In this document: in pieces, positions 1 to 64,000 of the stretch
Position numbering within the stretch: the first letter of the stretch is position 1
Layout of the letters: the number at the start of each line of letters is the position of its first letter
Virus record (IMG/VR): IMGVR_UViG_3300030506_000011
Location: 1 to 64,000 of that record
Source of the DNA: a virus
Length of the DNA: 64,000 nt
Direction: 5' to 3' (one strand)
Notes under the pieces: model-generated
Told to the model about the DNA's origin: nothing
The model's input: only the letters and a program-made list of their open reading frames with translations
Database searches by the model: none
Position numbers and translations under genes: made by a program

Positions 1-108
1 AAGAATAGTCAGAACTTGGCCGAGACGCTTACATATCAACGAGGAAGCAGAGTTATTAATCTGCTAACTGAACATGAATACGAACTACTTAAACAACTGA
101 TATTATGA
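1..108 (+). CDS. C-terminal end of an upstream gene (partial)
   Basis: Frame 1 is open from the window edge to a TGA at 106-108, giving the last 35 residues of a protein that starts outside the window. The tail is polar and probably helical (it ends NLLTEHEYELLKQLIL). The stop overlaps the next start as ATGA, the usual junction here, which supports real translation. No function can be assigned. Confidence 0.6.
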   Translation, partial: KNSQNLAETLTYQRGSRVINLLTEHEYELLKQLIL

Positions 109-473
109 AAGATAAGATTAAGAAAGTATTGATTGAACGCAGTATTATGGAGCTACCTCTTAGTTTAAGTGGTGGATATGCTAATGGTTATGTAGGTATG
201 CCTCCTGAACATCCTTGGTTCGGTAAGTATTATACTAATCTTGACGTTTCCATTCACGGTGGGCTTACTTATTCCAACCCGTATTTACCTAATAATATAT
301 ATGATACAACATTGTGGTGGATAGGATTTGATACTAGTCACTACGGCGATACTATAATTACCTGTAATAGAACTTACTGTGAAAATGAATTGAAATCCTT
401 ATATAATCAAGTAGTGGCTGCAATTCCTGGCATATACTGTATTTACGTTGATACTATCTGTCCTAAATTATGA
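105..473 (+). CDS. Hypothetical protein, 122 aa
   Basis: Not recognised. A soluble-looking protein with no signal peptide or membrane segment. The middle is rich in Gly, Tyr, Pro and Trp (MPPEHPWFGKYYTNLD, TTLWWIGFDTSHYGD), and the C-terminal 40 residues include three Cys. The tryptophan/glycine pattern resembles small phage proteins of unknown role that are passed around between phages. ATGA overlaps at both ends tie it to its neighbours in one transcript. Confidence 0.6.
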   Translation: MKDKIKKVLIERSIMELPLSLSGGYANGYVGMPPEHPWFGKYYTNLDVSIHGGLTYSNPYLPNNIYDTTLWWIGFDTSHYGDTIITCNRTYCENELKSLYNQVVAAIPGIYCIYVDTICPKL

Positions 474-607
474 GATTATTCATACCTTTAATCCTGGTAG
501 TCTCCCTGCTCAGCTATTGGTTCTGGTCCACCTATATCAGAAGTGAAAGTAAAAGACGTAGGGATATTAATTCTGACATTGAAAATAAACGCTTTGATGA
601 CTTATGA
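470..607 (+). CDS. Small single-span membrane protein, 45 aa
   Basis: A 45-residue frame with ATGA overlaps to the genes on both sides. Residues 3-22 form one hydrophobic segment (LFIPLILVVSLLSYWFWSTY), followed by a highly charged tail rich in Arg, Lys, Asp and Glu. The layout suggests a membrane-anchored small protein with its tail in the cytoplasm. It could be a lysis accessory or an inhibitor of a host membrane process, but nothing in the sequence decides this. Confidence 0.55.
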   Translation: MRLFIPLILVVSLLSYWFWSTYIRSESKRRRDINSDIENKRFDDL

Positions 608-999
608 AACTAACAAAAAGAGCTGATAGATGGTATGACGAAAACGATAATAGTTGGTCTACAGAAGAATCAGCTACTACATATTCACCTACCTTAACTA
701 ATTGTTATAATTGTAGAGATTGTAATGCTTGTAGTGGTTGTAGTGGTTGTAATGGTTGTAGAGATTGTTATAATTGTAGTAATTGTATTGATTGTAGAGA
801 TTGTATTGATTGTAGTTATTGTGATGATTGTAGTGATTGTATTGCGTGTATTAATTGTATTACTTGTAGTGAGTGTAGTAGTTGCAGTAATTGTACTAAT
901 TTAATAGATTGTGAACCATCGCCCAGACCTAAAATAATTCAAAATGATACTAGACCAGAACTGAATATTAATGATAGAAGGCTAGAACTTGAACTATAA
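604..999 (+). CDS. Cys-x-x repeat protein, copy 1 (131 aa)
   Basis: Unusual low-complexity protein and the first of three paralogues in the window (others at 43053 and 45309). It has a conserved N-terminal segment of about 33 residues (KLTKRADRWYDENDNSW, then TYSPTLTNC), a core with 22 cysteines at exact three-residue spacing plus one more, and a conserved acidic C-terminus (NINDRRLELEL). The intervening residues are mostly N/D/S/G/Y after S/I/R. Strict C-x-x spacing would place all Cys on one face of a solenoid or polyproline-like helix, or form a multi-metal or disulphide ladder. It has no Zn-finger spacing, no signal peptide and no family I can name. The coding DNA is a degenerate 9-base tandem repeat (TGTAGTNATTGT...). 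Confidence 0.85.
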   Translation: MKLTKRADRWYDENDNSWSTEESATTYSPTLTNCYNCRDCNACSGCSGCNGCRDCYNCSNCIDCRDCIDCSYCDDCSDCIACINCITCSECSSCSNCTNLIDCEPSPRPKIIQNDTRPELNINDRRLELEL

Positions 1000-1050
1000 A
1001 ATATGACCTCTTATTTCTTCTAATAAGGCTCTCTTAGGTCATTCTTTTAG

Positions 1051-1080
1051 AAGGAAATATCTCATGTGTTTCCTTTTTTT
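1051..1080 (+). terminator. Rho-independent terminator
   Basis: Stem AAGGAAA (1051-1057) pairs with TTTCCTT (1068-1074) and is followed by a run of T to 1080. It ends the transcript of the small genes at the left edge of the window. Confidence 0.7.
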
Positions 1081-1092
1081 AGCTAATAGTAA

Positions 1093-1120
1093 TTGACAAT
1101 AATCCGTATACCTCTAAACT
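1093..1120 (+). promoter_or_regulatory. Promoter, TTGACA / TAAACT
   Basis: TTGACA at 1093-1098, a 16-base spacer, and TAAACT at 1115-1120. The predicted start of transcription is only about 8 bases before the ATG at 1135. It belongs to a set of TTGACA elements lying 35-42 bases upstream of start codons in this window. Confidence 0.55.
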
Positions 1121-1134
1121 CTTTATTTATCTAA

Positions 1135-1944
1135 ATGTATTCACGTAGTCAGATCATCTCTAAATTAGTCTATAGTATTGACCAACTATCAGCTCAGAAC
1201 TTGGTTGGAGATATACTGGTTACGGCTAAAAGGTCTGATCAGTATGACGGTGAATTTCCTAACAAGTTAAATAAGCTGAATGCCTGCTTAAAGAAGTTGT
1301 TTAGTAAAGGAGTCTCTATCGTAACCAGGTCTGATTCTGGTAAACTACATGCTCATATAGGTGTGGAGATGCCTGGTCCTGTCACTAACTTTGACTGGGT
1401 AGCTTTTGAACAGAGTGAAAGATACTACAATCTATATAAGCATTTTAAAGATAAGGATAGCTTGAAATTCTACAACTATTATACCAAGAAGTATAGAAAT
1501 AGCCTCCCTACTACCTGGCAAGTTATTAATAGTAAACTAATGAGTATAGGTAAAAAGCTGGGTTTAGGTCGAATATTCCTAACCCCTATTAGAAAGAATC
1601 TAACTGCATATAAATGGTATTTAGTATCTAATGTTCCTTATAAAAGAGAAAAGAGAGATAAATACATTAGATTCTTCTTTAGTTGGGGTATGGCGGTAGT
1701 AGATAAATGTCAGATATTAAATAAGTATACTAAAGCATACCGTAATAAGCTCAAGTCATTTGCTGAAGGCTTGCAATTAACTAGTGAATCCTATAATATG
1801 GTTTTAAGAGATGTACTAGGTAATTCCTGGCATTATCGTGTTAATGAATTGATCAAACATATAGATTCTTTAGACTCTTTAGAATTAATCAAATATAATG
1901 AATTAAAGTCAACTGTAGCCCTGCATTTACTTCGTTCTCAATGA
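1135..1944 (+). CDS. Protein with HxH motif, possibly HUH Rep-like (269 aa)
   Basis: Basic protein (many Lys, Arg and Tyr) behind its own promoter. Residues around 72-80 read GKLHAHIGVEMPGP, a hydrophobic-H-x-H pattern like motif 2 of HUH rolling-circle Rep/relaxase proteins and inovirus Gp2-like replication proteins. Candidate catalytic tyrosines occur downstream in YYTKKYRN (about residues 121-128). The overall fold is not confirmed; an alternative is an unrelated phage DNA- or RNA-binding protein. Its stop overlaps the next start (ATGA). Confidence 0.6.
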   Translation: MYSRSQIISKLVYSIDQLSAQNLVGDILVTAKRSDQYDGEFPNKLNKLNACLKKLFSKGVSIVTRSDSGKLHAHIGVEMPGPVTNFDWVAFEQSERYYNLYKHFKDKDSLKFYNYYTKKYRNSLPTTWQVINSKLMSIGKKLGLGRIFLTPIRKNLTAYKWYLVSNVPYKREKRDKYIRFFFSWGMAVVDKCQILNKYTKAYRNKLKSFAEGLQLTSESYNMVLRDVLGNSWHYRVNELIKHIDSLDSLELIKYNELKSTVALHLLRSQ

Positions 1945-2960
1945 ATAAAACATCCTTCTATAAAGGTTTACTAGCTGAGTTAACCAAACTAACCAAACTA
2001 TCTGAACTAGCTAAAGAACCATCTAAAAAACATTGGTATCAGAATCCTTATGTATTAGGAGGATTAGGTATTGGTGCTGGCGCTCTAGGTACTTATGGAT
2101 TGAATAGATATTTTGATAATCCTGCAACAAGCCCAACCCAATCAATTACTACCTCTACTCCTACCACTCCTACCACTCCTGCCCCTACCTCATTTAACTC
2201 TTTGAATAATGGAATAGCTACTGGAGTTGGAGCAGGTTTAGGTGGTTTGGCTGTAAAGAAATGGGGCCTTAATGGAGTATCTGGTGGAGTTGATGCTCTT
2301 AGTGGAATTAATAATATATATGATAGTGTTTCAAATCCTGATAACTTAAGTCCTGGTTTAAGAGCAGTTCAAGGTGTAGGTGGTGCATCTCAAGCAGTAT
2401 TAGGTGGTTTAGGTTTGGCTGGTAAATCTGTTCCTATGGGTGGATTTGGTAGTCTAGGTAGATCAGTATCTATGAGACCAATAACCAACCTTGCCTCCAA
2501 ACTACTACCATCAGCTCTTAGAAGTACTGCCCCAGCTATACAAAGCTTCTTACCAGGTTTTGCTGCACCTCGAGCCATGACTGCTGCTGCTGGTAGTGTA
2601 GCTGCTGTACCGTTATCTGGTGGGGCTGCAGTTCAAGCTTTATTAAATGAAGGAGGAGATAAAGCTCAACAACATTCAGATTTGCTAGGTAGTGTAGCAG
2701 ATAGTCTAGTAGGTACTAAGAATAACCCTGGTATAAGACAGGAACTAAGGTCTGGCGATCCGGCCTTAATCAATGATGCTAAACAAAGATTAAATAGTTT
2801 CTTTAGTTCTGGATCAAATAATCTAGTGACAAGTCCTGGTACATTAGCTAATATAGGTTATAACCCTACTCCTTGGTCTAATAAAGGAAATACTGAGAAT
2901 TTTCAGACTATTGCACATTTACTAGAACAAGTACGTAGAGAGGCAGAGTTAACCAAATAA
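1941..2960 (+). CDS. Gly/Ala-rich putative virion protein (339 aa)
   Basis: First of a run of proteins sharing a short amphipathic N-terminus; here residues 5-20 are SFYKGLLAELTKLTKL. A hydrophobic Gly segment at about 38-54 (VLGGLGIGAGALGTYG) precedes a Thr/Pro linker at about 63-83, and a long Gly/Ala/Ser-rich region with small hydrophobic stretches follows. The composition is typical of ejected or membrane-interacting virion proteins of large phages, but I do not recognise a named family. It overlaps the preceding gene by 4 bases and is 2 bases from the next. Confidence 0.65.
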   Translation: MNKTSFYKGLLAELTKLTKLSELAKEPSKKHWYQNPYVLGGLGIGAGALGTYGLNRYFDNPATSPTQSITTSTPTTPTTPAPTSFNSLNNGIATGVGAGLGGLAVKKWGLNGVSGGVDALSGINNIYDSVSNPDNLSPGLRAVQGVGGASQAVLGGLGLAGKSVPMGGFGSLGRSVSMRPITNLASKLLPSALRSTAPAIQSFLPGFAAPRAMTAAAGSVAAVPLSGGAAVQALLNEGGDKAQQHSDLLGSVADSLVGTKNNPGIRQELRSGDPALINDAKQRLNSFFSSGSNNLVTSPGTLANIGYNPTPWSNKGNTENFQTIAHLLEQVRREAELTK

Positions 2961-2962
2961 TT

Positions 2963-3724
2963 ATGAGTAACTTATATAATGAATTTGTAAGCGGTTTCTT
3001 AAAGCTGGCTGAAGAAGAGAAGTGTGACGTAGATTTCCTCAAAGGCTATATTAAGCAAGCTGATGAAATAGTAGATATTTGGACGCAAGCCTTTGACGTA
3101 CTAGCTAAAGAATCTGGTGACCCTCAATACAAGGTTAAGCTAGCTAATGAGATTATTAGATTTACTCAACTACTACCTCAAATACATAAACAAGCAGATT
3201 TACAAGATACTGAGAAAGGTTATGAAAACTTCCTAGGCGGACTTAATAATGGAGGATTAAGCCAGGGTCAAAATTGGCTGGAGCATCAATCCTGGATGCC
3301 TCAATTTATACAGCAAGCATTACATAACAATCCAAACCTATTATCTAGTCTACTCTCTGGTAGTATGGGTGGTGGTTTAGGAGGACTATTAATTGGTGCA
3401 TTGCTAGGTCATCCAATGTCTGGTCTGATGCTGGGTGGTTTAGGTGGTGCAGCTTCAGGAGCATTCTTAGGTAATCAAGGTATTAGAGATATGTTTAATT
3501 CTGGAGATGGAGTTCCCAAACCTACTCCTCCTCCTCAAGAACTTCCAGACAGGGCTCCTAGTAGTCTGAATCATGGTCCTGACGATCTACCTACTAGTGC
3601 TCCTAGTAATCAGAGTCATGGTGTTATAGAACCAACTCCTACCTCAGCTCCTACTAATAGTATTCCTAATGTTAAACCTATTAGTCCTGTTAATAATGCA
3701 ACAAATACAGTACCACATAAATAA
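2963..3724 (+). CDS. Putative virion protein with N-terminal motif and Gly segment (253 aa)
   Basis: Begins with NEFVSGFLKLAEEE, a version of the F..GFxKLA motif repeated in the adjacent genes. An acidic helical domain spans about residues 15-90. Residues about 130-172 form a Gly/Leu-rich hydrophobic hairpin (two stretches such as GGGLGGLLIGALLG), consistent with glycine-zipper membrane insertion. The last 70 residues are a Pro/Ser/Thr-rich disordered tail. Function unknown; the context suggests a virion or injected protein. Confidence 0.65.
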   Translation: MSNLYNEFVSGFLKLAEEEKCDVDFLKGYIKQADEIVDIWTQAFDVLAKESGDPQYKVKLANEIIRFTQLLPQIHKQADLQDTEKGYENFLGGLNNGGLSQGQNWLEHQSWMPQFIQQALHNNPNLLSSLLSGSMGGGLGGLLIGALLGHPMSGLMLGGLGGAASGAFLGNQGIRDMFNSGDGVPKPTPPPQELPDRAPSSLNHGPDDLPTSAPSNQSHGVIEPTPTSAPTNSIPNVKPISPVNNATNTVPHK

Positions 3725-3728
3725 TCAT

Positions 3729-3941
3729 ATGTTTCTATATCTTACACAAATCCTTAAAGAAGCTAATGAGTTTGGTTTCGCTAATCAACCAAATACAAGT
3801 TTTAGTAATACAAATCCAGCTCCACAATCAGCTTCATTACCTCCTCCTAATCCTGCCCCACGACCTAGTCCTGTTCCTAGTATTGGCGGTATGACACCTA
3901 ATATACAGACAAACAGCCCAGGGTTTACCAGAACTATATGA
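3729..3941 (+). CDS. Short Pro-rich protein (70 aa)
   Basis: The ATG at 3729 follows the previous stop by 4 bases, and the stop overlaps the next start as ATGA; this is preferred over an in-frame start about 60 bases upstream that lies inside the previous gene. The N-terminus MFLYLTQILKEANEFG resembles the short amphipathic leader of the neighbours and is followed by a Pro/Ser/Asn-rich disordered tail. It could be a linker or scaffold-like virion peptide. Confidence 0.5.
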   Translation: MFLYLTQILKEANEFGFANQPNTSFSNTNPAPQSASLPPPNPAPRPSPVPSIGGMTPNIQTNSPGFTRTI

Positions 3942-4849
3942 AACTAGATATTAATGATTTTAGTGAAGGTGTTAAAGATATCCTGGCACTATATAAACAA
4001 GGTAACAATATCTTTGAAATGAAGAGTGGTGATTTATTCCCTCACAACACTTCTCAATCTACCTGGCAGTTCGCCAAGGATAATGGTAATATACATTTCT
4101 CTGATGGTACTCATACTTATAGTTTTAAAGGTGATCTAAGTGAGTATGATACAGAATTGGAGAAGATGCCAGAAGCACCACTACCTAATGTATTTTCCAA
4201 TGCTAAGATTAAGGGTAGGGCTCAGGTACATAGATCAGATCCAGGTAGTATATATTTTACTTTGCAAGAAGGACGAAATAATCCAACCTATACTTTAAAA
4301 CATCAGGGAGATAGTAAATGGAAAGCTATTCCTAAACCTAGAAAAGTCAAAGCCCAACTAAAAGAAACAGTTACTCCTCTTAATGTAAACTTGGAAAAAG
4401 TAAAAGAAGGTATGTTAAAAGAGTTGGAGGAATTCATTAAAGAAGGTGATGGACCAAGTTTTTTTGATAATGCCAATCATGTAATAGGTAGAGGAGTGCA
4501 AGGATTGGCTAATGGAATTACTAAACTTCCTCTATTACCTGGTAGAATTGGTGGAGAAGTACCAGTACAACAATCAGATAACGGTCCAATATCTACTGAG
4601 GGTGCAGGAACTATAGCCGGTAATGCCTTGCTAGCTAGTGGGATAGGTGCTGGTAGTGGTTTATTATATCATTTAGCTAAACGTAATCTGTTAAATACGA
4701 CTCAAGAAAATGCTGAAGAAGATGCAGAAGGTGGAAAACTTGGTAAAAGAGTGATGTTACCAGCTCTAGGTATGGCTGGTTTAAATATAGCTGGTAGACA
4801 GATGCTACCTAACGCTATTAATGATCCTAAATTAAACATATTTCCTTAA
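3938..4849 (+). CDS. Putative virion protein, two-domain (303 aa)
   Basis: Residues 1-140 look like a beta-rich soluble domain (for example STWQFAKDNGNIHFSDGTHT). At about 155-170 an amphipathic segment, KVKEGMLKELEEFIKEG, resembles the motif found at the N-termini of the neighbouring proteins. A Gly/Ala-rich hydrophobic region follows at about 227-247. This suggests a fusion of a small beta domain to one of the motif-bearing hydrophobic proteins. Function unknown. Confidence 0.65.
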   Translation: MKLDINDFSEGVKDILALYKQGNNIFEMKSGDLFPHNTSQSTWQFAKDNGNIHFSDGTHTYSFKGDLSEYDTELEKMPEAPLPNVFSNAKIKGRAQVHRSDPGSIYFTLQEGRNNPTYTLKHQGDSKWKAIPKPRKVKAQLKETVTPLNVNLEKVKEGMLKELEEFIKEGDGPSFFDNANHVIGRGVQGLANGITKLPLLPGRIGGEVPVQQSDNGPISTEGAGTIAGNALLASGIGAGSGLLYHLAKRNLLNTTQENAEEDAEGGKLGKRVMLPALGMAGLNIAGRQMLPNAINDPKLNIFP

Positions 4850-4853
4850 TTAA

Positions 4854-5156
4854 ATGGATATTGATACTATAATGAATCTGGTTAATAATGATAATAACCT
4901 GAGTAGTGAGCAGAAACAGGAATTGAATCAAGCAGAGAATAAACAGAAACTTGAAAAGTTATTATCTAGTGTAGCTGGTTCCGCTATAGGATTGGTAGTT
5001 GCTAAATTTAATGATTTAAGCAAGACTACCCAAGTATTGTTAACACTATTAGGTTTTGGTCTGGGTAGTGTGATTTATGATTATTATCATCGTAGTAAGT
5101 TTGCTAATTACGATGACAAGACTAGAACTTATAAGATTGATACTGATAAATATTAA
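4854..5156 (+). CDS. Small membrane protein (100 aa)
   Basis: Polar, helical N-terminal 35 residues, then two hydrophobic stretches (about 39-51 VAGSAIGLVVAKF and 58-75 TQVLLTLLGFGLGSVIYD) separated by a short polar loop, consistent with a membrane hairpin, then a charged tail. It lies in the putative virion/ejection block. No named family recognised. Confidence 0.6.
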   Translation: MDIDTIMNLVNNDNNLSSEQKQELNQAENKQKLEKLLSSVAGSAIGLVVAKFNDLSKTTQVLLTLLGFGLGSVIYDYYHRSKFANYDDKTRTYKIDTDKY

Positions 5157-5159
5157 TAT

Positions 5160-5498
5160 ATGAATAAAGCTGAATTGATAAAAGAAGCAATCTCTGCTGA
5201 ATTAGCTAAAGAAGGTAAGACATTGTTAGACTTGGAGAGAGCCTTGAGTAAAGAGGCTGGTGGAGGTGGCTTGTTCTTTTCACCAGAATCGTTCACTAAT
5301 GTAGGTAAAGGTCTATTAAATCTTTACGGAGCCTCAGCATTAGCGGTAGGTGCATTAGGAGGTACTGGTGCTTATATGGGGTTGCAGGCTAATGAGGATA
5401 GTACTAATCAACAATTAAAGAAAATCAGGGAAAAACAACAATACGAAGAAGCTACCAGATCTTTAATAGAACATATTAAAAACCCTTCAACTCTATAA
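5160..5498 (+). CDS. Small membrane-associated protein (112 aa)
   Basis: The N-terminus MNKAELIKEAISAELAKEGK again has the Leu/Glu/Lys-rich amphipathic character of the neighbours, with a second copy-like LSKEAGGGG at about 29-37. One Gly/Ala-rich membrane segment at about 58-76 (ASALAVGALGGTGAYMG) and a charged helical C-terminus follow. Probably a minor virion or ejection protein; unassigned. Confidence 0.6.
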   Translation: MNKAELIKEAISAELAKEGKTLLDLERALSKEAGGGGLFFSPESFTNVGKGLLNLYGASALAVGALGGTGAYMGLQANEDSTNQQLKKIREKQQYEEATRSLIEHIKNPSTL

Positions 5499-5500
5499 TT

Positions 5501-5905
5501 ATGCCTAAGAAAAATATTGAGATTAAGAATCGTGAAGACTTCATGCTGCAAGGAACATTGAGTGAGGTACCTTGGGAACCAAAGTCTGAAGAACAGATTC
5601 AGAAAGATTTATTTAAAAGTAGTGACCCGGATAAGATACTTGATGCTTTTGAAACTCAACTAGGTATAAAATCAAATAATGTACCTATTCCTAATGAGAT
5701 CTATAAGTGTATATTTTTAAAACCATGTAGTGATGATGAACATGCTCAATTATTACAAGATTTATATAATAACTCTAGAAGATATAGAGTTTTGAATCGG
5801 TCTGATAATTGGACCCATAAAGGAGATTTGGTAATGTTTGTTGAATATGTTGAAAACCTGGATGTTAAAGCAGAGTTGGAGAAAGAGAAGGAAAACAATA
5901 TATGA
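5501..5905 (+). CDS. Hypothetical acidic soluble protein (134 aa)
   Basis: Soluble and charged, without membrane segments, unlike the hydrophobic genes around it. Features include SEVPWEPKSEEQIQKD near the N-terminus and a Lys/Glu-rich end. Its stop overlaps the next start by 4 bases. I do not recognise the family; a chaperone or partner for the adjacent hydrophobic proteins is possible, from context only. Confidence 0.6.
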   Translation: MPKKNIEIKNREDFMLQGTLSEVPWEPKSEEQIQKDLFKSSDPDKILDAFETQLGIKSNNVPIPNEIYKCIFLKPCSDDEHAQLLQDLYNNSRRYRVLNRSDNWTHKGDLVMFVEYVENLDVKAELEKEKENNI

Positions 5906-6870
5906 ATGAAATTTTAAAGAAAGCTTCAGGCTATACTCCCCCAGAATTGATGTTGTTATCTGCTTTGGGTGGCGGAAGTGTATTTGCCGGACTAAGGTTG
6001 CTCACAGATATGGGGAGTAAATTAAATCCACCTAAAGTAGAGCAAAATAAAATCAAGCTACAATTACCGGAAAATAATGGAATTGCTTCAGTAACTCCTG
6101 GGGAAGCTGGTCCATTACAAGGTTTCGGTAAATCAGCAGAACCAATGCAGCCTGATTGGTATGTTTCTCCTCTCTCAGCCTTAGTAGGTTTGCCTATAGG
6201 ATTCTTAGGAACTAAAGCGCTTTATGACAAATATCAGGAGAATCAAGGAAATGCTCAGATAGCCGAAGCTAAAAAGAATTATACTAAGCAGTTAATGCTA
6301 GCTCAACAAATGAATAAAATGAGTGAAGAAACACCATTAGTAGATGCATTCTGTAAAGCTGCTGCAGAAGAATTGGATAAAGAAGCTGCTTCTTTACTTA
6401 GTTTGACAAAAGGTCTGATAAATAAAGTACCAGGTCTTAATGCTGTAAAAGGTTTCACTAATCAACATAAATGGGTTACCCCTATCGCAGGTTTAGGTGC
6501 ATTAGGTGTGGCTGATAATTATGTAGAACCAACTACTAAATCTTTAACAGAAAATGCACCAAATGCTATGGGATTTGCTCCCTCAGCAGTACCTGGTATT
6601 GATAGTAGTACTATTATGAAGAATCTCCCTACTGATGATGCTAGCTTGTTAAGTGCTGAAGATAGTTTATCTAATAAAGCTTCTAAAGGTGGTAATGCAT
6701 TTGTAAACAAGCTTACTGGTAATTATTGGGGACAGACTAAAGATACTTGGAAGGCATTAGCTGGTTTAGGTACAGCTGGTACATTCGGTATACTATTAAA
6801 TAATCATCTAAAGAAAAAAGAGAAGGAAGAAAAAGCTCAATATCCTGTAGGTGTTGAATATGCAAAATAA
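5902..6870 (+). CDS. Putative virion membrane protein with internal motif copies (322 aa)
   Basis: N-terminal hydrophobic Gly segment (about 14-30), a second at about 90-106 (SPLSALVGLPIGFLGTKA), a central motif EETPLVDAFCKAAAEELDKEA (about 144-162) resembling the neighbours' N-terminal element, then a region like another member of the group and a C-terminal hydrophobic segment before a Lys-rich tail. The arrangement looks like a tandem fusion of two motif-bearing membrane proteins. Function unknown. Confidence 0.65.
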   Translation: MNEILKKASGYTPPELMLLSALGGGSVFAGLRLLTDMGSKLNPPKVEQNKIKLQLPENNGIASVTPGEAGPLQGFGKSAEPMQPDWYVSPLSALVGLPIGFLGTKALYDKYQENQGNAQIAEAKKNYTKQLMLAQQMNKMSEETPLVDAFCKAAAEELDKEAASLLSLTKGLINKVPGLNAVKGFTNQHKWVTPIAGLGALGVADNYVEPTTKSLTENAPNAMGFAPSAVPGIDSSTIMKNLPTDDASLLSAEDSLSNKASKGGNAFVNKLTGNYWGQTKDTWKALAGLGTAGTFGILLNNHLKKKEKEEKAQYPVGVEYAK

Positions 6871-7660
6871 TGCTTTTTATAGAGGAGTACTTAGTGAGAT
6901 AAATAAGTTTGCTCAAGTAACTCCTCCTACACCTCAAATAACACCTTCAGCTCCTAGTCCAGTTATCTCAGGTATTAAGGCACCTCTTCTCTCTCAAACT
7001 CAGCATACAATAAATGATTTTGAAAGTGTTTATCCTAAAGTAGAATCAGCTTTGCCTAATATAGAGAAATCTATTAGTAGTATACCAGATAATCAATTAG
7101 CTTCCACTACTCCTGAGCAATTTAAAAATACAGTCACTCCTTCATTTTCACAGATACTAGCACATCCTATAAATAGTGCTTCATTAGCTGATAATCAAGG
7201 TAAACTTAATGATGTATTTACTAGTTTTCAAAATTTACCTCCTGAACAGCAAGCAGTAGCAATAAATACTATAGGTACTTATCATCCAGATTTAGCCAAA
7301 TTCTTAAGTAGTCAGATAGAGAGAGGAGCTAAATCCAGTTTTAGTAATGCTTCCTGGTCTGATTTAGGTAGTGCTGCTAAACAAGGCCTAACTGGAGATC
7401 ATAAAACATTATCTAGTGTGATGATGCAAGATCCTAAAATAAAGTCTCTAGTCACTAATTCTATGTTAGGGAGGGCTGGAGAACTTAGTGGTCAGTGGTT
7501 AAAGAATAATTGGCAGACTCTGGCTAGTGTGATAGGTGGAACAGCTTTGATAGGTTTGGTGTATAGTATTATGAAAAATACCGCAGCCACAGCCCAAGCT
7601 ACCCAACAAACTCAACAAAATAGTTTACAACCTAGGCTGAATGCTCCACAATCATTATAA
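6860..7660 (+). CDS. Putative virion protein with N-terminal motif (266 aa)
   Basis: The ATG at 6860 is chosen over a GTG nine bases earlier because it puts the conserved motif at the N-terminus: MQNNAFYRGVLSEINKFAQ. The start lies inside the end of the previous gene. A Pro/Thr/Ser-rich segment is followed by a helical domain and one hydrophobic segment at about 220-235 (LASVIGGTALIGLVYSI), then a Gln/Ala/Thr-rich tail. Same architecture as the other members of this block. Confidence 0.65.
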   Translation: MQNNAFYRGVLSEINKFAQVTPPTPQITPSAPSPVISGIKAPLLSQTQHTINDFESVYPKVESALPNIEKSISSIPDNQLASTTPEQFKNTVTPSFSQILAHPINSASLADNQGKLNDVFTSFQNLPPEQQAVAINTIGTYHPDLAKFLSSQIERGAKSSFSNASWSDLGSAAKQGLTGDHKTLSSVMMQDPKIKSLVTNSMLGRAGELSGQWLKNNWQTLASVIGGTALIGLVYSIMKNTAATAQATQQTQQNSLQPRLNAPQSL

Positions 7661-7662
7661 TT

Positions 7663-8361
7663 GTGAACAATCATATAGATCCATTATATAGTTTGCCTAT
7701 TCCAAAGAATGTGCGTGGTTTTTTCGATCCAGAGAAGACTAGGGAATGGTTACATACTAAAGCCTTGGATTCTTTTCAGAAGAAGCTTAATACAATTGAA
7801 AGTCCAGCCTACAAACTAAAAGTAACAGACTTATCTTATAATGCTCCTGAACATTCTCCAACTTATAAAGAACAAAATAAGGCTATAATGGAGAAAAGAG
7901 ATTTGTCCACTCCATTACGAGGTACTTTTCAGATGATAGATAAGAAAACTGGTAATGTATTAGATACCAAAACTACAACTATCGCTCATATCCCCTGGCT
8001 TACTGAAAGGAATACAGTAATCTTACATGGTGCGGAATACTCAGTTGCACATCAACAACGTTTACTACCAGGTGTCTATACTCGTACTAAGGAATCTGGA
8101 GAAGCTGAAGCCCACATCAATGTCTTACCTGGAACTGGAGTAGGTGGCAAAGTAATTTTTTACCCTGACCGTGCATTATTCGTTTATCAAGTTGGAACTA
8201 CTCAAATTAAGCTATATGGATTACTTAAAGAAATGGGCGTATCTGATAGTGAGATGGAGAAAGTTTGGGGTTCTGAAATATTCAATAAAAATAAATCTCA
8301 ATATACTGGACTAGAATTTGATAAATTGTATAATAAAGTCATAGGTAATGAAGAAGAATAA
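7663..8361 (+). CDS. rpoB-N: RNA polymerase beta subunit, N-terminal fragment (232 aa)
   Basis: Residues 86-190 match the start of multisubunit RNA polymerase beta as it occurs in large phages: RGTFQMIDKKTGNVLD, then LTERNTVILHGAEYSV (cellular counterpart TERGTFIINGTERV) and RLLPGVYTRTKESGEAEAHI (counterpart RSPGVYF). The GTG start follows the previous stop by 2 bases. The protein stops at 232 residues, long before the fork, active-site and clamp regions. A later piece of beta is encoded on the minus strand at 21847-22533; the catalytic C-terminal part is not in the window. Whether the pieces assemble post-translationally, as the naturally split subunits of phiKZ-like phages do, is inferred. 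It shares an apparent operon with putative virion proteins, so packaging of the polymerase in the virion is possible. Confidence 0.8.
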   Translation: MNNHIDPLYSLPIPKNVRGFFDPEKTREWLHTKALDSFQKKLNTIESPAYKLKVTDLSYNAPEHSPTYKEQNKAIMEKRDLSTPLRGTFQMIDKKTGNVLDTKTTTIAHIPWLTERNTVILHGAEYSVAHQQRLLPGVYTRTKESGEAEAHINVLPGTGVGGKVIFYPDRALFVYQVGTTQIKLYGLLKEMGVSDSEMEKVWGSEIFNKNKSQYTGLEFDKLYNKVIGNEEE

Positions 8362-8373
8362 CTACTCAAATAT

Positions 8374-8658
8374 ATGTCGAACGAAACACAATTAGAACAG
8401 CAATTGAATGCTGAATGGAGAAAAACTATTAAAGATAATCTTGAAGAACTCAGGACTGGTCAAAAACAATTAGCTAAGGATATTACTGATATTAAGCTAA
8501 GTTGTGCTCAAGCAGATGAAGTAAAAAGTCTGAGAGAAAAGGTCGAAAAACTTGAATTATCTAAAGCTAAAACTACTGGAGTATTGGTAGCCGTAAATGT
8601 GATATTAATTTTTGCGGGCTGGTGTATTCAGACTTTACTGCTTGTACATCATAGTTAA
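8374..8658 (+). CDS. Coiled-coil protein with C-terminal membrane anchor (94 aa)
   Basis: Residues 1-65 are heptad-like and charged (for example LREKVEKLELSKAK); residues 70-90 form one membrane segment (VLVAVNVILIFAGWCIQTLL). This layout is seen in XhlA/haemolysin-type holin-associated proteins and many small phage membrane proteins, so a lysis accessory role is plausible but unproven. Its stop codon overlaps the stop of the convergent endonuclease gene in a TTAA palindrome. Confidence 0.6.
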   Translation: MSNETQLEQQLNAEWRKTIKDNLEELRTGQKQLAKDITDIKLSCAQADEVKSLREKVEKLELSKAKTTGVLVAVNVILIFAGWCIQTLLLVHHS

Positions 8659-9305
8659 GCAGGCCTTCTTCTTTCATTTCTTGGTAAGTTGAATTGTAGA
8701 TATTTCTCATACTTTCTAGTCAGTCCAATTCTGTCTTCTAGAAAGCCTTGATAAATATAGTTACCGAATTTATAACCACCACAAATGCTAGGTATAACTA
8801 TTCTAGAACCCTTATGTCCAGTTTTTTTATTAATCTCCCTCCCTATTCTATAATGAATCTCCATAGGTAATACTAATTTCTCAAAAGCAGACCAATCTTG
8901 AGTGTAGGGACCACAAATACTATAAGAACAATGACCATCTCTGGATATACAAAAACAACCATCCCCATCACTGTAACCCCTCCACCAGTAATGAGTTAGG
9001 TTTTCAGGTATAATGCTTAATATTGTAGGAGCTTGATCTTTACTTCTATAATTGTAACTAATTAATTTAGTTGCTAATTCTACACTACCTTTTTGAAAAC
9101 TCATTTGTAATTGCCCTGGTGGATTTGTTTTTTGTATATTTCTACGTATATTCCAATTCCAGGCTTTCATAAGTGTTGGTTCAATAATTACTGCATCAAC
9201 TTGTTTTATAGCTATTTTAATTTTATTTTCTTTAGATATAGACCCGTCGGCCCAGATAAATCCTAACGTATATGCTGTCTCTGCTGTTATATTAGTTAAA
9301 TCCAT
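8655..9305 (-). CDS. LAGLIDADG homing endonuclease, free-standing (216 aa)
   Basis: Two LAGLIDADG motifs are visible: AYTLGFIWADGSI near the N-terminus and YWWRGYSDGDGCF about 110 residues later, each with its catalytic acidic residue. This matches single-chain site-specific endonucleases that move themselves or their host introns. The start at 9305 is chosen over an ATG 48 bases upstream because a TTGACA lies exactly 35 bases before it and the first motif then falls at the expected position. The gene is opposite in direction to its neighbours and sits just beyond the rpoB N-terminal fragment, consistent with a role in fragmenting or invading that locus. Confidence 0.85.
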   Translation of the reverse strand: MDLTNITAETAYTLGFIWADGSISKENKIKIAIKQVDAVIIEPTLMKAWNWNIRRNIQKTNPPGQLQMSFQKGSVELATKLISYNYRSKDQAPTILSIIPENLTHYWWRGYSDGDGCFCISRDGHCSYSICGPYTQDWSAFEKLVLPMEIHYRIGREINKKTGHKGSRIVIPSICGGYKFGNYIYQGFLEDRIGLTRKYEKYLQFNLPRNERRRPA

Positions 9306-9334
9306 ATAATGACAGTACACATTAGCTACCACGC

Positions 9335-9340
9335 TGTCAA
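9335..9340 (-). promoter_or_regulatory. Promoter -35 element for the LAGLIDADG gene
   Basis: TTGACA on the minus strand (bases 9340 to 9335), followed after 17 bases by TACTGT, a weak -10, with the start codon 35 bases from the first T. It is one of several TTGACA elements predicting leaderless transcripts. Confidence 0.4.
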
Positions 9341-9360
9341 TATTATAGCGCATATATCTG

Positions 9361-9389
9361 TTGACTAAACTTATAATAATAGTTAATAT
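9361..9389 (+). promoter_or_regulatory. Promoter TTGACT-17-TAATAT with hairpin leader
   Basis: TTGACT (9361-9366), a 17-base spacer and TAATAT (9384-9389). The leader of about 45 bases contains AATAAAC/GTTTATT (9401-9407 with 9414-9420), a 7-bp hairpin just before the start at 9440, which might stabilise the mRNA. It drives the probable abundant structural gene. Confidence 0.5.
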
Positions 9390-9439
9390 AGAAATATACG
9401 AATAAACAATTATGTTTATTTTAACTAATTATACAATCT

Positions 9440-10573
9440 ATGTCAGACGCCTCTAGTATTAGAAGGACATCAGCAGTTTTAGCTCCAACTTCTGGTAATG
9501 CTAACCCTAAGCCTGGTACATTGCCTGGAGTTTTGACTCCTGGTTCACAACAAAATAACCCTGGTGGTACTGGCTTTGCTGGTGCTCAAGCCACAGCAGC
9601 TGGATTTTTTGCTGGTGGTATCAGATTTTGTTTAAATCCATCTGGGTATTATTTCACTTATACTGATACAAGTGGTATTAGTAGACTCCGTGAAACTGGT
9701 CAGGCTTACATTAATACAGGCACGCAGTGGACTCCAGTTGGTAACAATCCACTAGATATCAATGTCCCCCTCGCCGCTAATGCTATTGATCAATATGTTT
9801 ATGTAGCTGACCGTCCTTATAACGTATTGAGTGGTTCATTTGTATATACTACTCCTGGTGGCTCTTCTTGTGCACTTCAGTTAGGTGTATGTCCTTTCTC
9901 TCAAGGTATATTAGCTGGTGCTGGTACTATTACTACTACTAACTCTTCTGCTACTGTTAATGGTGTTAGTACTACATTTACTTCTGCACTAATTGGTTCC
10001 GCAATTTTCAGTCCTTCAGGTACTTATATTGGTACAGTCTCAGCTGTAGGTAGCACAACCTCTCTTACATTGGCTGTGGCTGCTTCTAATGCATGGGGTG
10101 GTGGTACTCAGGTATTGACTGGTTCTGCCTGGAATTACGGCCCTTATCTTACTGGTACTGGTAACCTTACTGCGTCTACTGCAACTTCTGCTGTGACTGT
10201 TACTGCTGCTGGTTTTGCTAGTTCTGTTACAGTTGGTAGTAACTTGTATGATCAATATGGTAGAACTCTTGGTGTGATTGCTTCCGTTAATAGTACTACA
10301 TCTCTTACTCTAACCGCCAATGCTGCTTTTAATGCAGCTGCTACAACTTGGTCATATAGCACCTTGTTTATTGGTGTGCCAGCTTATGGTACTAATGTGT
10401 TTACTGCTACCATCCCACTCACTGCAAGTCCGGGTATTGTACAAATTGGTACTTTGAATGCCACTATTGCTAATACTCAAATAACTACTGGACAGGCTTT
10501 GGCCCTTAGATTTACTGGTACTGTCACAGGTTTGGCTGGGTTGACTGGTACTGTTATCTTGCAACCTCAGTAA
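9440..10573 (+). CDS. Probable abundant virion surface protein (377 aa)
   Basis: Bounded by its own promoter and a strong terminator, as expected of a highly expressed single-gene unit. The N-terminus is disordered and Pro/Gly/Ser-rich; residues 55-140 form one domain; then come two copies of a roughly 65-residue module (about 155-225 and 230-305) with the pattern GTxTxTxSSxTVxGxxTTF...GxxIGTVxxVxSTTSLTL, a beta module common in phage structural proteins. Ala, Gly, Ser and Thr dominate. It could be a decoration, major tail or fibre protein; no diagnostic capsid fold can be claimed from sequence alone. Confidence 0.65.
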   Translation: MSDASSIRRTSAVLAPTSGNANPKPGTLPGVLTPGSQQNNPGGTGFAGAQATAAGFFAGGIRFCLNPSGYYFTYTDTSGISRLRETGQAYINTGTQWTPVGNNPLDINVPLAANAIDQYVYVADRPYNVLSGSFVYTTPGGSSCALQLGVCPFSQGILAGAGTITTTNSSATVNGVSTTFTSALIGSAIFSPSGTYIGTVSAVGSTTSLTLAVAASNAWGGGTQVLTGSAWNYGPYLTGTGNLTASTATSAVTVTAAGFASSVTVGSNLYDQYGRTLGVIASVNSTTSLTLTANAAFNAAATTWSYSTLFIGVPAYGTNVFTATIPLTASPGIVQIGTLNATIANTQITTGQALALRFTGTVTGLAGLTGTVILQPQ

Positions 10574-10592
10574 GCTATTTAATCTTATCACA

Positions 10593-10623
10593 AAGCAACC
10601 TATTTACTTAGGTTGCTTTTTTA
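10593..10623 (+). terminator. Strong rho-independent terminator
   Basis: AAGCAACC (10593-10600) pairs with GGTTGCTT (10611-10618) across a 10-base loop, followed by TTTTT. It terminates the structural gene directly upstream of a new TTGACA promoter. Confidence 0.85.
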
Positions 10624-10624
10624 T

Positions 10625-10656
10625 TTGACAACTTTCCTCTATTTTGAAATGATACT
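10625..10656 (+). promoter_or_regulatory. TTGACA promoter
   Basis: TTGACA at 10625-10630 lies immediately after a terminator and 36 bases before the ATG at 10661. The -10 is unclear: GATACT at 10651 is 20 bases away. A leaderless or nearly leaderless message is predicted. Confidence 0.45.
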
Positions 10657-10660
10657 AAAC

Positions 10661-10915
10661 ATGAATGAACAAGCTACGTTAGACACACCAGTGATACCTA
10701 ATTTTAAGATGTCGACTGAGCAGATAGTTAAGTTATTGCAGGGTTATTTGGCACAAGCAGATACTAGTTTAACTAGTTTACAATCTAATATAGATGATGC
10801 TACAAATAAATTGAATGAATGGAAGAGAATGCAGTTGATTATAGTAGGACAGAAACAATTGATACAAGATATACTAAGTAAGACGGTAGACACACCTAAA
10901 GAAGAGACTAAATAA
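10661..10915 (+). CDS. Hypothetical helical protein (84 aa)
   Basis: The ATG at 10661 is preferred over an in-frame upstream start because the upstream stretch contains the promoter and terminator tail. The protein is alpha-helical with a coiled-coil-like centre (SLTSLQSNIDDATNKLNEW) and no Cys. It sits between the abundant structural gene and the fibre genes, so it may be a small tail or fibre-attachment component. Unassigned. Confidence 0.6.
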   Translation: MNEQATLDTPVIPNFKMSTEQIVKLLQGYLAQADTSLTSLQSNIDDATNKLNEWKRMQLIIVGQKQLIQDILSKTVDTPKEETK

Positions 10916-10918
10916 ATT

Positions 10919-11113
10919 ATGGCTATAACGCTAAATGACACCAAGACTAGAATATACAACCTTTATATAGAACAGTTGGAAGCAGAGGAAGAAAAGAAAG
11001 CTACTAGTAAGATGCATTCAGAAAATATTAAACGGATTAAATCTGAAATTAAGGATATTCTGAATGAAGAAGCAGAAGTTGTAAAGAATGCTCAAAAGAG
11101 TATTGACGATTAA
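10919..11113 (+). CDS. Small coiled-coil protein (64 aa)
   Basis: Almost wholly charged helix (Glu/Lys-rich, for example IEQLEAEEEKKATSK) and no hydrophobic segment. It follows the previous gene by 3 bases and is closed by a terminator, making a two-gene unit. Possibly a small trimerisation or scaffolding protein; function not visible. Confidence 0.6.
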   Translation: MAITLNDTKTRIYNLYIEQLEAEEEKKATSKMHSENIKRIKSEIKDILNEEAEVVKNAQKSIDD

Positions 11114-11129
11114 ATAGATTGAAGTAATA

Positions 11130-11170
11130 TGAGGCTAGGCTATTTAATGTAGTTTAGCCTCATTTTATTT
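11130..11170 (+). terminator. Rho-independent terminator
   Basis: TGAGGCTA (11130-11137) pairs with TAGCCTCA (11155-11162), followed by TTTTATTT. Confidence 0.8.
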
Positions 11171-11172
11171 AT

Positions 11173-11553
11173 ATGATTGATATTTTAATTTCATACCTAT
11201 TATTAAGTGCAAGTATAGCCATGTTTTTAGTTATATGGTTTAATAATACTTTTGTTGAATATATGAATTTACTAAGATTGACTAAGTTCTTTTATATAGA
11301 AGAATACAATAATATTACTGTAGATGACCCTAGTTTGTCTTATCTAGAATATTTAGCTGCTAATCGGTCTAACTTCCTTGTAAAAATTATTAGTTGTCCC
11401 AAATGTATAGTAGTCTGGTTATCTATACTATTACATATTCCTATTATCGTATTTATAGATTTTCCTTTAATATTTATTCCTGTAAGTATATTTATAGCAG
11501 CTTACTTTAGTTTGCTAATGTACTATATTTTGGTTAAACTAATGAATAAATGA
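11173..11553 (+). CDS. Membrane protein with CPKC motif, DUF1360-like (126 aa)
   Basis: Three to four membrane segments: residues 3-23, about 69-83 and 85-120. Between them a conserved-looking CPKCIVVWLS motif (about 75-84) resembles the CPxC-VW element of DUF1360-type phage/Bacillus membrane proteins. It directly precedes the fibre genes with a 4-base overlap. The function of that family is unknown; in this position a membrane or lysis role is possible. Confidence 0.55.
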   Translation: MIDILISYLLLSASIAMFLVIWFNNTFVEYMNLLRLTKFFYIEEYNNITVDDPSLSYLEYLAANRSNFLVKIISCPKCIVVWLSILLHIPIIVFIDFPLIFIPVSIFIAAYFSLLMYYILVKLMNK

Positions 11554-13370
11554 GTAATAGTTTCATAGATAGCTTGATTGAGGTAACTAATTCTACTAAT
11601 CATCAAGCACAGTATATACCACAACCGTCTAGTAGTATTCCTAGTTCTGGATGTACTTTACCAGCATTGCTCACACCTCCTACTATCGGAGCAGTCACAC
11701 CACCATCTAATGTAAAAGCTTGTGTACCTTTATTCGTACAATTTCCATTAGTACCAGAACCCTTTCCATTACCTGAGAATTGCCCTTCAGGTATTTCATT
11801 TACTCCTAATACTCAAGCTATAGGGATATTAAATACTTCTGGAATGATTCCTTATACTTCTATTACTGTAGGTATAACTCCAGGAGTTGATGTTTGTCAT
11901 TTTAATTTAGACATCCCACCTACACTAATTATACCTTGCTATCCTACTGGTCCTTTATTTAGTGGAGTTTTACAGTTTAAGATGGTTGGTGATGGTTCTC
12001 CAATTGCAGATGATTTTTCATTAAGCACTACTAGAATTAGTGGAGATATAACCCAGCCTTGTACCTGGAATATTGATACTATAATAAATCTACCAACCCC
12101 TAATTGCGCAGCTGGTATTTCATTTCAGAGCAATGTAACGGTAAATCTAAATAATAGTACAGCTCTACCACCAGTAATAACATATTTATATTCAAGGGTT
12201 TATTCTATAGGACAGAGCATAATTGATACTAATGGAAATCTACAAACAGTCACTGCTATTACTGGTGATGGTACATCCGGTGTAACTGCTCCTACCTGGG
12301 CTATATCTGGTACTACTGTAGATCATAATGTTACCTGGACCATGTCTCAAGCATCAATAAGTAACTATGCTTATGTTGATGTTTTAAGTCAGTATGATTA
12401 TTATAGATTAATACATGGAATTCCCCCTACTACCAAAGATTGCGGTTCAGTATTGTTAGGTAATCTTGAATTAGGTATTGTTTGTCCATCAGGTTTAAGT
12501 GTAGGAGGTAGTGGGACAGCTACCTTTTTATTCCCTGGTGATATAGGTTATAGTGCTCCAGTAGGTGATCCAACTATTGCGTTATCTATTAGTTCTTGTA
12601 ATTTAAATTTTGGTATTACTAATATAAGTTTCCCGGCTTTAAAATGTGCTTCAGGTTATACAGCAAACGCAGTTTCAGTAACTAGTGTAAAGGATGTATT
12701 AGGAAATACAGTTAGTCAGACTGGTGGAGGAAATACACCTTTTCAAATAACCCCCTCAGCTTGTTTAGGATTATCAAATCTAGGTAATCTAATAGTTCCT
12801 GGTTGTGCTCCTGGTAATTTTGTTAATTGGTATTTAAATTCTTCTACTTCAGGTGGAACTACTACATTATCTATTTCTAGTGGTTCTCCTACTACTAGCA
12901 GCTATTTAACTGTAACTCCTACTACTTGTGGTATAACTCCTTCTGGTTCATTTTCATTTAGCAGTGCTTCAAGTTTAGGAATAACTGATGGTACTACAAG
13001 TTTAAGTAATGTATCTAATATTACTTTTAATGGAATGACAGTTGGAGGTACTAGTGGGGCAGCTACCGTAACTGGAACTAAGTTAACTGATGGCACTACT
13101 ACATTAAATGGGGCACAGATGCTTACTTTTGTAGGTGGTACTTTAAGTGGTACTACTTCCAGTGCTACAATTACAATAAGTCCAGCTGGTTCCGGGCTTA
13201 ATTATCGAGGAGTTTGGAGTGCATTATCTACTTATAATCTTAATGATGTTGCAGTATTAGGGGCAGGTACTTCGTCTGGTATGTATATATGTTTAATAAA
13301 TTCTAATACTAATAGTCCTGATACTGGTACTGGCTGGTTTCAAGCCTGTTCTTATGCTACCTGGTTATAA
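11550..13370 (+). CDS. Tail fibre/adhesin-like protein (606 aa)
   Basis: Beta-rich, Ser/Thr/Gly/Pro-rich protein with regularly spaced Cys. A recurring Cys-containing unit (for example LPENCPSGISF, PTPNCAAGISF, LKCASGY) appears at roughly 90-120-residue intervals. One module at about 205-270 has the pattern GQSIIDTNGNLQTV...APTW...DHNVTW, also found in the next gene. The C-terminal 60 residues (GVWSALSTYNLNDVAVL...YICL...WFQ) resemble a small carbohydrate-binding domain. Likely part of the host-recognition apparatus. Confidence 0.7.
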   Translation: MSNSFIDSLIEVTNSTNHQAQYIPQPSSSIPSSGCTLPALLTPPTIGAVTPPSNVKACVPLFVQFPLVPEPFPLPENCPSGISFTPNTQAIGILNTSGMIPYTSITVGITPGVDVCHFNLDIPPTLIIPCYPTGPLFSGVLQFKMVGDGSPIADDFSLSTTRISGDITQPCTWNIDTIINLPTPNCAAGISFQSNVTVNLNNSTALPPVITYLYSRVYSIGQSIIDTNGNLQTVTAITGDGTSGVTAPTWAISGTTVDHNVTWTMSQASISNYAYVDVLSQYDYYRLIHGIPPTTKDCGSVLLGNLELGIVCPSGLSVGGSGTATFLFPGDIGYSAPVGDPTIALSISSCNLNFGITNISFPALKCASGYTANAVSVTSVKDVLGNTVSQTGGGNTPFQITPSACLGLSNLGNLIVPGCAPGNFVNWYLNSSTSGGTTTLSISSGSPTTSSYLTVTPTTCGITPSGSFSFSSASSLGITDGTTSLSNVSNITFNGMTVGGTSGAATVTGTKLTDGTTTLNGAQMLTFVGGTLSGTTSSATITISPAGSGLNYRGVWSALSTYNLNDVAVLGAGTSSGMYICLINSNTNSPDTGTGWFQACSYATWL

Positions 13371-13373
13371 ATT

Positions 13374-16268
13374 ATGTCTGTAGCTCCTGGTAATAACTTT
13401 AAATTAACTGATTTACAAGCATTAGCAACTCAAGCTAATGCAGTCTCATCTACTAGTTTTGACTTGAGTACATTTTATTATGTGTATCCAATGTTTTATG
13501 ACTTAAGTAGTAATCCATATGGTTATCGTATTTGTGGTGCTTTTGCTTTAACTGCTAGAGGAAGTGGTTATGCTGTTGGAGATATAGTAGTTTCCCCAGG
13601 CTATACTACATATTTTGAAGTTGGTTCAGTAGATATTACTGGAGCTATTATAGGATTGGTAACTTATACTAATTCTGCCTTTTCTCCTTCCGGTGATCTG
13701 ACTACCACACCTCCATTCCCTTCATATACAGACCCTACTCCTGGCGCACTTAATACAGTAACTGGTTCTGGTACTGGAGCTACTATTACTTTTACTGTTA
13801 GTCAAGTAGGCCCTTCTCAAAATTATTCATTTCCAGACTATAATCCTGGTAATGGTTATTTTACCGATTTTTATCTTTGTTTTGGAGGTACTGGTTATAC
13901 TGCTGGCGATAATTTAACTTTGCCTGGAGCTAAGATAGTTGGTGGCAGTCCAGTTCCAGTACATGTTGTAAGTGTTGATGGTAGTGGCAAGATATTAACA
14001 TTCACATTACCTAATACTACTTATATAGGATTTCTTCAATACTTATCTAATACTCCACAATATTTAGCTGCTAGTGGTGGAACCGGTAGTGGGGCAACTT
14101 TTGGTGGTTTGTTTATAGTTCCTCAAAGACCTACTTGGCTAGCTGAACTAAATAGACTTCGTAGTGCTATTTGGGGGTTGAAGGATTTGGATGATTCTTT
14201 TACATTTATGAATGTTACTTCACCTTCATTATTGTGTGTTTCTGGACCCTGGCCTGTAGGTGGACCAAATGATAATTATGCAAGTACCTGGTTTTATTTT
14301 GAAGATACTGGTGGTGGAGCAACAGTTACAATTAGTAGTAATTTCCCTGGTAGTGGTGCACCTTTTTCTGCAGGTTTAAGAACTAATGCCGTTTGCAGTA
14401 TGCTTTTGTCAACGTTTCCACCATCACCATACTATTATCCAGTAACAACAAAGCAACGACAAGCCTTTGTGGTTGGTGGTGTTGATTCTCTCTTTGTTAG
14501 TGGGACCTTCCATATAACTGCGGAGTATGTGCGTGGAGGGACTGCTGTGATAACATACCCTGGACCAACCACAACCATTACACCCGATACAGTTGACCCT
14601 AATACGCTTTGGTCTGTAAATCTATCTCCTAGTGGTGGTTATAATGCATTTCCTGGTTCAGTTTCTTATTCTACATTGGTGGCTGATACAGGATTTTGTA
14701 GTATTGGGATTGTCGAAATTTCAATAGCGGTGAGCGCGACTCTAGCACCGGGGCGGTATGAACTTGAGGTGGACATACCACAATTACCGGATGACACATC
14801 AGTTCCTATAACCGGTACACAGACCACATATACACGCCTTTTCCCAAATGGCACTAACCCACTAGATGATGGCAGCGGCGGCAATGGAAAATTATTTGGC
14901 CCTGTCACAGCCAGTATTAGTTATAGTACAGCAGTTACAGCTTATGGAATTGATAATGCATGGCCAATTAAAAAGATAAACTTACCTGGTGATGGACTTT
15001 CTCACGGCCCAGGATTATTATTTGTGCAGGATATACCTAATAATAATTGGAATTCTGGAGCTGGCCCTACATTTCCTGCTATTACATATGATCCGGAAAA
15101 AATATTTGGTAATGGTTGGAGTATTGGTACTAGTAAGGCTGGATTTTGGTCTTCAATGTCACCTGCTATTAGTAGTTTAGCTATTCCTAGTTTAACTTCA
15201 ATGCCTTGGAATTTAACTAGAACTAAATATGCAGTAGCCGGTAATGCTACAGTAAATCCAATGCTACAAGGTGATTTGGCTCCTAACGGTTCAGGTATGT
15301 TTGGTGCTTATGCTCAAGTATCTAACTCATATAATCAACTCAGTCCAGTAGAAAGTCAATCCGAGCCTCCTAGTTGGGCTGCTTCTATATATTTTACGTC
15401 TGGATTTACAATTATAGATTCTAACGGTAATTATCAAACAGTATTTACAGGTGGTATATCTGGCGGTTCACATCCAGTTTGGTCTGGGGCATTTGGTGGA
15501 TCTACTACTGATAATGGAGTGGTATGGCATTGTTCTAAAGTATTTACTGCACCGGCTACTACTTGGATAGCTAGTACAGTATTTCAATCAGGACAAACTA
15601 TAATAGATTCTAACGGTAATATTGAAACTGCTCAAAATACCGGTACTAGTAATTCATCAGCACCTGCCTGGCCTGGAACTTTAGGAGGTACAGTAACTGA
15701 TAATACTATAACCTGGAAATTTACTTCTCGTTATCAAGCTTTCCAACCAGGCCAACATAGAATCCCACCACTTCCTAGATACCCTGTTTATTGGTATAGT
15801 GAGACAATTCCTAGAATGATGCCCCCTACACTTACTAGCGGTAATACTATTTGGGGAGCTTATGATCAGTGGCAATATAATACTTATAATTCTCCTAGCT
15901 TTGATCAAGGTTGGCATCAAGTAGGTCCTACTGATACACCAGCTAAAGGAAAAGCTTATGGTTGGTGGATATATAGTGTATCTATTAATAGAATAGCTAG
16001 TACTGCTGGAACCGTAGCTGTAACTTTAGGATGTATTAGAAGTAGTGTATTTAGTCCATTTGCAACTTATAATACTGGTACAACTAATCAAGTTCTTTGG
16101 CCCATATTTACAAGTGATGCCTTAGTATATCAATGTAGTGAAAGAGTTGATGTTCAAGCATTAGCTATTGCTTCTACTAATAGTGTATCTCAAGGTCAAG
16201 TAGTACAATCTCCTATATGTGCAGCATTTGTTACCGATACTTCAGCTTTAATATCGCTAATAACTTAA
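13374..16268 (+). CDS. Large tail fibre/adhesin-like protein (964 aa)
   Basis: Multi-domain beta-rich fibre protein. Two GxGYxxGD modules (about 60-105 and 165-210: ARGSGYAVGDIVV, GGTGYTAGDNLTL) are typical of phage fibres. Two later modules (about 675-725 and 735-785) have the pattern IIDSNGNxQT...PxW...TDNxVxW seen in the preceding gene. The middle (about residues 335-510, bases 14380-14900) uses visibly more G/C-rich codons than the rest, suggesting a recently exchanged receptor-binding segment. Confidence 0.7.
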   Translation: MSVAPGNNFKLTDLQALATQANAVSSTSFDLSTFYYVYPMFYDLSSNPYGYRICGAFALTARGSGYAVGDIVVSPGYTTYFEVGSVDITGAIIGLVTYTNSAFSPSGDLTTTPPFPSYTDPTPGALNTVTGSGTGATITFTVSQVGPSQNYSFPDYNPGNGYFTDFYLCFGGTGYTAGDNLTLPGAKIVGGSPVPVHVVSVDGSGKILTFTLPNTTYIGFLQYLSNTPQYLAASGGTGSGATFGGLFIVPQRPTWLAELNRLRSAIWGLKDLDDSFTFMNVTSPSLLCVSGPWPVGGPNDNYASTWFYFEDTGGGATVTISSNFPGSGAPFSAGLRTNAVCSMLLSTFPPSPYYYPVTTKQRQAFVVGGVDSLFVSGTFHITAEYVRGGTAVITYPGPTTTITPDTVDPNTLWSVNLSPSGGYNAFPGSVSYSTLVADTGFCSIGIVEISIAVSATLAPGRYELEVDIPQLPDDTSVPITGTQTTYTRLFPNGTNPLDDGSGGNGKLFGPVTASISYSTAVTAYGIDNAWPIKKINLPGDGLSHGPGLLFVQDIPNNNWNSGAGPTFPAITYDPEKIFGNGWSIGTSKAGFWSSMSPAISSLAIPSLTSMPWNLTRTKYAVAGNATVNPMLQGDLAPNGSGMFGAYAQVSNSYNQLSPVESQSEPPSWAASIYFTSGFTIIDSNGNYQTVFTGGISGGSHPVWSGAFGGSTTDNGVVWHCSKVFTAPATTWIASTVFQSGQTIIDSNGNIETAQNTGTSNSSAPAWPGTLGGTVTDNTITWKFTSRYQAFQPGQHRIPPLPRYPVYWYSETIPRMMPPTLTSGNTIWGAYDQWQYNTYNSPSFDQGWHQVGPTDTPAKGKAYGWWIYSVSINRIASTAGTVAVTLGCIRSSVFSPFATYNTGTTNQVLWPIFTSDALVYQCSERVDVQALAIASTNSVSQGQVVQSPICAAFVTDTSALISLIT

Positions 16269-16310
16269 TTGAATTGACTGGTATATCAAGTTTGTGTTAG
16301 AGTTGGAATT

Positions 16311-16904
16311 ATGGAAACATCTAATGCGATTGATTATAATTCTTGTACTGTTTTAAGAGGAGCCCAACACACTGAAACTTGTGAAGCTCATGGTGTTTAT
16401 ACTGCTAGATGTATAGACTCTAATAATAATTTAATTTGGGAAGATACTATAGATAATGTAGTTAATACTGAAGGTAAAAACCTGGCTTTTAATACATTTT
16501 TAAACGGCTCTGCTTATACTGTTACTGGGCCTTATATGGGTTTAATTAGTTCAGTATCTTATTCTACCGTAGCTGCTGGTGATACAGCTGCTCAAATTAA
16601 TGGTACTAATGGTTGGAAGGAAGCAGGTTCCAGCACTAATTATCCATTATACACTACTCCTAGAAAAACTTGTGCCTGGTCTGCTGCTTCTGCTGGTTCG
16701 ATTTCACTTTCCGCAGCTCTAAGTTTTCCTATTATCACTACTGGTGGTACAGTTAAAGGATGTTTTATTATCTTTGGCTCTGGTGCTTCGTCCACTATTG
16801 CTAATACTTCAGGTACTCTTTGGTCTGCTGGTCTATTCTCAGGTGGTGATAAGATTGTTAACCCTGGTGATACAATTCAAGTATCATATAGTACTAGCAT
16901 GTAA
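16311..16904 (+). CDS. Small tail-fibre-associated protein (197 aa)
   Basis: Beta-rich protein with an ordered central region (NTEGKNLAFNTFLNGSAYTV, then GPYMGLISS) and a C-terminus ending GDKIVNPGDTIQVSYSTSM. This looks like a widespread small protein found beside fibre genes in environmental phages; the C-terminal half resembles a jelly-roll-like fibre tip. It lies in the fibre block, 4 bases from the next gene. The preceding 42 bases contain no clear signal. Confidence 0.6.
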   Translation: METSNAIDYNSCTVLRGAQHTETCEAHGVYTARCIDSNNNLIWEDTIDNVVNTEGKNLAFNTFLNGSAYTVTGPYMGLISSVSYSTVAAGDTAAQINGTNGWKEAGSSTNYPLYTTPRKTCAWSAASAGSISLSAALSFPIITTGGTVKGCFIIFGSGASSTIANTSGTLWSAGLFSGGDKIVNPGDTIQVSYSTSM

Positions 16905-16907
16905 TAT

Positions 16908-19900
16908 ATGGCTTTTGATGCCCATTCAAATCTAGCAATATCACAAGTAGCCACTGCTCCATCACCACCTACTTCTGGTACTTCACTAACTGTAACTACT
17001 GGTCAGGGTGCATTATTTCCTACTCCCCCATTTAATTGCACTGTCTGGCCTTCAGGTGTTATACCTACTACAGTTAATGCTGAGATTATTAGGGTTACTG
17101 CAGTTGCCACTGATACATTTACTATAACTAGAGCACAAGAAGGAACATCTGCTGTATCTATTGCTGTAGGATACCAAATAGCCAATACTGTTACTAAAAA
17201 GGTAGTTACAGATATTGAAAATGCAATTCCTACTACGTTACCTCCTAATGGTTCTGCTAGCGGTGATTTATCAGGTAGTTATCCAGGTCCTACAGTAGCA
17301 AAGATTAACGGCACTTCTTTAGCAGGATTAGCTACAGGGTTATTAAAGAATACTACTGGTACTGGTGTTCCTAGTATTGCAGCGTCTGGTGATTTGCCTG
17401 GTGGGCCATATTTAGGTGCTACTGCCTCTGCTTCTGGTGATTTATCAGGTAGTTATCCAGGTCCTACAGTAGCAAAGATTAACGGTACTTCATTAGCAGG
17501 TCTTGCTACCGGTATACTTAAAAACACTACTGGTACTGGTGTTCCTAGTATTGCAGCGTCTGGTGATTTGCCTGGTGGACCTTATCAAACGACAGCATCT
17601 TATGGTGTGTTAGGGTTTTCTTCAGTAGCTACAGCTGGAAGTACAACTACATTAAGTGGATCAGCTACTAATTATATAATTTTTACTGGTACATTAACTC
17701 AGATTTGTGTACTACCTAATGCCACTACACTTTCTAATGGGGCGTCATTCTTTATTGATAATAGTTCAACTGGAGCTGTTACTGTAAATATGAATGGTGG
17801 AACTACTTTATGGATTGTAGGAGCTGGAGCATTTTTAGAGTTAGTATTAACTAGTAATGGAACTTCAGCTGGTACCTGGAATACTCAATATTTTGGTAGT
17901 ACGGTATCAACAGGAAAAGTCATTAACTTAGCTGATAATTTAACATCAGTAGCCAATACTCCAGGGGTATTTCAGAATGATGGAAGTGGTAATATATCTT
18001 ACGGTCCACCACCACCTACTATAACCCAACTTGATCTTTGGGGACATTCCTGGCTTGATAATATAGTTTATATTACTGGCGCAAATCAAATTACTGATCC
18101 TGCTGAAATATTAAATAACGTACTTACAAATGCTTTGGGAATTTCTCAAGATAGAGTAAGAAATCATGCTAGGAGTGGTGCAAACCTTACGTCTCAAGGA
18201 TGTTTAATGGGCGGTTATATGAGGTTTTTAACTGAAATAACTCGTACCAAAAAATATTCTCCATTTTATCGACAAGGTGGTTTATCTGTAATTATATATG
18301 GTATTAATGATTTAGGTAATAATACATCAGCTAATCAATCATTAATGCGCTCAGTATTTTCGCAAGCCTTAACCATGGCTATTAGTAGAATAAGAGCTTC
18401 AGCTATTTTTCCTTGTGGCACTGGGTTAGCTCAATGGGCTTTTGGTACTAATTATGCAGCCGGTCCAGTAGCTAACCTTGAGTGGATGTCTACTGTTGGA
18501 ATGCAAGCAACAGTAGTAGATTCTGGTGGTACTTCTACAGCAACTTTCACCATTCCATTTGGCTATAAAGGAGAACCAATAGGATTTCTATTAGTTGGTA
18601 CTTCCGGAGCAACTTCAGGTATTGTTACTTGGGGTGGAAATATTACTGGAACTAGTGGTATTATTGGAACTACTACCACTTTAAACTCTACTTCCATAGA
18701 TGCTCATGGACCTGTATTCGTTAGATGGACTTCTGGTACTAATGGATTATCAGCTGCTAATGCTGGTCAGACTATTACTATCAAGGTAACTACTGCGAGT
18801 GGGACAGTACAATTAGATTCAGCCTGGATTGAATCTCTTAAACCAAATCCTGTAGTTGTAGCCAATGTATATCAATGTGATTGTAGAACTATTACTTACG
18901 CTTTAGGGGATGGGGTAACTTCTGGTGTTACTACTTCTTTTACTTCTGGTTCAGCCAATTTTAATTCAAGTACTGATGCTGGAAATTCAATAACTGAGAC
19001 TGATGCTCAAGGTGCTTTTACTTCTGGTAAGACTATTTCATCTGTAACTAATGCAACCACCATAGTATTATCAGGAAATGCTACTGGTGCTTTTACATCC
19101 ATTAAATATACTTTTGGGCGTATTTTAAACGGTTACGCTAATTATGCTACTAATACAGATTTTAGTGGGGCAACTCCAGCTAGTCATAGTGCAGCAGACA
19201 CAGATTTACAAAATTTAAATAGCACAATTACTACAGTAGTTAATTCATTCGATTCAATGGTTCAATTAGCTGACGTAAATACAGCTATGGGGATTGGTGG
19301 AACTGGAACTCTGCCTACTAACGTCTATACAACATCTGCTGATGGTTATCATCCTAATGCGGTTGGAGCAGCTTTGGCAACTAATGCTATATTTGCTGCT
19401 ATTAAGAAGCTAGTACCTGTTGCTGATGGTTTAGGGACTCTAGGTGTATTAGAGACACAGACTCCACAAGGTTATCCAGTCGCTCCTAAACGAAATATTA
19501 TTCGTCCTGGTAGTAATGTTTATTTACCTGAATTTGGTGTTTGGGGTGCTACATATACTGCAGTTGCTGGTGATACGTTTGCTATTCCTTTCTGGGTATC
19601 AGAAGGTGGGGCTAATATTACTGCATTCCAAGTACAACAAACCAATGCTCCTGCTACAGCTGGATCTAACGTAAGATTTGGTATTTATGATGATACTATG
19701 TTTACAGGTTATCCTTGTAACCTTAGATATGAAGTTACATCAGGCGGTGCATTTGCGATGGGAACTACTGCAGCTATAAAGACTATTGGAACTAATACTT
19801 TTGGATGGCTACGATCAGGACTTTATTGGCAAGTATTTAAGATAGATTCCCTCGGTACAACTGCTAGTATAGTTAATACAATTGGAGGTCCTAGTCCGTA

Positions 19901-20060
19901 TATGCCACAGTGGTTGGCCGCTGGTGGTACTGCTTCACCTATTGCTTGGAAAGTAACTAGTGTAGCTGCTGGTGCTTTACCTAATGAATTTAGTGCATTA
20001 GCTGCTGGTACTGCAGTTACTACAGCTCCAGCTGTAGGAATGACAATAACTGTAACATAA
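16908..20060 (+). CDS. Tail fibre with SGNH esterase domain (1050 aa)
   Basis: The N-terminal domain (about 1-110) resembles tail-fibre attachment regions. Two near-identical 58-residue repeats (about 118-225) of GDLSGSYPGPTVAKINGTSL type follow. Residues about 365-830 form an SGNH/GDSL-like hydrolase: block I DLWGHSWLDN (Ser in GHSWL), block III YGINDLGNN, block V SADGYHPNAVG with the Asp-x-x-His pair. A beta insertion splits the domain. The C-terminal 200 residues are a separate beta domain. Such domains deacetylate or de-esterify surface polysaccharide, so this is probably a receptor-modifying fibre. Confidence 0.75.
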   Translation: MAFDAHSNLAISQVATAPSPPTSGTSLTVTTGQGALFPTPPFNCTVWPSGVIPTTVNAEIIRVTAVATDTFTITRAQEGTSAVSIAVGYQIANTVTKKVVTDIENAIPTTLPPNGSASGDLSGSYPGPTVAKINGTSLAGLATGLLKNTTGTGVPSIAASGDLPGGPYLGATASASGDLSGSYPGPTVAKINGTSLAGLATGILKNTTGTGVPSIAASGDLPGGPYQTTASYGVLGFSSVATAGSTTTLSGSATNYIIFTGTLTQICVLPNATTLSNGASFFIDNSSTGAVTVNMNGGTTLWIVGAGAFLELVLTSNGTSAGTWNTQYFGSTVSTGKVINLADNLTSVANTPGVFQNDGSGNISYGPPPPTITQLDLWGHSWLDNIVYITGANQITDPAEILNNVLTNALGISQDRVRNHARSGANLTSQGCLMGGYMRFLTEITRTKKYSPFYRQGGLSVIIYGINDLGNNTSANQSLMRSVFSQALTMAISRIRASAIFPCGTGLAQWAFGTNYAAGPVANLEWMSTVGMQATVVDSGGTSTATFTIPFGYKGEPIGFLLVGTSGATSGIVTWGGNITGTSGIIGTTTTLNSTSIDAHGPVFVRWTSGTNGLSAANAGQTITIKVTTASGTVQLDSAWIESLKPNPVVVANVYQCDCRTITYALGDGVTSGVTTSFTSGSANFNSSTDAGNSITETDAQGAFTSGKTISSVTNATTIVLSGNATGAFTSIKYTFGRILNGYANYATNTDFSGATPASHSAADTDLQNLNSTITTVVNSFDSMVQLADVNTAMGIGGTGTLPTNVYTTSADGYHPNAVGAALATNAIFAAIKKLVPVADGLGTLGVLETQTPQGYPVAPKRNIIRPGSNVYLPEFGVWGATYTAVAGDTFAIPFWVSEGGANITAFQVQQTNAPATAGSNVRFGIYDDTMFTGYPCNLRYEVTSGGAFAMGTTAAIKTIGTNTFGWLRSGLYWQVFKIDSLGTTASIVNTIGGPSPYMPQWLAAGGTASPIAWKVTSVAAGALPNEFSALAAGTAVTTAPAVGMTITVT
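17262..17585 (+). repeat. Two 174-base direct repeats in the fibre gene
   Basis: Units starting at 17262 and 17436 are nearly identical, each encoding GDLSGSYPGPTVAKINGTSL plus about 30 further residues. The near identity at DNA level suggests recent duplication or gene conversion. Confidence 0.85.
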
Positions 20061-20064
20061 TGAA

Positions 20065-21828
20065 ATGTTTGGCTCTTCATACTTTGGAGAAGGTTATTTT
20101 GGTGGCGATCCTCCATTACCAGATAGGGTAATTGAGGCAGCTAGTGCAGTTGATTCAGTTAGTGGTATAGCAGTATATAATGTTTCCGTAACAGAAACAG
20201 CTTCAGCTTCAGATTCAGTTGATTTAGCAGGTACAGTTTCAGTAACTTTCGGTGGTTTTTATCTCGCTCAGAATCAATTTGCTGGTGGTACAGCAATTCC
20301 TACTTCTCAAACTTATCTAGTTAGTGTAAGTGAATCAGCTTCAGCTCTAGATAGCCCTTCTAGTATAGCTGTATATGGAGCAAGTGATAGTGAATCTGCA
20401 TCTGCTACTGATACTCCTAGTTCTACTGCTATATATCCAGGTTCTACTACAGAATCAGGTAGTGCAGTAGATAGTCCTTCTGTTAATGCTATATTTGCTG
20501 CAAGTACTTCAGAAAGTGGTACAGCAACTGACAATCCTTCAGCTAATTCTACTCTTCAAGCTAGTACTAGTGAATCTAATAGTGCAGTAGATAGTCCTAG
20601 TTCAACAGCTACATTTGCAGGGTCCATAACTGAGTCTGCTTCAGCTCTAGATAGTCCAGCTGGCGGTTATTTAGTAACTATATCTGAATCTGCTTCAGCT
20701 ACAGAGTCACCCTCAGCTAATGATTTATTAGCAGCAACAGTATCAGAAAGTGGTTCAGCTTCAGATAATCCTAGTGCTAATGCTTTATTTGCAGGAAGTG
20801 TAACTGAATCTGCTAGTGCTTCTGATAACCCTTCTGCTAATGCTATATTTGCAGGTTCAGTAAGTGAAGCTGCTAGTGCTTCTGATAGTCCTTCATCTAC
20901 TGCTAAATACAGTGTAAGTATTAGTGAATCTGGTAGTGCAACAGATTCTCCTTCAGCTAATTCTACCCTACAAGCTAGTGTAACAGAATCAGCTTCAGCT
21001 CTAGATAGTATAGTTGGTGGTTATTTAGTAACTATAACAGAATCAGGAACAGCAACGGATAATCCTAGTTCTACTGCTATATATGCATGTTCTACTACAG
21101 AATCAGGTAGTGCAGTAGATAACCCTTCAGCCAATGATTTATTAGCAGCTTCTATCACAGAATCAGTTACCACAATTGATACTCCTAGTTCTACTGCTAA
21201 TTATAGTGTAACTATATCAGAGTCAGTCTCAGCTAATGACAATCCTTCAGCCAATGATTTATTAGCAGCTTCTATTACGGAGTCAGGCAGTGCTTCTGAT
21301 AGTCCTAGCTCAACTGCTACTTATCAAGTTAGTATAAATGAGTCAGGAACAGCCCTAGACAGCCCTACAGCTAATTCTACACTATTAGCTAGTATATCAG
21401 AGTCAGTCTCAGCTAATGATACTCCTACAGCTAATGATTTATTAACAAGTTCTATTACAGAGTCAGGTAGTGCAAGTGATTCTAGTTCAGCTTCAGTACT
21501 ATTCAATACTTCTATTACTGAAACAGCTTCAGCCTTGGATAGTTTATCAGCTATTATAAGTTCTATAAATAGTGAGTCTGAAAGTGCCTCAGCTATAGAT
21601 AATACTGATGCCACACTATTAACTCTAGCTAGTGTATTAGAATCTATTACCGCAATTGATACAGCTTCAACTAATGCCCCACCTATTATTTATAGTGTAA
21701 ATGTATTAGAAGCAGCCTTGGCTTTAGACAGTAATATCAACAATAACCCATTTGTTGAAGGTGTGATTAATAAGAAATTTATAAGTAGATTTCCGGTTCG
21801 AAAATCTAAATTATTGGCGAATGTTTAA
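20065..21828 (+). CDS. Ser/Ala-rich repeat fibre protein (587 aa)
   Basis: The N-terminus MFGSSYFGEGYFGG is typical of a phage structural protein. From about residue 25 to 560 it is built of roughly 25-residue repeats of the type SxSESxSAxDSPSANxxLxA, more than twenty in number and degenerate. Highly acidic and Ser-rich, with no Cys apart from one stray residue. Probably an extended, flexible stalk or surface-decorating fibre. The C-terminal 25 residues become basic (FISRFPVRKSKLLANV). It ends convergently 18 bases from the minus-strand rpoB fragment. Confidence 0.7.
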   Translation: MFGSSYFGEGYFGGDPPLPDRVIEAASAVDSVSGIAVYNVSVTETASASDSVDLAGTVSVTFGGFYLAQNQFAGGTAIPTSQTYLVSVSESASALDSPSSIAVYGASDSESASATDTPSSTAIYPGSTTESGSAVDSPSVNAIFAASTSESGTATDNPSANSTLQASTSESNSAVDSPSSTATFAGSITESASALDSPAGGYLVTISESASATESPSANDLLAATVSESGSASDNPSANALFAGSVTESASASDNPSANAIFAGSVSEAASASDSPSSTAKYSVSISESGSATDSPSANSTLQASVTESASALDSIVGGYLVTITESGTATDNPSSTAIYACSTTESGSAVDNPSANDLLAASITESVTTIDTPSSTANYSVTISESVSANDNPSANDLLAASITESGSASDSPSSTATYQVSINESGTALDSPTANSTLLASISESVSANDTPTANDLLTSSITESGSASDSSSASVLFNTSITETASALDSLSAIISSINSESESASAIDNTDATLLTLASVLESITAIDTASTNAPPIIYSVNVLEAALALDSNINNNPFVEGVINKKFISRFPVRKSKLLANV

Positions 21829-21846
21829 GAAGCCCTCTTCTTTCAT

Positions 21847-22533
21847 TTAGTATTCAGGGATTAATACTTGTTTATCTAGAATTTCTTTGTGACTCATCCA
21901 TTTAAGTTTTCCGTGCTTATCCTTCATAATCCTATATAAATTACAATCTGCTCCTTTAGCTACATTTTGATTTATATAATTAGTAACACCTATCTTCGTG
22001 TTTTCTGCAATATGAACGGGATCATAAAAGCCAAAACTAGAAGGACTTACATTTCTAGATTCATCTGGTATTGCTGACTCTGATACAATTCCTCCCTGCC
22101 CCATCTTAGTTACTTTATGACTATTATCAAAGTGTTCTAATGGATTAATACCTTCAACGTTATTAGCTAAAGGATTTCCTACAATAACCGACCTGACTTG
22201 CTGAGAGAAGAAACCAGGAGTAAGCCAGTTAAGATTCTTTTTCATTTGCATTTTATAAGCTGCTTTTTGTTGTATTTTACCTGCATCCTTATTTATATGG
22301 TCGGCTATAAAATCCTCTAGTCCCATAAATTTGGAGAATTTAAGGTTATCTCGATCATCACCTTCAACCTCACCTTTATTAATCTTAATTAATTTTGCTG
22401 AACTAGCTAATAAGACTTGGGGACTTATTTTATCCTCATCTACTCCAATATTATTCTTAACAATATCTTTATCTAGGGAGGTATGATTTAACCATTCCTT
22501 AAATTTAGTTAGTTTCTCGGTTCTAGTTAACAT
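21847..22533 (-). CDS. rpoB-M: RNA polymerase beta subunit, middle fragment (228 aa)
   Basis: Residues about 105-200 correspond to the fork/Rpb2 domain 3 region of beta: NPLEHFDNSHKVTKMGQGG (cellular NPLSELTHKRRLSALGPGG), VSPSSFGFYDPVHIAENTKI (cellular [20 protein letters not shown]) and GVTNYINQNVAKG. EVEGDDRDNLKF near residue 55 matches the conserved DDRD element. The protein starts approximately where the fragment at 7663-8361 ends in beta order, and stops (IPEY) before the nucleotide-binding and catalytic C-terminal half. Beta is therefore carried as at least three separate cistrons on both strands, or this is a relic; the reading frame is intact, favouring function. Confidence 0.82.
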   Translation of the reverse strand: MLTRTEKLTKFKEWLNHTSLDKDIVKNNIGVDEDKISPQVLLASSAKLIKINKGEVEGDDRDNLKFSKFMGLEDFIADHINKDAGKIQQKAAYKMQMKKNLNWLTPGFFSQQVRSVIVGNPLANNVEGINPLEHFDNSHKVTKMGQGGIVSESAIPDESRNVSPSSFGFYDPVHIAENTKIGVTNYINQNVAKGADCNLYRIMKDKHGKLKWMSHKEILDKQVLIPEY

Positions 22534-22534
22534 A

Positions 22535-23275
22535 TTAATTCTGTACTTGTATAAGGTCAGCTACTAATTGATCCATATTAAACCCGGAAGGAGATAAACC
22601 AGTATTATTAATCCAATCCTGACTAATCAATGCATAAGCTTCCTCAGTCCTATTAGTCACCCAATCATAAGTAGCGGATTGTACAGCACCCCAAGTAATA
22701 TATTCAAAAGTATTCTCTGAAAATGAAAATGATGGTATGGCATGTCCTCCAATTATATTCCCAGTAGTATATTGCCAGGTAGTTATGCCACTTTCCACAG
22801 CATTCATATCATCCTCAGTCAAATCAACCCCAGTATAAACCCCTCCAAATAACCAGATAGCTATTTTTAGATGAAGTATATTCTTAGGATTAACACTTAC
22901 GAATGCCCCTATCTTATGATTAGCAATACCTGTAGTTTGCCAGTACTTCAATACCTCAAGTTCAACTGCTCCATTATCAGTAGCAGGATTATTAGGAGTA
23001 TAGCCAGTAATTGCTTCATAGGCTCTTAATACATCATCATTAGTAGGTGTGATGAGTGTAGAACTATTTGCAGTCCAGTTCATAATATAGTGAGCGGCAG
23101 CAGCACAAGTACAAATTCCTAGACTATCATTGAGAAACATCTGATAAGGGTTATTACCTATTTTAGCCCACCAATTAATAGAAGTTGGTGGTATTAGTGT
23201 AGGAGCTAAATACTTTTCTAGTTTAAGCGCCCTCTTATCAAATACAGCCTTATTACGTCCTAATTTATAGTTCAT
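22535..23275 (-). CDS. Papain-like cysteine peptidase-related protein (246 aa)
   Basis: Starts with a basic stretch and a domain whose core reads LNDSLGICTCAAAAHYIMNW (about 48-67, candidate nucleophile Cys), followed about 110 residues later by IIGGHAIPSFSF (candidate catalytic His) and then EYITWGAVQSA, a pattern of C1/C39-type peptidase folds seen in phage and bacterial proteins. No signal peptide. It is 1 base upstream of the rpoB middle fragment in the same minus-strand unit. Possible roles are prohead or fibre processing or an effector; the family placement is from motif order only. Confidence 0.55.
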   Translation of the reverse strand: MNYKLGRNKAVFDKRALKLEKYLAPTLIPPTSINWWAKIGNNPYQMFLNDSLGICTCAAAAHYIMNWTANSSTLITPTNDDVLRAYEAITGYTPNNPATDNGAVELEVLKYWQTTGIANHKIGAFVSVNPKNILHLKIAIWLFGGVYTGVDLTEDDMNAVESGITTWQYTTGNIIGGHAIPSFSFSENTFEYITWGAVQSATYDWVTNRTEEAYALISQDWINNTGLSPSGFNMDQLVADLIQVQN

Positions 23276-23320
23276 AGTATTATTCTACTTTCTTGGAACT
23301 ACTTAAACAATAAAATAAAG

Positions 23321-23349
23321 TTGACAACATTACCGTACATTTCTAAAGT
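23321..23349 (+). promoter_or_regulatory. Promoter TTGACA-17-TAAAGT, leaderless
   Basis: TTGACA 23321-23326, 17-base spacer, TAAAGT 23344-23349; the ATG at 23356 lies 35 bases from the first T, at the predicted transcription start. Confidence 0.6.
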
Positions 23350-23355
23350 AGTGTT

Positions 23356-23559
23356 ATGCAATTAGAGATAAATTACGAACCAGAAGATGAGGAAGTCACT
23401 ATTATAGTTGATAATGCTGACGTTCTTAAAGCTACATTAGGGGAAAAGAATTTACTAGTGCTTAATAAGAAGTTTAAAGATATAAAAGATGATAACGAGA
23501 AACTTTATACTGCACTTAGAAGTATTACCCTGTCTTTAATGGAGCTTACTGAGGTTTAA
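23356..23559 (+). CDS. Small acidic protein (67 aa)
   Basis: Acidic protein (LEINYEPEDEEVTIIVDN) with a helical C-terminus. Single-gene unit bounded by a TTGACA promoter and two hairpins, so it is independently expressed, perhaps early. No family recognised; a small host-takeover or inhibitor protein is possible. Confidence 0.6.
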   Translation: MQLEINYEPEDEEVTIIVDNADVLKATLGEKNLLVLNKKFKDIKDDNEKLYTALRSITLSLMELTEV

Positions 23560-23581
23560 TTAGATATAACAAATTTAACGG

Positions 23582-23640
23582 TAGGCAAGTAAAAAATTTG
23601 CCTAAATCTTCCTTGTCCCTATTCCTAAGGGGCATTTTTT
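23582..23640 (+). terminator. Double hairpin terminator region
   Basis: First stem AGGCAA/TTTGCCT (about 23583-23602), then CCCT/AGGG (about 23617-23631) followed by TTTTTT. It ends the 67-aa gene unit. Confidence 0.6.
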
Positions 23641-23677
23641 ATGATAACTTGATTATTCAATCAACAATAATAACTAT

Positions 23678-24004
23678 ATGACAAATGACGAATACTTACA
23701 GTTTACAAGAACAACTGCAATCTATCCTAAAGATAGAGAATTAGAATACCTGGGTTTGGGCTTAGCATCAGAAGCAGGCGAGGTGTGTGGAAAATTAAAG
23801 AAAGTGATTAGAGATGATAATGGAGTTTTAAGTGATGTAGTAAAGTTAAGGTTGACAGATGAATTAAGTGATGCAGCCTGGTATTTAACTAGACTGGCCG
23901 ATACTTTAGGTCTTACATTAACTGAATTGTTAGAACATAACTATATGAAACTATCTTCTAGGAAAGAAAGAGGAACTATAGGTGGCTCTGGGGATTTGCG
24001 TTGA
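23678..24004 (+). CDS. MazG-like nucleotide pyrophosphohydrolase (108 aa)
   Basis: All-alpha NTP pyrophosphohydrolase of the MazG-like family: LASEAGEVCGKLKKVIRD carries the E-x-G-E metal-binding pattern, and ELSDAAWYLTRLAD supplies the second ExxD pair. Length is normal for the short phage version. Such enzymes hydrolyse dNTPs or (p)ppGpp-type nucleotides to the monophosphate; phage copies sanitise pools or modulate host stress signalling. It heads the nucleotide metabolism run, 2 bases from the dCMP deaminase. Confidence 0.8.
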   Translation: MTNDEYLQFTRTTAIYPKDRELEYLGLGLASEAGEVCGKLKKVIRDDNGVLSDVVKLRLTDELSDAAWYLTRLADTLGLTLTELLEHNYMKLSSRKERGTIGGSGDLR

Positions 24005-24006
24005 TT

Positions 24007-24498
24007 ATGAACTGGGATGAATATTTTATGAGGCGTGCATATTTAGCAGCCGAGATGAGCAAGGACCCGAGAACTAAAATAGGGGCAGTATTGGTTAGAG
24101 ATGGTAAGTGGGATATTTCATCAGGTTTTAATGGATTCCCTGCTAAAGTTCAAGATTCACCAGAAAGATATAGTGATAGAAATACTAAGCTAAAAATGAT
24201 AGTACATGCCGAGGCTAATTCTGTACTCCAATGTGCTAAACTAGGTTATTCTAGTTTAGGAACTACCTTATATACTCTTGGGATGCCTTGTAATGAGTGT
24301 ATGAAAACAATAATTCAAGGAGGGATTACAAGTATAGTACTTCATAAACAATGGCCAGAGATGACTTATTCTGGAGATTGGGTTGAAGCTTTTAGAATAT
24401 CTACAATTATGGCTAGAGAAGCAGAAATAAATATTAGTTACTTAGATAAAGTACTAGGGATTAAGGGGTTTTGTGATGGTAAAGAAATGAATGTATAA
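24007..24498 (+). CDS. dcd-like (comEB/dctD): dCMP deaminase (163 aa)
   Basis: Zinc cytidine/deoxycytidylate deaminase fold: VHAEANSVL (H-A-E catalytic) near residue 66 and MPCNECMKTII near residue 95 provide the zinc ligands. KDPRTKIGAVLV is the usual start of the fold. It converts dCMP to dUMP, feeding the ThyX encoded 5 kb downstream. The ATG at 24007 is used rather than a TTG two codons earlier, giving a normal length. Confidence 0.88.
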   Translation: MNWDEYFMRRAYLAAEMSKDPRTKIGAVLVRDGKWDISSGFNGFPAKVQDSPERYSDRNTKLKMIVHAEANSVLQCAKLGYSSLGTTLYTLGMPCNECMKTIIQGGITSIVLHKQWPEMTYSGDWVEAFRISTIMAREAEINISYLDKVLGIKGFCDGKEMNV

Positions 24499-24501
24499 AT
24501 T

Positions 24502-26613
24502 ATGGATAATAAAGATAATATTAACTTTTTAGAAGAAATTGCTAACTTTACTTTCATGAGTAAATATGCAAGGTATAACTCAATAGCTGAAAGAAGAGAA
24601 ACTTGGGATGAGTGTGTAGATAGAGTAGAAAGTATGCATCTTCAAAAGTTTAGGAAATTACCTAAAGAAGATTTGAATGAAATTAAACAAGCATTCAATT
24701 TAGTGAAAGAAAAAGGCCTCACACCATCAATGCGTTCTATGCAATTTGGTGGAAAAGCTATTCTTGCTCATAATAGTAGAATGTTTAATTGTGCTGTAAG
24801 ACATATAGATAGTATTCGTTCATTTTCTGAATCTTTTTATTTACTATTGTGTGGTTGTGGTGTCGGGTTTGGTATCTCAGATTATTTTCTTAACAGGTTA
24901 CCCAAATTAGTAAATGAAAAAGATAAGAACGGTATTGTAATAACTTATGTAATCGAAGACACAATAGAAGGATGGGCAGACTCTATTGAAGCATTATTGA
25001 ACTGTTATTTTAAGAACACTGCTTATACTGGTAGGAAGATTGTGTTTGACTATAGTAGGATTAGACCTGAAGGTACTCCATTAAAGACCGGCGGCGGCAA
25101 AGCTCCTGGTTATAAAGGATTAAAGCAAGCTCACATAAAAGTTAAGAAACTACTAGATAAAATTATTGAAGAAAATAAGCAAATCAGTCTTAAAACTATT
25201 AATGCTTATGATATTTTAATGCATTGTGCTGATGCTGTATTAAGTGGAGGTATTAGAAGGTCAGCTTGTGCCATTATATTTGATAAAAACGACCAAGATT
25301 TGATTAATGCTAAAACATTATTTAAAGTAACTAGGTATAATAAATTTGATTTTGACAAGGATACTAATAAATATGAAGGAAAAGTTACTGTAGATGGAGA
25401 GAAGTATGAAGTTGTTATTGATAAGTTTGAATATGATTTCTTAGTTAAGGATAATACAATTAGCTGGATACATATCGAACCTCAAAGAGCTAGAAGTAAT
25501 AATAGTGTATTATTACTTAGAGCTAGTACTACGTTAGAAGAGTTTACAGATATAATTGAAAAGACTAAACAGTTTGGAGAGCCGGGGTTTGTTTGGGCGG
25601 ACCACCCCCATCAATTATTTAACCCTTGTTTTGAGATAGGGTTTATTCCGGTTACTGAAGATGGTAGATGTGGTGTTCAGTTTTGTAACTTAAGTTCAAT
25701 TAATGGAGCTAAGGTTAAGAATAAACAAGACTTCTTAAATGCTGCTAAAGCTGCATCGATATTAGGTACTTTACAAGCTTCGTACACAGAAGATATGGTT
25801 TATTTATCTAGAGTAACTAAAGAACTTACAGAGAAAGAAGCTTTGTTAGGAGTGTCGATTACCGGGTTTATGGATTCACCAGATATTCTATTAACTGCTG
25901 AAATGTTACAAGAAGGCTCTAAATTAGTTGTTAAGACTAATGAATTATGGGCTAAGAAGTTAGGTATTAATCCGGCTGCTAGATGTACTTGTGTTAAGCC
26001 AGAAGGAACTAACAGTATTGTATTAATGAGTGCTTCTGGTGCACATCCACATCATAGTAGAAAGTACTTTAGAAGGATTCAATGTAATAAACACGAACCA
26101 ATCTATAAGTATTTTAAGAGTATAAACCCTCATATGTGTGAGCCTAGCGTATGGAGTGCTAACAAGACAGATGATGTAGTTATGTTTCCTTTAAGTGTAG
26201 ACGAAAATGCTATAGTTAAAGAAGATCTAACAGCATTAAAGCATCTTGAATATATAAAGTTAATTCAGGAAAATTGGGTATTGCCAGGTAGTACCATACA
26301 TAATGAGAAGAATATTACTCATAATGTATCTTGTACTATTCAAGTAGCTGATGATGAATGGGAAGAAGTTACTAAATATATTTATAATAATAAGAAAAAT
26401 TTTGCAGCGGTTTCCTTTCTAGCTAAGATTGGAGACAAGTTATATAAACAAGCTCCTATGGAAAGTGTTTCTACTAAAGAAGATAAAGATAAATGGGATG
26501 ATATAGTTAGTAATTTTAAGAAAGTAGATTATAAGAAACTTAAAGAAGAGGAAGATACTACTGCTTTAATGGCAGTTGCAGCATGTAGTGGTGGAAAATG
26601 TGATCTTTTATAA
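24502..26613 (+). CDS. nrdJ: Class II (adenosylcobalamin-dependent) ribonucleotide reductase (703 aa)
   Basis: Single-chain reductase of the B12-dependent triphosphate type: SGGIRRSACAIIF, NPCFEIGF (about 374-381, conserved NPC.E), FCNLSSING (Cys 395 region), CVKPEGTNSIVLMSASGAHP, and C-terminal redox cysteines in ACSGGKCDLL (695 and 700). No NrdB-type small subunit or glycyl-radical NrdG is present nearby, consistent with class II. It reduces ribonucleotides to dNTP precursors using adenosylcobalamin, so the phage depends on host B12. An HNH endonuclease with its own promoter follows directly. Confidence 0.9.
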   Translation: MDNKDNINFLEEIANFTFMSKYARYNSIAERRETWDECVDRVESMHLQKFRKLPKEDLNEIKQAFNLVKEKGLTPSMRSMQFGGKAILAHNSRMFNCAVRHIDSIRSFSESFYLLLCGCGVGFGISDYFLNRLPKLVNEKDKNGIVITYVIEDTIEGWADSIEALLNCYFKNTAYTGRKIVFDYSRIRPEGTPLKTGGGKAPGYKGLKQAHIKVKKLLDKIIEENKQISLKTINAYDILMHCADAVLSGGIRRSACAIIFDKNDQDLINAKTLFKVTRYNKFDFDKDTNKYEGKVTVDGEKYEVVIDKFEYDFLVKDNTISWIHIEPQRARSNNSVLLLRASTTLEEFTDIIEKTKQFGEPGFVWADHPHQLFNPCFEIGFIPVTEDGRCGVQFCNLSSINGAKVKNKQDFLNAAKAASILGTLQASYTEDMVYLSRVTKELTEKEALLGVSITGFMDSPDILLTAEMLQEGSKLVVKTNELWAKKLGINPAARCTCVKPEGTNSIVLMSASGAHPHHSRKYFRRIQCNKHEPIYKYFKSINPHMCEPSVWSANKTDDVVMFPLSVDENAIVKEDLTALKHLEYIKLIQENWVLPGSTIHNEKNITHNVSCTIQVADDEWEEVTKYIYNNKKNFAAVSFLAKIGDKLYKQAPMESVSTKEDKDKWDDIVSNFKKVDYKKLKEEEDTTALMAVAACSGGKCDLL

Positions 26614-26639
26614 TTAAAAACCATATATAACACTTAGCA

Positions 26640-26668
26640 TTGACATATTTTATGTTCTGTGATATATA
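26640..26668 (+). promoter_or_regulatory. Promoter TTGACA-17-TATATA
   Basis: TTGACA 26640-26645, exact 17-base spacer, TATATA 26663-26668. The ATG at 26677 lies 37 bases from the first T, so the mRNA would be almost leaderless. It gives the HNH gene its own expression. Confidence 0.7.
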
Positions 26669-26676
26669 TGAGTTAT

Positions 26677-27381
26677 ATGACTAAACCTAATTTGATAGGT
26701 AAAATATTTGGTAAATTGACAGTTATTTCAAAAGCTGATGAACATAAATTTCATCAACAATATTGGAATTGTTTATGTAGTTGCGGTGTTACTACAATAA
26801 CAACTTCAGCAAAGTTACTTAGTGGGCATACAAAATCTTGTGGTTGTTTACACAGAAAAGATTTACTAGGTAAAAAATTTGGTAACTTAGAAGTAATTCG
26901 TTTTGATAAAGTAGTTATAGGAAATGCTTATTGGTTATGTAAATGTAATTGTGGACGTGAAGCTTCTATTAGAGGTAGTAGTTTAATTTCTAAACATACT
27001 ACAACATGTGGTTGTACACATTTAGCAGGTCATACCAATTGTTTATGGGGTGGTGTAGGGAATATTTCTGGAACGTATTGGTGTACAATGTGTGGAGGAG
27101 CTAAGCGCCGTGGTATCCCTGTTGAAATTACAAAACAATATTTGTGGGATGTATTAGTTAAACAAAATTTTATATGTGCTCTATCTGGTGTTTTGTTGAT
27201 ACTAAATTCAAAAAATGGTTGTTATGATGGAAATGCTTCTATTGATAGAATTGATTCTTCCAAGGCTTATATTGAAGGAAATATACAATGGGTGCACAAA
27301 TATGTAAATTTAATGAAATTAGATAAATCCTCAGAAGAATTTATAAGATGGTGTAAACTCGTAGCAGATAACAACAAATAA
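26677..27381 (+). CDS. HNH homing endonuclease with zinc-ribbon repeats (234 aa)
   Basis: Two tandem DNA-binding units (about 5-60 and 62-115) follow the pattern GKxFGxLxVI...WxCxCxCG...S..GHTxSCGC, which recurs in phage HNH proteins. The C-terminal domain contains WCTMCGGAKRRG, then FICALSGVLL, ASIDRIDSSKAYIEGNIQWV and HKYVNLMK, the HNH nuclease core. The start at 26677 is preferred because two earlier ATG/GTG codons overlap the promoter -10. Adjacent to the RNR gene, a favourite target of homing endonucleases. Confidence 0.85.
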   Translation: MTKPNLIGKIFGKLTVISKADEHKFHQQYWNCLCSCGVTTITTSAKLLSGHTKSCGCLHRKDLLGKKFGNLEVIRFDKVVIGNAYWLCKCNCGREASIRGSSLISKHTTTCGCTHLAGHTNCLWGGVGNISGTYWCTMCGGAKRRGIPVEITKQYLWDVLVKQNFICALSGVLLILNSKNGCYDGNASIDRIDSSKAYIEGNIQWVHKYVNLMKLDKSSEEFIRWCKLVADNNK

Positions 27382-27430
27382 TTATGAATTATGAATACAT
27401 GTCAATTAGAACTTAAGAAGAAATAAATAT

Positions 27431-27871
27431 ATGACCAAATATGTACTAGGGTTTTTGTTTTCTACTGATCTATCTAAGGTAGTACTCATTAGAAAACAGC
27501 AACCAGAATGGATGAGGGGATTATTGAATGGAGTAGGCGGTAAGGTCGAATCAAGAGAATTTCCTACCGATACTATGGTAAGAGAGTTTGAAGAGGAGGC
27601 TGGGGTTAAGATAATTGACTGGAAATATTACAGTATTATGCTTGGTACCGATACTGATAATACTCCTTTTACAGTTTATTGTTATTATACAGTAACTGAC
27701 CCAATTAACGTAAAAACTATGGAAGAAGAGGAAGTTGGAATCTTTGAAGTTAGTGAGGTAATAGCAGGGAAATTACCGATAATGAAGAATTTGCCTTGGT
27801 TGATCACAGCAGCTTTGGATTTTATCACTAATCCAAGGCCGCCAAGTTTTATAACTGCTAATTATGAATAG
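27431..27871 (+). CDS. Nudix hydrolase (146 aa)
   Basis: Clear Nudix box at about 36-58: GVGGKVESREFPTDT followed by MVREFEEEAGV (G-x5-E-x7-REhxEExG). The N-terminal FLFSTDLSKVVLIRKQ is typical of (d)NTP-processing members. It hydrolyses a nucleoside diphosphate linked to another moiety; in this cluster a dNTP-sanitising role is likely. The preceding 49 bases contain only a few out-of-frame start codons. It overlaps the next gene. Confidence 0.85.
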   Translation: MTKYVLGFLFSTDLSKVVLIRKQQPEWMRGLLNGVGGKVESREFPTDTMVREFEEEAGVKIIDWKYYSIMLGTDTDNTPFTVYCYYTVTDPINVKTMEEEEVGIFEVSEVIAGKLPIMKNLPWLITAALDFITNPRPPSFITANYE

Positions 27872-28133
27872 CTTAGAACAAAGTAAATTAGACAAAATTA
27901 AACTAGAAATACATCAGGGTTTACTACCATTTATAGGAGAATTTAATACTGAATCATTGAGAGAATCAATAGAAGGATTTTTACGAGTATTACAGGAAGA
28001 ATTTAATAAATGTAATGCTAATAATGATACTATAATCACTATTGTTCCAGATACTAGTGATTCAAATATAATTAATATAAGTATGTCTTTAACCTATCAT
28101 AGACCAATAAATAATATAACAATTTACAACTAA
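27864..28133 (+). CDS. Hypothetical protein (89 aa)
   Basis: Acidic, helical protein (LEQSKLDKIKLEIHQGLLPF) with a beta-like C-terminal half (IITIVPDTSDSNIINISMS). It overlaps the Nudix gene by 8 bases and shares one base with the next start. No family recognised; operon position suggests a nucleotide-metabolism accessory. Confidence 0.55.
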   Translation: MNSLEQSKLDKIKLEIHQGLLPFIGEFNTESLRESIEGFLRVLQEEFNKCNANNDTIITIVPDTSDSNIINISMSLTYHRPINNITIYN

Positions 28134-28834
28134 TGAATAACATACCGATTATTGGTGAGAAGAGAGGTTTCCTTATTATAGCAGAAGGCGCAGATGCTTC
28201 GGGTAAGGATATGCATGTAGACCTGCTTAGACAGGCTTTAAACAAGACTGGATTTAGTGTGAAGACGTTTAGATCACCGGGTAGTACAGAATTAGGTGAG
28301 AAAATTAGAGAGATATTTAAATCTAGCAATACACCAATCTGTCCTGAAGCAGAATTGTTACTTATGACTGCTTCTTTCGCACAACTAGTTAAAGATGCTA
28401 TAAAACCTGCACTACAAGAAGGTAATATAGTTATCTGTAATAGGTTTTATTGGTCCACGATTATTTATCAAGGATTCGGAAAGTTTGTAGATAAAGATAT
28501 TATATCCGCTAATCTACATTTTGTGCTTAATGGTTTGGTTCCAGATTTAACCTTAGTCTTGCATACTACTGATGAAGAGACGGCTAGAAGAATATCAGAA
28601 AGAAAGACTACTGATAGATTTGAGTCTGAAAGTAAAGAATATCATGCCAGAATAAAGCAAGGTTTTGAATGGTTAATGAGTTTACAAGAAGCTAGTAAGG
28701 GAGCTATCATACCAATTGATAGCTCTGGTAGTATAGAAGACACACATAATGAGATATTTAGATGTGTAGCATTTAAAATAGGACAGTTAAAAGAAGGTAC
28801 AATAGAAGTGGATTTAGCTAAAAAGATTATTTAA
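28133..28834 (+). CDS. tmk: Thymidylate kinase (233 aa)
   Basis: P-loop kinase with EGADASGKD at residues 18-26 (family EGxDGxGKT; the final Thr is Asp here, which is unusual), FRSPGST (counterpart of REPGGT, thymidylate specificity) and CNRFYWSTIIYQGFG (counterpart of DRYxxSTxAYQ). Lid-like TARRISERKTTDRFE follows. It phosphorylates dTMP to dTDP, downstream of ThyX action. The altered P-loop residue could affect Mg coordination and deserves testing. Confidence 0.85.
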   Translation: MNNIPIIGEKRGFLIIAEGADASGKDMHVDLLRQALNKTGFSVKTFRSPGSTELGEKIREIFKSSNTPICPEAELLLMTASFAQLVKDAIKPALQEGNIVICNRFYWSTIIYQGFGKFVDKDIISANLHFVLNGLVPDLTLVLHTTDEETARRISERKTTDRFESESKEYHARIKQGFEWLMSLQEASKGAIIPIDSSGSIEDTHNEIFRCVAFKIGQLKEGTIEVDLAKKII

Positions 28835-28838
28835 ATTT

Positions 28839-29048
28839 ATGGGAAAACAACACTTAGACAATATAAAGATAGTAAAATCAAAAGAAGCAGAACTAAAAAG
28901 AGACAAGTTTATTAAAGAAACTGAAGGTAATCATGCTAGAGTGGAAGATGGAAGAAAAACTGAAGTTACCAAAGCTAGATTATCTGATAAAGAAGTTAGT
29001 GAGCAGAATAAAGTTACTGAGAACTGGGTTAACCAATACATTAAATGA
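28839..29048 (+). CDS. Hypothetical basic helical protein (69 aa)
   Basis: Lys/Glu-rich single helix-like protein (IVKSKEAELKRDKFIKETEG) without hydrophobic core residues; probably disordered or coiled-coil. It lies between tmk and thyX with a 4-base overlap to thyX. Function unknown. Confidence 0.5.
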   Translation: MGKQHLDNIKIVKSKEAELKRDKFIKETEGNHARVEDGRKTEVTKARLSDKEVSEQNKVTENWVNQYIK

Positions 29049-29818
29049 ATAAAGGAGAGACAATTAACGTTTTAGATCACGGATTTGTAAGATTAATTGA
29101 TTGGATGGGTAATGATGAACGTATTTGTGAAGCTGCTAGAATAAGCTATAAAGCACCTAGTAAAGGAATAGAAGGTGACCGTAAACTGATTCAATATCTT
29201 TATAAAAATAGGCATACTAGTCCGTTTGAGATGGTAAAGATTACATTAAATATCAAGTTACCTCTATTTGTTATGCGTCAATATGTTCGTCATAGGATGC
29301 AGAATTTAAATGAAGTTAGTGCTAGATATACAGAATTACCTAATGAGTTTTATATTCCTTCTAGTTGGAGAGTGCAAGATACTAAAAATAAACAAGGAAG
29401 TTTAGTTACTGGAGGTATGGATAACCAAGGTAATCTTATTGATGATAAATGGAATCCAATTGTAGAACACTATAATCATATTCCAACTATAGAAGAAAAT
29501 TATAGTAGAATAGATGTAACAGCTACAGAAGCATTAATAAAACATTGTCACTATTCTTATGAGTTATATCAATCAATGTTGGCGCAAGGTATAGCTAGAG
29601 AGATGGCTAGGATGGTATTGCCTGTTAATATTTATACAGAAATATATGCTTGCTGGGATTTAAAGAATCTACTTCACTTTATTACGTTAAGAGAAGATAG
29701 TCACGCTCAAGCAGAAATTCAGGAGTATGGTAAAGCTATTAAATTAATATGTCAGGATAAGTTTCCTTTAGTAATGGAAGCTTATGAAAAATATAAGTGG
29801 GTAGTTTTTGAGTCATAG
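29045..29818 (+). CDS. thyX: FAD-dependent thymidylate synthase ThyX (257 aa)
   Basis: The ThyX signature is at about 82-98: VRHRMQNLNEVSARYTEL (consensus RHR-x7-S-x-RY). Also present are YKNRHTSPFEMVKITLNIKL and, near the C-terminus, LLHFITLREDSHAQAEIQEY. It methylates dUMP to dTMP with methylene-tetrahydrofolate and FAD/NADPH. With dCMP deaminase and thymidylate kinase it completes a dCMP to dTDP route. A terminator-like hairpin follows the TAG stop. Confidence 0.9.
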   Translation: MNKGETINVLDHGFVRLIDWMGNDERICEAARISYKAPSKGIEGDRKLIQYLYKNRHTSPFEMVKITLNIKLPLFVMRQYVRHRMQNLNEVSARYTELPNEFYIPSSWRVQDTKNKQGSLVTGGMDNQGNLIDDKWNPIVEHYNHIPTIEENYSRIDVTATEALIKHCHYSYELYQSMLAQGIAREMARMVLPVNIYTEIYACWDLKNLLHFITLREDSHAQAEIQEYGKAIKLICQDKFPLVMEAYEKYKWVVFES

Positions 29819-29830
29819 CTAAAGAAAAGG

Positions 29831-29863
29831 GTGCTGAGGTTAGGTATTTAACCCAACCTCAGC
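29831..29863 (+). terminator. Terminator hairpin after thyX
   Basis: GCTGAGGTT pairs with AACCTCAGC (9 bp) across an AT-rich loop; only a weak T-rich tail follows. It overlaps the end of a small minus-strand frame. Confidence 0.6.
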
Positions 29864-29973
29864 ATCTTGTTATTCGTATAACCCGATCGGGTAGGGAGTA
29901 GCAGGTCAGAGAAGGTGATAACGGTAAATACGAAAGCCAACGCCAGTACCATCATAATAAGTTCGTGTATCAT
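29848..29973 (-). CDS. Small membrane protein (41 aa)
   Basis: Minus-strand frame of 41 residues with one hydrophobic segment (ELIMMVLALAFVFTVITFSD) and a short polar tail. A good -10-like GGTATAAT on the minus strand at 30031-30024 lies about 50 bases upstream. It is the only coding candidate between thyX and the structured RNA. Its end overlaps the thyX terminator hairpin, so the case is moderate. Confidence 0.4.
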   Translation of the reverse strand: MIHELIMMVLALAFVFTVITFSDLLLPTRSGYTNNKMLRLG

Positions 29974-30059
29974 AAGTTTAATTTTTAATGTTGCGGTTGT
30001 GGTTAAGAACTACTAATCATTTTATTATACCTTAAAATATGATAAATATGATGTAGGGT

Positions 30060-30110
30060 CCCCCTCCCTCCCCTCTACCTAACTTAAACTTAAATAGGGT
30101 ATAATAATTT
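30060..30110 (+). promoter_or_regulatory. Promoter-like element, copy 1
   Basis: A pyrimidine tract ending CCCTCTACC (to 30079), exactly 18 bases, then GGTATAAT (30098-30105). The second copy lies 91 bases downstream with the same spacing. Confidence 0.45.
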
Positions 30111-30153
30111 GAATAACATAAACATTATTCGGAAATTTTTACTTATCTATCAT

Positions 30154-30206
30154 ACCCCCTCCCCTCCACCAGAATTTTGATTAATTATGGTATGATAACT
30201 TGATTA
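30154..30206 (+). promoter_or_regulatory. Promoter-like element, copy 2
   Basis: A pyrimidine tract ending CCCTCCACC (to 30170), exactly 18 bases, then GGTATGAT (30189-30196). The following ATAACTTGATTA also occurs at 23642. Predicted transcription starts near 30203, just before the structured RNA. Confidence 0.5.
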
Positions 30207-30229
30207 GGAGTTTTATAGCTTTTAGTCAA

Positions 30230-30560
30230 ATTTGAATTTCCCACTATAATCCTGGCTACAGTCGGTGCAAATCCGAGGCTTGGACAAAGTGGATATGGCC
30301 AAAAGCCCGTTGTTCGTCCGCAAAGTAGCTTAGGAGGTGACATCTCTTGAGCCAGGGTGACGAATAATGTATCTCTATAGGGAGGGGATTGCGGAAATCT
30401 GGCAGAGCGTCAATCTCTGTTACCCAGAATGTATTGTAGGGTTGATCACCTTATTTACTGATTTCACCACCTCCCTGTTTAATTTCAGTTGCCTTGTTGT
30501 GTTGATTGGTCAGAGAAGAGGTGGCTTGAATCTTAATTGATTTGGGCCACCTCTACTTAA
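30230..30560 (+). ncRNA. Structured RNA / leader candidate, riboswitch-like
   Basis: About 330 bases without an open frame on either strand and with several helices. CCTGGCT 30251-30257 can pair with AGCCAGG 30350-30356, enclosing a T-loop-like hairpin CGG-TGCAAAT-CCG (30263-30275). GCTTAGGAG 30328-30336 pairs with CTCTTGAGC 30344-30352 (9 bp with G-U pairs). AGGGAGG 30379-30385 pairs with CCTCCCT 30470-30476, enclosing a 9-bp bulged stem at 30399-30427. AGAGGTGGC 30517-30525 pairs with GCCACCTCT 30546-30554. CCACCTC at 30467-30473 can instead pair with GGAGGTG (30333-30339) or GAGGTGG (30518-30524), i.e. mutually exclusive stems as in regulatory leaders. GGTGCAAATCCG and AGCCAGG resemble short conserved parts of cobalamin riboswitches, but the full consensus is not present. 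Confidence 0.55.
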
Positions 30561-30592
30561 ATTCTAAACATACTTAAACTCAATTTTTAGCT

Positions 30593-31156
30593 ATGAACAT
30601 TAACTGTGAAATAAAAGACGATATAATCTTAATAGGTACCAAGGTATACATTCCCAGACCTGTTTTTGGAACTGTAGATGAAGATGAAGTTATTGGTTAC
30701 TATGGTGTATTAACTAAAGAAGGGGAGCAATATGTATTAACCCCTACTGACTATGTTTTAAACACTATAAACTTGGACAAGGAAGGTCTAAATTCTGGAT
30801 GGAAAGCTAGTCAGTTTTTTCTTAGCTATGATGAGGCTAAAGCTCAGGCAGTGGAATATTTAGTTGATGCTAGTCAAACTGAATGGTTTAAAGCTATAGG
30901 ATTAAACCAAGATTCTGATAGGTTATACTATGATGAAAATTGTGAGTTAGCTCCTTGTTGTAACACTATAAGTAATATCAGGAATATTCTTTTTGATGTT
31001 TGTAAAGAAGGATGTATTACTGGAGTTGCTAGACTAGAGTTAATTGAATTACTGGAATCTCATGAATGCTGTGAACCTAAACCTATATTAGACAGTCTTT
31101 TGAGACAACTGAAGATAAAATGGAATGACAAAGCTCCATTTGTAGAATTGCTATAA
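30593..31156 (+). CDS. Hypothetical protein behind structured leader (187 aa)
   Basis: Soluble, acidic, with a beta-rich first half (KVYIPRPVFGTVDEDEVIGY) and Cys pairs in the second half (ELAPCCNTIS, ESHECCEPKP). The first half reads like a small barrel, the second is helical. Not recognised. It is the first gene after the structured RNA and is closed by a hairpin, so it would be the gene controlled if that RNA is a leader. Confidence 0.6.
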   Translation: MNINCEIKDDIILIGTKVYIPRPVFGTVDEDEVIGYYGVLTKEGEQYVLTPTDYVLNTINLDKEGLNSGWKASQFFLSYDEAKAQAVEYLVDASQTEWFKAIGLNQDSDRLYYDENCELAPCCNTISNIRNILFDVCKEGCITGVARLELIELLESHECCEPKPILDSLLRQLKIKWNDKAPFVELL

Positions 31157-31163
31157 ATTAAAA

Positions 31164-31190
31164 TCCCTGCCAAAGTTATTATTTGGCAGG
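31164..31190. terminator. Bidirectional terminator hairpin
   Basis: CCCTGCCAAA pairs with TTTGGCAGGG, between convergent genes; on the minus strand it is followed by ATTTTAATTT, so it probably ends the minus-strand gene and may serve both. Confidence 0.7.
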
Positions 31191-31234
31191 GACTATACAT
31201 ATAATTAAAAAGGTGGTCCTTGCCGAATAATAAT

Positions 31235-32539
31235 TTATTTCTCCACCCTATTTATCGGATTAAACGCATAAATCACGTTTATTAGGTAGTTTCTATAATT
31301 AGGCGATACGTTAGGAGGTGTCATACCACTATCCAGCATAATATCAGATAGTTCTTTTAACAAAGTATGATGATTCAGAAAAGCCTTCCTCTTTATCTTG
31401 AAAGCTGCGGTTTCTCCTTCCTTAATAACTAGTCCAAATTGATAATAAACATCATTTTCTTTCTTTATCTTGGTTAAATCTAGAGCGAAGTTACTATATT
31501 CAATCAGATTCTTACCTGACTGATAATAGTAACGGTCATTGTTTCTAGTAAATCTGGTTCCGCTAATACTGACTTCACTAGTCTTTGATGACAACCAATA
31601 TTTCTTTAGATCGGTCTTGGTTACTTGTTCCAGTTCACCTAATTGAGTTATGGTCAAATTCCCTAAACAACCTTTTAATTGTTCAGCCAGATTTTGTGAT
31701 TTAATCAAGGTTAGAGGATTTACATTGGTAGCTAAATTACTTTGATTACTCCAAATCTCGATACATTGCGTTGGTTGTAGTGAATGATGTAGTGTAAGCT
31801 TCTTATCTCCAACCCAATTAACTATCTTATTAGACCAGGTACATCCCTCATTAGTTAACAAGTCCCTGATACTACCTACTATATTAGTACCTAGTTTACC
31901 ATACCAACCAGGCCCATCAGTTTGGAAAATCATCTCATTTATAGACATATCACATATCTCAAATATCTCCAAAGTTGCAATCTTGTAGTTAGGTGCGAAA
32001 TAGGTCGGTACTAACAATTTATTAGCATGTCTATTATGCAGTTTAAGACTGGCAAAGTCTCTACTATTTATCATCTTATAAGTTAACAATCCTACTCCAG
32101 TATTGATAAATTGAGTCATCCCTAACTCATTTAACAGTTCATTTAATTTATAGTTTCTTCCTTTATAAGTTATCAAGTTCTCTAATGCACACATTCTACT
32201 ATACTTCCACAATTTCTCATTAGTTCTTAATTGTGTATAATCATTAACAATACCGGCTTCTATATATTCTGCATACTTGGCTGGTACTTCCAACAAGTCT
32301 GGATGCTCCTTGATATAATAACGATAGCATCTACTCATCAATAACAAGTCATCATTCCTAATCTCTTTAGGTTGATTATAAGCGAATAAATCAATGGCAT
32401 TAAATGTCATTTGCTCATCTTTTGAAAGGGCATACCATCCTAGATTTGGTAGTTTTCTATACATTTTAGGAACCTCCCAGCCGAAATGAGCCACAGCTGA
32501 AGGTAAATGTACTTTACTACATAAAGATTTGACATCCAT
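31235..32539 (-). CDS. Hypothetical protein (434 aa)
   Basis: No domain recognised. A helical, Tyr/Leu/Asn-rich N-terminal two-thirds is followed by a beta-looking C-terminal third (SGTRFTRNNDRYYYQSGKN). No membrane segments, few Cys, no obvious nuclease or ATPase motifs. It stands alone with its own strong promoter and terminator, so it is separately regulated; it may act early or late independently of the flanking blocks. Confidence 0.65.
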   Translation of the reverse strand: MDVKSLCSKVHLPSAVAHFGWEVPKMYRKLPNLGWYALSKDEQMTFNAIDLFAYNQPKEIRNDDLLLMSRCYRYYIKEHPDLLEVPAKYAEYIEAGIVNDYTQLRTNEKLWKYSRMCALENLITYKGRNYKLNELLNELGMTQFINTGVGLLTYKMINSRDFASLKLHNRHANKLLVPTYFAPNYKIATLEIFEICDMSINEMIFQTDGPGWYGKLGTNIVGSIRDLLTNEGCTWSNKIVNWVGDKKLTLHHSLQPTQCIEIWSNQSNLATNVNPLTLIKSQNLAEQLKGCLGNLTITQLGELEQVTKTDLKKYWLSSKTSEVSISGTRFTRNNDRYYYQSGKNLIEYSNFALDLTKIKKENDVYYQFGLVIKEGETAAFKIKRKAFLNHHTLLKELSDIMLDSGMTPPNVSPNYRNYLINVIYAFNPINRVEK

Positions 32540-32550
32540 ATTAACAAGTA

Positions 32551-32579
32551 AGTATAGTCTTGTACTTGTATCAGGTCAA
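32551..32579 (-). promoter_or_regulatory. Promoter TTGACC-17-TATACT (minus)
   Basis: Minus strand: TTGACC (32579-32574), exactly 17 bases, TATACT (32556-32551). The start codon at 32539 lies about 5 bases from the predicted transcription start. Confidence 0.7.
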
Positions 32580-32600
32580 CCATATTACTATTAATTTGAC

Positions 32601-32628
32601 TTGTTGATATAATAGATATTGCTATAAT
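32601..32628 (+). promoter_or_regulatory. Promoter TTGTTG-16-TATAAT
   Basis: TTGTTG (32601-32606), 16 bases, perfect TATAAT (32623-32628). The ATG at 32635 is only 7 bases from the -10, at the expected +1, so the message would be leaderless. Divergent from the minus-strand promoter just upstream. Confidence 0.6.
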
Positions 32629-32634
32629 AGAAAT

Positions 32635-33675
32635 ATGAAGAAATTTGACATTACTGATGACAACTCTTATAGCGAATTGTATAGATTTGTTGATTTAAAT
32701 ACATTGCCAGCCTATGTTAAAGAAGCGGAAGTATTGACTAAAACTGCTACAGAAAGTTTGCCAGATACTGCTTTTGCTGATCAGATGCATAGAGCTTTTC
32801 CCATTAATACTGCTGAAGATACTTATTTGAGTAATGCTTTCTTTATTAATAAAAGGGCTGAACTTACCAAACTTTGTGGTGAAAAGTATATTAATGAGGT
32901 AGGTGTCAGAATTGTTAAAGCTGCTCAGATATTTGATATCTATGATGACATTGCTAATTATAATGGTGGTCTGGATGTTAAACAAGCTGCTGATTATACT
33001 GAACAGTCCATAGTATCTATTGAGATTGGTGGAAATGAATATGATTTGTTTCCTTATAAGACTGCTGAAGATCTTAAATTTCAAGCATCAGAATTTGTTA
33101 AGAATCTAAACAATTACCCATTTAATTGGCGTACTAAAATAGCTTCAGCTTTCGTTGAGAAGGCTGTGGAACAGAATATCGAGGATTTACCTGATTTGAT
33201 TTGTAAGTATGCCGGTCTATTCTATCCAGATACCAGGGAATTTTCTGATACCCTAGCTGGAAGAATGCATAGGTTGAGTGAAGAGTATCAAACTAAGTAT
33301 CAACCTATTATAGAGAAGGCAGCTAATATCTCTTCCAAGACTGAGGCCTTTGAACTTTGTAGTGAAGCTTATAATATAGAAAAATTAGCTGGAGTATATG
33401 AAAAACCACTATTATATAGGGAGATGGGAGACTTAGTTGATCGAACCATGACACTAGATTTGACCAAAATTGCTGATATGCTGAATGTAGTCAAAATTGG
33501 TGGTAGTTGTTATCATATAAATGATTTGCAGAAAGTATCCAAAGATATATATGACAAGGCTTTTGATTGTGGATTAGACCCAAAGAATGCCAATGAATTA
33601 ATGGATGTCTTGCCTACTGTCCCTCGTTCAGATTTTGAGCTGTTTAAAGAACTATCCGGCATAACCGCACTTTAA
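32635..33675 (+). CDS. Putative head/virion structural protein (346 aa)
   Basis: Helical, acidic protein. SLPDTAFADQMHRAFPIN at about 42-58 resembles a motif (LPDSxFAxxxxRxFPI) seen in head-region proteins of several large phages, where it sits near processing or scaffold functions. The remainder is helical and contains no enzyme motif. Proximity to the terminase locus supports a head role. Not proven. Confidence 0.5.
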   Translation: MKKFDITDDNSYSELYRFVDLNTLPAYVKEAEVLTKTATESLPDTAFADQMHRAFPINTAEDTYLSNAFFINKRAELTKLCGEKYINEVGVRIVKAAQIFDIYDDIANYNGGLDVKQAADYTEQSIVSIEIGGNEYDLFPYKTAEDLKFQASEFVKNLNNYPFNWRTKIASAFVEKAVEQNIEDLPDLICKYAGLFYPDTREFSDTLAGRMHRLSEEYQTKYQPIIEKAANISSKTEAFELCSEAYNIEKLAGVYEKPLLYREMGDLVDRTMTLDLTKIADMLNVVKIGGSCYHINDLQKVSKDIYDKAFDCGLDPKNANELMDVLPTVPRSDFELFKELSGITAL

Positions 33676-33676
33676 A

Positions 33677-34252
33677 ATGTTTGACGCTTCTATCTTAGTC
33701 TTAAAAGATAGTTCTAGTCCTGCTTCAGTACTATTAGCTGCAATATTCGATCATTACGGTACTGAATGCTTTGATTGGAACCCTGATATTCTAGTTACTG
33801 AGATTAGAGATGATTTTAATATTACTCTATCTCCTATTCAATCAGATAAGTTACAGGCAGCTATTATAGTGATGTCAACCAATCAATTTGAAAATGATTG
33901 GCATGTTTTTAATAGTTGTGTTCATGGGTTAAACGGTGAACCTTTTGACTATGATGTTTTCTCTCCTATTGATCCTGAGCAGATTATAGCAGCTTTGCCT
34001 GAGATTCAAACTATCAGAACTGGATTTATGGGAGATGAAGTTATTTTCTCAGATGAAGTAAATGCTTATGCTGGTATTATTTTTTCTGAATATGGTTTAA
34101 TTTCAGCTCCTAACGAATTTCCTTCCGCAATAATGCCTGATATAACTACTGAGCATTATTTAGACAGCCAGTCAGAAAAACAAGCTGCATTGGCTGAAAT
34201 CTATACTAACAAAAAACAAAAAATCGAAGAATACTTATCTAAGTTCAAATAA
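33677..34252 (+). CDS. Hypothetical protein (191 aa)
   Basis: Acidic soluble protein beginning MFDASILVLKDSSSPASVLL with a helical Lys/Gln/Glu-rich tail. It starts 1 base after the previous gene and is probably co-transcribed with the putative head protein. No family recognised. Confidence 0.6.
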   Translation: MFDASILVLKDSSSPASVLLAAIFDHYGTECFDWNPDILVTEIRDDFNITLSPIQSDKLQAAIIVMSTNQFENDWHVFNSCVHGLNGEPFDYDVFSPIDPEQIIAALPEIQTIRTGFMGDEVIFSDEVNAYAGIIFSEYGLISAPNEFPSAIMPDITTEHYLDSQSEKQAALAEIYTNKKQKIEEYLSKFK

Positions 34253-34343
34253 CATTCTAATGTGCTTGTGGCAGATTGGAATGCACAAACCAGTTTAAAT
34301 ACTGTTTTGGACAAAGATTCGAATTCTTTCAAGCACAACAAAT

Positions 34344-34562
34344 ATGAGTAATCATCTACCTGAAAAACTTAATTTATGGGACAGACTCTTCAATCGTTAT
34401 AAGAAAACTATTCATGCTAGGGGTAGTGAGCAGTGGTTTAAAAGTTGTGGCTATACAGGACTCAGAATTCCCGGTTCAGAGTTTCAACGTAACTATGTTG
34501 AGTATTTAATTATTGATAGACTTACTGGGTCTGAAAAAATTGAGAAGATATATCTAAAATAA
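34344..34562 (+). CDS. Hypothetical basic protein (72 aa)
   Basis: Basic, aromatic-rich (KLNLWDRLFNRYKKTIHARG, then QWFKSCGYTG). The 91-base gap upstream contains an 8-bp inverted pair TGTGCTTG/CAAGCACA (about 34260 and 34330) that could form a long hairpin over the start region. Not recognised; possibly nucleic-acid binding from its charge. Confidence 0.5.
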   Translation: MSNHLPEKLNLWDRLFNRYKKTIHARGSEQWFKSCGYTGLRIPGSEFQRNYVEYLIIDRLTGSEKIEKIYLK

Positions 34563-34566
34563 GAAT

Positions 34567-34770
34567 ATGAAAACAAAGAAACCAAAGAAGATTAATTCTG
34601 ATACTGAAAAGGTTGTACTAGATGAACATTGGAAGAAGTATGCTAAAGATAAAGATCCTTGTAACATCATCCCTGCTCAATTATTTACAGATGCTTATTA
34701 TATTGGATTTATGAGAGGTAGAGAGGTTGAAAAAGGTTTAACTGATGGAATTATGATTGAAGGAGGCTAA
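34567..34770 (+). CDS. Small protein, paralogue of the gene at 35285 (67 aa)
   Basis: Lys-rich N-terminus (KTKKPKKINSDTEK), then a helix ending in GFMRGREVEKGLTDGIMIEGG. The same plan and C-terminal motif (G..RGRxxEKGxxDGxMIE) occur in the 61-aa protein at 35285, so the two are diverged duplicates flanking a 168-aa gene. Function unknown. Confidence 0.55.
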   Translation: MKTKKPKKINSDTEKVVLDEHWKKYAKDKDPCNIIPAQLFTDAYYIGFMRGREVEKGLTDGIMIEGG

Positions 34771-34772
34771 AT

Positions 34773-35279
34773 ATGAATGTTTTAATTAATCATTGCTGGT
34801 GTTTTGATTCTATTTGGGGAGGTGTATATGACTGTCAAGTGATTGTTAGTATGGAAAAGTATGCTTGTAGAGAAGACATATATGCTGGTAAGAATACAAC
34901 TGATTGGAATACTATATTAGATAAATTTCAGATTGAAGTAGATGAATTTGGACGAAAGAGAATGGAAGACGTTTATTGTCTCAAACCAGAAGTAGTTCAA
35001 TGGTTAGATGCGAATGTCAAAGACAAAAATTGCAAAATGGAAGGACGTACCGAGTTATCCCTTTCTAAAGGATGGGGAGTAGGCACAGACCAATACAATG
35101 TGAAAGATCAGATTTCCTTTTCTCTCTTTTTTGAGCGTCCAAAGGATGCACTTGCCTTTATCAAACAGTGGAGTGAATACAAAAATCCAGTGGATTATCT
35201 CAATTATTTCCAAGATATTAGGCGTAAACTTAATCCCAAAACTGGTAGGTTACAACGAATTCCTAGATGGAATAACTAA
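34773..35279 (+). CDS. Hypothetical protein (168 aa)
   Basis: Mixed alpha/beta protein rich in Trp and Cys at the start (INHCWCFDSIWGGVYDCQV). One of the few genes here with an AGGAGG upstream, but that sequence is also coding for the end of the preceding gene, so it may be coincidental. Codons in the second half look less AT-rich. Not recognised. Confidence 0.55.
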   Translation: MNVLINHCWCFDSIWGGVYDCQVIVSMEKYACREDIYAGKNTTDWNTILDKFQIEVDEFGRKRMEDVYCLKPEVVQWLDANVKDKNCKMEGRTELSLSKGWGVGTDQYNVKDQISFSLFFERPKDALAFIKQWSEYKNPVDYLNYFQDIRRKLNPKTGRLQRIPRWNN

Positions 35280-35284
35280 ACAAT

Positions 35285-35470
35285 ATGAGTACTAAAACAA
35301 AGAAACTAAAGAAGATCAGTTTTGAAACTGAACACAAAGAACTAAAAAGACAATGGGATAACCTTAAGATTGAAATAGACTTCCTTTCTTTTTCTCTTGG
35401 TTATGAGTTAGGGATTGAGAGAGGTAGAAATATCGAAAAAGGTATTAGAGATGGAACTATGATTGAATGA
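35285..35470 (+). CDS. Small protein, paralogue of the gene at 34567 (61 aa)
   Basis: Lys-rich N-terminus (STKTKKLKKISFETE) and C-terminal GIERGRNIEKGIRDGTMIE match the 67-aa protein at 34567. A duplicated small gene in a short cassette of unknown role. Confidence 0.55.
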   Translation: MSTKTKKLKKISFETEHKELKRQWDNLKIEIDFLSFSLGYELGIERGRNIEKGIRDGTMIE

Positions 35471-35473
35471 TAA

Positions 35474-35692
35474 ATGAAGAAACTCACTCCAGCTCAGTTT
35501 AAAGAGTATATTTCAAATCCTCTAGTTAATGATAGTAAAGTTCGTAGTTATTGTGATATTCCTGAAGATAAGTATTTTACTGTAAGTATCTGGCCTGAAG
35601 AAGGAATAGTAAATGAAACAAGAGGGCTTCATAGAGTAGTAAAGACTCCTAAAATCTCAAAGTCTAATCAATCAAAAACTACAACCATTTAG
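35474..35692 (+). CDS. Hypothetical protein (72 aa)
   Basis: Short soluble protein (KKLTPAQFKEYISNPLVNDS) with a basic C-terminal tail. Its stop overlaps the stop region of the convergent terminase gene by 4 bases. No family recognised. Confidence 0.5.
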   Translation: MKKLTPAQFKEYISNPLVNDSKVRSYCDIPEDKYFTVSIWPEEGIVNETRGLHRVVKTPKISKSNQSKTTTI

Positions 35693-37365
35693 ATATTGTG
35701 AGTAGTAAAGAAGCTATTACCATTCCAGAGATGAGCAGCACAAGCACACCAAGTAATACAATGAAATGCATCATCAGGGTCACGGTGTCTGTAAAATATC
35801 TTGCTTCTAAGGTTATCTTCTTTAACTTCAGTAAATATAGAAAGAATATCCTGGCAAGCCTCACTACTATCCTCCCAGCAAGGTAATAGTATCTTGGATT
35901 TCTTTATTAGTTCAAAGGTGAAACTCATTACTTCACTTCGATTAAGACACCATCTAGTCTGGCTCCAATCCAAAGCATCAGGTGGAAAGTCTGTATATTG
36001 AGTTAAATTCATTTCACGGTAACTTACTAATTGTGTCATTGAGCTATTATATAAGTTACCCAGCATTTTTCCTCTAATCGGGTCAGGTCCGGAATCAGTG
36101 AAGAGAGTTGGCTGATATACCCTACAAATGTCAGCAATCTCTCTTATCTGGAGTTCATAGTCGGTATTCTTAAAAATCCTGATATAGAACACTTCTAGAT
36201 AACCATCATGTCTTAAACCCATTAATGTAAACACAGTTCTGGAGCTTTCAGGATTCACTCCCCAATCAACACCACCAACTATATACTGGTATCTAGTTGC
36301 ATTACGCTGATAGATGGTATTCATTGGACCTAGCACACATAATGATTTTAAGTGTTCCTCAGTAATAGGTTTACTACCAATATCATAAGCCAGACCAAAT
36401 ACTTCGTTGTAAACTTGTAGAACACTATAGTTACTATCTATATTATGAACCTTATTATATATTTCCTTCCAATCCTTTTCTCTTTGATTGTAATATGGTA
36501 GGATAGGTTGAGCTAGATGAAATCCATATAATTCATGTTCCCCTGGGTTAAAGTCAATCCACTGACCTATATTAGTATTTAGAAGCTTGCTGCACTTACT
36601 GCAACTCAACCCTTGTTTAAGAATCATTTTTAGAGGCTCATTAGCTTCTGTAAGTGAATTCCAGTGATTGCAGCCTTCACATTTAGTCATCCATTCCATT
36701 TGATGCCCCTTCTTCCAGATAGTATTAATAGTATTATCTGTAGTAAGAGGAGTACCAGCATATGTTTCTCGTTTAATTGGACTAATAGCCATGGTTTCAT
36801 TTACAACTGGTATAATATCCAGATTCATCCCCTGGCACTCGTCGAAGATGTTGGAATCCGTAGCGGGACCTCTAGTACGTGATGCATCCTCACTAGCATA
36901 AGTTAGTATGATATTACTATTACTATCAGCTACTTCCTTAACATAGACATCATTTTTAGATAGTTTGCTGATGATCTTTTGTAGTGGTGGGCTGGCAAAT
37001 CTGGCAGTTAAATAATCATGTGAAAATCTTTTTGTAGCCTGTTCGTTAGGTGCAACATACATCATTCGATAGTAATTATATCGAACTAAATTCAAAGCTA
37101 TCATATTACTGACTAACGTTGATTTTAACGTCTTTCTTGAACACTTTAATAATAACTTTCTTGGTAGTCCGTCATAGATAGACCGCATCATTGGGAATTT
37201 ATCCAACTTTTGTGGCTGTCCTTCGTTGTTATATAGATAAAGTTCTACGAGCTTGGATAGAGGACTATTCAAGAATAGCAGCTGTCTTGCTAGAAATCGT
37301 GACTTTTGATCCGTCTGTTTAAACAACGCTGCCGCTTGCTGATATATATTATGGATAGAAAGCAT
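35689..37365 (-). CDS. terL: Terminase large subunit (558 aa)
   Basis: ATPase domain: degenerate Walker A LLLKCSRKTLKST (about 71-83; family GxxQxGKS) and Walker B NIFDECQG (about 173-179) with catalytic Glu. A zinc-binding insertion follows (CEGC at 228-231, CSKC at 254-257), as in lambda GpA-type terminases. Nuclease domain: GGVDWGVNP (about 363-371) and HRDPDDAFHCITW near the C-terminus supply RNase-H-like acidic residues. It packages DNA into the prohead. Full length and intact; a gene upstream on the same strand is not apparent. Confidence 0.88.
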   Translation of the reverse strand: MLSIHNIYQQAAALFKQTDQKSRFLARQLLFLNSPLSKLVELYLYNNEGQPQKLDKFPMMRSIYDGLPRKLLLKCSRKTLKSTLVSNMIALNLVRYNYYRMMYVAPNEQATKRFSHDYLTARFASPPLQKIISKLSKNDVYVKEVADSNSNIILTYASEDASRTRGPATDSNIFDECQGMNLDIIPVVNETMAISPIKRETYAGTPLTTDNTINTIWKKGHQMEWMTKCEGCNHWNSLTEANEPLKMILKQGLSCSKCSKLLNTNIGQWIDFNPGEHELYGFHLAQPILPYYNQREKDWKEIYNKVHNIDSNYSVLQVYNEVFGLAYDIGSKPITEEHLKSLCVLGPMNTIYQRNATRYQYIVGGVDWGVNPESSRTVFTLMGLRHDGYLEVFYIRIFKNTDYELQIREIADICRVYQPTLFTDSGPDPIRGKMLGNLYNSSMTQLVSYREMNLTQYTDFPPDALDWSQTRWCLNRSEVMSFTFELIKKSKILLPCWEDSSEACQDILSIFTEVKEDNLRSKIFYRHRDPDDAFHCITWCACAAHLWNGNSFFTTHNI

Positions 37366-37501
37366 AAGGTTAATGAAGTAGATAGTTTAGATCTAGGTCT
37401 TTCTATTTGTTTTCATTTTCTTAAACTATGCTTAATTGAAATCCTGTCACTTTTAAACATCTTACTCAAATAACAACTAATCTTAACTAGCTTTACATCT
37501 T

Positions 37502-37639
37502 ATGTCAAGATCTGCTAAAAAATACAATTCTCGATCCAAACCCAAAAAACATTCTAAAATTAAAGGAGTGTACGAAACTAATACTGCACCTATACTAAAC
37601 TCTGCCGCTAAATCGAATGTCAAAAAATCTGATAAATGA
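37502..37639 (+). CDS. Small basic protein (45 aa)
   Basis: Frame with ATG at 37502 in an A/T-rich context (ACATCTTATG), ending 23 bases inside the next gene. Very basic and Ser-rich (SRSAKKYNSRSKPKKHSKIK), suggesting nucleic-acid binding or disorder. It would be the first gene of the rightward unit diverging from terL. The 136-base region upstream (37366-37501) shows no clear promoter. Confidence 0.45.
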   Translation: MSRSAKKYNSRSKPKKHSKIKGVYETNTAPILNSAAKSNVKKSDK

Positions 37640-37982
37640 AGGAGATACCGTTGTTTTTGCTCAACGGTATCTCGCTGATGATATATTCTCTACTCTATAC
37701 GGTAAACAAGGCAAGGTTTTATCTGTAAAAGAAGAATATGCTGTAATAAACTTCAATGATGCTGCTGTAGAAGTTTATCTTGAAGATTTGGAAAAGCTTA
37801 ATACTTCCTCAACCCCAGAATTGGAGAATGAGGAGATTGAAATAGATAGAGTCGATTTGTTAGAAAACCATGATTGCAGTGGATTACAACCAGCACAATT
37901 AATAGCTCATAAACTTTTGGCCCAGGAAACCGATCCTGGACTGAATAACGAAATAACACAACTACTAAACATAAACCAGTAA
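37617..37982 (+). CDS. Hypothetical protein with KOW/SH3-like start (121 aa)
   Basis: The N-terminal half reads as a small beta barrel of the KOW/SH3 kind (EGDTVVFAQRYLADD...GKQGKVLSVKEEYAVINF), the C-terminal half is acidic and helical. It overlaps the basic 45-aa gene and is 1 base from the AAA+ ATPase gene, so a partner of that ATPase is possible. Confidence 0.6.
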   Translation: MSKNLINEGDTVVFAQRYLADDIFSTLYGKQGKVLSVKEEYAVINFNDAAVEVYLEDLEKLNTSSTPELENEEIEIDRVDLLENHDCSGLQPAQLIAHKLLAQETDPGLNNEITQLLNINQ

Positions 37983-37983
37983 A

Positions 37984-38892
37984 ATGCAAAAGATATCGTT
38001 TGAAGATAAATTTAAGAACTATCTTCGTGCTAGTTATCCCATCCTTTGGATCAGGACTCACGAAGAAAGCAGAGTAACCAGAAGTATCATTAATGCGGTT
38101 GCTGATGCTAAACAAATAACCATATATAGTTGGGATTGTAAGAGATTGTTGGAGAAATATGTTAAAAATGCTGACAAGTCTGTTATTAACAACTTTGAAT
38201 CCGTTAAAGGTGGTGTTGGCACAAGTACAGGACCTAATGCAGGACCCAAGGATTATGGCCTGACTAATGCAATTGAGAGCATTAAAGCGTTGCCTAATGG
38301 AACTGGACGGAATATTATCATTATGAAGGATTTCCATCCTTATATTGAAGCTCCTGGGCAAGTCCGGCCTATTCGTAATGCCATTGATGATTTGAAGTGT
38401 AAGGGAAATATGTTGGTGTTTATATCTCCTATCATTAAGATTCCTGTAGAGTTGGAGAAGGAGATTCAAATTCTGGATTTCCACCTCCCTGATGAAAAGC
38501 AATTAGAGGGTATTTTAATGTCCGTAGTAGCCATCTTTAATAAAAAGAATGAGGAGAAGGGTGAGCCGGAAAAGAAGATTGATCCTGACATTAAGCAAGC
38601 TACTATTGAAGCTCTGAAAGGACTTACATTTAGTGAAGCTCATGATGCAGTAAGTTTGGCTATTATTGAGAATCATGAATTTAATGCTTCTTTCGTCCTT
38701 AGTGTATTTAACGAGAAGGTTAAACAAGTCAAGCGTGGTGGTCAGTTACAATATCAACAATCTGATATTACTTATGAGCATATTGGTGGTTTGGATGGCT
38801 TGAAGAAATGGACAGAAGTGAGATCTAAAGCTTATAGTCAGAAAGCTAGAGATTATCATTTGCCGTACCCTAAGGGAGTTCTACTGGCTGGT
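37984..38892 (+). CDS. ycf46-like: Ycf46-like AAA+ ATPase, exon 1 (303 codons)
   Basis: First exon of a 558-residue ATPase after splicing out 38893-39198. The N-terminal Ycf46-type domain is visible: NYLRASYPILWIRTHEESRV, TIYSWDCKRLL, IIIMKDFHPYIEAPGQVRPI and IKIPVELEKEIQILDFHLPD, followed by the start of the AAA+ module (YEHIGGLDGLKKWTEVRS, PKGVLLAG). The frame runs into the intron and stops at 38904, so unspliced message would give a truncated product without Walker A. Ycf46 proteins of cyanobacteria and chloroplasts are ATPases of uncertain function. Confidence 0.8.
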
Positions 38893-39198
38893 GAATTAAA
38901 TTGACGAATACCTTTGGTTATGGTAAATAATATATTCGTTAGTTTTTATGCCGGTCGCTCTAGTAATGGAGCGAAGCTTACAGCGGAAAAAATCGGGGAC
39001 CCTATTAAAAATGAGGGAATCCGACCTGAAGGTTCTATAGATTATTCTATTTAACCAGGGGCAGAGCATAGTGGATGTAATAAGCCACCAAGAGACCGCT
39101 GCAACCTAGAAATAGGTTGAATATATATGCCGAACTATGTGCGTAAGATACTAAGCCATAGAAGTAGAGGATAAAAAGCCTTTACGATAACAAAATTG
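38893..39198 (+). ncRNA. Group I intron in the ATPase P-loop codons (306 nt)
   Basis: It splits the Walker A codons: exon 1 ends ...LLAG, exon 2 begins IPGTGKT, and joining them gives AGIPGTGKT in frame. The 5' exon ends in U and the intron ends in G, as in group I. The exon end GGCTGGT pairs over 7 bp, with the required U-G at the splice site, to GCCGGTC (38950-38956): helix P1, with an extension ACGAATA/TATTCGT (38904-38910 with 38933-38939). P2 is CGCTC/GAGCG (38956-38960 with 38969-38973). CCCT/AGGG plus AATCC resembles P5 and the Q element. A P7-like pair GCATAGT (39066-39072) with ACTAAGC (39150-39156), and a 6-bp stem with GAAA loop (39103-39118), complete the picture. It carries no endonuclease ORF. 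Confidence 0.78.
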
Positions 39199-39966
39199 AT
39201 ACCAGGAACAGGGAAAACAGCAATTGCCAAAGCCACTGCAAATCAGTTTGGCTTTCCGTTGTTTCAGTTAGATATAGGAAGTTTATTTGGTAAGTATGTG
39301 GGTGAAAGTGAGGAAAACTTCCGTAGAGTAATTGAAACAGTTGATAGTATTGGACGGTGTGTGTTGTTCATCGACGAAATTGAAAAAGGTCTGAATCGTA
39401 ATGCAGTATCTGGTGCTGGTGACTCAGGTACATCTTCTCGTACGTTTGCTACACTATTAAGTTGGTTGAGTGATCACAAATCTCCCGTATTTGTTATAGC
39501 CACCACTAATGATCATACTAAACTCCCACCCGAGTTTATTCGTAAAGGCAGGTTTGATGATGTATTCTGGGTCGACTTGCCTACACTAGCTGAGAGAATA
39601 TCGATCTTTGATGTGTTAATTAAGCGGTATTTTCGAGAGCCAGCCAAGTATAACCTGGCTAAACTTGCTGAGAAGACTGAAGGTTTTACTGGTGCTGAAA
39701 TTGAAGAAGTTATCAAAGGTGCCATGTTTAACCGGTTTGATAAAGATGGTAAGGAATTCACTAACACTGACTTGCTGGATGAGATTAACAGTACTCAACC
39801 AATCAGCGTTACGTCCAAAGTTGATATTGATGCTATGCGGGAGAAGGCGGTGGGCAAGCTCAGAGTTGCTAGCGTTAGTGGTTCAGTGAAAATGTTTACC
39901 ATGGATGAAACTAAGCGAAGAACTGAAGGTAACGGTGAAGACAGAGCGTTAGATCCGTTTAACTAA
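39199..39966 (+). CDS. ycf46-like: Ycf46-like AAA+ ATPase, exon 2 (255 codons)
   Basis: Second exon: completes Walker A (IPGTGKTAIAKATA), pore-like GSLFGKYVGESEENFR, Walker B VLFIDEIEKGL, sensor/arginine-finger region ATTNDHTKLPPEFIRKGRFDD, and the AAA+ lid (EKTEGFTGAEIEEVIKGAM). A TTG lies exactly at the intron end (39196), but independent initiation there is unlikely because it would miss the N-terminal domain. Downstream genes include Ycf35/DUF1257- and DUF2997-like proteins, the companions of Ycf46 in cyanobacteria. A strong terminator follows. Confidence 0.82.
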   Translation: MPGTGKTAIAKATANQFGFPLFQLDIGSLFGKYVGESEENFRRVIETVDSIGRCVLFIDEIEKGLNRNAVSGAGDSGTSSRTFATLLSWLSDHKSPVFVIATTNDHTKLPPEFIRKGRFDDVFWVDLPTLAERISIFDVLIKRYFREPAKYNLAKLAEKTEGFTGAEIEEVIKGAMFNRFDKDGKEFTNTDLLDEINSTQPISVTSKVDIDAMREKAVGKLRVASVSGSVKMFTMDETKRRTEGNGEDRALDPFN

Positions 39967-39972
39967 AAATAT

Positions 39973-40001
39973 GGGGAAGCTAGCATTAAACTAGCTTCCC
40001 C
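39973..40001 (+). terminator. Strong hairpin terminator
   Basis: GGGGAAGCTAG pairs with CTAGCTTCCCC (11 bp, 7-base loop), followed by TATCTATTT. Confidence 0.8.
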
Positions 40002-40010
40002 TATCTATTT

Positions 40011-40421
40011 ATGGGAATGTTCGATCAAATAAAATGCAAATATCCATTACCAGTCACTGAGTTTCAAAATACTACATTTCAAACCAAAGATACTCCTGCC
40101 CAAGCTTGTGATTTATACGAGATTAGGGAGGACGGCACACTTTGGTATGAGAATTATGATCAAGAAGATCAGAGTGAACGAGGTATATGGATTAAAAATC
40201 ATCCTGACCAAGAACCTCCAGAAGAATTAAAGGGGTTGCGAGGATTCATAGGTTGTGGTGCCAAGGTTAATAGACGGTGGGAACAAGTTATTTTTACCGG
40301 AGAGATTTGTTTTTATGAAGCTCTTGGAAAAGATTATACTGGTTGGATAGAGTTTTCCGCCTACTTCGAAAACGGAAAAGTGGTAAGACTTAATCTTATA
40401 GCACATAAAAAACCTGATTAA
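40011..40421 (+). CDS. Conserved phage protein of unknown function (136 aa)
   Basis: Begins MGMFDQIKCKYPLP and continues FQTKDTPAQACDLYEIREDG, a pattern I know from small conserved phage and plasmid proteins of unknown role. A mixed beta domain with aromatic-rich strands (YTGWIEFSAYFENGKV). Located directly after the ATPase terminator and 2 bases before a DUF3150-like gene. Confidence 0.6.
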   Translation: MGMFDQIKCKYPLPVTEFQNTTFQTKDTPAQACDLYEIREDGTLWYENYDQEDQSERGIWIKNHPDQEPPEELKGLRGFIGCGAKVNRRWEQVIFTGEICFYEALGKDYTGWIEFSAYFENGKVVRLNLIAHKKPD

Positions 40422-40423
40422 TT

Positions 40424-41410
40424 ATGAAGAATGTAGCATTGCCTGATTTGGAGAAACGGACTAGAAACTTATTTCAATCAGGAAAATTAGTACAAGTACA
40501 TGTCAGTAAATGGAGTATGATGGTAGGAGCAGATACCAAGGATTTAGGAATCGAGGAAAAAGATAGTAAAATCCCGGCATTTGTGACTATTGGAAAGAAA
40601 GCACTTTTTACTGATGAAGTTAGGTTGGTTTTTTCAAGAATAGAATCGGCAGCCAGGGCATACTTGATCCACAATTCACATCAATATCCAATAGCTGATG
40701 CTCATTTTGTCCCCACCAAGCTGTTAGAGAAGGTTAGTATAGAATTGGATAAGTACCGAGCCGAGTTTTTCAAGCAAGTTGATAATCTTATTACTAATTA
40801 CGAAGTATACAAACAACAAATGCTGGACAAGTACCCGGATTATGAAGATAATCTGTTACCTTGTTATCTACCTATAAGTGAAGTTAGAAGCAGGTATAAT
40901 TTTAGCATAAGTTTGTATGAAGTAGCATTTCCGAAGAAGATGGATAAGGTGACAAGGACGGAAATTATTGCTCAAAATTTAGCAGCTGAAAAGGCCTCAG
41001 CTAAATATGAGGCACTAATGAAAGAACAATATCAGCATCATTTAACGCAAATGGAATCCTTTCTTAAAGAGAGTACTTTGGCGTTGCGTGGTGAGATAGT
41101 AAAGACTTTCGAAGTGATGGCGCAAAAGATACAAAATAGAGAAGTTATTTCTGGTGCAAATTTAAAGACAATGAAGGCAGCTATTGATAGTTTTGATGCC
41201 TTGGATTTTCTTGATGACCAGAAAGTTAAACAAAATCTGGCTATTGTAAAGAAGTTGATTAGTTCTGGAGCTGATTTTAAATCAGACGCTGAGATTGTGC
41301 AAAGGCTTAATACAGCCATTAATACTACCCTTGAAACTGCAAAATCCATTAGTGATATTGACACCTTGACCGGTGAGTATACTAGAAGATTGGATTTTGA
41401 TGAACTATGA
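40424..41410 (+). CDS. DUF3150-like protein (328 aa)
   Basis: Long helical protein with the layout of DUF3150: an N-terminal strand region (VQVHVSKWSMMVGADTKDLG), YPIADAHFVPTKLLEKVSIE, then ITNYEVYKQQMLDKYPDYED and extended helices. DUF3150 genes frequently neighbour MoxR/CobS- or Ycf46-type AAA+ ATPases, as here, so it may be the ATPase's partner. No catalytic motif is visible. Confidence 0.6.
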   Translation: MKNVALPDLEKRTRNLFQSGKLVQVHVSKWSMMVGADTKDLGIEEKDSKIPAFVTIGKKALFTDEVRLVFSRIESAARAYLIHNSHQYPIADAHFVPTKLLEKVSIELDKYRAEFFKQVDNLITNYEVYKQQMLDKYPDYEDNLLPCYLPISEVRSRYNFSISLYEVAFPKKMDKVTRTEIIAQNLAAEKASAKYEALMKEQYQHHLTQMESFLKESTLALRGEIVKTFEVMAQKIQNREVISGANLKTMKAAIDSFDALDFLDDQKVKQNLAIVKKLISSGADFKSDAEIVQRLNTAINTTLETAKSISDIDTLTGEYTRRLDFDEL

Positions 41411-41413
41411 ATT

Positions 41414-41776
41414 ATGGTAATATTTGAAGGAATGCCATACCCGTTAGATATGGTATATATTAAGTTGGCAGGTAAGACAGAAATTGTCAGTATTCCACTT
41501 TTTGAAGCAGTGGCAATTCTAAATAATGCTTCTTTTGATTATAACGGTAGTAAGGCAAAATCAATAGAAAAAGGAGTTGAAACTTATGTCTTTAAAGGTG
41601 ATACTAGTAAGGAAAAGAACAAGGTATTCGTAGTGCCTAAAGAAAAGCTTAGAATAACGTTAGAAGCAGATATTTACGATAACAACAAAGCAGATAGAAT
41701 AACAGATTTAGCTATACAACCAATGGATGAGTTGTTGGTTAATGAAGTAAAAAAATTAATTGAAATTCAACAATAA
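41414..41776 (+). CDS. Hypothetical protein (120 aa)
   Basis: Mixed alpha/beta protein (VIFEGMPYPLDMVYIKLAGK) with Lys/Asp/Glu-rich second half. Co-transcribed with the DUF3150-like gene (3-base gap). No family recognised. Confidence 0.55.
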   Translation: MVIFEGMPYPLDMVYIKLAGKTEIVSIPLFEAVAILNNASFDYNGSKAKSIEKGVETYVFKGDTSKEKNKVFVVPKEKLRITLEADIYDNNKADRITDLAIQPMDELLVNEVKKLIEIQQ

Positions 41777-41794
41777 ACAACACATAAATAACAT

Positions 41795-42187
41795 ATGTCA
41801 CACACTGTAAAAATCAACACTCAATTCAAAACCGAATTCATGACCTCTTTTCAAAGAGCGCTTACACATTTCGGTTGGAAGATTGAAAACGACAGCAAAA
41901 TCAACACTTATCCTAGTGACCCGGCTAGAAATGAGGTTTATCCAATGGTGGCCAAAAACCCCAATAATGGATATGATATCGGAATGAAGTTGAACGAGAC
42001 TACCGGAGAAATCGAACTGTACGGTGATTTCTATGATGGTAGCATCTCCAAGACTTTGGGTAGTAACTGTGAAGCATTGAAGCAGGAGTATGGTTGCTGT
42101 GTCATTGAAGACAAACTAGCTTATGAAGGCTATGTTGCGACCCGGCATGTCCAGGAAAATGGCATTGTCGATATTTACGCTGAATAA
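41795..42187 (+). CDS. ycf35-like: Ycf35/DUF1257-like protein (130 aa)
   Basis: Fits the DUF1257 (Ycf35) pattern: MSHTVKINTQFK, then HFGWKIENDSKINTYPSDPA, GYDIGMKLNETTGEIELYGD, and a C-terminal LKQEYGCCVIEDKLAYEGYV. In cyanobacteria and algal chloroplasts this family occurs with Ycf46 and DUF2997 proteins, and the same trio is present here. Biochemical role unknown. Confidence 0.65.
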   Translation: MSHTVKINTQFKTEFMTSFQRALTHFGWKIENDSKINTYPSDPARNEVYPMVAKNPNNGYDIGMKLNETTGEIELYGDFYDGSISKTLGSNCEALKQEYGCCVIEDKLAYEGYVATRHVQENGIVDIYAE

Positions 42188-42190
42188 GCT

Positions 42191-42571
42191 ATGGTGAATA
42201 CTGCTACACAGAAGCAGGGGCAGCAAGGAGCATGGGGTAATACTCATGCTCCTTCCAAGCCTTTACACAAAAAATATGAAGTTGGCCTGTCTGATAAGTT
42301 AAAGAGCAGGGTTGCTAATTTAATTCTTAATTACTTCTTGTTTGAACAGCCACCAGCACAAAGTATTAAACTGGTTGACAATTCTTTGCGTCAATTAGAT
42401 GAAGTTAATAATGTCTGGGCTGCTAGTGTACAAACAATAGTATATTATAAGAAGATAGCTCCTAGAGTACATACTTCTAGAGTAAGATTCCGCATCCTGT
42501 GTGAAAAAGATATCACTAACATCGAAACATCAAAAATTAACATCCACAAAAACCAAGTAATATTTATATGA
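42191..42571 (+). CDS. Hypothetical protein (126 aa)
   Basis: Starts with a disordered Gln/Gly/Lys segment (ATQKQGQQGAWGNTHAPSKP) and continues as a helical/beta domain (RFRILCEKDITNIETSK). It lies between the Ycf35-like and DUF2997-like genes with a 4-base overlap to the latter, so it probably belongs to the same module. Confidence 0.55.
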   Translation: MVNTATQKQGQQGAWGNTHAPSKPLHKKYEVGLSDKLKSRVANLILNYFLFEQPPAQSIKLVDNSLRQLDEVNNVWAASVQTIVYYKKIAPRVHTSRVRFRILCEKDITNIETSKINIHKNQVIFI

Positions 42572-42774
42572 ACAAACCAAAAATTCACTTCCAAATTGCC
42601 AAAGACGGTAACGTTACTGTCATGGACGTTAAGGGAGCAGGCACTAGTTGTCTGGAAACTACTTCAGGTATCGAAAAGGCGTTGGGTATTGTAGACGAGA
42701 AGTCTCGGGCTACTAATGCCAGTGCTTATGAAGACCCTGAACAGATTAAACTCGAAAATACCATCACTGAATGA
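42568..42774 (+). CDS. DUF2997-like protein (68 aa)
   Basis: Matches the short DUF2997 pattern: IHFQIAKDGNVTVMDVKGAG, CLETTSGIEKALGIVDEKS. These proteins typically accompany Ycf46 ATPases and DUF1257 proteins. The conserved Cys in SCLETT suggests a binding or carrier role. ATGA overlaps on both sides. Confidence 0.6.
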   Translation: MNKPKIHFQIAKDGNVTVMDVKGAGTSCLETTSGIEKALGIVDEKSRATNASAYEDPEQIKLENTITE

Positions 42775-42998
42775 AAATTCGTGTAGGTACTGACGGTGTT
42801 ATTTCTGCTGTCTATTCTGATAAGTTAATGAACATGAATCTGGGTAAATTGAAAGTTACCAGAGCTAGTAATGTTGAGTTTAATGAAACTAGTCAGGAAT
42901 GGGAAGCTAGAACACCTGAAAATGAGTTGATTGCTCATGGACCTAACCGGGATGCAGTGATTAAAGAAGAAGTTAGAGTCATTGAATCTAGGTTGTAA
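42771..42998 (+). CDS. Conserved small phage protein (75 aa)
   Basis: KIRVGTDGVISAVYSDKLM, then VTRASNVEFNETSQEWEART and a C-terminal helix with REVRVIE-like charge. This pattern (DG.....YSD....L, RASxVE, W.A) is widespread in small phage/plasmid proteins of unknown role. Last gene of the ATPase-associated module; a terminator follows. Confidence 0.6.
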   Translation: MKIRVGTDGVISAVYSDKLMNMNLGKLKVTRASNVEFNETSQEWEARTPENELIAHGPNRDAVIKEEVRVIESRL

Positions 42999-43004
42999 GT
43001 AGTA

Positions 43005-43039
43005 GAGGGAGGTAGGCATTTATTTTGTCTACCTCCCTC
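43005..43039 (+). terminator. Hairpin terminator
   Basis: GAGGGAGGTAG (43005-43015) pairs with CTACCTCCCTC (43029-43039), 11 bp, followed by AATTTAT. Confidence 0.75.
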
Positions 43040-43052
43040 AATTTATATTCTT

Positions 43053-43499
43053 ATGAAAATAACTAAAAGAGGTAATAGATGGTATGACGAAAATAATAAT
43101 AGTTGGATAACTGAAGAATCAGCTACTCTATACTCACCTACCCTAACTAATTGTATATGGTGTAGAGATTGTAGTGATTGTATTAATTGTAGTTATTGTA
43201 GTCATTGTATTAGTTGTATTAGTTGTAGTGATTGTAGTTATTGTAGTGGTTGTAGTAATTGTAGTAGTTGTAATAATTGTAGTCGCTGTATTAATTGTAG
43301 TAGTTGTAGTTATTGTGTTGATTGTAATGATTGTAGAGATTGTATTAGTTGTAGGTATTGTAGAGATTGTAGTTACTGTGAATCAATTTATGATCTGAGT
43401 AATAAGATAAGTTTTGCAGCCCAATTTAAGGATAGACAAGAACCAACTATTAGGGTGGAAATAGATATTAATGATAGAAAACTGGAACCAGATTTGTAG
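43053..43499 (+). CDS. Cys-x-x repeat protein, copy 2 (148 aa)
   Basis: Paralogue of the proteins at 604 and 45309. The N-terminal segment KITKRGNRWYDENNNSW and YSPTLTNC are conserved; the core holds 26 Cys at exact three-residue spacing (the longest of the three), and the C-terminus ends VEIDINDRKLEPDL. It follows a terminator and precedes the SbcD-like gene. Differences in repeat number between copies suggest repeat expansion and contraction. Function unknown. Confidence 0.85.
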   Translation: MKITKRGNRWYDENNNSWITEESATLYSPTLTNCIWCRDCSDCINCSYCSHCISCISCSDCSYCSGCSNCSSCNNCSRCINCSSCSYCVDCNDCRDCISCRYCRDCSYCESIYDLSNKISFAAQFKDRQEPTIRVEIDINDRKLEPDL

Positions 43500-43514
43500 T
43501 ATAGTTCTTTATTT

Positions 43515-44648
43515 ATGAGTGAAAAAATAGTATTTAATTTAAACAAACCCAGCCCAACTTTTATAGCTAGTGCAGATATTCATTTAGGTAAGAAATTGTA
43601 TAATTTCCCTGAACTTGAAGAAGATTTACGAGATAATTTTGTGAGACTAGTAGAATTAGCTATTGAAAAAGATGTACGGTATTTAATTATTGCTGGTGAT
43701 CTATTTGAGGATAATAATTATACCAAACCACATACTATAGCCTTCATAGCTAAATTAGTGGCAAAATTAGCCTTACATGACATTAAACTGATAGGAATTG
43801 CAGGAGATCATGATAAGCCCTTAAAAGGTGAAGCCTGGATAAGAATTAGTGATATTCTACCAGTTACTATAGAACCATCTTTTACTGGATTGGACTATTT
43901 TGATTACTCTTATGTAACTGTCGATGAATTAGTTACAGCTCTTACAGGAGATAAAAATCCTGAAAATATTAAGTGGATTTTCCTACATTGTCAATTTCCA
44001 CAGTTATTCAAGATGGCAGAACCCAAGAAACTAATAGATTTCAATAAACTTGAGTTATTTAAGAATTTCCCTAATTTACAAGGTATAATAGCTGGAGACA
44101 TTCATTCCGGTCCTGAAACCAAGGCTTATGGTGTTAATAGAGAGGCTTATGTAGGTTATACTGGTAGTTTGGGTATAACGGATATAGCTGAGTCTAGAAC
44201 TGTAAAGTCAGTGTTATATTGTGATGGAAAGAATCTAATTAGACTTCCATTCCAGCAAAGAAGAGCCTGGAAAGAAATTAATTTTCAAGGAGAGGCAGCT
44301 GTAAATTTTGATGTTTCAGCTGAGTTAGAATGGATAAATAAAGAAAAATTTAAACCAGTTTTGAAAATAAACTGGGACAATAATAGTGACCCTTATATAA
44401 ATAAATTAACAGCCTTATATGAAGCGGCATTGGTTAAATTACAACAACATCCAATTGGTTCGTTAACAAATGATGAATGTGAAGAAGTACTGACTAGTCG
44501 ATCAGATATTACTACTGACGTTAAAATTGAAAAAGCTCTACATTCTTGCTGTGATGGGGATGAGGATTTATATACCTTATCTTTATCTTTGTTAAATAAT
44601 GATGTCAAAGACACATTAGACCAATTTAAAGCCAAATATGAATTATGA
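43515..44648 (+). CDS. sbcD-like: SbcD/Mre11-like nuclease, T4 gp47-like (377 aa)
   Basis: Calcineurin-like phosphoesterase motifs in order: SADIHLGKK (D-x-H), IIAGDLFEDN (GD), IGIAGDHDKP (GD-H-D counterpart of GNHD), LHCQFPQ (H), and IIAGDIHSGP (GDxH). It forms the nuclease half of an SbcCD/Rad50-Mre11-type complex with the SMC-like ATPase at 45715, acting at DNA ends in replication-linked recombination. ATGA overlap with the next gene. Confidence 0.85.
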   Translation: MSEKIVFNLNKPSPTFIASADIHLGKKLYNFPELEEDLRDNFVRLVELAIEKDVRYLIIAGDLFEDNNYTKPHTIAFIAKLVAKLALHDIKLIGIAGDHDKPLKGEAWIRISDILPVTIEPSFTGLDYFDYSYVTVDELVTALTGDKNPENIKWIFLHCQFPQLFKMAEPKKLIDFNKLELFKNFPNLQGIIAGDIHSGPETKAYGVNREAYVGYTGSLGITDIAESRTVKSVLYCDGKNLIRLPFQQRRAWKEINFQGEAAVNFDVSAELEWINKEKFKPVLKINWDNNSDPYINKLTALYEAALVKLQQHPIGSLTNDECEEVLTSRSDITTDVKIEKALHSCCDGDEDLYTLSLSLLNNDVKDTLDQFKAKYEL

Positions 44649-45145
44649 GCAGGCCGGGTTATTGGAAAACAAAAGATGCTGGTGAAATACCTTATAGTAT
44701 AATGGAAAATAGCCACGTTAAACATGCATTACGGTACTTACGCAAGACTATATTAGCTACAGATACTAAGCCGAATTATAGAGTATATTGTGAAGGTAAG
44801 TTAATAGAGTTAGGAGAAGAAGCACAAAGAAGAGGTATAATTACTTCAGAAGATATAACTACTGATGCATTAATGGCTCAGATAGAGGTGTGGCAAACTG
44901 AATGGGATAGTAGACGAACTGTGATGCCAGTTATACAAAGTTCAATTCATACTCCATCTAATATTGATTTAAGTAATATATTTAATACAATACCAACTCC
45001 TATTAGTATATATAAACCACGCATTTCAGTTATTATAGATGTGGATAAAGAGTTAAGTAGAGTGACTGGTTTAAGAATATACAACCCTAATAAAGAATAT
45101 GATGAGGGAATGTTCATTAATAGGAGATTGGATATGGAACTATGA
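44645..45145 (+). CDS. Hypothetical protein (166 aa)
   Basis: Mixed protein, N-terminal helical half (NSHVKHALRYLRKTILATDT), C-terminal beta half with VIIDVDKELSRVTGLRIYNP. It lies between the sbcD- and sbcC-like genes with 4-base overlaps on each side. No family recognised. Confidence 0.55.
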   Translation: MSRPGYWKTKDAGEIPYSIMENSHVKHALRYLRKTILATDTKPNYRVYCEGKLIELGEEAQRRGIITSEDITTDALMAQIEVWQTEWDSRRTVMPVIQSSIHTPSNIDLSNIFNTIPTPISIYKPRISVIIDVDKELSRVTGLRIYNPNKEYDEGMFINRRLDMEL

Positions 45146-45312
45146 ACACAGATGATTATGATTTAATAGAACGGATTATTGTAGTAGGTGATCGACTAGT
45201 TAATTATATTGATTATCCTCCAGATAAATATGAAGCTAAAGCATTGGAAGATTGGAAAGAAGCTACTAGAATATTTAGATCAATTATAGAAGAAAATAAA
45301 AGAAATCTATGA
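45142..45312 (+). CDS. Hypothetical acidic protein (56 aa)
   Basis: Frame joined to its neighbours by ATGA overlaps at both ends. Acidic helical protein (NTDDYDLIERIIVVGDRLVN, ending in KRNL). Small, no recognised domain. Confidence 0.55.
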   Translation: MNTDDYDLIERIIVVGDRLVNYIDYPPDKYEAKALEDWKEATRIFRSIIEENKRNL

Positions 45313-45704
45313 CAATAACAAAAAGAGATAATAGATGGTATGATGAAAACAATAATAGTTGGAATACTGAAGAAGCAGCTACTATCTATTCACCTACTCT
45401 AACTAATTGTAGTAATTGTAGTGATTGTATAGGTTGTAGTGATTGTACTGATTGTAGTTATTGTAGAGATTGTAGCTATTGTAATAATTGTAGTGATTGT
45501 AGTAGTTGTAGAGATTGTATTTATTGTAGTAGTTGTATTAATTGTAGTAGTTGTAGAGATTGTAGTAATTGTAGAAGTTGTATTGATTGTAGTAGTTGTA
45601 GTAGTTGTAGTTATCATGGTGATTGGATTGATGATAAGAAATATATACCAGAAGTTAGACCGTTTATAGATTGTAGAGATAGACTATTAGACCCTTATTT
45701 ATGA
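45309..45704 (+). CDS. Cys-x-x repeat protein, copy 3 (131 aa)
   Basis: Third paralogue. N-terminus TITKRDNRWYDENNNSW and YSPTLTNC; core of 23 Cys at strict three-residue spacing; C-terminus FIDCRDRLLDPYL. It is embedded between sbcD and sbcC genes with ATGA and 10-base junctions, so it is co-expressed with the recombination nuclease. One possible reading is a metal- or thiol-rich accessory of this machinery; that is inference from position only. Confidence 0.85.
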   Translation: MTITKRDNRWYDENNNSWNTEEAATIYSPTLTNCSNCSDCIGCSDCTDCSYCRDCSYCNNCSDCSSCRDCIYCSSCINCSSCRDCSNCRSCIDCSSCSSCSYHGDWIDDKKYIPEVRPFIDCRDRLLDPYL

Positions 45705-45714
45705 ATATACAATA

Positions 45715-47775
45715 ATGCAATTATTAGAATTAACATTACATAATTATAAGCTGCATAGAAACAAAACTTTAGCTTTTGAATCTGGTGTAGTAGGAATAGT
45801 GGGAGGTAATGCTAGTGGTAAATCTAGTATTATAAGTGCCATTTGTTTCTTATTTACTGGGGAAATTGATACACCAAAGAAATCAGATTGTATTACATTA
45901 GGAGAAACTGAAGGTTGGGTTAAGGGTAAGTTCTTATTAAATGGAAAGGAAGGTACACTAGAAAGACATTTAACCGGCTCTAAAGTTATATTAACTTATG
46001 ATGATGTTGTTTATAATAAGACTACTGAAGTTAATCAGCTTTGGAATGACTTGTTACAAATAGACAGCACTATCTTTAATAATGTTATAGTAGCTAAACA
46101 AGGTGAAATTCAAAGTTTATTCAGTGATGAAACCGTGGTCAGAGAAAAAATATTTCAAAAAATATTCATGGTTCCTAATACTGATAAAATAAGAAACACA
46201 GTTTGGGATAACTATATAAAAGTATGCCCACCAGAGAAATTAGAGGAAGACGTTCAGTTACTTATTGTAGATCAGACTAACGTAGCTATCGAACGTAATA
46301 AAGCATTGGCCAAAATAGAAGAATATACTATTGAATTAGTAGATGAACATACTTTAAAGTGTTTCCAGGATAGGATTAATTTTCTTGAAAAGTGTATTAC
46401 AGACCTGGATAAAAGGCCGGAATTAGAAAATCAGAAAAACTTATATGAAGTAGAAGTAAGTCAATTACATCAAATTATTATCGATCTTCAAGGTAGTTTA
46501 GAAAATTACCAGTCTAGCCTGGAATTACTCAATAAACTTAATGAATTTGTTGAAACTAGATCAGTATTTAACAGGAGTCAATCTATAATATCTGAACTGG
46601 ATGCTATAACTAAAAATATAGATTTAAATTTGTTGGCAGAGAAAAGGAGTGAGCTTATAGTTGCTGAAGATAGGAAAACTAGTAATTATGATTATCTACT
46701 CGAATGTAATGCTGATTTAAAAGAAGTTTTGAAACAGAAAAACAGTTTATTACAATTAAAGGGTCATGCTAATTGTCCTACTTGTTATCAAGCATTATCG
46801 GATGTTCAACCTTTGTTAATTAATCTACAAGTTACTGAAGATGAATTGACTAGAAAAATTAATAAAGCTAATACAAGTTATCAAGTAGATTTAAAAGATG
46901 TTCAAAGATTGAATATTGAATTGTCTAAATATGATTCTTTGTTATCTAGAAAAGGTTATCTAGAACAAGAGCTGGCCAGGACTAAAAAAGTTACTTATTC
47001 TGTACAAGAACATACTAATACTCAAACTTTATTAGATGGTAGGCATGATATAGAAGGTGAATTGACCAAAGCTAATAATAGGTTAATCGAACTTGATGCT
47101 GAAATAAGAGTAATTAATGAAAAGTTAAACAATCTGGCTATTTATGATGGAGAGAAATCAATAGAAGAGGAATTAGCTATATTACAACAAGTTATAGAGA
47201 ATAATAATACTACTAAAGATAATATAGCTAATCTACAGTTAATTAGTGGTAAATTAGAACATGAGCTGACTTTGTTAGAATCTAGAATAGTTCTTAGCCA
47301 GAATAATCATACTTATAATATTAGGAGGAAAACCTACTTAGATAAGTTGAATGCTGTTTATGATATGTTTGCAGTTCATAAGTTTCCAAGAAAACTGATT
47401 GAAACTTATATGGATAATGTACAAAGCTATATCTCTAACTATCTGGATTACTTTGATCTACCTTATACTATAGTAGTAAAAGACGGGTTTAGGATTAGGC
47501 TATGTGATAGTGCTAAGAGAGTACTACCCACTGTTTCAGGTGGACAAGAGGTAATGATTGGGTTAAGTTTGAGACTGGCTTTGCATCGAATGTTTGCCAA
47601 AGCGTTCCCTATTCTAATAATAGATGAAGGAACAAATCATTTGAGTGAAGTGAATAGGCAAAATTATTTTAATTTGATTAATGAACTTAGAAAACAAAAG
47701 GTTATCAATCAAATTATAGTAATAGATCATGATGTTGGTTTGAGCACAGTAGTTGACCAATTAATGGAATTATGA
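45715..47775 (+). CDS. sbcC-like: SbcC/Rad50-like ATPase, T4 gp46-like (686 aa)
   Basis: Walker A GGNASGKSSIIS (about 30-41), long coiled-coil arms, a zinc-hook CPTC at residues 354-357, signature VSGGQE and Walker B ILIIDEGTNHLS near the C-terminus. It pairs with the SbcD-like nuclease. Shorter than bacterial SbcC, as usual for phage versions. It tethers and processes DNA ends during recombination-dependent replication. Confidence 0.88.
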   Translation: MQLLELTLHNYKLHRNKTLAFESGVVGIVGGNASGKSSIISAICFLFTGEIDTPKKSDCITLGETEGWVKGKFLLNGKEGTLERHLTGSKVILTYDDVVYNKTTEVNQLWNDLLQIDSTIFNNVIVAKQGEIQSLFSDETVVREKIFQKIFMVPNTDKIRNTVWDNYIKVCPPEKLEEDVQLLIVDQTNVAIERNKALAKIEEYTIELVDEHTLKCFQDRINFLEKCITDLDKRPELENQKNLYEVEVSQLHQIIIDLQGSLENYQSSLELLNKLNEFVETRSVFNRSQSIISELDAITKNIDLNLLAEKRSELIVAEDRKTSNYDYLLECNADLKEVLKQKNSLLQLKGHANCPTCYQALSDVQPLLINLQVTEDELTRKINKANTSYQVDLKDVQRLNIELSKYDSLLSRKGYLEQELARTKKVTYSVQEHTNTQTLLDGRHDIEGELTKANNRLIELDAEIRVINEKLNNLAIYDGEKSIEEELAILQQVIENNNTTKDNIANLQLISGKLEHELTLLESRIVLSQNNHTYNIRRKTYLDKLNAVYDMFAVHKFPRKLIETYMDNVQSYISNYLDYFDLPYTIVVKDGFRIRLCDSAKRVLPTVSGGQEVMIGLSLRLALHRMFAKAFPILIIDEGTNHLSEVNRQNYFNLINELRKQKVINQIIVIDHDVGLSTVVDQLMEL

Positions 47776-47791
47776 ATAAAGTGAAAGAATT

Positions 47792-48142
47792 ATGAAGAAA
47801 CCAAAACCAATAACTGTAAGTCAGTTAGATTGGAGTGAGTGTATAGAATATTTGGAGAAGAAGTATGATTTTGAATCCCGTAATTATGCCAAGTCTAGTT
47901 ATAGTACGTTCAATACAAAACCTTATCTAGATTTCTGGCATTATATATGTGATTCTCAAAATCCTTCTAATGGAGGTACTATTTATTTTGATAAAGATAG
48001 TTTGGATATATGTAAGTTTAATCATGAAGACAAAGACTTGCCTAAAGAGTTTAGAGGCTGGCGAGAGAAGATAATTGGGTATATCCTCAACGAATTCGGG
48101 GAAGGGAAAAACAAACAATGTGAATTCAAAACTGAATGGTAA
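47792..48142 (+). CDS. Hypothetical protein (116 aa)
   Basis: Soluble aromatic-rich protein (YSTFNTKPYLDFWHYICDSQ) with an acidic start and Lys-rich end. The C-terminal helix continues GWREKIIGYILNEFG. No family recognised; lies between sbcC-like and helicase genes. Confidence 0.55.
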   Translation: MKKPKPITVSQLDWSECIEYLEKKYDFESRNYAKSSYSTFNTKPYLDFWHYICDSQNPSNGGTIYFDKDSLDICKFNHEDKDLPKEFRGWREKIIGYILNEFGEGKNKQCEFKTEW

Positions 48143-48149
48143 ATTAATT

Positions 48150-48377
48150 ATGAAAATAACAACTAATATATATGGCGTTTTCTTTAAAGGAAACAATGGT
48201 AAATGGTCTAAGAACCCGGTTTACGAAGAACTAGTAAATGACAGGGAAATTGCTTCTAGTAGTGGGCTTGAAGAAACAGCCTCACCTAGAAAGCATAGAA
48301 TAGCTTATAATAAAGCCTCAGCTAGAAATCTACATAAGAAAACCAAGCTTATGCGGATGGTTTGGGAAGAAGTTTGA
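48150..48377 (+). CDS. Hypothetical basic protein (75 aa)
   Basis: The ATG at 48150 (TTAATTATG context) is chosen over an upstream in-frame codon inside the previous gene. N-terminal beta-like segment (KITTNIYGVFFKGNNGKW), then a Lys/Arg-rich helix (RKHRIAYNKASARNLHKKTK). Possibly nucleic-acid binding. Confidence 0.5.
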   Translation: MKITTNIYGVFFKGNNGKWSKNPVYEELVNDREIASSSGLEETASPRKHRIAYNKASARNLHKKTKLMRMVWEEV

Positions 48378-48381
48378 TTAT

Positions 48382-48498
48382 ATGTTTTTATCTGGAATAA
48401 TTGTAGGATTCCTGGTTAGACATATTCTATGGTATTCTGATAAGAGAAAAACGTTAGTCAATCTGTTTAAACATAATAAAGATAAAGATGAACATTAA
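48382..48498 (+). CDS. Small membrane protein (38 aa)
   Basis: Frame of 38 residues with one hydrophobic segment (FLSGIIVGFLVRHILWY) followed by a Lys/Asp/His-rich tail. The stop falls 11 bases inside the helicase gene. Another short membrane peptide of the kind seen at 470 and 29848. Confidence 0.45.
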   Translation: MFLSGIIVGFLVRHILWYSDKRKTLVNLFKHNKDKDEH

Positions 48499-49954
48499 TA
48501 TAACTAGAGTTGATGGAGCTATTTTAATAGACCCAGCACCTAGTTATATAACATCTTATCTACAATATTCACACAGGAGCTTTGGTTTACAAGGCTATAA
48601 GAGAGTTAACAAATTCGAAAAGAAAGAATTGTACACCGCAGCTCCTGAAAGTGGTATTATCTCCTTTGCTGGGTTTTTTGACAAAGTTTCTAAGTTAATT
48701 GAATCAGAGAATGATACTCTGGTAGTAGATGATTGTAGAACATTTGTTAAAGAACCCAACTTAGCAGCAGTAAGAGATATTAACTGGGATGGTATAGACA
48801 GTACTGGCTTAAGAGACTATCAGATTCCTTTGTTAGTTGAGTTTTTGTATAAAGCTTGGGCAGGTAACGGTATTTGTTGTGCAGCTGGTGGTGCTGGTAA
48901 AACTATATTAATGGCTTGTACTTATGCTGCTTTTCAAGAAATAGGTCCAACTATTATAGCTATGCCGTTAAAAACTATATTTGATACAACTTATCTTAAA
49001 TTTACTAAGCTATTTCCTAACAAGCATATAGGTAGAGTAGGTGGTGGTTTTAATGATATTTCAAATGATATTACTATAACTACATATAAATCATTAAAAA
49101 ATGCTTCATTAGAGAAGTGTAAGTTATTGATAATGGATGAGATACAGAGTACTACTGGTGAGACAACGGTATCTACATTAAGTAGTATTACCCCAGTCAG
49201 AATGTTAGGGTTTACAGCTACAGATAAAAACTTGTTTAATGGCGCTGATAAACTGTTAAAAGGTTTATTTGGTGAAAGATTAATATATTTCCCTTACGCT
49301 GATGCTGAAGCTGCCGGTGCTGTAGTTCCTTGTAATGTATATATGGTTAGAGTTCCAGATTCTGCTAGATTTAGTGGAGATAGTATGGATGCTAAGCTGA
49401 TTAGAGGTATAAAAAAGAATGAGGTTAGGAATAAGTTGATAGGTGAAATTTGTAGTTCCATTCCTAACAATTGGCAGAGTTTGACGTTTGTAGATCATAT
49501 TGCTGACCATCTAATTCCATTATACAATTTCATGCCTTCTGGTACTAATTATGTACATAGGGGTCAGGGTAAGGAATTTGGAGCCTTTTCTTTAAATGTA
49601 AAGACTCAAGATAAAAATTTGAATGACTTTAGAGAAGGAAAATATCAACACCTAATTGCGACAGATGCTTTGAAAGCTGGTTGTGATTTGCCTGAAATTA
49701 GAGTAGTAATTCAAGCTAGTGGTGGAACTAGTGAAGTAGAAATATTACAGGAAGCTTATAGAGGGGCAAGAACAGCTCCAGATAAAGAAGGTTTTTTCTT
49801 AATAGACTTTCTAGATAACCACAATGAAACGCTTGAAAATATGGCCATGAAAAGAATGGCTATCTATGAAAAACAAGGTTGGAAAGTTAAGATAGTAAAT
49901 ACTCCTAAAGAAATAGATTGGAGTTGGAATAAAGAAGAATTAAAAGAATTATGA
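48488..49954 (+). CDS. SF2 DNA helicase, UvsW/XPB-like (488 aa)
   Basis: Helicase motifs in order: Q-like LRDYQIPLL, I AAGGAGKTILMA (about 131-142), Ia-like TIIAMPLKTIF, II IMDEIQST (DEIQ, about 214-221), III-like GFTATDKN, V LIATDALKAGCDLP, VI EILQEAYRGARTAP. This matches phage UvsW-like branch-migrating helicases used in recombination and replication restart. Context: between sbcC-like and primase genes. Confidence 0.82.
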   Translation: MNINITRVDGAILIDPAPSYITSYLQYSHRSFGLQGYKRVNKFEKKELYTAAPESGIISFAGFFDKVSKLIESENDTLVVDDCRTFVKEPNLAAVRDINWDGIDSTGLRDYQIPLLVEFLYKAWAGNGICCAAGGAGKTILMACTYAAFQEIGPTIIAMPLKTIFDTTYLKFTKLFPNKHIGRVGGGFNDISNDITITTYKSLKNASLEKCKLLIMDEIQSTTGETTVSTLSSITPVRMLGFTATDKNLFNGADKLLKGLFGERLIYFPYADAEAAGAVVPCNVYMVRVPDSARFSGDSMDAKLIRGIKKNEVRNKLIGEICSSIPNNWQSLTFVDHIADHLIPLYNFMPSGTNYVHRGQGKEFGAFSLNVKTQDKNLNDFREGKYQHLIATDALKAGCDLPEIRVVIQASGGTSEVEILQEAYRGARTAPDKEGFFLIDFLDNHNETLENMAMKRMAIYEKQGWKVKIVNTPKEIDWSWNKEELKEL

Positions 49955-49957
49955 TAA

Positions 49958-50890
49958 ATGAACACAATATTGGAACAACAACTTAAGCTTAAATATAATA
50001 AGGTTAAAGTTAGTGGAGATTGGTTTTATATCCCTTGTCCTACCTGTGCACCTCATAATAAGAATAAAATGAAAAGATATGTGCCAGCAAATGGATATAA
50101 TAGTGGTTGTTTCATTTGCGGAATTAAACAGGATGTAGCAACTCTGGTAGATGGTTACTATATACCTTCTAATCTAGTAATTGAAGAAAAGGAAGAAGTA
50201 AGAGAAATAAACCAACTATCTCTGGTTCTTCCATATAATCATGCTATTCCAGTCAATCAATTAGCAGAAGATCATCCAGCAATTCAATTCTTGTATAAAG
50301 ATGAATTGAGAGACCTGGATACTTATGCTAATGAATACAAGATAGTGTTTGTGCCGTTTGAAGGTGGTAGGAACTTTCATAATGGTAGAACATATATTAC
50401 TAGTGCTGAGAGACTTATATTCCCGGTATACTTTAATAATAGTCTGGTAGGTTGGCAAATGAGAAGTATTCCTGGTACTATATATGGTGATTTGCAAAAT
50501 GTTGTAAAGTACTACCATCTATTTCATAAAGGTGATTACTTATATAACTATGACAATGCTAAAAAGTTTAAGCAAGTAATTGTAGTTGAAGGGGTTAAGA
50601 AAGCTTTAAAATTCCCTAATAGTGTGGCTACTTGGGGTTGTTGTATATCCAAGAATCAATTAAAGTTGATACAAACCTGGCCGGAAGTAGTTATGTTATT
50701 AGATTCAGATAAGAATAATGACAATACGCAAAAGATGGCTAATAAGTTTGTTGATAACATTAATTTAGGTGGGAGTTCCAAGGCCATAAATATAGATTTA
50801 GCAAAATACGATGCTTCTTCACCAGATGACTTACCTAAGGATATCTTGCAAGAAATAGTTGATAATGAATGGAGGATAAATGTACATTGA
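49958..50890 (+). CDS. dnaG-like: DnaG-type DNA primase (310 aa)
   Basis: N-terminal zinc-binding domain with CPTC (27-30) and CFIC (51-54), followed by a TOPRIM-type core: IVVEGVKKAL (Glu 211) and VVMLLDSDKNND (Asp 249 and 251). Short relative to cellular DnaG but normal for phage primases. It lies directly before the DnaB-type helicase gene, its expected partner at the replication fork. Confidence 0.8.
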   Translation: MNTILEQQLKLKYNKVKVSGDWFYIPCPTCAPHNKNKMKRYVPANGYNSGCFICGIKQDVATLVDGYYIPSNLVIEEKEEVREINQLSLVLPYNHAIPVNQLAEDHPAIQFLYKDELRDLDTYANEYKIVFVPFEGGRNFHNGRTYITSAERLIFPVYFNNSLVGWQMRSIPGTIYGDLQNVVKYYHLFHKGDYLYNYDNAKKFKQVIVVEGVKKALKFPNSVATWGCCISKNQLKLIQTWPEVVMLLDSDKNNDNTQKMANKFVDNINLGGSSKAINIDLAKYDASSPDDLPKDILQEIVDNEWRINVH

Positions 50891-51437
50891 AAATTCGAAT
50901 ACTGCTTTAATAGAGGAATTTTGCTATGAATTTGCTAAACAATGTAATTATGTGCTTACTAAGAGTTTAAAAAGCCAGTTATATAATCCAGTTAGTAAAG
51001 CATTGGCTATTAGTAGAGAGTTAGAGGTAGAGCCAAAAGTCTATGTAGCAGCTCATGTCTATTTCTCTCCTTTATTAAAAGGTTATACTAAACTGACTCC
51101 AAATCAGCTGTATACTAGAGATTCCAAGACTTATGTTGAAGAATATCTTAAATTTGACAGACATATAGATAGAGAGTTTGAGACTCAATGTAGAATATTG
51201 GCTGAATGCCTGGATAATGGCTGGAAAGAAAGATTAGCTTTATTAAATTCTACTTTAGACTTTTTACCCTGGTTTAGAGTATTAATATCTACGGAAAGAG
51301 ATGAAGAAATTATTAGAGTATATAGTGATGTAGCTACTAATATGTTAAGAAATGATAAACCTCTGCTAAACTATCTTAAGACAATTAAATCAGATAGTGG
51401 TCAGGGATTGGATTTTTCAAGGTTACCTAGATTATGA
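50880..51437 (+). CDS. Hypothetical replication-block protein (185 aa)
   Basis: Helical protein (LIEEFCYEFAKQCNYVLTKS) with no recognised motif. It lies between primase and helicase with overlaps on both sides (11 bases and ATGA), so a helicase loader or primosome component is conceivable. That is inference from position. Confidence 0.55.
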   Translation: MYIENSNTALIEEFCYEFAKQCNYVLTKSLKSQLYNPVSKALAISRELEVEPKVYVAAHVYFSPLLKGYTKLTPNQLYTRDSKTYVEEYLKFDRHIDREFETQCRILAECLDNGWKERLALLNSTLDFLPWFRVLISTERDEEIIRVYSDVATNMLRNDKPLLNYLKTIKSDSGQGLDFSRLPRL

Positions 51438-53845
51438 ATGATACAAATTTTACTGAGCCTTTAACCGATGCTGATTTTTCGGAATTGTTGATTAGGCATA
51501 TGCTATTATCTCCGGAAGTGAGTAATAAAGCTAAACAATTGAATATTGTAGGAGATGATTTAGTATTGGATGATACTTATGGTAATCAAGTATATAAAGA
51601 GCTGGTAAATATCATTAATAGTATAGATGTTAGACCAGTGCCAGCTAATACATTGTTGGATGGCTTAAAACATAAATTTGAGGATGGAACTTTAATTGAT
51701 AGTTTAAAAGATAATACACTTGAACTATTTGAGTACTTCTATAATGCAGATAGGTTGTTGGAGAGTCCTGAGTTCTTTGATAGTAGATTGTTACCTTTCC
51801 TAAAGAATAGGAGGGCACAGAAGCTTATTAATAAGTATAGGGATGATGTTCATACCTTAACCAGTGAATTAAATAAACTCAATTTAGATTTGGCTGGCGA
51901 TTCTCCTATGAGCAGGCCTAGGGTGATGAATCCTTTTAGTAGTATCATATTCAAGACTAAGAGTAGTATGATAGGTACAGGTTTAAGTAAGCTGGATGAG
52001 AAGTTGGATGGTGGACTATTATCTAGTGAATATGCTATGTTGCTAGGATTTTCAGGTGGGGGTAAATGTCATGGAAAAGGTACTAAAATATTAATGTATG
52101 ACGGTTCAATAAAGAATGTTGAAGATATTAAAGTGGGTGAATTACTAATGGGTAATGATTCAACATCTAGAGAAGTACTTAGTTTGGCTAGGGGTAGTGA
52201 GCAAATGTATAAGGTAATTCCTGTTAAGGGGGAACCTTGGACTTGTAATGAATCTCATATCCTTAGTTTAGTATGTAATACTCAATGTGGTTTTGGTTAT
52301 CAATATGGTAAGGGAAATATAGTTAATATGACAGTTAAGGATTATTGTGCTCTAATAAGAACTAAGAAAGATTGTCTTAAATTATATCGAATTGGTGTTG
52401 ATTATCCTGTTAAACCTTTGAATATGGACCCGTATATCTTCGGTTGTTGGATAGGAGATGGAACACGAGCAGCACCGAAGATTACAAATACTGATCCAGA
52501 AATTATTAGTGTAATGATGGAATGGGCTAAAATCAATAAATATAAGGTCAGACAGTATGATATTACTTATTGTTTTAGTAGAAAACCTGAAATAAATATA
52601 TTTCGTAATGAAATAAAAAGAGCTAATGGTAATAATCAAAAGAGAATTCCTAGTGATTATTTGATTAACTCTGAAAGTAATAGGTTGCAGTTATTAGCTG
52701 GTATTATAGATACTGATGGATATCTACATCATAACTTTTATGAAGTTGTAACTAAGTATGAAGGTTTGAGTCAAGATATTCTTTATTTAGCTAGAAGTTT
52801 AGGGTTCGCAGCATATAGTTATCCTAAAATAGCTACTATGAAAAGAGAGGATGGATCAATATACAGATGTAAAGTATATAGAGTTAATATAAGTGGACAC
52901 GTAAATAAAATTCCATGTAAAGTTATTAGAAAGCGGGCTGGGATAAGACAGCAGATTAAAGATGTATTACATGTTGGTTTTACTGTTGAGCCTATAAACG
53001 ATAGAGATTATTATGGTTTTGAATTATCAGGTAATCATCTTTATCTTTTGGGGGATTTTACAGTAACACATAATACAGCTGTAGGTACTAATATGGTGGG
53101 TATATCTGCGGAAATGGGTAGAAAGGCGGTTTATATATCTTGTGAAGAGCATGAAGATGATTTAAGCCAAAGATTCTATTCCAGAGTATTTAGAATACCA
53201 TATAGACAATTAAGACAAGGTAGTGCTAATATAGAATTGGAATCAAAGTTTAATGAAGAATTAACTACTGAGAAAATAAAATTTTTAAAAGATAATCTCT
53301 GTTTAATGGGTTTAAAGGGGATTGATGGTGCTATAACTCCTAATCTGCTATATGAATTGTTAAAACAAAACTATGAAGAAACTGGTTTTATACCAGAACT
53401 AGTAATGCTAGATCAATTACAATTCATAACTCCAGATGCACCTATAAGAAAGAATATGCAGACTTATGAGATTGAAGGTATGACTGCAGCTGAGTTAGAC
53501 CAATTATCACATAAACAAATAGGTGGTAAAGGATTTGTATTGTGGGTACAGCATCAAGCTAAAGGCAAGACTAGGGCATATTTTACTATAGATGAAATTC
53601 AAGGTTATAAAGCAATAGTAAATAAGCCAGACTTGGTTTTAGGTGTAGGCAGAGCTGGTGATAAAAGTGATGAGATAAACTTGTTTCCTTTAAAAATAAG
53701 ACATTCAGCTGACTTTAAAATAACTCTTAAGACTGAATTTGAATATATGACAGTAACATCCACGTTAGTTACTAATGACTTACCATATCAAAATTCTACC
53801 ATGACAGAAGTAGATCGTACTGGTATTAGACCAGTCACTTATTAA
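51434..53845 (+). CDS. dnaB-like: DnaB-type replicative helicase precursor with intein (803 aa)
   Basis: RecA-fold helicase interrupted at Walker A: extein reads LGFSGGGK then, after the intein, TAVGTNMVG, giving GGGKTAVG on splicing. Later motifs include RKAVYISCEEHEDDLSQR (motif 1a), LVMLDQLQFIT (Walker B) and FVLWVQHQAKG. Extein length is about 467 residues, normal for phage DnaB-like helicases. It unwinds DNA at the fork, partnered by the primase upstream. Without splicing the ATP site is destroyed, so activity depends on intein removal. Confidence 0.88.
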   Translation: MNDTNFTEPLTDADFSELLIRHMLLSPEVSNKAKQLNIVGDDLVLDDTYGNQVYKELVNIINSIDVRPVPANTLLDGLKHKFEDGTLIDSLKDNTLELFEYFYNADRLLESPEFFDSRLLPFLKNRRAQKLINKYRDDVHTLTSELNKLNLDLAGDSPMSRPRVMNPFSSIIFKTKSSMIGTGLSKLDEKLDGGLLSSEYAMLLGFSGGGKCHGKGTKILMYDGSIKNVEDIKVGELLMGNDSTSREVLSLARGSEQMYKVIPVKGEPWTCNESHILSLVCNTQCGFGYQYGKGNIVNMTVKDYCALIRTKKDCLKLYRIGVDYPVKPLNMDPYIFGCWIGDGTRAAPKITNTDPEIISVMMEWAKINKYKVRQYDITYCFSRKPEINIFRNEIKRANGNNQKRIPSDYLINSESNRLQLLAGIIDTDGYLHHNFYEVVTKYEGLSQDILYLARSLGFAAYSYPKIATMKREDGSIYRCKVYRVNISGHVNKIPCKVIRKRAGIRQQIKDVLHVGFTVEPINDRDYYGFELSGNHLYLLGDFTVTHNTAVGTNMVGISAEMGRKAVYISCEEHEDDLSQRFYSRVFRIPYRQLRQGSANIELESKFNEELTTEKIKFLKDNLCLMGLKGIDGAITPNLLYELLKQNYEETGFIPELVMLDQLQFITPDAPIRKNMQTYEIEGMTAAELDQLSHKQIGGKGFVLWVQHQAKGKTRAYFTIDEIQGYKAIVNKPDLVLGVGRAGDKSDEINLFPLKIRHSADFKITLKTEFEYMTVTSTLVTNDLPYQNSTMTEVDRTGIRPVTY
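52067..53074 (+). mobile_element. Intein with LAGLIDADG endonuclease domain (336 aa)
   Basis: Residues 212-547. The first residue is Cys (CHGKGTKILMYDGSIKNVED, block A), CNESHILS is block B (TxxH-like), and the end is YYGFELSGNHLYLLGDF then TVTHN, followed by Thr as +1 nucleophile. Between them are two LAGLIDADG-like motifs: IFGCWIGDGTRA and LLAGIIDTDGYLHH, both with the acidic residue. It is therefore a full-length, probably mobile intein. The +1 Thr and penultimate His-Asn are as expected for splicing. Confidence 0.92.
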
Positions 53846-53850
53846 ATTTT

Positions 53851-54270
53851 ATGGGAGAAACACTTAATGAAGATACCTTATACTATTTCTTATGCCCATT
53901 TAAGGATAGGTACTATACGTTATATTTAGGCTGGTTGAATAAGATACTAATTGAAGCTTTTAGGAAGTTGGGTGAGGAAGAGGGACATATTTATATACAG
54001 AGTGAATTTGAACAACATACTTTCATTAATTATATAGACCAGCCCCTTTTCCTCATCGAATTTGATAAAGAAGGCATTGAGAAGTATTATAGTGATGACC
54101 ATGAATTAGAATTAGAGCCGGAAGAAGGAGAGGTTTATAAAGATAATGAACCTGACACTATTAATTATCCAGCTTACTTTACTAAAGGTATTGAATCACT
54201 TCTAGATTATAAATTAGGCAAACATTTATATGCTAATGTAGAAGGAGAATGGATACAGATAAAATTATGA
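53851..54270 (+). CDS. Hypothetical acidic protein (139 aa)
   Basis: Strongly acidic (ELELEPEEGEVYKDNEPDT), with aromatic N-terminal half (YYFLCPFKDRYYTLYLGWLN). It lies between the helicase and DNA polymerase genes. No family recognised; a polymerase accessory is possible from context. Confidence 0.55.
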   Translation: MGETLNEDTLYYFLCPFKDRYYTLYLGWLNKILIEAFRKLGEEEGHIYIQSEFEQHTFINYIDQPLFLIEFDKEGIEKYYSDDHELELEPEEGEVYKDNEPDTINYPAYFTKGIESLLDYKLGKHLYANVEGEWIQIKL

Positions 54271-57005
54271 TGACAATTGATGAATTTTTAACAGAATATA
54301 ATACATATAGAGTAGCTGGAGCTTCATTTATACAACCTTCAGGAGATCACGAAGCCAAGTTGATGTTAGTTCTTAGTTATCCTAGTTATGATGCTCTACA
54401 AACTGGTAACTTATTAGCTGGGGATAATGGTGATGAACTTAAAGCAGCCCTGGATTTGGCCGGCTTTCAAGAATCTGATTATTATTTAACTGCTATGGTT
54501 AAATTTGATGTAGGTTCAGCCGGAAAGCCTACTAAACAGATGATTGAACAATGTAGCGGTGTACTGGATTTTGAGATTAAAACAGTTAAACCTAGATTGA
54601 TCCTTACTTTAGGAGCTGAGCCGTTTAAAAGGATTAAGAAAGAGAAAAGCAAGGTTACTAGTTATTTAGGCAATATTATAGATTGTCCTTATGACTGCAA
54701 GCTGTTACCTAACTATTCTCCTGGAATGATAGTTGGCCAGGACCCTACACTAAGGTCTGCATTTAGAGAGGTGTTTACTCTAGCTAAAAGATTTATAGAA
54801 GATAAGCTGGATTATACTAGATATGATAAACTAGTAGTAGATGACCCTGAATTAAGTAAAGTTATTATACAAGAATATATAGATAAGAAGGCATTCCTAG
54901 TAGGTTATGATGGAGAATGGAAGGGGAAGAAGATGACTGATGATGAGGTCATGTATACTTTTCAGTATTCTTGTGAACCTAATGTAGCTATTGTATTGGA
55001 TATTTCAAAAGATGGTGTAACTGAGAATAAAGAATTACTTGATACAGTAAAGCCATTATTAGAACATCCACAAGTACAAAGAATGGGTTGGAATATTAGA
55101 GTTGATGATGAAAGGCTTAAATTGAGAGGGTTTAATTTATCTGATGACACTCTATTCTTTGATGGTATGAAAGCTTGTGGATTCTTAGATAGTAGGTATC
55201 CTAAAGGTCTAGAAACTGGTATTAAGTACTTCACTAACTATAAACCTTATTATAAAGAGATGCCAGATCTCCTCAAAAAGCATGGGTTGAAGTGGGAAGA
55301 GTTAGCCCAATTAAAGTTATTAGAGCCTGATTTCTTTTATGAGTATTGTGGTGGTGATGCAGTAGCTCATAGGACTGCTTGTTTAGCTATGAAGGAAAGT
55401 ATGGATAAGTTACCAGAGAAAGTAAGAACTTACTTTTATAATACATATCTACCTTTAACTCATTATTTCATGGATTTGGAGTTAGCTGGGATACCTATAG
55501 ATTTGGTGAAAATGGAAGAAATGACTAATCAATATGTATCTAAATATGAAGAACTTAAAGATATATTAAAAACTAGATTAACTGGTATCTTCCCAGATTT
55601 TAATCCAGCTAGTGCACCTCAAAAGAAGAAGTTATTATATCAAGTACTCGGTTTAGCCCCAGCCTTTTATACTAAAAAAGGAAAGATTAAACCCAGAGCT
55701 TGGTACGATCAACAAAAAGCAGGTACAAAGAAGCATTATTCTCCTAGTACTAATAGTAAATCATTAAGTACTATATGTTTCGATCTAGAGAAGGAATTGG
55801 AAAAACCACAACCAGATAACTTAATACAGGATAAATATATTATAGTTAAGAATCTATTAGATTTAACTAGAGTAGGAGTATTTGCTACTAAGTTCTTGTG
55901 TAAAACTGGTACTGAGTTTGAAGAAATAGATGAAGCAGATCTGGAAGGTGATGCTGACGAGGATGCCAAAAAGAGTTCATATTGGGCGGCTATTTGTAAA
56001 GATGGCAAGATTCACCCAAGTTTTTATGAATGCTTGGATAACTTTAGAAGTAGTAGCAAGCCTAATGTACAGAATCCAGCTTCCAAAGTGTTAAGTAATA
56101 TCCCTAATATATTTGTGCCTGGTTATAGTTTAATGAGTAAAGATGACCAAAAGAAGAATTATCATCTAATACCAAGTAATCTTAGACATATATTCTATTC
56201 CGGGGACCCTGATTGGTATTGGGCTGAGATCGACATAGCCAGTGCCGACCTCGGAATATTAGCATTCCTAAGTAAAGACCCTAAATATATAAATGACATT
56301 CTTAGTGGTGGATTTCATTTAACCAAAGCTAGAGAGTATTTCCAAGACCCAAATGTAACTAAAAACGATTATTCTAAATATGTGTCAGCAAAGTCTATTA
56401 CATTTAGAGTATCATACACTTCAGAACTATTAGCTGCCTCAATGCCTATTCAAGCAGAGATTTATGCAGAAAGTGGCATTTATCTACCTATTCAACGTAT
56501 CGAATATGCTTTGAAGACATGGGAGCAATATACACAATATATGGAGTTTAGGAAGCAATGTATGCAGCAAGTAGAAGAATATAAGTATATAGAGAATGCT
56601 AGAGGTTTAAAATACCATTTCGAAGATAGTGATGACTTTAGAATATTGGCTGGTTGGAAGAATGAAAGTTTGGCTTTTCCACCTGCTAGTGAATTAGCAT
56701 TGTTTATGTGGGATATATGTGTAACTATGAAACGTTATCTAGTTAAAGAAGGGGTCTGGATGAAGTGGATTAAACCAGTAAATAGTGTTCATGATGCTGC
56801 ATATTATCTTGTACATAAAGATGTTATGAAAGATAATTGGTTTCCTGAAGTTTGTAAGAACTACTTTACTAAAGAATGTAAAATAGCTACTGGTGATACT
56901 TTAGGAATGGAAATGTCAGTAGGAGATAGATGGAAATGTAAGGAGGAGGCTTTTCATGGGGAGACGGTCTGGGACTTCAATAATAAATGCTGGAATTGGA
57001 AATAA
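54267..57005 (+). CDS. polA-like: DNA polymerase I family with N-terminal UDG-like domain (912 aa)
   Basis: Start at 54267 chosen because it makes the usual ATGA junction; an in-frame ATG 18 bases upstream is possible. Residues 1-175 resemble a family 4-type uracil-DNA glycosylase (LMLVLSYPSYDAL, LAGDNGDELKAALDLAGF, LTAMVKFDVG, PRLILTLGAEPFKRI). A 3'-5' exonuclease follows (GYDGEWKG; RMGWNIRVDDERLKLRG; YEYCGGDAVAHRTACLAM). Polymerase motifs: A EIDIASADLGILAFLS (the usual Glu of DxSQIE is Asp here), B KYVSAKSITFRVSYTSE, C INSVHDAAYYL region (Glu of HDE is Ala). Probably the replicative polymerase. Confidence 0.88.
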   Translation: MMTIDEFLTEYNTYRVAGASFIQPSGDHEAKLMLVLSYPSYDALQTGNLLAGDNGDELKAALDLAGFQESDYYLTAMVKFDVGSAGKPTKQMIEQCSGVLDFEIKTVKPRLILTLGAEPFKRIKKEKSKVTSYLGNIIDCPYDCKLLPNYSPGMIVGQDPTLRSAFREVFTLAKRFIEDKLDYTRYDKLVVDDPELSKVIIQEYIDKKAFLVGYDGEWKGKKMTDDEVMYTFQYSCEPNVAIVLDISKDGVTENKELLDTVKPLLEHPQVQRMGWNIRVDDERLKLRGFNLSDDTLFFDGMKACGFLDSRYPKGLETGIKYFTNYKPYYKEMPDLLKKHGLKWEELAQLKLLEPDFFYEYCGGDAVAHRTACLAMKESMDKLPEKVRTYFYNTYLPLTHYFMDLELAGIPIDLVKMEEMTNQYVSKYEELKDILKTRLTGIFPDFNPASAPQKKKLLYQVLGLAPAFYTKKGKIKPRAWYDQQKAGTKKHYSPSTNSKSLSTICFDLEKELEKPQPDNLIQDKYIIVKNLLDLTRVGVFATKFLCKTGTEFEEIDEADLEGDADEDAKKSSYWAAICKDGKIHPSFYECLDNFRSSSKPNVQNPASKVLSNIPNIFVPGYSLMSKDDQKKNYHLIPSNLRHIFYSGDPDWYWAEIDIASADLGILAFLSKDPKYINDILSGGFHLTKAREYFQDPNVTKNDYSKYVSAKSITFRVSYTSELLAASMPIQAEIYAESGIYLPIQRIEYALKTWEQYTQYMEFRKQCMQQVEEYKYIENARGLKYHFEDSDDFRILAGWKNESLAFPPASELALFMWDICVTMKRYLVKEGVWMKWIKPVNSVHDAAYYLVHKDVMKDNWFPEVCKNYFTKECKIATGDTLGMEMSVGDRWKCKEEAFHGETVWDFNNKCWNWK

Positions 57006-57049
57006 GTCTGATTCTATAGCAAACAACAAACAATAATAACAACAACTAT

Positions 57050-57832
57050 ATGTTAATAATTAATCTAAATACTAAACGTGTCAATCAAAGCACCATTGAC
57101 CCCGACATTGTAATCTTGACTGGTGCATCACAAGAACTGATTACTAGCCTGCAAAAGCATGTATTGTCAGCGTCTGGTACAGCCAAGATTTCAACTAATG
57201 AGATTCCGGTAAATACTAATAGGGTTAGTAGGACAGTGCCAGAAAGTACTTATGCTTCAGCTGATTCAAATTTCACTGAGAACTTTGAGAAGCTGAGTGA
57301 GGTAATTGATAATATTACCAACAATGCATTTGAGCCTGCAGTTAAGGTTAAGACTACAAACTCAAAGCCTAACCGTACTTTGCTCAGGAATAAGGTTAAG
57401 GCTAAGGCTAAGAAGAATGTAGTACCTGCTCCTTATACACGTGACTTGTTGACAGTAATTGACGATCTTTTAAGTAATGAAGACTTTGTAAGTGAAGTAA
57501 GAGCTACCTATCTTGATAGAGGTAATTTCATTTCTGAGAATACCATTCTTACACCTCAAAATGTTAAAGTAGCATTGGCTTTGTGGGGGTATTATGGAAT
57601 ACAGAATCCATTTAGCTCTAGTAACGGAGTTGATACTATTAAAAGTAATATCCGGACTAGCCAAGATACTATTATAAGGTTGAATTCGAAGTTTAAAATT
57701 CTTTATGTAGAGGGTGATGGTTCTTCAACCAAATATAGTGTTAGTGAAGAATTCGATCAGATTGTAAGACTGGTGCTTGCTTCTGACGAATTTATGGATC
57801 TTGCTCAAGTCTTGCCAGCCTATAAAAGTTAA
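57050..57832 (+). CDS. Hypothetical protein (260 aa)
   Basis: N-terminal segment of beta/alpha character, a Lys-rich linker (LRNKVKAKAKKNVVPA, about 113-128), then a C-terminal helical domain (DLLTVIDDLLSNEDFVSEV). Basic linker suggests nucleic-acid binding. Codon choice is slightly richer in G/C than the neighbours. A perfect terminator follows. Confidence 0.6.
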   Translation: MLIINLNTKRVNQSTIDPDIVILTGASQELITSLQKHVLSASGTAKISTNEIPVNTNRVSRTVPESTYASADSNFTENFEKLSEVIDNITNNAFEPAVKVKTTNSKPNRTLLRNKVKAKAKKNVVPAPYTRDLLTVIDDLLSNEDFVSEVRATYLDRGNFISENTILTPQNVKVALALWGYYGIQNPFSSSNGVDTIKSNIRTSQDTIIRLNSKFKILYVEGDGSSTKYSVSEEFDQIVRLVLASDEFMDLAQVLPAYKS

Positions 57833-57844
57833 GTAAATAACCTC

Positions 57845-57878
57845 AGCCCCAATAACATCTAGTTGTTGGGGCTTTTTC
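57845..57878 (+). terminator. Rho-independent terminator
   Basis: AGCCCCAA (57845-57852) pairs with TTGGGGCT (57866-57873), followed by TTTTC. Confidence 0.88.
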
Positions 57879-57880
57879 TT

Positions 57881-58381
57881 ATGGATGACCCAATTTTATA
57901 CATAACATTTAAAGATACTGTATCTAGTAGTAATGACAAAGGTTTAGGTATAGTGGTTGAGAATTTACGTAATCAACTTCTTAATGTAGCAGACAAAATT
58001 AAGGCTGATCCTGAAACCATCTATCATTATATTAGACAAGATTTACCTATTCTTCAGATTAATTTATCAGCTCCAATAATTGTATCGCCCAGTGCTGGCT
58101 GGCCCCCACCTCAAGAAACAAATAATACACAGATTAATGGTGAACAAACTTTAATAGATCAAATTTTCAAAGATCTAAAGAAAACCCATAAAAGTGAAGC
58201 AATAATCAAATATATGGTTCAAAATTCTGGTATTGACCTTACCGTAGACCAGATAGCCCAAGGAGCTTCAATAACTAAACAAGAACTGACTTCCTGGTTA
58301 TCTCAAACAGCTAAAAAGATTCCTGCAATAGAAAATACTTCTAGAGGAATATACAAATTTAACCCTAATCAATTAACTTAA
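57881..58381 (+). CDS. Winged-helix-like protein, paralogue 1 (166 aa)
   Basis: The start at 57881 is immediately after the terminator. N-terminal alpha/beta segment (ILYITFKDTVSSSNDKGLGI), a Pro-rich linker (about 80-95), then a C-terminal domain (about 105-163) with helices like a winged helix: SEAIIKYMVQNSGIDLTVDQ, KQELTSWLSQTAKKIPAIEN, RGIYKFNP. It is a diverged tandem duplicate of the next gene. Possible DNA-binding regulator or virion protein. Confidence 0.6.
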   Translation: MDDPILYITFKDTVSSSNDKGLGIVVENLRNQLLNVADKIKADPETIYHYIRQDLPILQINLSAPIIVSPSAGWPPPQETNNTQINGEQTLIDQIFKDLKKTHKSEAIIKYMVQNSGIDLTVDQIAQGASITKQELTSWLSQTAKKIPAIENTSRGIYKFNPNQLT

Positions 58382-58384
58382 ACT

Positions 58385-59029
58385 ATGCCTGTCCCAACTA
58401 ATAAAATCAGCCTCCTATTTACAGTTCCTTTAGAATCGAGTGACTCCAAAGTAGTAAGAGCTGCTTATAAAGAGCTAGCTTCCCAAGTCCTAAGATTTGC
58501 TGAAGCTATTAAAATTGATCCTAATATCATGATTGTACATACTACAGTCTCTGAAGACCTCAAAGACCTTAAAGCTTGTACTCATACTATAGTTGACCCC
58601 AAACTAGCAGAACTCCAAACCATTAATAAGAAAGTAGCTAGTGGTAAGTCTGCGGTAGATAATCCTAATCAACCTATTACTGAACTTTCTAAAGGGTTTG
58701 AAGATGAACCGGCTAGAGTTACTTCAATGCCTATGTCTGAATGGAAGGAAGAGAAGGAGGCAGTATCTATTCCAGTAGTAGATGTAGATAAGTTGAAGGA
58801 GAAGCTGCTTGAGCAATTTCAAAGATTAACTACCAAGACCAAGGCTGTGATTGAGTTTCTAGCCAATAATCATGATAAGGAAGTAACTAGTGAAGAGATT
58901 GCTACTGGAGCTAAACTAGAAGCTAAAGAGATTACTAGCTGGCTTAGTCAAACTGGTAAAACAGTTAAAGCACTTGAGAATGTTAAACGTGGTGTTTATA
59001 AGCTTAATTCAACTAAGGTGAAGATTTAA
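58385..59029 (+). CDS. Winged-helix-like protein, paralogue 2 (214 aa)
   Basis: Same architecture as the 166-aa neighbour: N-terminal segment (ISLLFTVPLESSDSKVVRAA), a longer linker, then the C-terminal domain TKAVIEFLANNHDKEVTSEE, EITSWLSQTGKTVKALEN, RGVYKLNS, closely matching the paralogue (SWLSQT, RGxYKxN). Longer because of an acidic linker (residues about 95-140). Likely homologous DNA-binding or oligomerisation domain. Confidence 0.6.
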   Translation: MPVPTNKISLLFTVPLESSDSKVVRAAYKELASQVLRFAEAIKIDPNIMIVHTTVSEDLKDLKACTHTIVDPKLAELQTINKKVASGKSAVDNPNQPITELSKGFEDEPARVTSMPMSEWKEEKEAVSIPVVDVDKLKEKLLEQFQRLTTKTKAVIEFLANNHDKEVTSEEIATGAKLEAKEITSWLSQTGKTVKALENVKRGVYKLNSTKVKI

Positions 59030-59035
59030 TTTAGC

Positions 59036-59082
59036 AGCTCCTTAATAGTAAGTATTCAATTACTGAAATTAAGGAGCTTTCT
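59036..59082 (+). terminator. Hairpin terminator
   Basis: AGCTCCTTAAT (59036-59046) pairs with ATTAAGGAGCT (59068-59078), 11 bp, followed by TTCTTT. Confidence 0.75.
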
Positions 59083-59088
59083 TTAATT

Positions 59089-59823
59089 ATGTTAAGTACT
59101 TTAAAACCATCTAATAATAGCAAAGTTAGATTTATTCCGAATCATAATAATACGTTTGGATTGACACACGGTTCACCTAAGAATGGTGGGACATGTATTG
59201 GTGCAACTTGTGGTCCTGGCGGTTGTTTGGATATAAGAGATGGGCTTAAACGCCAGACTTGTTATGTTTCCAAGATTGTGCAGATTTATAAGAATGTGGG
59301 AAAAGTTTTAACAAGTAATTCTGAATTATTGGTGGGAAAAACCCAACCAGAAATGACAGAGTTACTTATTAGAACTTTTCAAACATTCAAAGATAACAAT
59401 AAGAAGGAGAATTGGTATTATAGACTTCATTGGGCCGGCGATTTCTTTTCCGAAGACTATGCCAGGGCTATGGTCGAAGCTTGTAGTACATTCCCAGAAA
59501 TAAGATTCTGGGTATATACTAGAAGTTTTGACTTTGTACCTATTTTAGTTGAGGCTTCAAATTTAGCAGTATATCTTAGTTTAGACCCGGTAAATAAGGA
59601 TAAAGGGTTAAAGATATATGAGGAATTGAGATATAGATATAATAATGTAGGGGTGGCTTTTATGGGACCTAGAGATGTTACCAATATTAAGTTTATTAAT
59701 TGCCCGGAAACTCACGGGAAGATAGAAAATACTAAAGATAAAGGAGCTTGTGCCAAATGTAAGTTGTGTTTCACTTATACAGATAAGATACAACTAAGAA
59801 ATATAGCATTTAGCTTACACTAA
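59089..59823 (+). CDS. Cys-rich phage protein, GP88-like (244 aa)
   Basis: Two Cys-rich patches: GGTCIGATCGPGGCLDIRDG (about 33-52) and ACAKCKLCFT (about 224-233), framing a core with YRLHWAGDFFSEDYARAMVE and RFWVYTRSFDFVPIL and SLDPVNKD. This architecture occurs in phage proteins of the GP88 kind and is reminiscent of truncated radical-SAM-like folds, though no CxxxCxxC is present. Metal or Fe-S binding is likely; activity unknown. Confidence 0.6.
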   Translation: MLSTLKPSNNSKVRFIPNHNNTFGLTHGSPKNGGTCIGATCGPGGCLDIRDGLKRQTCYVSKIVQIYKNVGKVLTSNSELLVGKTQPEMTELLIRTFQTFKDNNKKENWYYRLHWAGDFFSEDYARAMVEACSTFPEIRFWVYTRSFDFVPILVEASNLAVYLSLDPVNKDKGLKIYEELRYRYNNVGVAFMGPRDVTNIKFINCPETHGKIENTKDKGACAKCKLCFTYTDKIQLRNIAFSLH

Positions 59824-59826
59824 ATT

Positions 59827-60096
59827 ATGATAAATGAAGAAACAAGCGTAACAGTGGATTACATCAGAGATAATATTGATGAATTATTATCTTTGGCAAA
59901 GGAGAAGTTTGACAGGATTTATGGGACAGATGCGCATAGTAGAGAACCGATAGCATTTACCCAGTTCGTGCATGCTCTAATATCATTTAGAACTGATATG
60001 TTAATTGATTTTTTAGGCAGCAATATAGATGATTTGAGGAAAGCATTCTTCTTAGCAAACGAGATAGATTCCGATGACCTGAATTCTATTGATTAA
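59827..60096 (+). CDS. Hypothetical acidic protein (89 aa)
   Basis: Acidic helical protein (DYIRDNIDELLSLAKEKFDR) with FLGSNIDDLRKAFFLANE near the end. No membrane segment. Unassigned, co-directional with its neighbours. Confidence 0.55.
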   Translation: MINEETSVTVDYIRDNIDELLSLAKEKFDRIYGTDAHSREPIAFTQFVHALISFRTDMLIDFLGSNIDDLRKAFFLANEIDSDDLNSID

Positions 60097-60101
60097 TTTA
60101 T

Positions 60102-60494
60102 ATGAAAAAACTATACGATTATTTAACCGGAAATTGGGAACATACAGACCTTAGATGTTCTGTTGCTGAACAATTAAAACATATAGATGAAGAATGTCGG
60201 AGTGCTTATGCATTAATACCTAAAGTAACTGAGGTAATTGCTAAGCTACAAAAAAAAGAAAAATTAAGTGAACTTGATAAAAATATTATAAATCTTGCAT
60301 CGGCTCAGTATACATTAACTACAATAAATGTTAATAAACGATTTGCATATCTTACAGGACAAGGACGAAATATTAATGAGTTTTTAACAAAGGTAATTGT
60401 AGGTCTTACTGTTATCTTAGTAGTTATTACAACATATCCTTGTATATTTCATGATATATTAGGTTGGTTATATCATATAACAAAAATGTCGTAA
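60102..60494 (+). CDS. Helical protein with C-terminal membrane segment (130 aa)
   Basis: Helical cytoplasmic part (AEQLKHIDEECRSAYALIPK) and one membrane segment at about 103-120 (FLTKVIVGLTVILVVITTYP). Codon use is more uniform AT-rich than most. Could be a holin-like or membrane anchor protein; unproven. Confidence 0.55.
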   Translation: MKKLYDYLTGNWEHTDLRCSVAEQLKHIDEECRSAYALIPKVTEVIAKLQKKEKLSELDKNIINLASAQYTLTTINVNKRFAYLTGQGRNINEFLTKVIVGLTVILVVITTYPCIFHDILGWLYHITKMS

Positions 60495-60507
60495 ATAACA
60501 TATCTAT

Positions 60508-60762
60508 ATGGGTAATCAAGTATTAACCAGGGCTAGTTATTGGACATATCTACCTAATTCGACTAAATCTTATTGGCAGAAGTTGGCAGATAGAAATATA
60601 GCTATTATATGTACTCATAGGGCAAGTTCTAGAACTTATCAAGGAGAAACTAGAGTAAGAATTGCTTCTACTGCTGGTAAATTCGGTAAAGCAGCAAAGA
60701 TAGTTAATTTAGATATTTTAAAGATGTTAAATGATGGGTATGTCTGGCGAAGCTACCCATAA
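60508..60762 (+). CDS. Hypothetical basic protein (84 aa)
   Basis: Basic and aromatic (TRASYWTYLPNSTKSYWQKL) with an Arg/Ser/Thr-rich centre (HRASSRTYQGETRVRIAS). Single gene ahead of a 132-base intergenic region containing a promoter. No family recognised. Confidence 0.55.
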   Translation: MGNQVLTRASYWTYLPNSTKSYWQKLADRNIAIICTHRASSRTYQGETRVRIASTAGKFGKAAKIVNLDILKMLNDGYVWRSYP

Positions 60763-60819
60763 AATCAAAATTCCCCACAAAAAGCACCACAAAATTAAAA
60801 GTCTGGTCTAAAATAATTC

Positions 60820-60863
60820 GTGACCTGTTTATCGTGTCGTGATACAATTAATCAATAAACAGG
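60820..60863 (+). promoter_or_regulatory. Promoter GTGACC-17-TACAAT (extended -10) inside an inverted repeat
   Basis: GTGACC (60820-60825), 17 bases, TACAAT (60843-60848) preceded by TGA, an extended -10. CCTGTTTAT (60824-60832) and ATAAACAGG (60855-60863) form a 9-bp inverted repeat that surrounds the -10, so it could be an operator or a stem at the 5' end of the transcript. Confidence 0.55.
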
Positions 60864-60894
60864 ATTAACTGACACTAACTAAACACTAATTATT

Positions 60895-61197
60895 ATGAAC
60901 AAGACTGATACTAAACCTATTATCGTTAAAATCAAGATTCTGGACCAAACTGGACACACTACTTTGGAACAGGCTATTGATGATGCAATCAAGACCGCTT
61001 TTACCTATAATTTTACAAATGGTAAGAACATTAATGTACGTGGTGAAAACGGAGTAGTTCCTTTTGAACTATTCGCCAAGGATATTAATGATACGGAAGG
61101 ATTGCTCAGTGATACGATTAGACTCCATAAAGCTCTCACTCAATTCGAAGACCCTTTAATTTTCATTACTGGTGCTTTGGCTGGTGGAGCGAACTAA
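60895..61197 (+). CDS. Hypothetical protein (100 aa)
   Basis: Ordered mixed protein (KPIIVKIKILDQTGHTTLEQ, ending LIFITGALAGGAN), with helical second half. Single-gene unit bounded by promoter and hairpin. The C-terminal Gly/Ala tail is short. Codon use is less AT-rich than neighbours, suggesting strong expression. Unassigned. Confidence 0.6.
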   Translation: MNKTDTKPIIVKIKILDQTGHTTLEQAIDDAIKTAFTYNFTNGKNINVRGENGVVPFELFAKDINDTEGLLSDTIRLHKALTQFEDPLIFITGALAGGAN

Positions 61198-61210
61198 ACG
61201 CGGAACCCTC

Positions 61211-61241
61211 GGAGCAAATCTAATACTAGTAGGTTTGCTCC
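61211..61241 (+). terminator. Hairpin, probable terminator
   Basis: GGAGCAAA (61211-61218) pairs with TTTGCTCC (61234-61241); followed by ACTTAATTT, a weak T tail. Confidence 0.55.
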
Positions 61242-61256
61242 ACTTAATTTAAACCT

Positions 61257-63242
61257 ATGTCTTTTATCTCACCTGAAAACTTTCAATATTACGCTAATTA
61301 CTTTGCTCAACTAACAAAAGCCAAATTAGACTATGAAATAAATAGATCTGAAAAATATGTTAGTGATGATCAAGGGAATTCAGCATATCAAGTAACCTTT
61401 CATCCAATTTTTAAGAATATTACGACTTTAGACCAATTAGCCTCAGTTTGGTCAGCTGCTCCCAACCCTATACCTGTAGATGCTATTAGAGGTGGGGTTA
61501 TAACTGATGAGTTGCTTAGAAATCCCAACTGTTGCATAGTTAGTGGAAGTGTGTATAAACAAAACATTACTTCAATTAAGTTTTATGCTAATAGTGTGTT
61601 TGATTCAACTAATTGTAATGTAAAAATTTACTTAATAAACAATACTGTCCTTGAAAGAGTGGTAAATGCTAGGACTATCAGAGTATGTAGTTTGGGCAGT
61701 CTTTATAACAATGGTAAGATTGTTTTCTGTGGTGATGAAAACACTCCCTGGTTTAATTATATAGATAAAGGGCATATCATAATATTTGCTTCTGCTGGAG
61801 AACAGATGGAGGGTAATAGCCGTACATTTGTCACAGATGCTATAACTTTGGATATGAACTATATAATTGCAGCAGCTTCCATCTATCCTCCCGCCATAGA
61901 TGATATATTACAGAACAAAGCATTTATTCCTAGTAAGGATAGTAGACTAGCTTTGTTAAGGGTGGAGAAAGCTATTCCAGCCAGATATCGAGAAGCTTAT
62001 TTAGCTAGAAAAGCCAAGATACAGGAAGACTTTAGCAAAAATACCACTAATGTAATGATTGGTAAATTGACTAGGAAAGAAAGTCCGTTTATTGAGCTTA
62101 ACGGTATCAAGATAACTGCTACCAAAGCTGATTATATAGCTGGTCATGTAACAATAGAAGCCAATAATCTAGCTGAAGTTGTCTTTGCTAAACTAAATCC
62201 CAATGAAACGGAATGGGATATATTCACATTGATAAACATATATACTGATTGGGTTAATGAACAATTCAGAAACTTGCCACTTAATGCTGATGGGTCTGGC
62301 TGTTCAGCAGCCAAATCGTTCTCATTTAAAATCAATGATATTCCGTTAAAGGTGAGTTGTTTTACTGAGAATACTAGGAGGGCGGTAAATGATCACTTAA
62401 TCAATGTAGATGAGCTGAGTGCTGTTCTTAAAAGAGCTAGTTGTTATCAAGCAGTTGAAGGCGAGGATAATGTAAAGAACTTTGACAAGTTTATTTCTAA
62501 TGTATCCAGGCATTCATTGAAGATTCGTGATATCTGGTCTAATGGTATGCCAGTTAAAACTGTTTACTTAGAGAGTGACAGGAATAGTTACGGTAAACAG
62601 GCTACTATGAAGCATCCTAAGCTAAGGTTTATTCATAAAGATAAGAAGGGTTTCTATCTAATAGTGAATCAATATGATAGTAAGAATAAGTCTAAGATCA
62701 TTTCGACTAATGAGTATAGAATAGGTAAATTTGCAGCATTCATTAAAAGGGTGGAACAGGCGAACAGAAGTAATTATATGAATTATGTTCATGATTATAG
62801 TCGAAATTCTGAAGGTTACTATCTACCACTATCAGGAACTAACAAATGTGCAACTGAACTATTAATTATTTTAGCTGAATTTGCTGGTGATATTACTGAA
62901 GAGGATAAGAAGGCATTGATAGGTTCCATTAATTATGAGCTGAGTGAAGCTGAAAAGAAATCTGAAGAATTGTTGAAAGAAGCTTGTCAACTAACTAACT
63001 CTAAAGAAGGTACTAGAGACGGCAAGGTTGGCTATATAGTACCAGGAAAGATGAGAACTTATTTCGTTGAAGCTGAAGGTACCCATAAAGTTTACGATAA
63101 TGACCCCAAAGCTACTAATCCTTATTTCTGTGTAGTTAATAAAGGAGATATGGGTGTAGGTAGAGATGCATTAGTAGCTCGTATATTCGCGCTACATAAT
63201 GACCAGATGATGGCTAAACAAATTCACACATTACAAAGATAA
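61257..63242 (+). CDS. Large hypothetical protein (661 aa)
   Basis: Soluble, mixed alpha/beta, Asn/Tyr-rich protein without signal peptide, membrane segments or enzyme motifs I recognise. A beta-rich first third (YQVTFHPIFKNITTLDQLAS, CCIVSGSVYKQNITSIKFYA) is followed by a helical/mixed domain. Possibly a structural or early protein. It is followed after 6 bases by the next gene. Long enough to be informative in a fold search. Confidence 0.65.
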   Translation: MSFISPENFQYYANYFAQLTKAKLDYEINRSEKYVSDDQGNSAYQVTFHPIFKNITTLDQLASVWSAAPNPIPVDAIRGGVITDELLRNPNCCIVSGSVYKQNITSIKFYANSVFDSTNCNVKIYLINNTVLERVVNARTIRVCSLGSLYNNGKIVFCGDENTPWFNYIDKGHIIIFASAGEQMEGNSRTFVTDAITLDMNYIIAAASIYPPAIDDILQNKAFIPSKDSRLALLRVEKAIPARYREAYLARKAKIQEDFSKNTTNVMIGKLTRKESPFIELNGIKITATKADYIAGHVTIEANNLAEVVFAKLNPNETEWDIFTLINIYTDWVNEQFRNLPLNADGSGCSAAKSFSFKINDIPLKVSCFTENTRRAVNDHLINVDELSAVLKRASCYQAVEGEDNVKNFDKFISNVSRHSLKIRDIWSNGMPVKTVYLESDRNSYGKQATMKHPKLRFIHKDKKGFYLIVNQYDSKNKSKIISTNEYRIGKFAAFIKRVEQANRSNYMNYVHDYSRNSEGYYLPLSGTNKCATELLIILAEFAGDITEEDKKALIGSINYELSEAEKKSEELLKEACQLTNSKEGTRDGKVGYIVPGKMRTYFVEAEGTHKVYDNDPKATNPYFCVVNKGDMGVGRDALVARIFALHNDQMMAKQIHTLQR

Positions 63243-63248
63243 AAAAAT

Positions 63249-63647
63249 ATGACTCGTGAAGATTTAACCTTCGCGACCTGTTATCAACTAGCACAACTTA
63301 TTTCTGAAGACTGGGAAAACCAGCCTTCAGAAGTAAAGCATGCTATTTATCTATTAAAACCAATAGATGAACCAGGTGAATTATTTTGGGGAGTTCCTCC
63401 AATAGTAAATCCACTTAAGTTAGCAGCGTCAGAAAGGGAACCAGACTCCATAAGATTGAATAGAAAACTATATGAACTAGAAGTAGTTTCAAAGTGTTTT
63501 AAACTAATAATTGAACATTCTGATCAATGGCAAACACAAAATTCTGACGACCTAAAAAAGGAAATCATTTCAAGAGTAAAAGAATATGAAGAAGAAATCA
63601 TTAGCATCTCTAAACCTGTGCCTTTTACATGCCATATCCAAATATGA
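63249..63647 (+). CDS. Hypothetical acidic helical protein (132 aa)
   Basis: Mostly helical (TFATCYQLAQLISEDWENQP), ending with a Glu-rich helix (KKEIISRVKEYEEEIISISK). Its last 62 bases overlap the start of the JAMM-peptidase gene in another frame. Unassigned. Confidence 0.55.
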   Translation: MTREDLTFATCYQLAQLISEDWENQPSEVKHAIYLLKPIDEPGELFWGVPPIVNPLKLAASEREPDSIRLNRKLYELEVVSKCFKLIIEHSDQWQTQNSDDLKKEIISRVKEYEEEIISISKPVPFTCHIQI

Positions 63648-64000
63648 TGATGATTTATTAGAAGAACAAGGTGGATTTATATTAAAAGAAGTTGGTGTGG
63701 ATAACTATGAATTTGTACCAGTTACTAATGCCTTAACCGGTACGCATGCCGCTAAAGGTTTGTATATAGCTGAAACAAGTGAATTTAATAATAAGGTTGC
63801 AGCTAGAACATTTGATGATACCTGGACTGTCTTTGCTAGTTATCATACTCATCCTTTAGGTATGCGAGCATTACCTAGCAATACTGATGTCTCAAAATTG
63901 TTCACTAATTTCCCGGTTAACTTTATCTATGCTCCTGATAGAGAGTTGAATAGATTTGATTATAACCCAAACTATGTTAAAGATGGTTCTGATAGTAAGT
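63586..64000 (+). CDS. JAMM/MPN-type metallopeptidase, N-terminal part (partial, cut by window end)
   Basis: Open to the window edge with ATG at 63586 (138 residues visible). Residues 84-101 are ASYHTHPLGMRALPSNTD: His 87, His 89, Pro 90, Ser 98 and Asp 101 give a JAMM zinc motif HxHP-x7-SxxD, one residue longer than the usual x6. The sequence also resembles DUF4329-type HTH-containing proteins. Such enzymes cleave isopeptide or C-terminal peptide bonds. The start falls inside the previous gene, so a later start is possible. C-terminus not seen. Confidence 0.7.
   Translation, partial: MKKKSLASLNLCLLHAISKYDDDLLEEQGGFILKEVGVDNYEFVPVTNALTGTHAAKGLYIAETSEFNNKVAARTFDDTWTVFASYHTHPLGMRALPSNTDVSKLFTNFPVNFIYAPDRELNRFDYNPNYVKDGSDSK

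Follow-up and report, generated by a model that had tools for sequence, protein, structure and literature searches.

An uncultured phage group appears, from homology and gene order, to build the β subunit of its RNA polymerase (RNAP) from the products of three separate genes. Two of these, an N-terminal piece (bN) and a middle piece (bM), are encoded on opposite strands of the window, i.e. the stretch of 64,000 nucleotides (positions 1 to 64,000 of IMG/VR record IMGVR_UViG_3300030506_000011) that was analysed, and the third is a β-C/β′-N fusion protein encoded in related records. The best explanation, and in our view a very probable one, is that bN and bM are fission products of a β/β′ fusion polymerase and that the three β chains co-assemble non-covalently. 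Multi-chain phage RNAPs are already known (phiKZ-like, five chains); what is new is a β subunit in three dispersed pieces that is cut inside the lobe.

Two β fragments and their distribution

The features that the text refers to are the following (window coordinates unless another record is named; the related records are introduced below):

3938..7660, + strand: row of six genes immediately preceding bN; synteny is largely kept in G003, G004 and G005 and in part in G008
7663..8361, + strand: bN, N-terminal piece of RNAP β (start of the protrusion and first part of the lobe), 232 aa, GTG start, TAA stop
8362..21846: interval between bN and bM, 13.5 kb, with small genes, a homing endonuclease and then tail-fibre-like genes
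8655..9353, - strand: LAGLIDADG-type homing endonuclease close to bN; phrog_4645 (endonuclease), E 1.5e-20, and weak LAGLIDADG Pfam matches
21847..22533, - strand: bM, middle piece of β (end of the lobe, return strand of the protrusion, fork/Rpb2 domain 3), 228 aa, ATG start, TAA stop
22535..23275, - strand: 246-aa gene, co-directional with bM and one base upstream of it; phrog_19005 (unknown function), E 1.3e-33
57238-60033 of G002, - strand: β-C/β′-N fusion, 931 aa
50816-53155 of G002, - strand: β′-C

The sequence-only reading had proposed two β fragments with intact frames, 13.5 kb apart and inverted, and both ORFs are indeed open, with separate starts and stops, at the positions and on the strands given. 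Among 50,697 phage records, five were matched by bN (tblastn, best E 7e-15) and four by bM (best E 1e-22). Residues 12-227 of gp206 from Salmonella phage Arash, a 1525-aa β/β′ fusion, correspond to bN and residues 240-469 to bM, as do residues 36-222 and 231-458, respectively, of D69_0261 from Vibrio phage D69; in both relatives read, the two stretches are consecutive within one protein, which bears out the proposal that the N fragment ends near the start of the middle fragment in β order. Profile searches against the PDB retrieved bacterial-type β chains with bN (best E 2.3e-12, 8h3v_A residues 65-243) as well as with bM (best E 2.8e-14, 7mkn_C residues 417-583, i.e. residues 419-585 in the 1342-residue E. 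coli chain). bM also matches Pfam family PF04565 (E 1.1e-05, above the cut-off), as do all 40 members of the bM alignment, the window included. No Pfam match was obtained for bN, which is hence identified through its phage relatives, the PDB profile search and a fold search in which its AlphaFold model (mean pLDDT 79.4) gave RNAP β chains as the best Foldseek matches (7e-11). For bM by itself, modelling gave a poor structure (mean pLDDT 59.6) without a Foldseek match at E <= 0.001; the 50 matches listed are RNAP or transcription-complex entries, and the fold search carries little weight here.

bN and bM are separate opposite-strand genes in seven records from five lineages, namely the window, IMGVR 30508 (G002), 30044, 49830 (G003), 47552 (G004), 49712 (G005) and 42261 (G008), which diverge down to 48-53% identity and in which each gene has its own start and stop. 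An assembly chimera or a local inversion artefact that broke one β gene in the window contig would leave bN and bM abutting in β order, as they do, but the recurrence of the two-gene layout in such divergent records refutes it, hence assembly error is ruled out and this explanation has a vanishingly small probability. In six records, each β piece is present in at most one copy.

Of 96 IMG/VR loci surveyed, 84 (71 distinct contigs) have N, M and C, or at least the beginning of C, in a single ORF. A tree of 51 rows, midpoint-rooted for drawing only, places the 5 split rows in one group (100/100), which sits inside a 95/92 set together with the fused loci L049, L050 and L122. Since the tree groups the split rows, the fission is best read as a single derived event, and the fused state would be ancestral, given that all other rows are fused and that cellular β is one chain, the root coming from the drawing only. 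Two further candidate fissions were rejected: the apparently tandem-fragmented RNAP of L126 has in-frame stops between 8633 and 13153 that are all TGA (9131, 11522, 11792, 13151) and is one β/β′ chain under code 4, hence it was not counted, and in L051/L128 the gene is cut by a group I intron that carries an endonuclease-like ORF.

Remaining polymerase genes, selection and surroundings

The catalytic β domain (PF00562) is absent from the window, as had been claimed, and from the entire 87,504-base record as well. A search for the remaining β and β′ parts, which had been suggested as a check, found none in the window's own record; they are present in the overlapping, near-identical record G002. 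In G003, β-C/β′-N (985 aa) and β′-C (636 aa) are both uninterrupted. The core gene lacks exactly the bN and bM regions in G002, G003 and G008, where bN, bM and the β-C/β′-N fusion are separate genes, in agreement with the prediction that β needs at least three cistrons. A complete rpoB elsewhere in the genome had been named as the result that would speak against the split, and neither this nor a second β was found in six records, all incomplete or of unknown completeness; PF00562 has one match each in G001, G002, G003 and G008 and none in G000 and G005, with the same restriction on completeness. The search for a sigma factor gave nothing in G000. G001, G002 and G003 have matches to regions 2 and 4 and G008 to region 4 alone, all of them weak and below the cut-off; the one clear match is in the fused relative G010. 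A genome scan gave no link to a host: the seven loci it returned, from Sedimentibacter, Tissierellia and Firmicutes records, are distant (25-26% identity).

Judged by substitution patterns, all polymerase parts are under similar purifying selection. Between window/G002 and G003, pN/pS is 0.147/0.84 for bN, 0.153/0.91 for bM, 0.149/0.81 for β-C/β′-N and 0.182/0.86 for β′-C, giving ratios of 0.17-0.18 for the first three and 0.21 for β′-C, which are only a rough measure since synonymous sites are saturated. The DxDGD motif is conserved, without interruption in G003 and G008, as are the lysines of the β motif GDK..GxKG. The interrupted β′ catalytic loop in the window population (discussed below) might signal a loss of function, with the pieces as decaying remnants and the phage now dependent on the host RNA polymerase; against this stand the low ratios, the absence of internal stops from bN and bM in five lineages and the uninterrupted loop in G003 and G008, which make decay very improbable. 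It could also be argued that bN and bM are now independent proteins outside any enzyme, i.e. structural parts or decoys acting on the host polymerase, as bN is part of a row of virion-type genes and bM stands alone, in antisense to what surrounds it. However, both are kept in all five lineages, the core of G002, G003 and G008 is without precisely these two regions, and bN and bM evolve at the same rate as the core, so that we give this reading hardly any credence.

Both genes are now located in or beside the tail-gene region, with bM inverted relative to bN. None of the six genes in the row upstream of bN has a PHROG match. The interval between bN and bM is 6.1-11.6 kb in four other lineages, where the window genes at 13374-21828 are without a blastp counterpart. 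The neighbour of bM had been called a peptidase, a label that is not upheld by any family match: the gene has a weak match in Pfam (GAD-like) and none in NCBIfam, and its papain-like Cys/His pattern is seen by eye only. It adjoins bM in the window lineage and in G003, but in no other lineage. The homing endonuclease close to bN has no counterpart at the same place in G003, G004, G005 and G008 (one 27% match lies elsewhere in G008), and because of this absence it is not supported as the cause of the bN/bM break.

Origin and assembly of the split polymerase

The closest relatives found are the Arash/D69 group, not the phiKZ-like phages, and β is fused there to part of β′. Arash (gp206 and gp216) and D69 (0261 and 0264) are homologous to the split enzyme in all segments (N, M, C, β′N and β′C), but N, M, C and β′N form one chain of 1525-1527 aa in these phages, whereas in the split clade N and M are separate opposite-strand genes and the core gene begins after M. 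By sequence relationship, the split clade thus belongs to the Arash/D69-type RNAP family by descent, not by architecture.

Our account of how the fission arose and in which direction it went, and of the co-assembly, activity and packaging of the enzyme, is inferred. The ancestor would have had β joined in frame to the N-terminal part of β′ (~1500 aa) and a separate β′ C-terminal protein, as in Arash and D69. In the window lineage, β would have been cut twice, namely in the lobe (between bN and bM) and after the fork domain (between bM and β-C/β′-N); at either cut, no more than a few residues separate the pieces. bN and bM would then have been placed in or beside the tail-gene region, bM in inverted orientation, with all pieces still under selection. 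The two proteins would pair into lobe and protrusion and then dock on the β-C/β′-N and β′-C chains without covalent joining, which suggests that two chains whose genes lie far apart can form the β lobe and protrusion. By homology with Arash, the assembled enzyme may be packaged in the virion and start early transcription; gp206 is reported as the most detected Arash virion protein (3516 spectra, with 1210 for the β′ protein gp216), and high expression could, according to the authors, also account for the enzyme in virions (PMC10585845). The fission may go back to the activity of a mobile intron, an intein or a homing endonuclease, with rearrangement afterwards; intron mobility is one proposal discussed for how phage RNAPs came to be split (PMC7598289).

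Inteins and a group I intron are present elsewhere in RNAP genes of the same phage group, which raises the alternative that a split intein or a trans-spliced intron reunites bN, bM and β-C post-transcriptionally or post-translationally. This is very unlikely, as the bN and bM ends deviate from the homologous positions by a few residues at most, with no intein-like tail seen by eye, and no Rfam family reaches the gathering score in the window. An intron or intein exactly at the bN/bM boundary was found in none of the fused relatives surveyed.

Inteins are a feature of β′ in the window population. The G002 β′ is interrupted at the catalytic Asp loop by an intein that appears to span two ORFs; the 931-aa gene carries a 13-aa tail beginning with Ser after ..GYGAD, and the second ORF contains the intein end ..YTKN followed by SDGD. 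Atypical split inteins are described with an N-part of ~15-25 aa on the first gene and a long C-part ending in Asn before Ser/Thr/Cys (PMC12707363). In the second ORF, the alignment to an archaeal RNAP model begins at residue 17 and that to PF14890, which stays below its cut-off, at residue 55 with profile position 40; this is the pattern of an intein that would start inside this ORF. The two-ORF intein has no TIGR01445 match; a scan for relatives gave only four contigs, all of the same population, 17 phage records match only parts of the protein, and the PDB search gave two chance-level matches. The G002 β′-C additionally contains a 144-aa intein in the trigger-loop region (TIGR01443, E 0.0016, 18.7 bits vs a cut-off of 15.6), which has the canonical Cys1, block B His and C-terminal His-Asn before Ser (motifs by eye) and is absent in G003 and G008. 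It is conceivable, if rather doubtful, that the RNAP of the window population becomes competent only once several chains have come together and two protein-splicing reactions, each in a catalytic element, have occurred, with trans-splicing of an atypical split intein (13-aa N-part) restoring the β′ Asp triad loop and a cis mini-intein leaving the trigger-loop region; the alignments that place the intein start inside the second ORF lower the odds. If true, the precursor would, with β in three pieces, consist of five polypeptides. If the Asp loop is not restored, the enzyme of the window population would be dead.

Relation to other divided polymerases

The divided large subunits of archaea (B''/B') and cyanobacteria (γ/β′) are known to have one split per subunit, outside the lobe, and reconstitution from β fragments is known for E. 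coli. As outlined in PMC7598289, the archaeal and cyanobacterial enzymes likewise obtain a large subunit from two genes. In the virion and non-virion RNAPs of phiKZ/AR9-type jumbo phages, β and β′ are also several separate chains that must assemble (PMC7598289, PMC8287921), but β is in two pieces there and in three in the split clade, with the third fused to β′N, and these phages have two RNAP sets; no second PF00562 copy was found in the split-clade records searched (incomplete or of unknown completeness). The sequence-only reading had regarded phiKZ-like RNAPs as broken less finely, which holds for β and fails for the whole enzyme, since the phiKZ-like virion RNAP core is given as at least five polypeptides (PMC7598289). 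The mReC phages are also tailed phages with β and β′ related to the cellular subunits (Weinheimer and Aylward 2020, PMC7481178), a likeness taken from description, and no three-way β split is described in the part of PMC7481178 available to us. A literature search, judged by titles and abstract openings and with most subscription journals outside its scope, found no paper on a three-piece β or on inteins in phage RNAP.

Fused relatives and a split clade stand side by side in this one family, in which a one-chain phage polymerase would have turned into a many-piece enzyme, and mobile introns, inteins and homing endonucleases lie in or beside the same RNAP genes. The family thereby allows a test of how splits in phage RNAPs arose.

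Identity and placement of the two beta pieces

The sequence-only reading had described two RNA polymerase (RNAP) beta fragments with intact frames on opposite strands, and both frames were found to be open and to align to neighbouring parts of the fused proteins of Salmonella phage Arash (gp206) and Vibrio phage D69 (D69_0261).

7663-8361, +: bN, N-terminal beta piece, open frame, 232 aa
21847-22533, -: bM, middle beta piece, open frame, 228 aa

In gp206 (1525 aa), bN corresponds to residues 12-227 and bM to residues 240-469, and in D69_0261 (1527 aa) to residues 36-222 and 231-458, so that the spacing makes the two pieces neighbours with 8-12 residues between them. Among 50,697 phage records searched by tblastn, bN was found in five and bM in four, namely Arash and three Vibrio phages for both pieces and one short faecal record for bN. 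bM matches the Pfam family RNA_pol_Rpb2_3 above the cut-off, and no Pfam match to bN was obtained with E up to 1. As a profile against the PDB, bM matched 48 distinct sequences at E <= 0.01, all RNAP chains (48/48) and named beta, except for one entry called only "DNA-directed RNA polymerase"; the best match has an E of 2.8e-14, and residues 419-585 of E. coli beta are covered. The bN profile matched RNAP beta at E-values as good as 2.3e-12 (residues 65-243 of 8h3v_A), in a search taken to E 10 in which some of the weakest rows are unrelated proteins.

With the AlphaFold model of bN (mean pLDDT 79.4, from 38 sequences), all 50 of the matches listed by Foldseek are RNAP entries (best 7e-11). 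Structural re-alignment gave Z up to 8.0, in an alignment of 199 residues with rmsd 14.4, and for an M. tuberculosis beta chain Z 7.8 with 3.4 A over 110 residues; the tool cautions that a Z under 8 possibly reflects just a common arrangement. The bM model is poor (mean pLDDT 59.6), and none of its Foldseek matches reached E 0.001, though they come from RNAP or transcription-complex entries.

The cut between bN and bM lies in the lobe (beta2) domain, near the position of the E. coli insert beta-i4. The protrusion is formed by strands from both sides of the lobe, and since these strands flank the lobe, bN and bM must presumably pair. For beta-i4, deletion of residues 226-350 is described as causing at most very mild defects in vitro, but impaired growth in vivo (PMC2939025).

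Remaining polymerase parts and gene neighbourhood

Catalytic beta had been claimed to be absent from the window, and indeed a profile search found PF00562 missing across its entire 87,504-base record. The other beta and beta' parts, sought elsewhere, were found as separate genes in the overlapping record G002 (IMGVR_UViG_3300030508_000015, 151,189 bases), in which positions 73739-100000 equal window 1-26262 with 99.99% identity (the compared G002 stretch ends at 100000). The related records G003 (134,588 bases; polymerase parts 73-78% identical) and G008 (67,825 bases; bN 48% and bM 53% identical) are listed alongside.

Polymerase genes in related records (core, beta-C/beta'-N fusion protein; beta'-C, separate C-terminal beta' protein; L042, surveyed locus corresponding to part of G002)
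G002 81401-82099, +: bN
G002 95585-96271, -: bM
G002 57238-60033, - (L042 13238-16033): core, 931 aa; first of the two reading frames over which a LAGLIDADG intein lies, in the Asp-triad motif of beta'
G002 55485-57206, - (L042 11485-13206): frame downstream of core, 573 aa; second frame of that intein
G002 50816-53155, - (L042 6816-9155): beta'-C, 779 aa, with a 144-aa mini-intein
G003 29367-30065, -: bN
G003 22176-22859, +: bM
G003 48509-51466, +: core, 985 aa, uninterrupted
G003 53801-55711, +: beta'-C, 636 aa
G008 26511-27206, +: bN
G008 38789-39478, -: bM
G008 13293-16316, +: core, on the same strand as G008 bN

In 7/7 records having both genes, bN is on one strand and bM on the other, and the orientation of the core is variable among records. 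bN stands within a partly conserved gene row (window 3938-7660), whose six genes upstream of bN have no PHROG matches, and is followed by genes with tail-fibre matches (PHROG). In five of five lineages, bM is found at the distal end of this row, on the other strand; the interval is 13.5 kb in the window, as had been claimed, and 6.5, 7.0, 6.1 and 11.6 kb in G003, G004, G005 and G008, respectively. Past bM and a 246-aa gene, which adjoins bM only in the window lineage and G003, there are MazG-like, dCMP deaminase and ribonucleotide reductase genes. A homing endonuclease gene adjoins bN (window 8655-9353, -), at this site in the window lineage only.

No internal stops occur in bN or bM in five lineages. 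The pN/pS values between window/G002 and G003 are 0.147/0.84 (bN), 0.153/0.91 (bM), 0.149/0.81 (core) and 0.182/0.86 (beta'-C), of which only the direction is safe, as synonymous sites are saturated. On this divergence, bN and bM evolve like the catalytic part of the enzyme.

Inteins and introns in the polymerase genes

In the window's population, beta' is interrupted: the G002 core reaches ..VFKGYGAD and then, before its stop, has the 13-aa tail SIVDYIIYREKIN; the 573-aa frame begins 31 bases after this stop. The latter frame contains a LAGLIDADG domain (PF14528, 8.4e-08) and a weak, below-cut-off intein-splicing similarity (PF14890, 2.7e-06); its intein ends with ..YTKN, followed by SDGDQLN.., the beta' catalytic motif. 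A hypothetical joined product, GYGAD-SDGDQLN, would have the same length as GFGADNDGDQLN of G003. An error of a single assembly is ruled out as the cause of the two-frame intein by three other contigs of the population, which match G002 without mismatch over 4701, 4701 and 4079 bases compared.

One possibility is that the 13-aa tail is an atypical intein N-part; N-parts of atypical split inteins are described as about 15-25 aa long (PMC12707363). Against such an N-part, the alignments run as if the second frame contained the start of the intein, at about residue 17-20: the archaeal RNAP model NF011491, which seemingly includes an intein, aligns from residue 17 (1.1e-14), the PF14890 match starts at residue 55 with profile position 40, and an SATTT.. 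stretch stands at residue 20. If the intein starts inside the second frame, it would either splice itself there, leaving the catalytic loop divided between two chains, or be inactive. The two-frame intein may thus be split, contained wholly in the second frame, or inactive.

The mini-intein of G002 beta'-C looks normal (..ALN/CLAEGT...LIVHN/SKHKGG..) and is missing from G003 and G008; judged from E. coli beta', its site is presumably the trigger-loop region. Among fused relatives, the beta gene of L051 is interrupted by a group I intron (10846-11127; Rfam RF00028, 107.7 bits) with an HNH-like ORF after it. The beta-C regions of L049 and L050 share an insertion site, where L049 has about 355 extra aa with a LAGLIDADG match and L050 about 150 with a below-cut-off intein match.

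Fused relatives, possible packaging and known split polymerases

The ORFs of 96 loci (L048-L143) were compared with profiles for each of five segments (N, M, C, beta'N and beta'C), and in 84 of the loci N and M share an ORF with C or at least with its beginning (71 distinct contigs by our own count, with near copies among them and some contigs shared by several loci). Beta is joined to beta'N as far as the Asp-triad region in 23 of the 84, beta' is cut at about position 205-241 of the beta'N segment in 43, a single beta-beta' chain of 2055-2146 aa is present in eight, and ten are shortened by the contig end or, in L051 and L128, by an intron. The remaining 12 loci comprise six of the window clade (L048, L117-L121), L126 and five distant loci (L139-L143), in which N was undetected with the present profiles and M and C share an ORF in four. 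In the fifth, L143, the M and C segments occupy separate tandem ORFs (6511-9042 and 9728-11776). The phage contig of L126 has an otherwise open beta/beta' fusion (8633-13153) with four in-frame TGA, seemingly read as Trp, two of which are at positions where Arash and D69 carry Trp; with this reading, the polymerase is one chain.

A tree was built from Arash, D69, five split rows (one of them having bM only) and 44 loci taken from the 84 fused ones after removal of near copies at similarity ratio 0.85. In it, the split rows constitute a single group (100/100) within a 95/92 set with the fused L050, L049 and L122. This midpoint-rooted tree is most simply read as one derived fission event, and the reverse direction may formally still fit it; the tool warns that long branches meet, both between L049 and L122 and between L129 and a large group.

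Among the proteins detected in the Arash virion, gp206 is reported to rank first (3516 spectra) and gp216 fifth (1210 spectra), and the sigma factor gp10 is present as well (467 spectra); high expression is offered by the authors as an alternative explanation for detection (PMC10585845). Homology with Arash makes the window's enzyme a candidate virion RNAP. Sigma-like matches in the split clade are weak only. A 220-aa frame in G002 (about 16097-16594, -), with weak below-cut-off matches to sigma-70 region 2 and then region 4, is a candidate divergent sigma factor.

The virion RNAP core of phiKZ-like phages is described as having at least five chains, with beta in two (PMC7598289). The window clade follows this several-chain principle and departs from the phiKZ-like enzymes in how many cuts beta has, in where they lie, and in having beta-C fused to beta'-N. 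A literature search, with most subscription journals outside its reach, returned no paper appearing to describe the present split beta. Overall, the split is confirmed as observed, and its interpretation as beta in separate pieces is supported. The window clade polymerase is regarded as a new form of split phage RNAP, predicted to assemble on a separate-chain principle already known from phiKZ-like phages.
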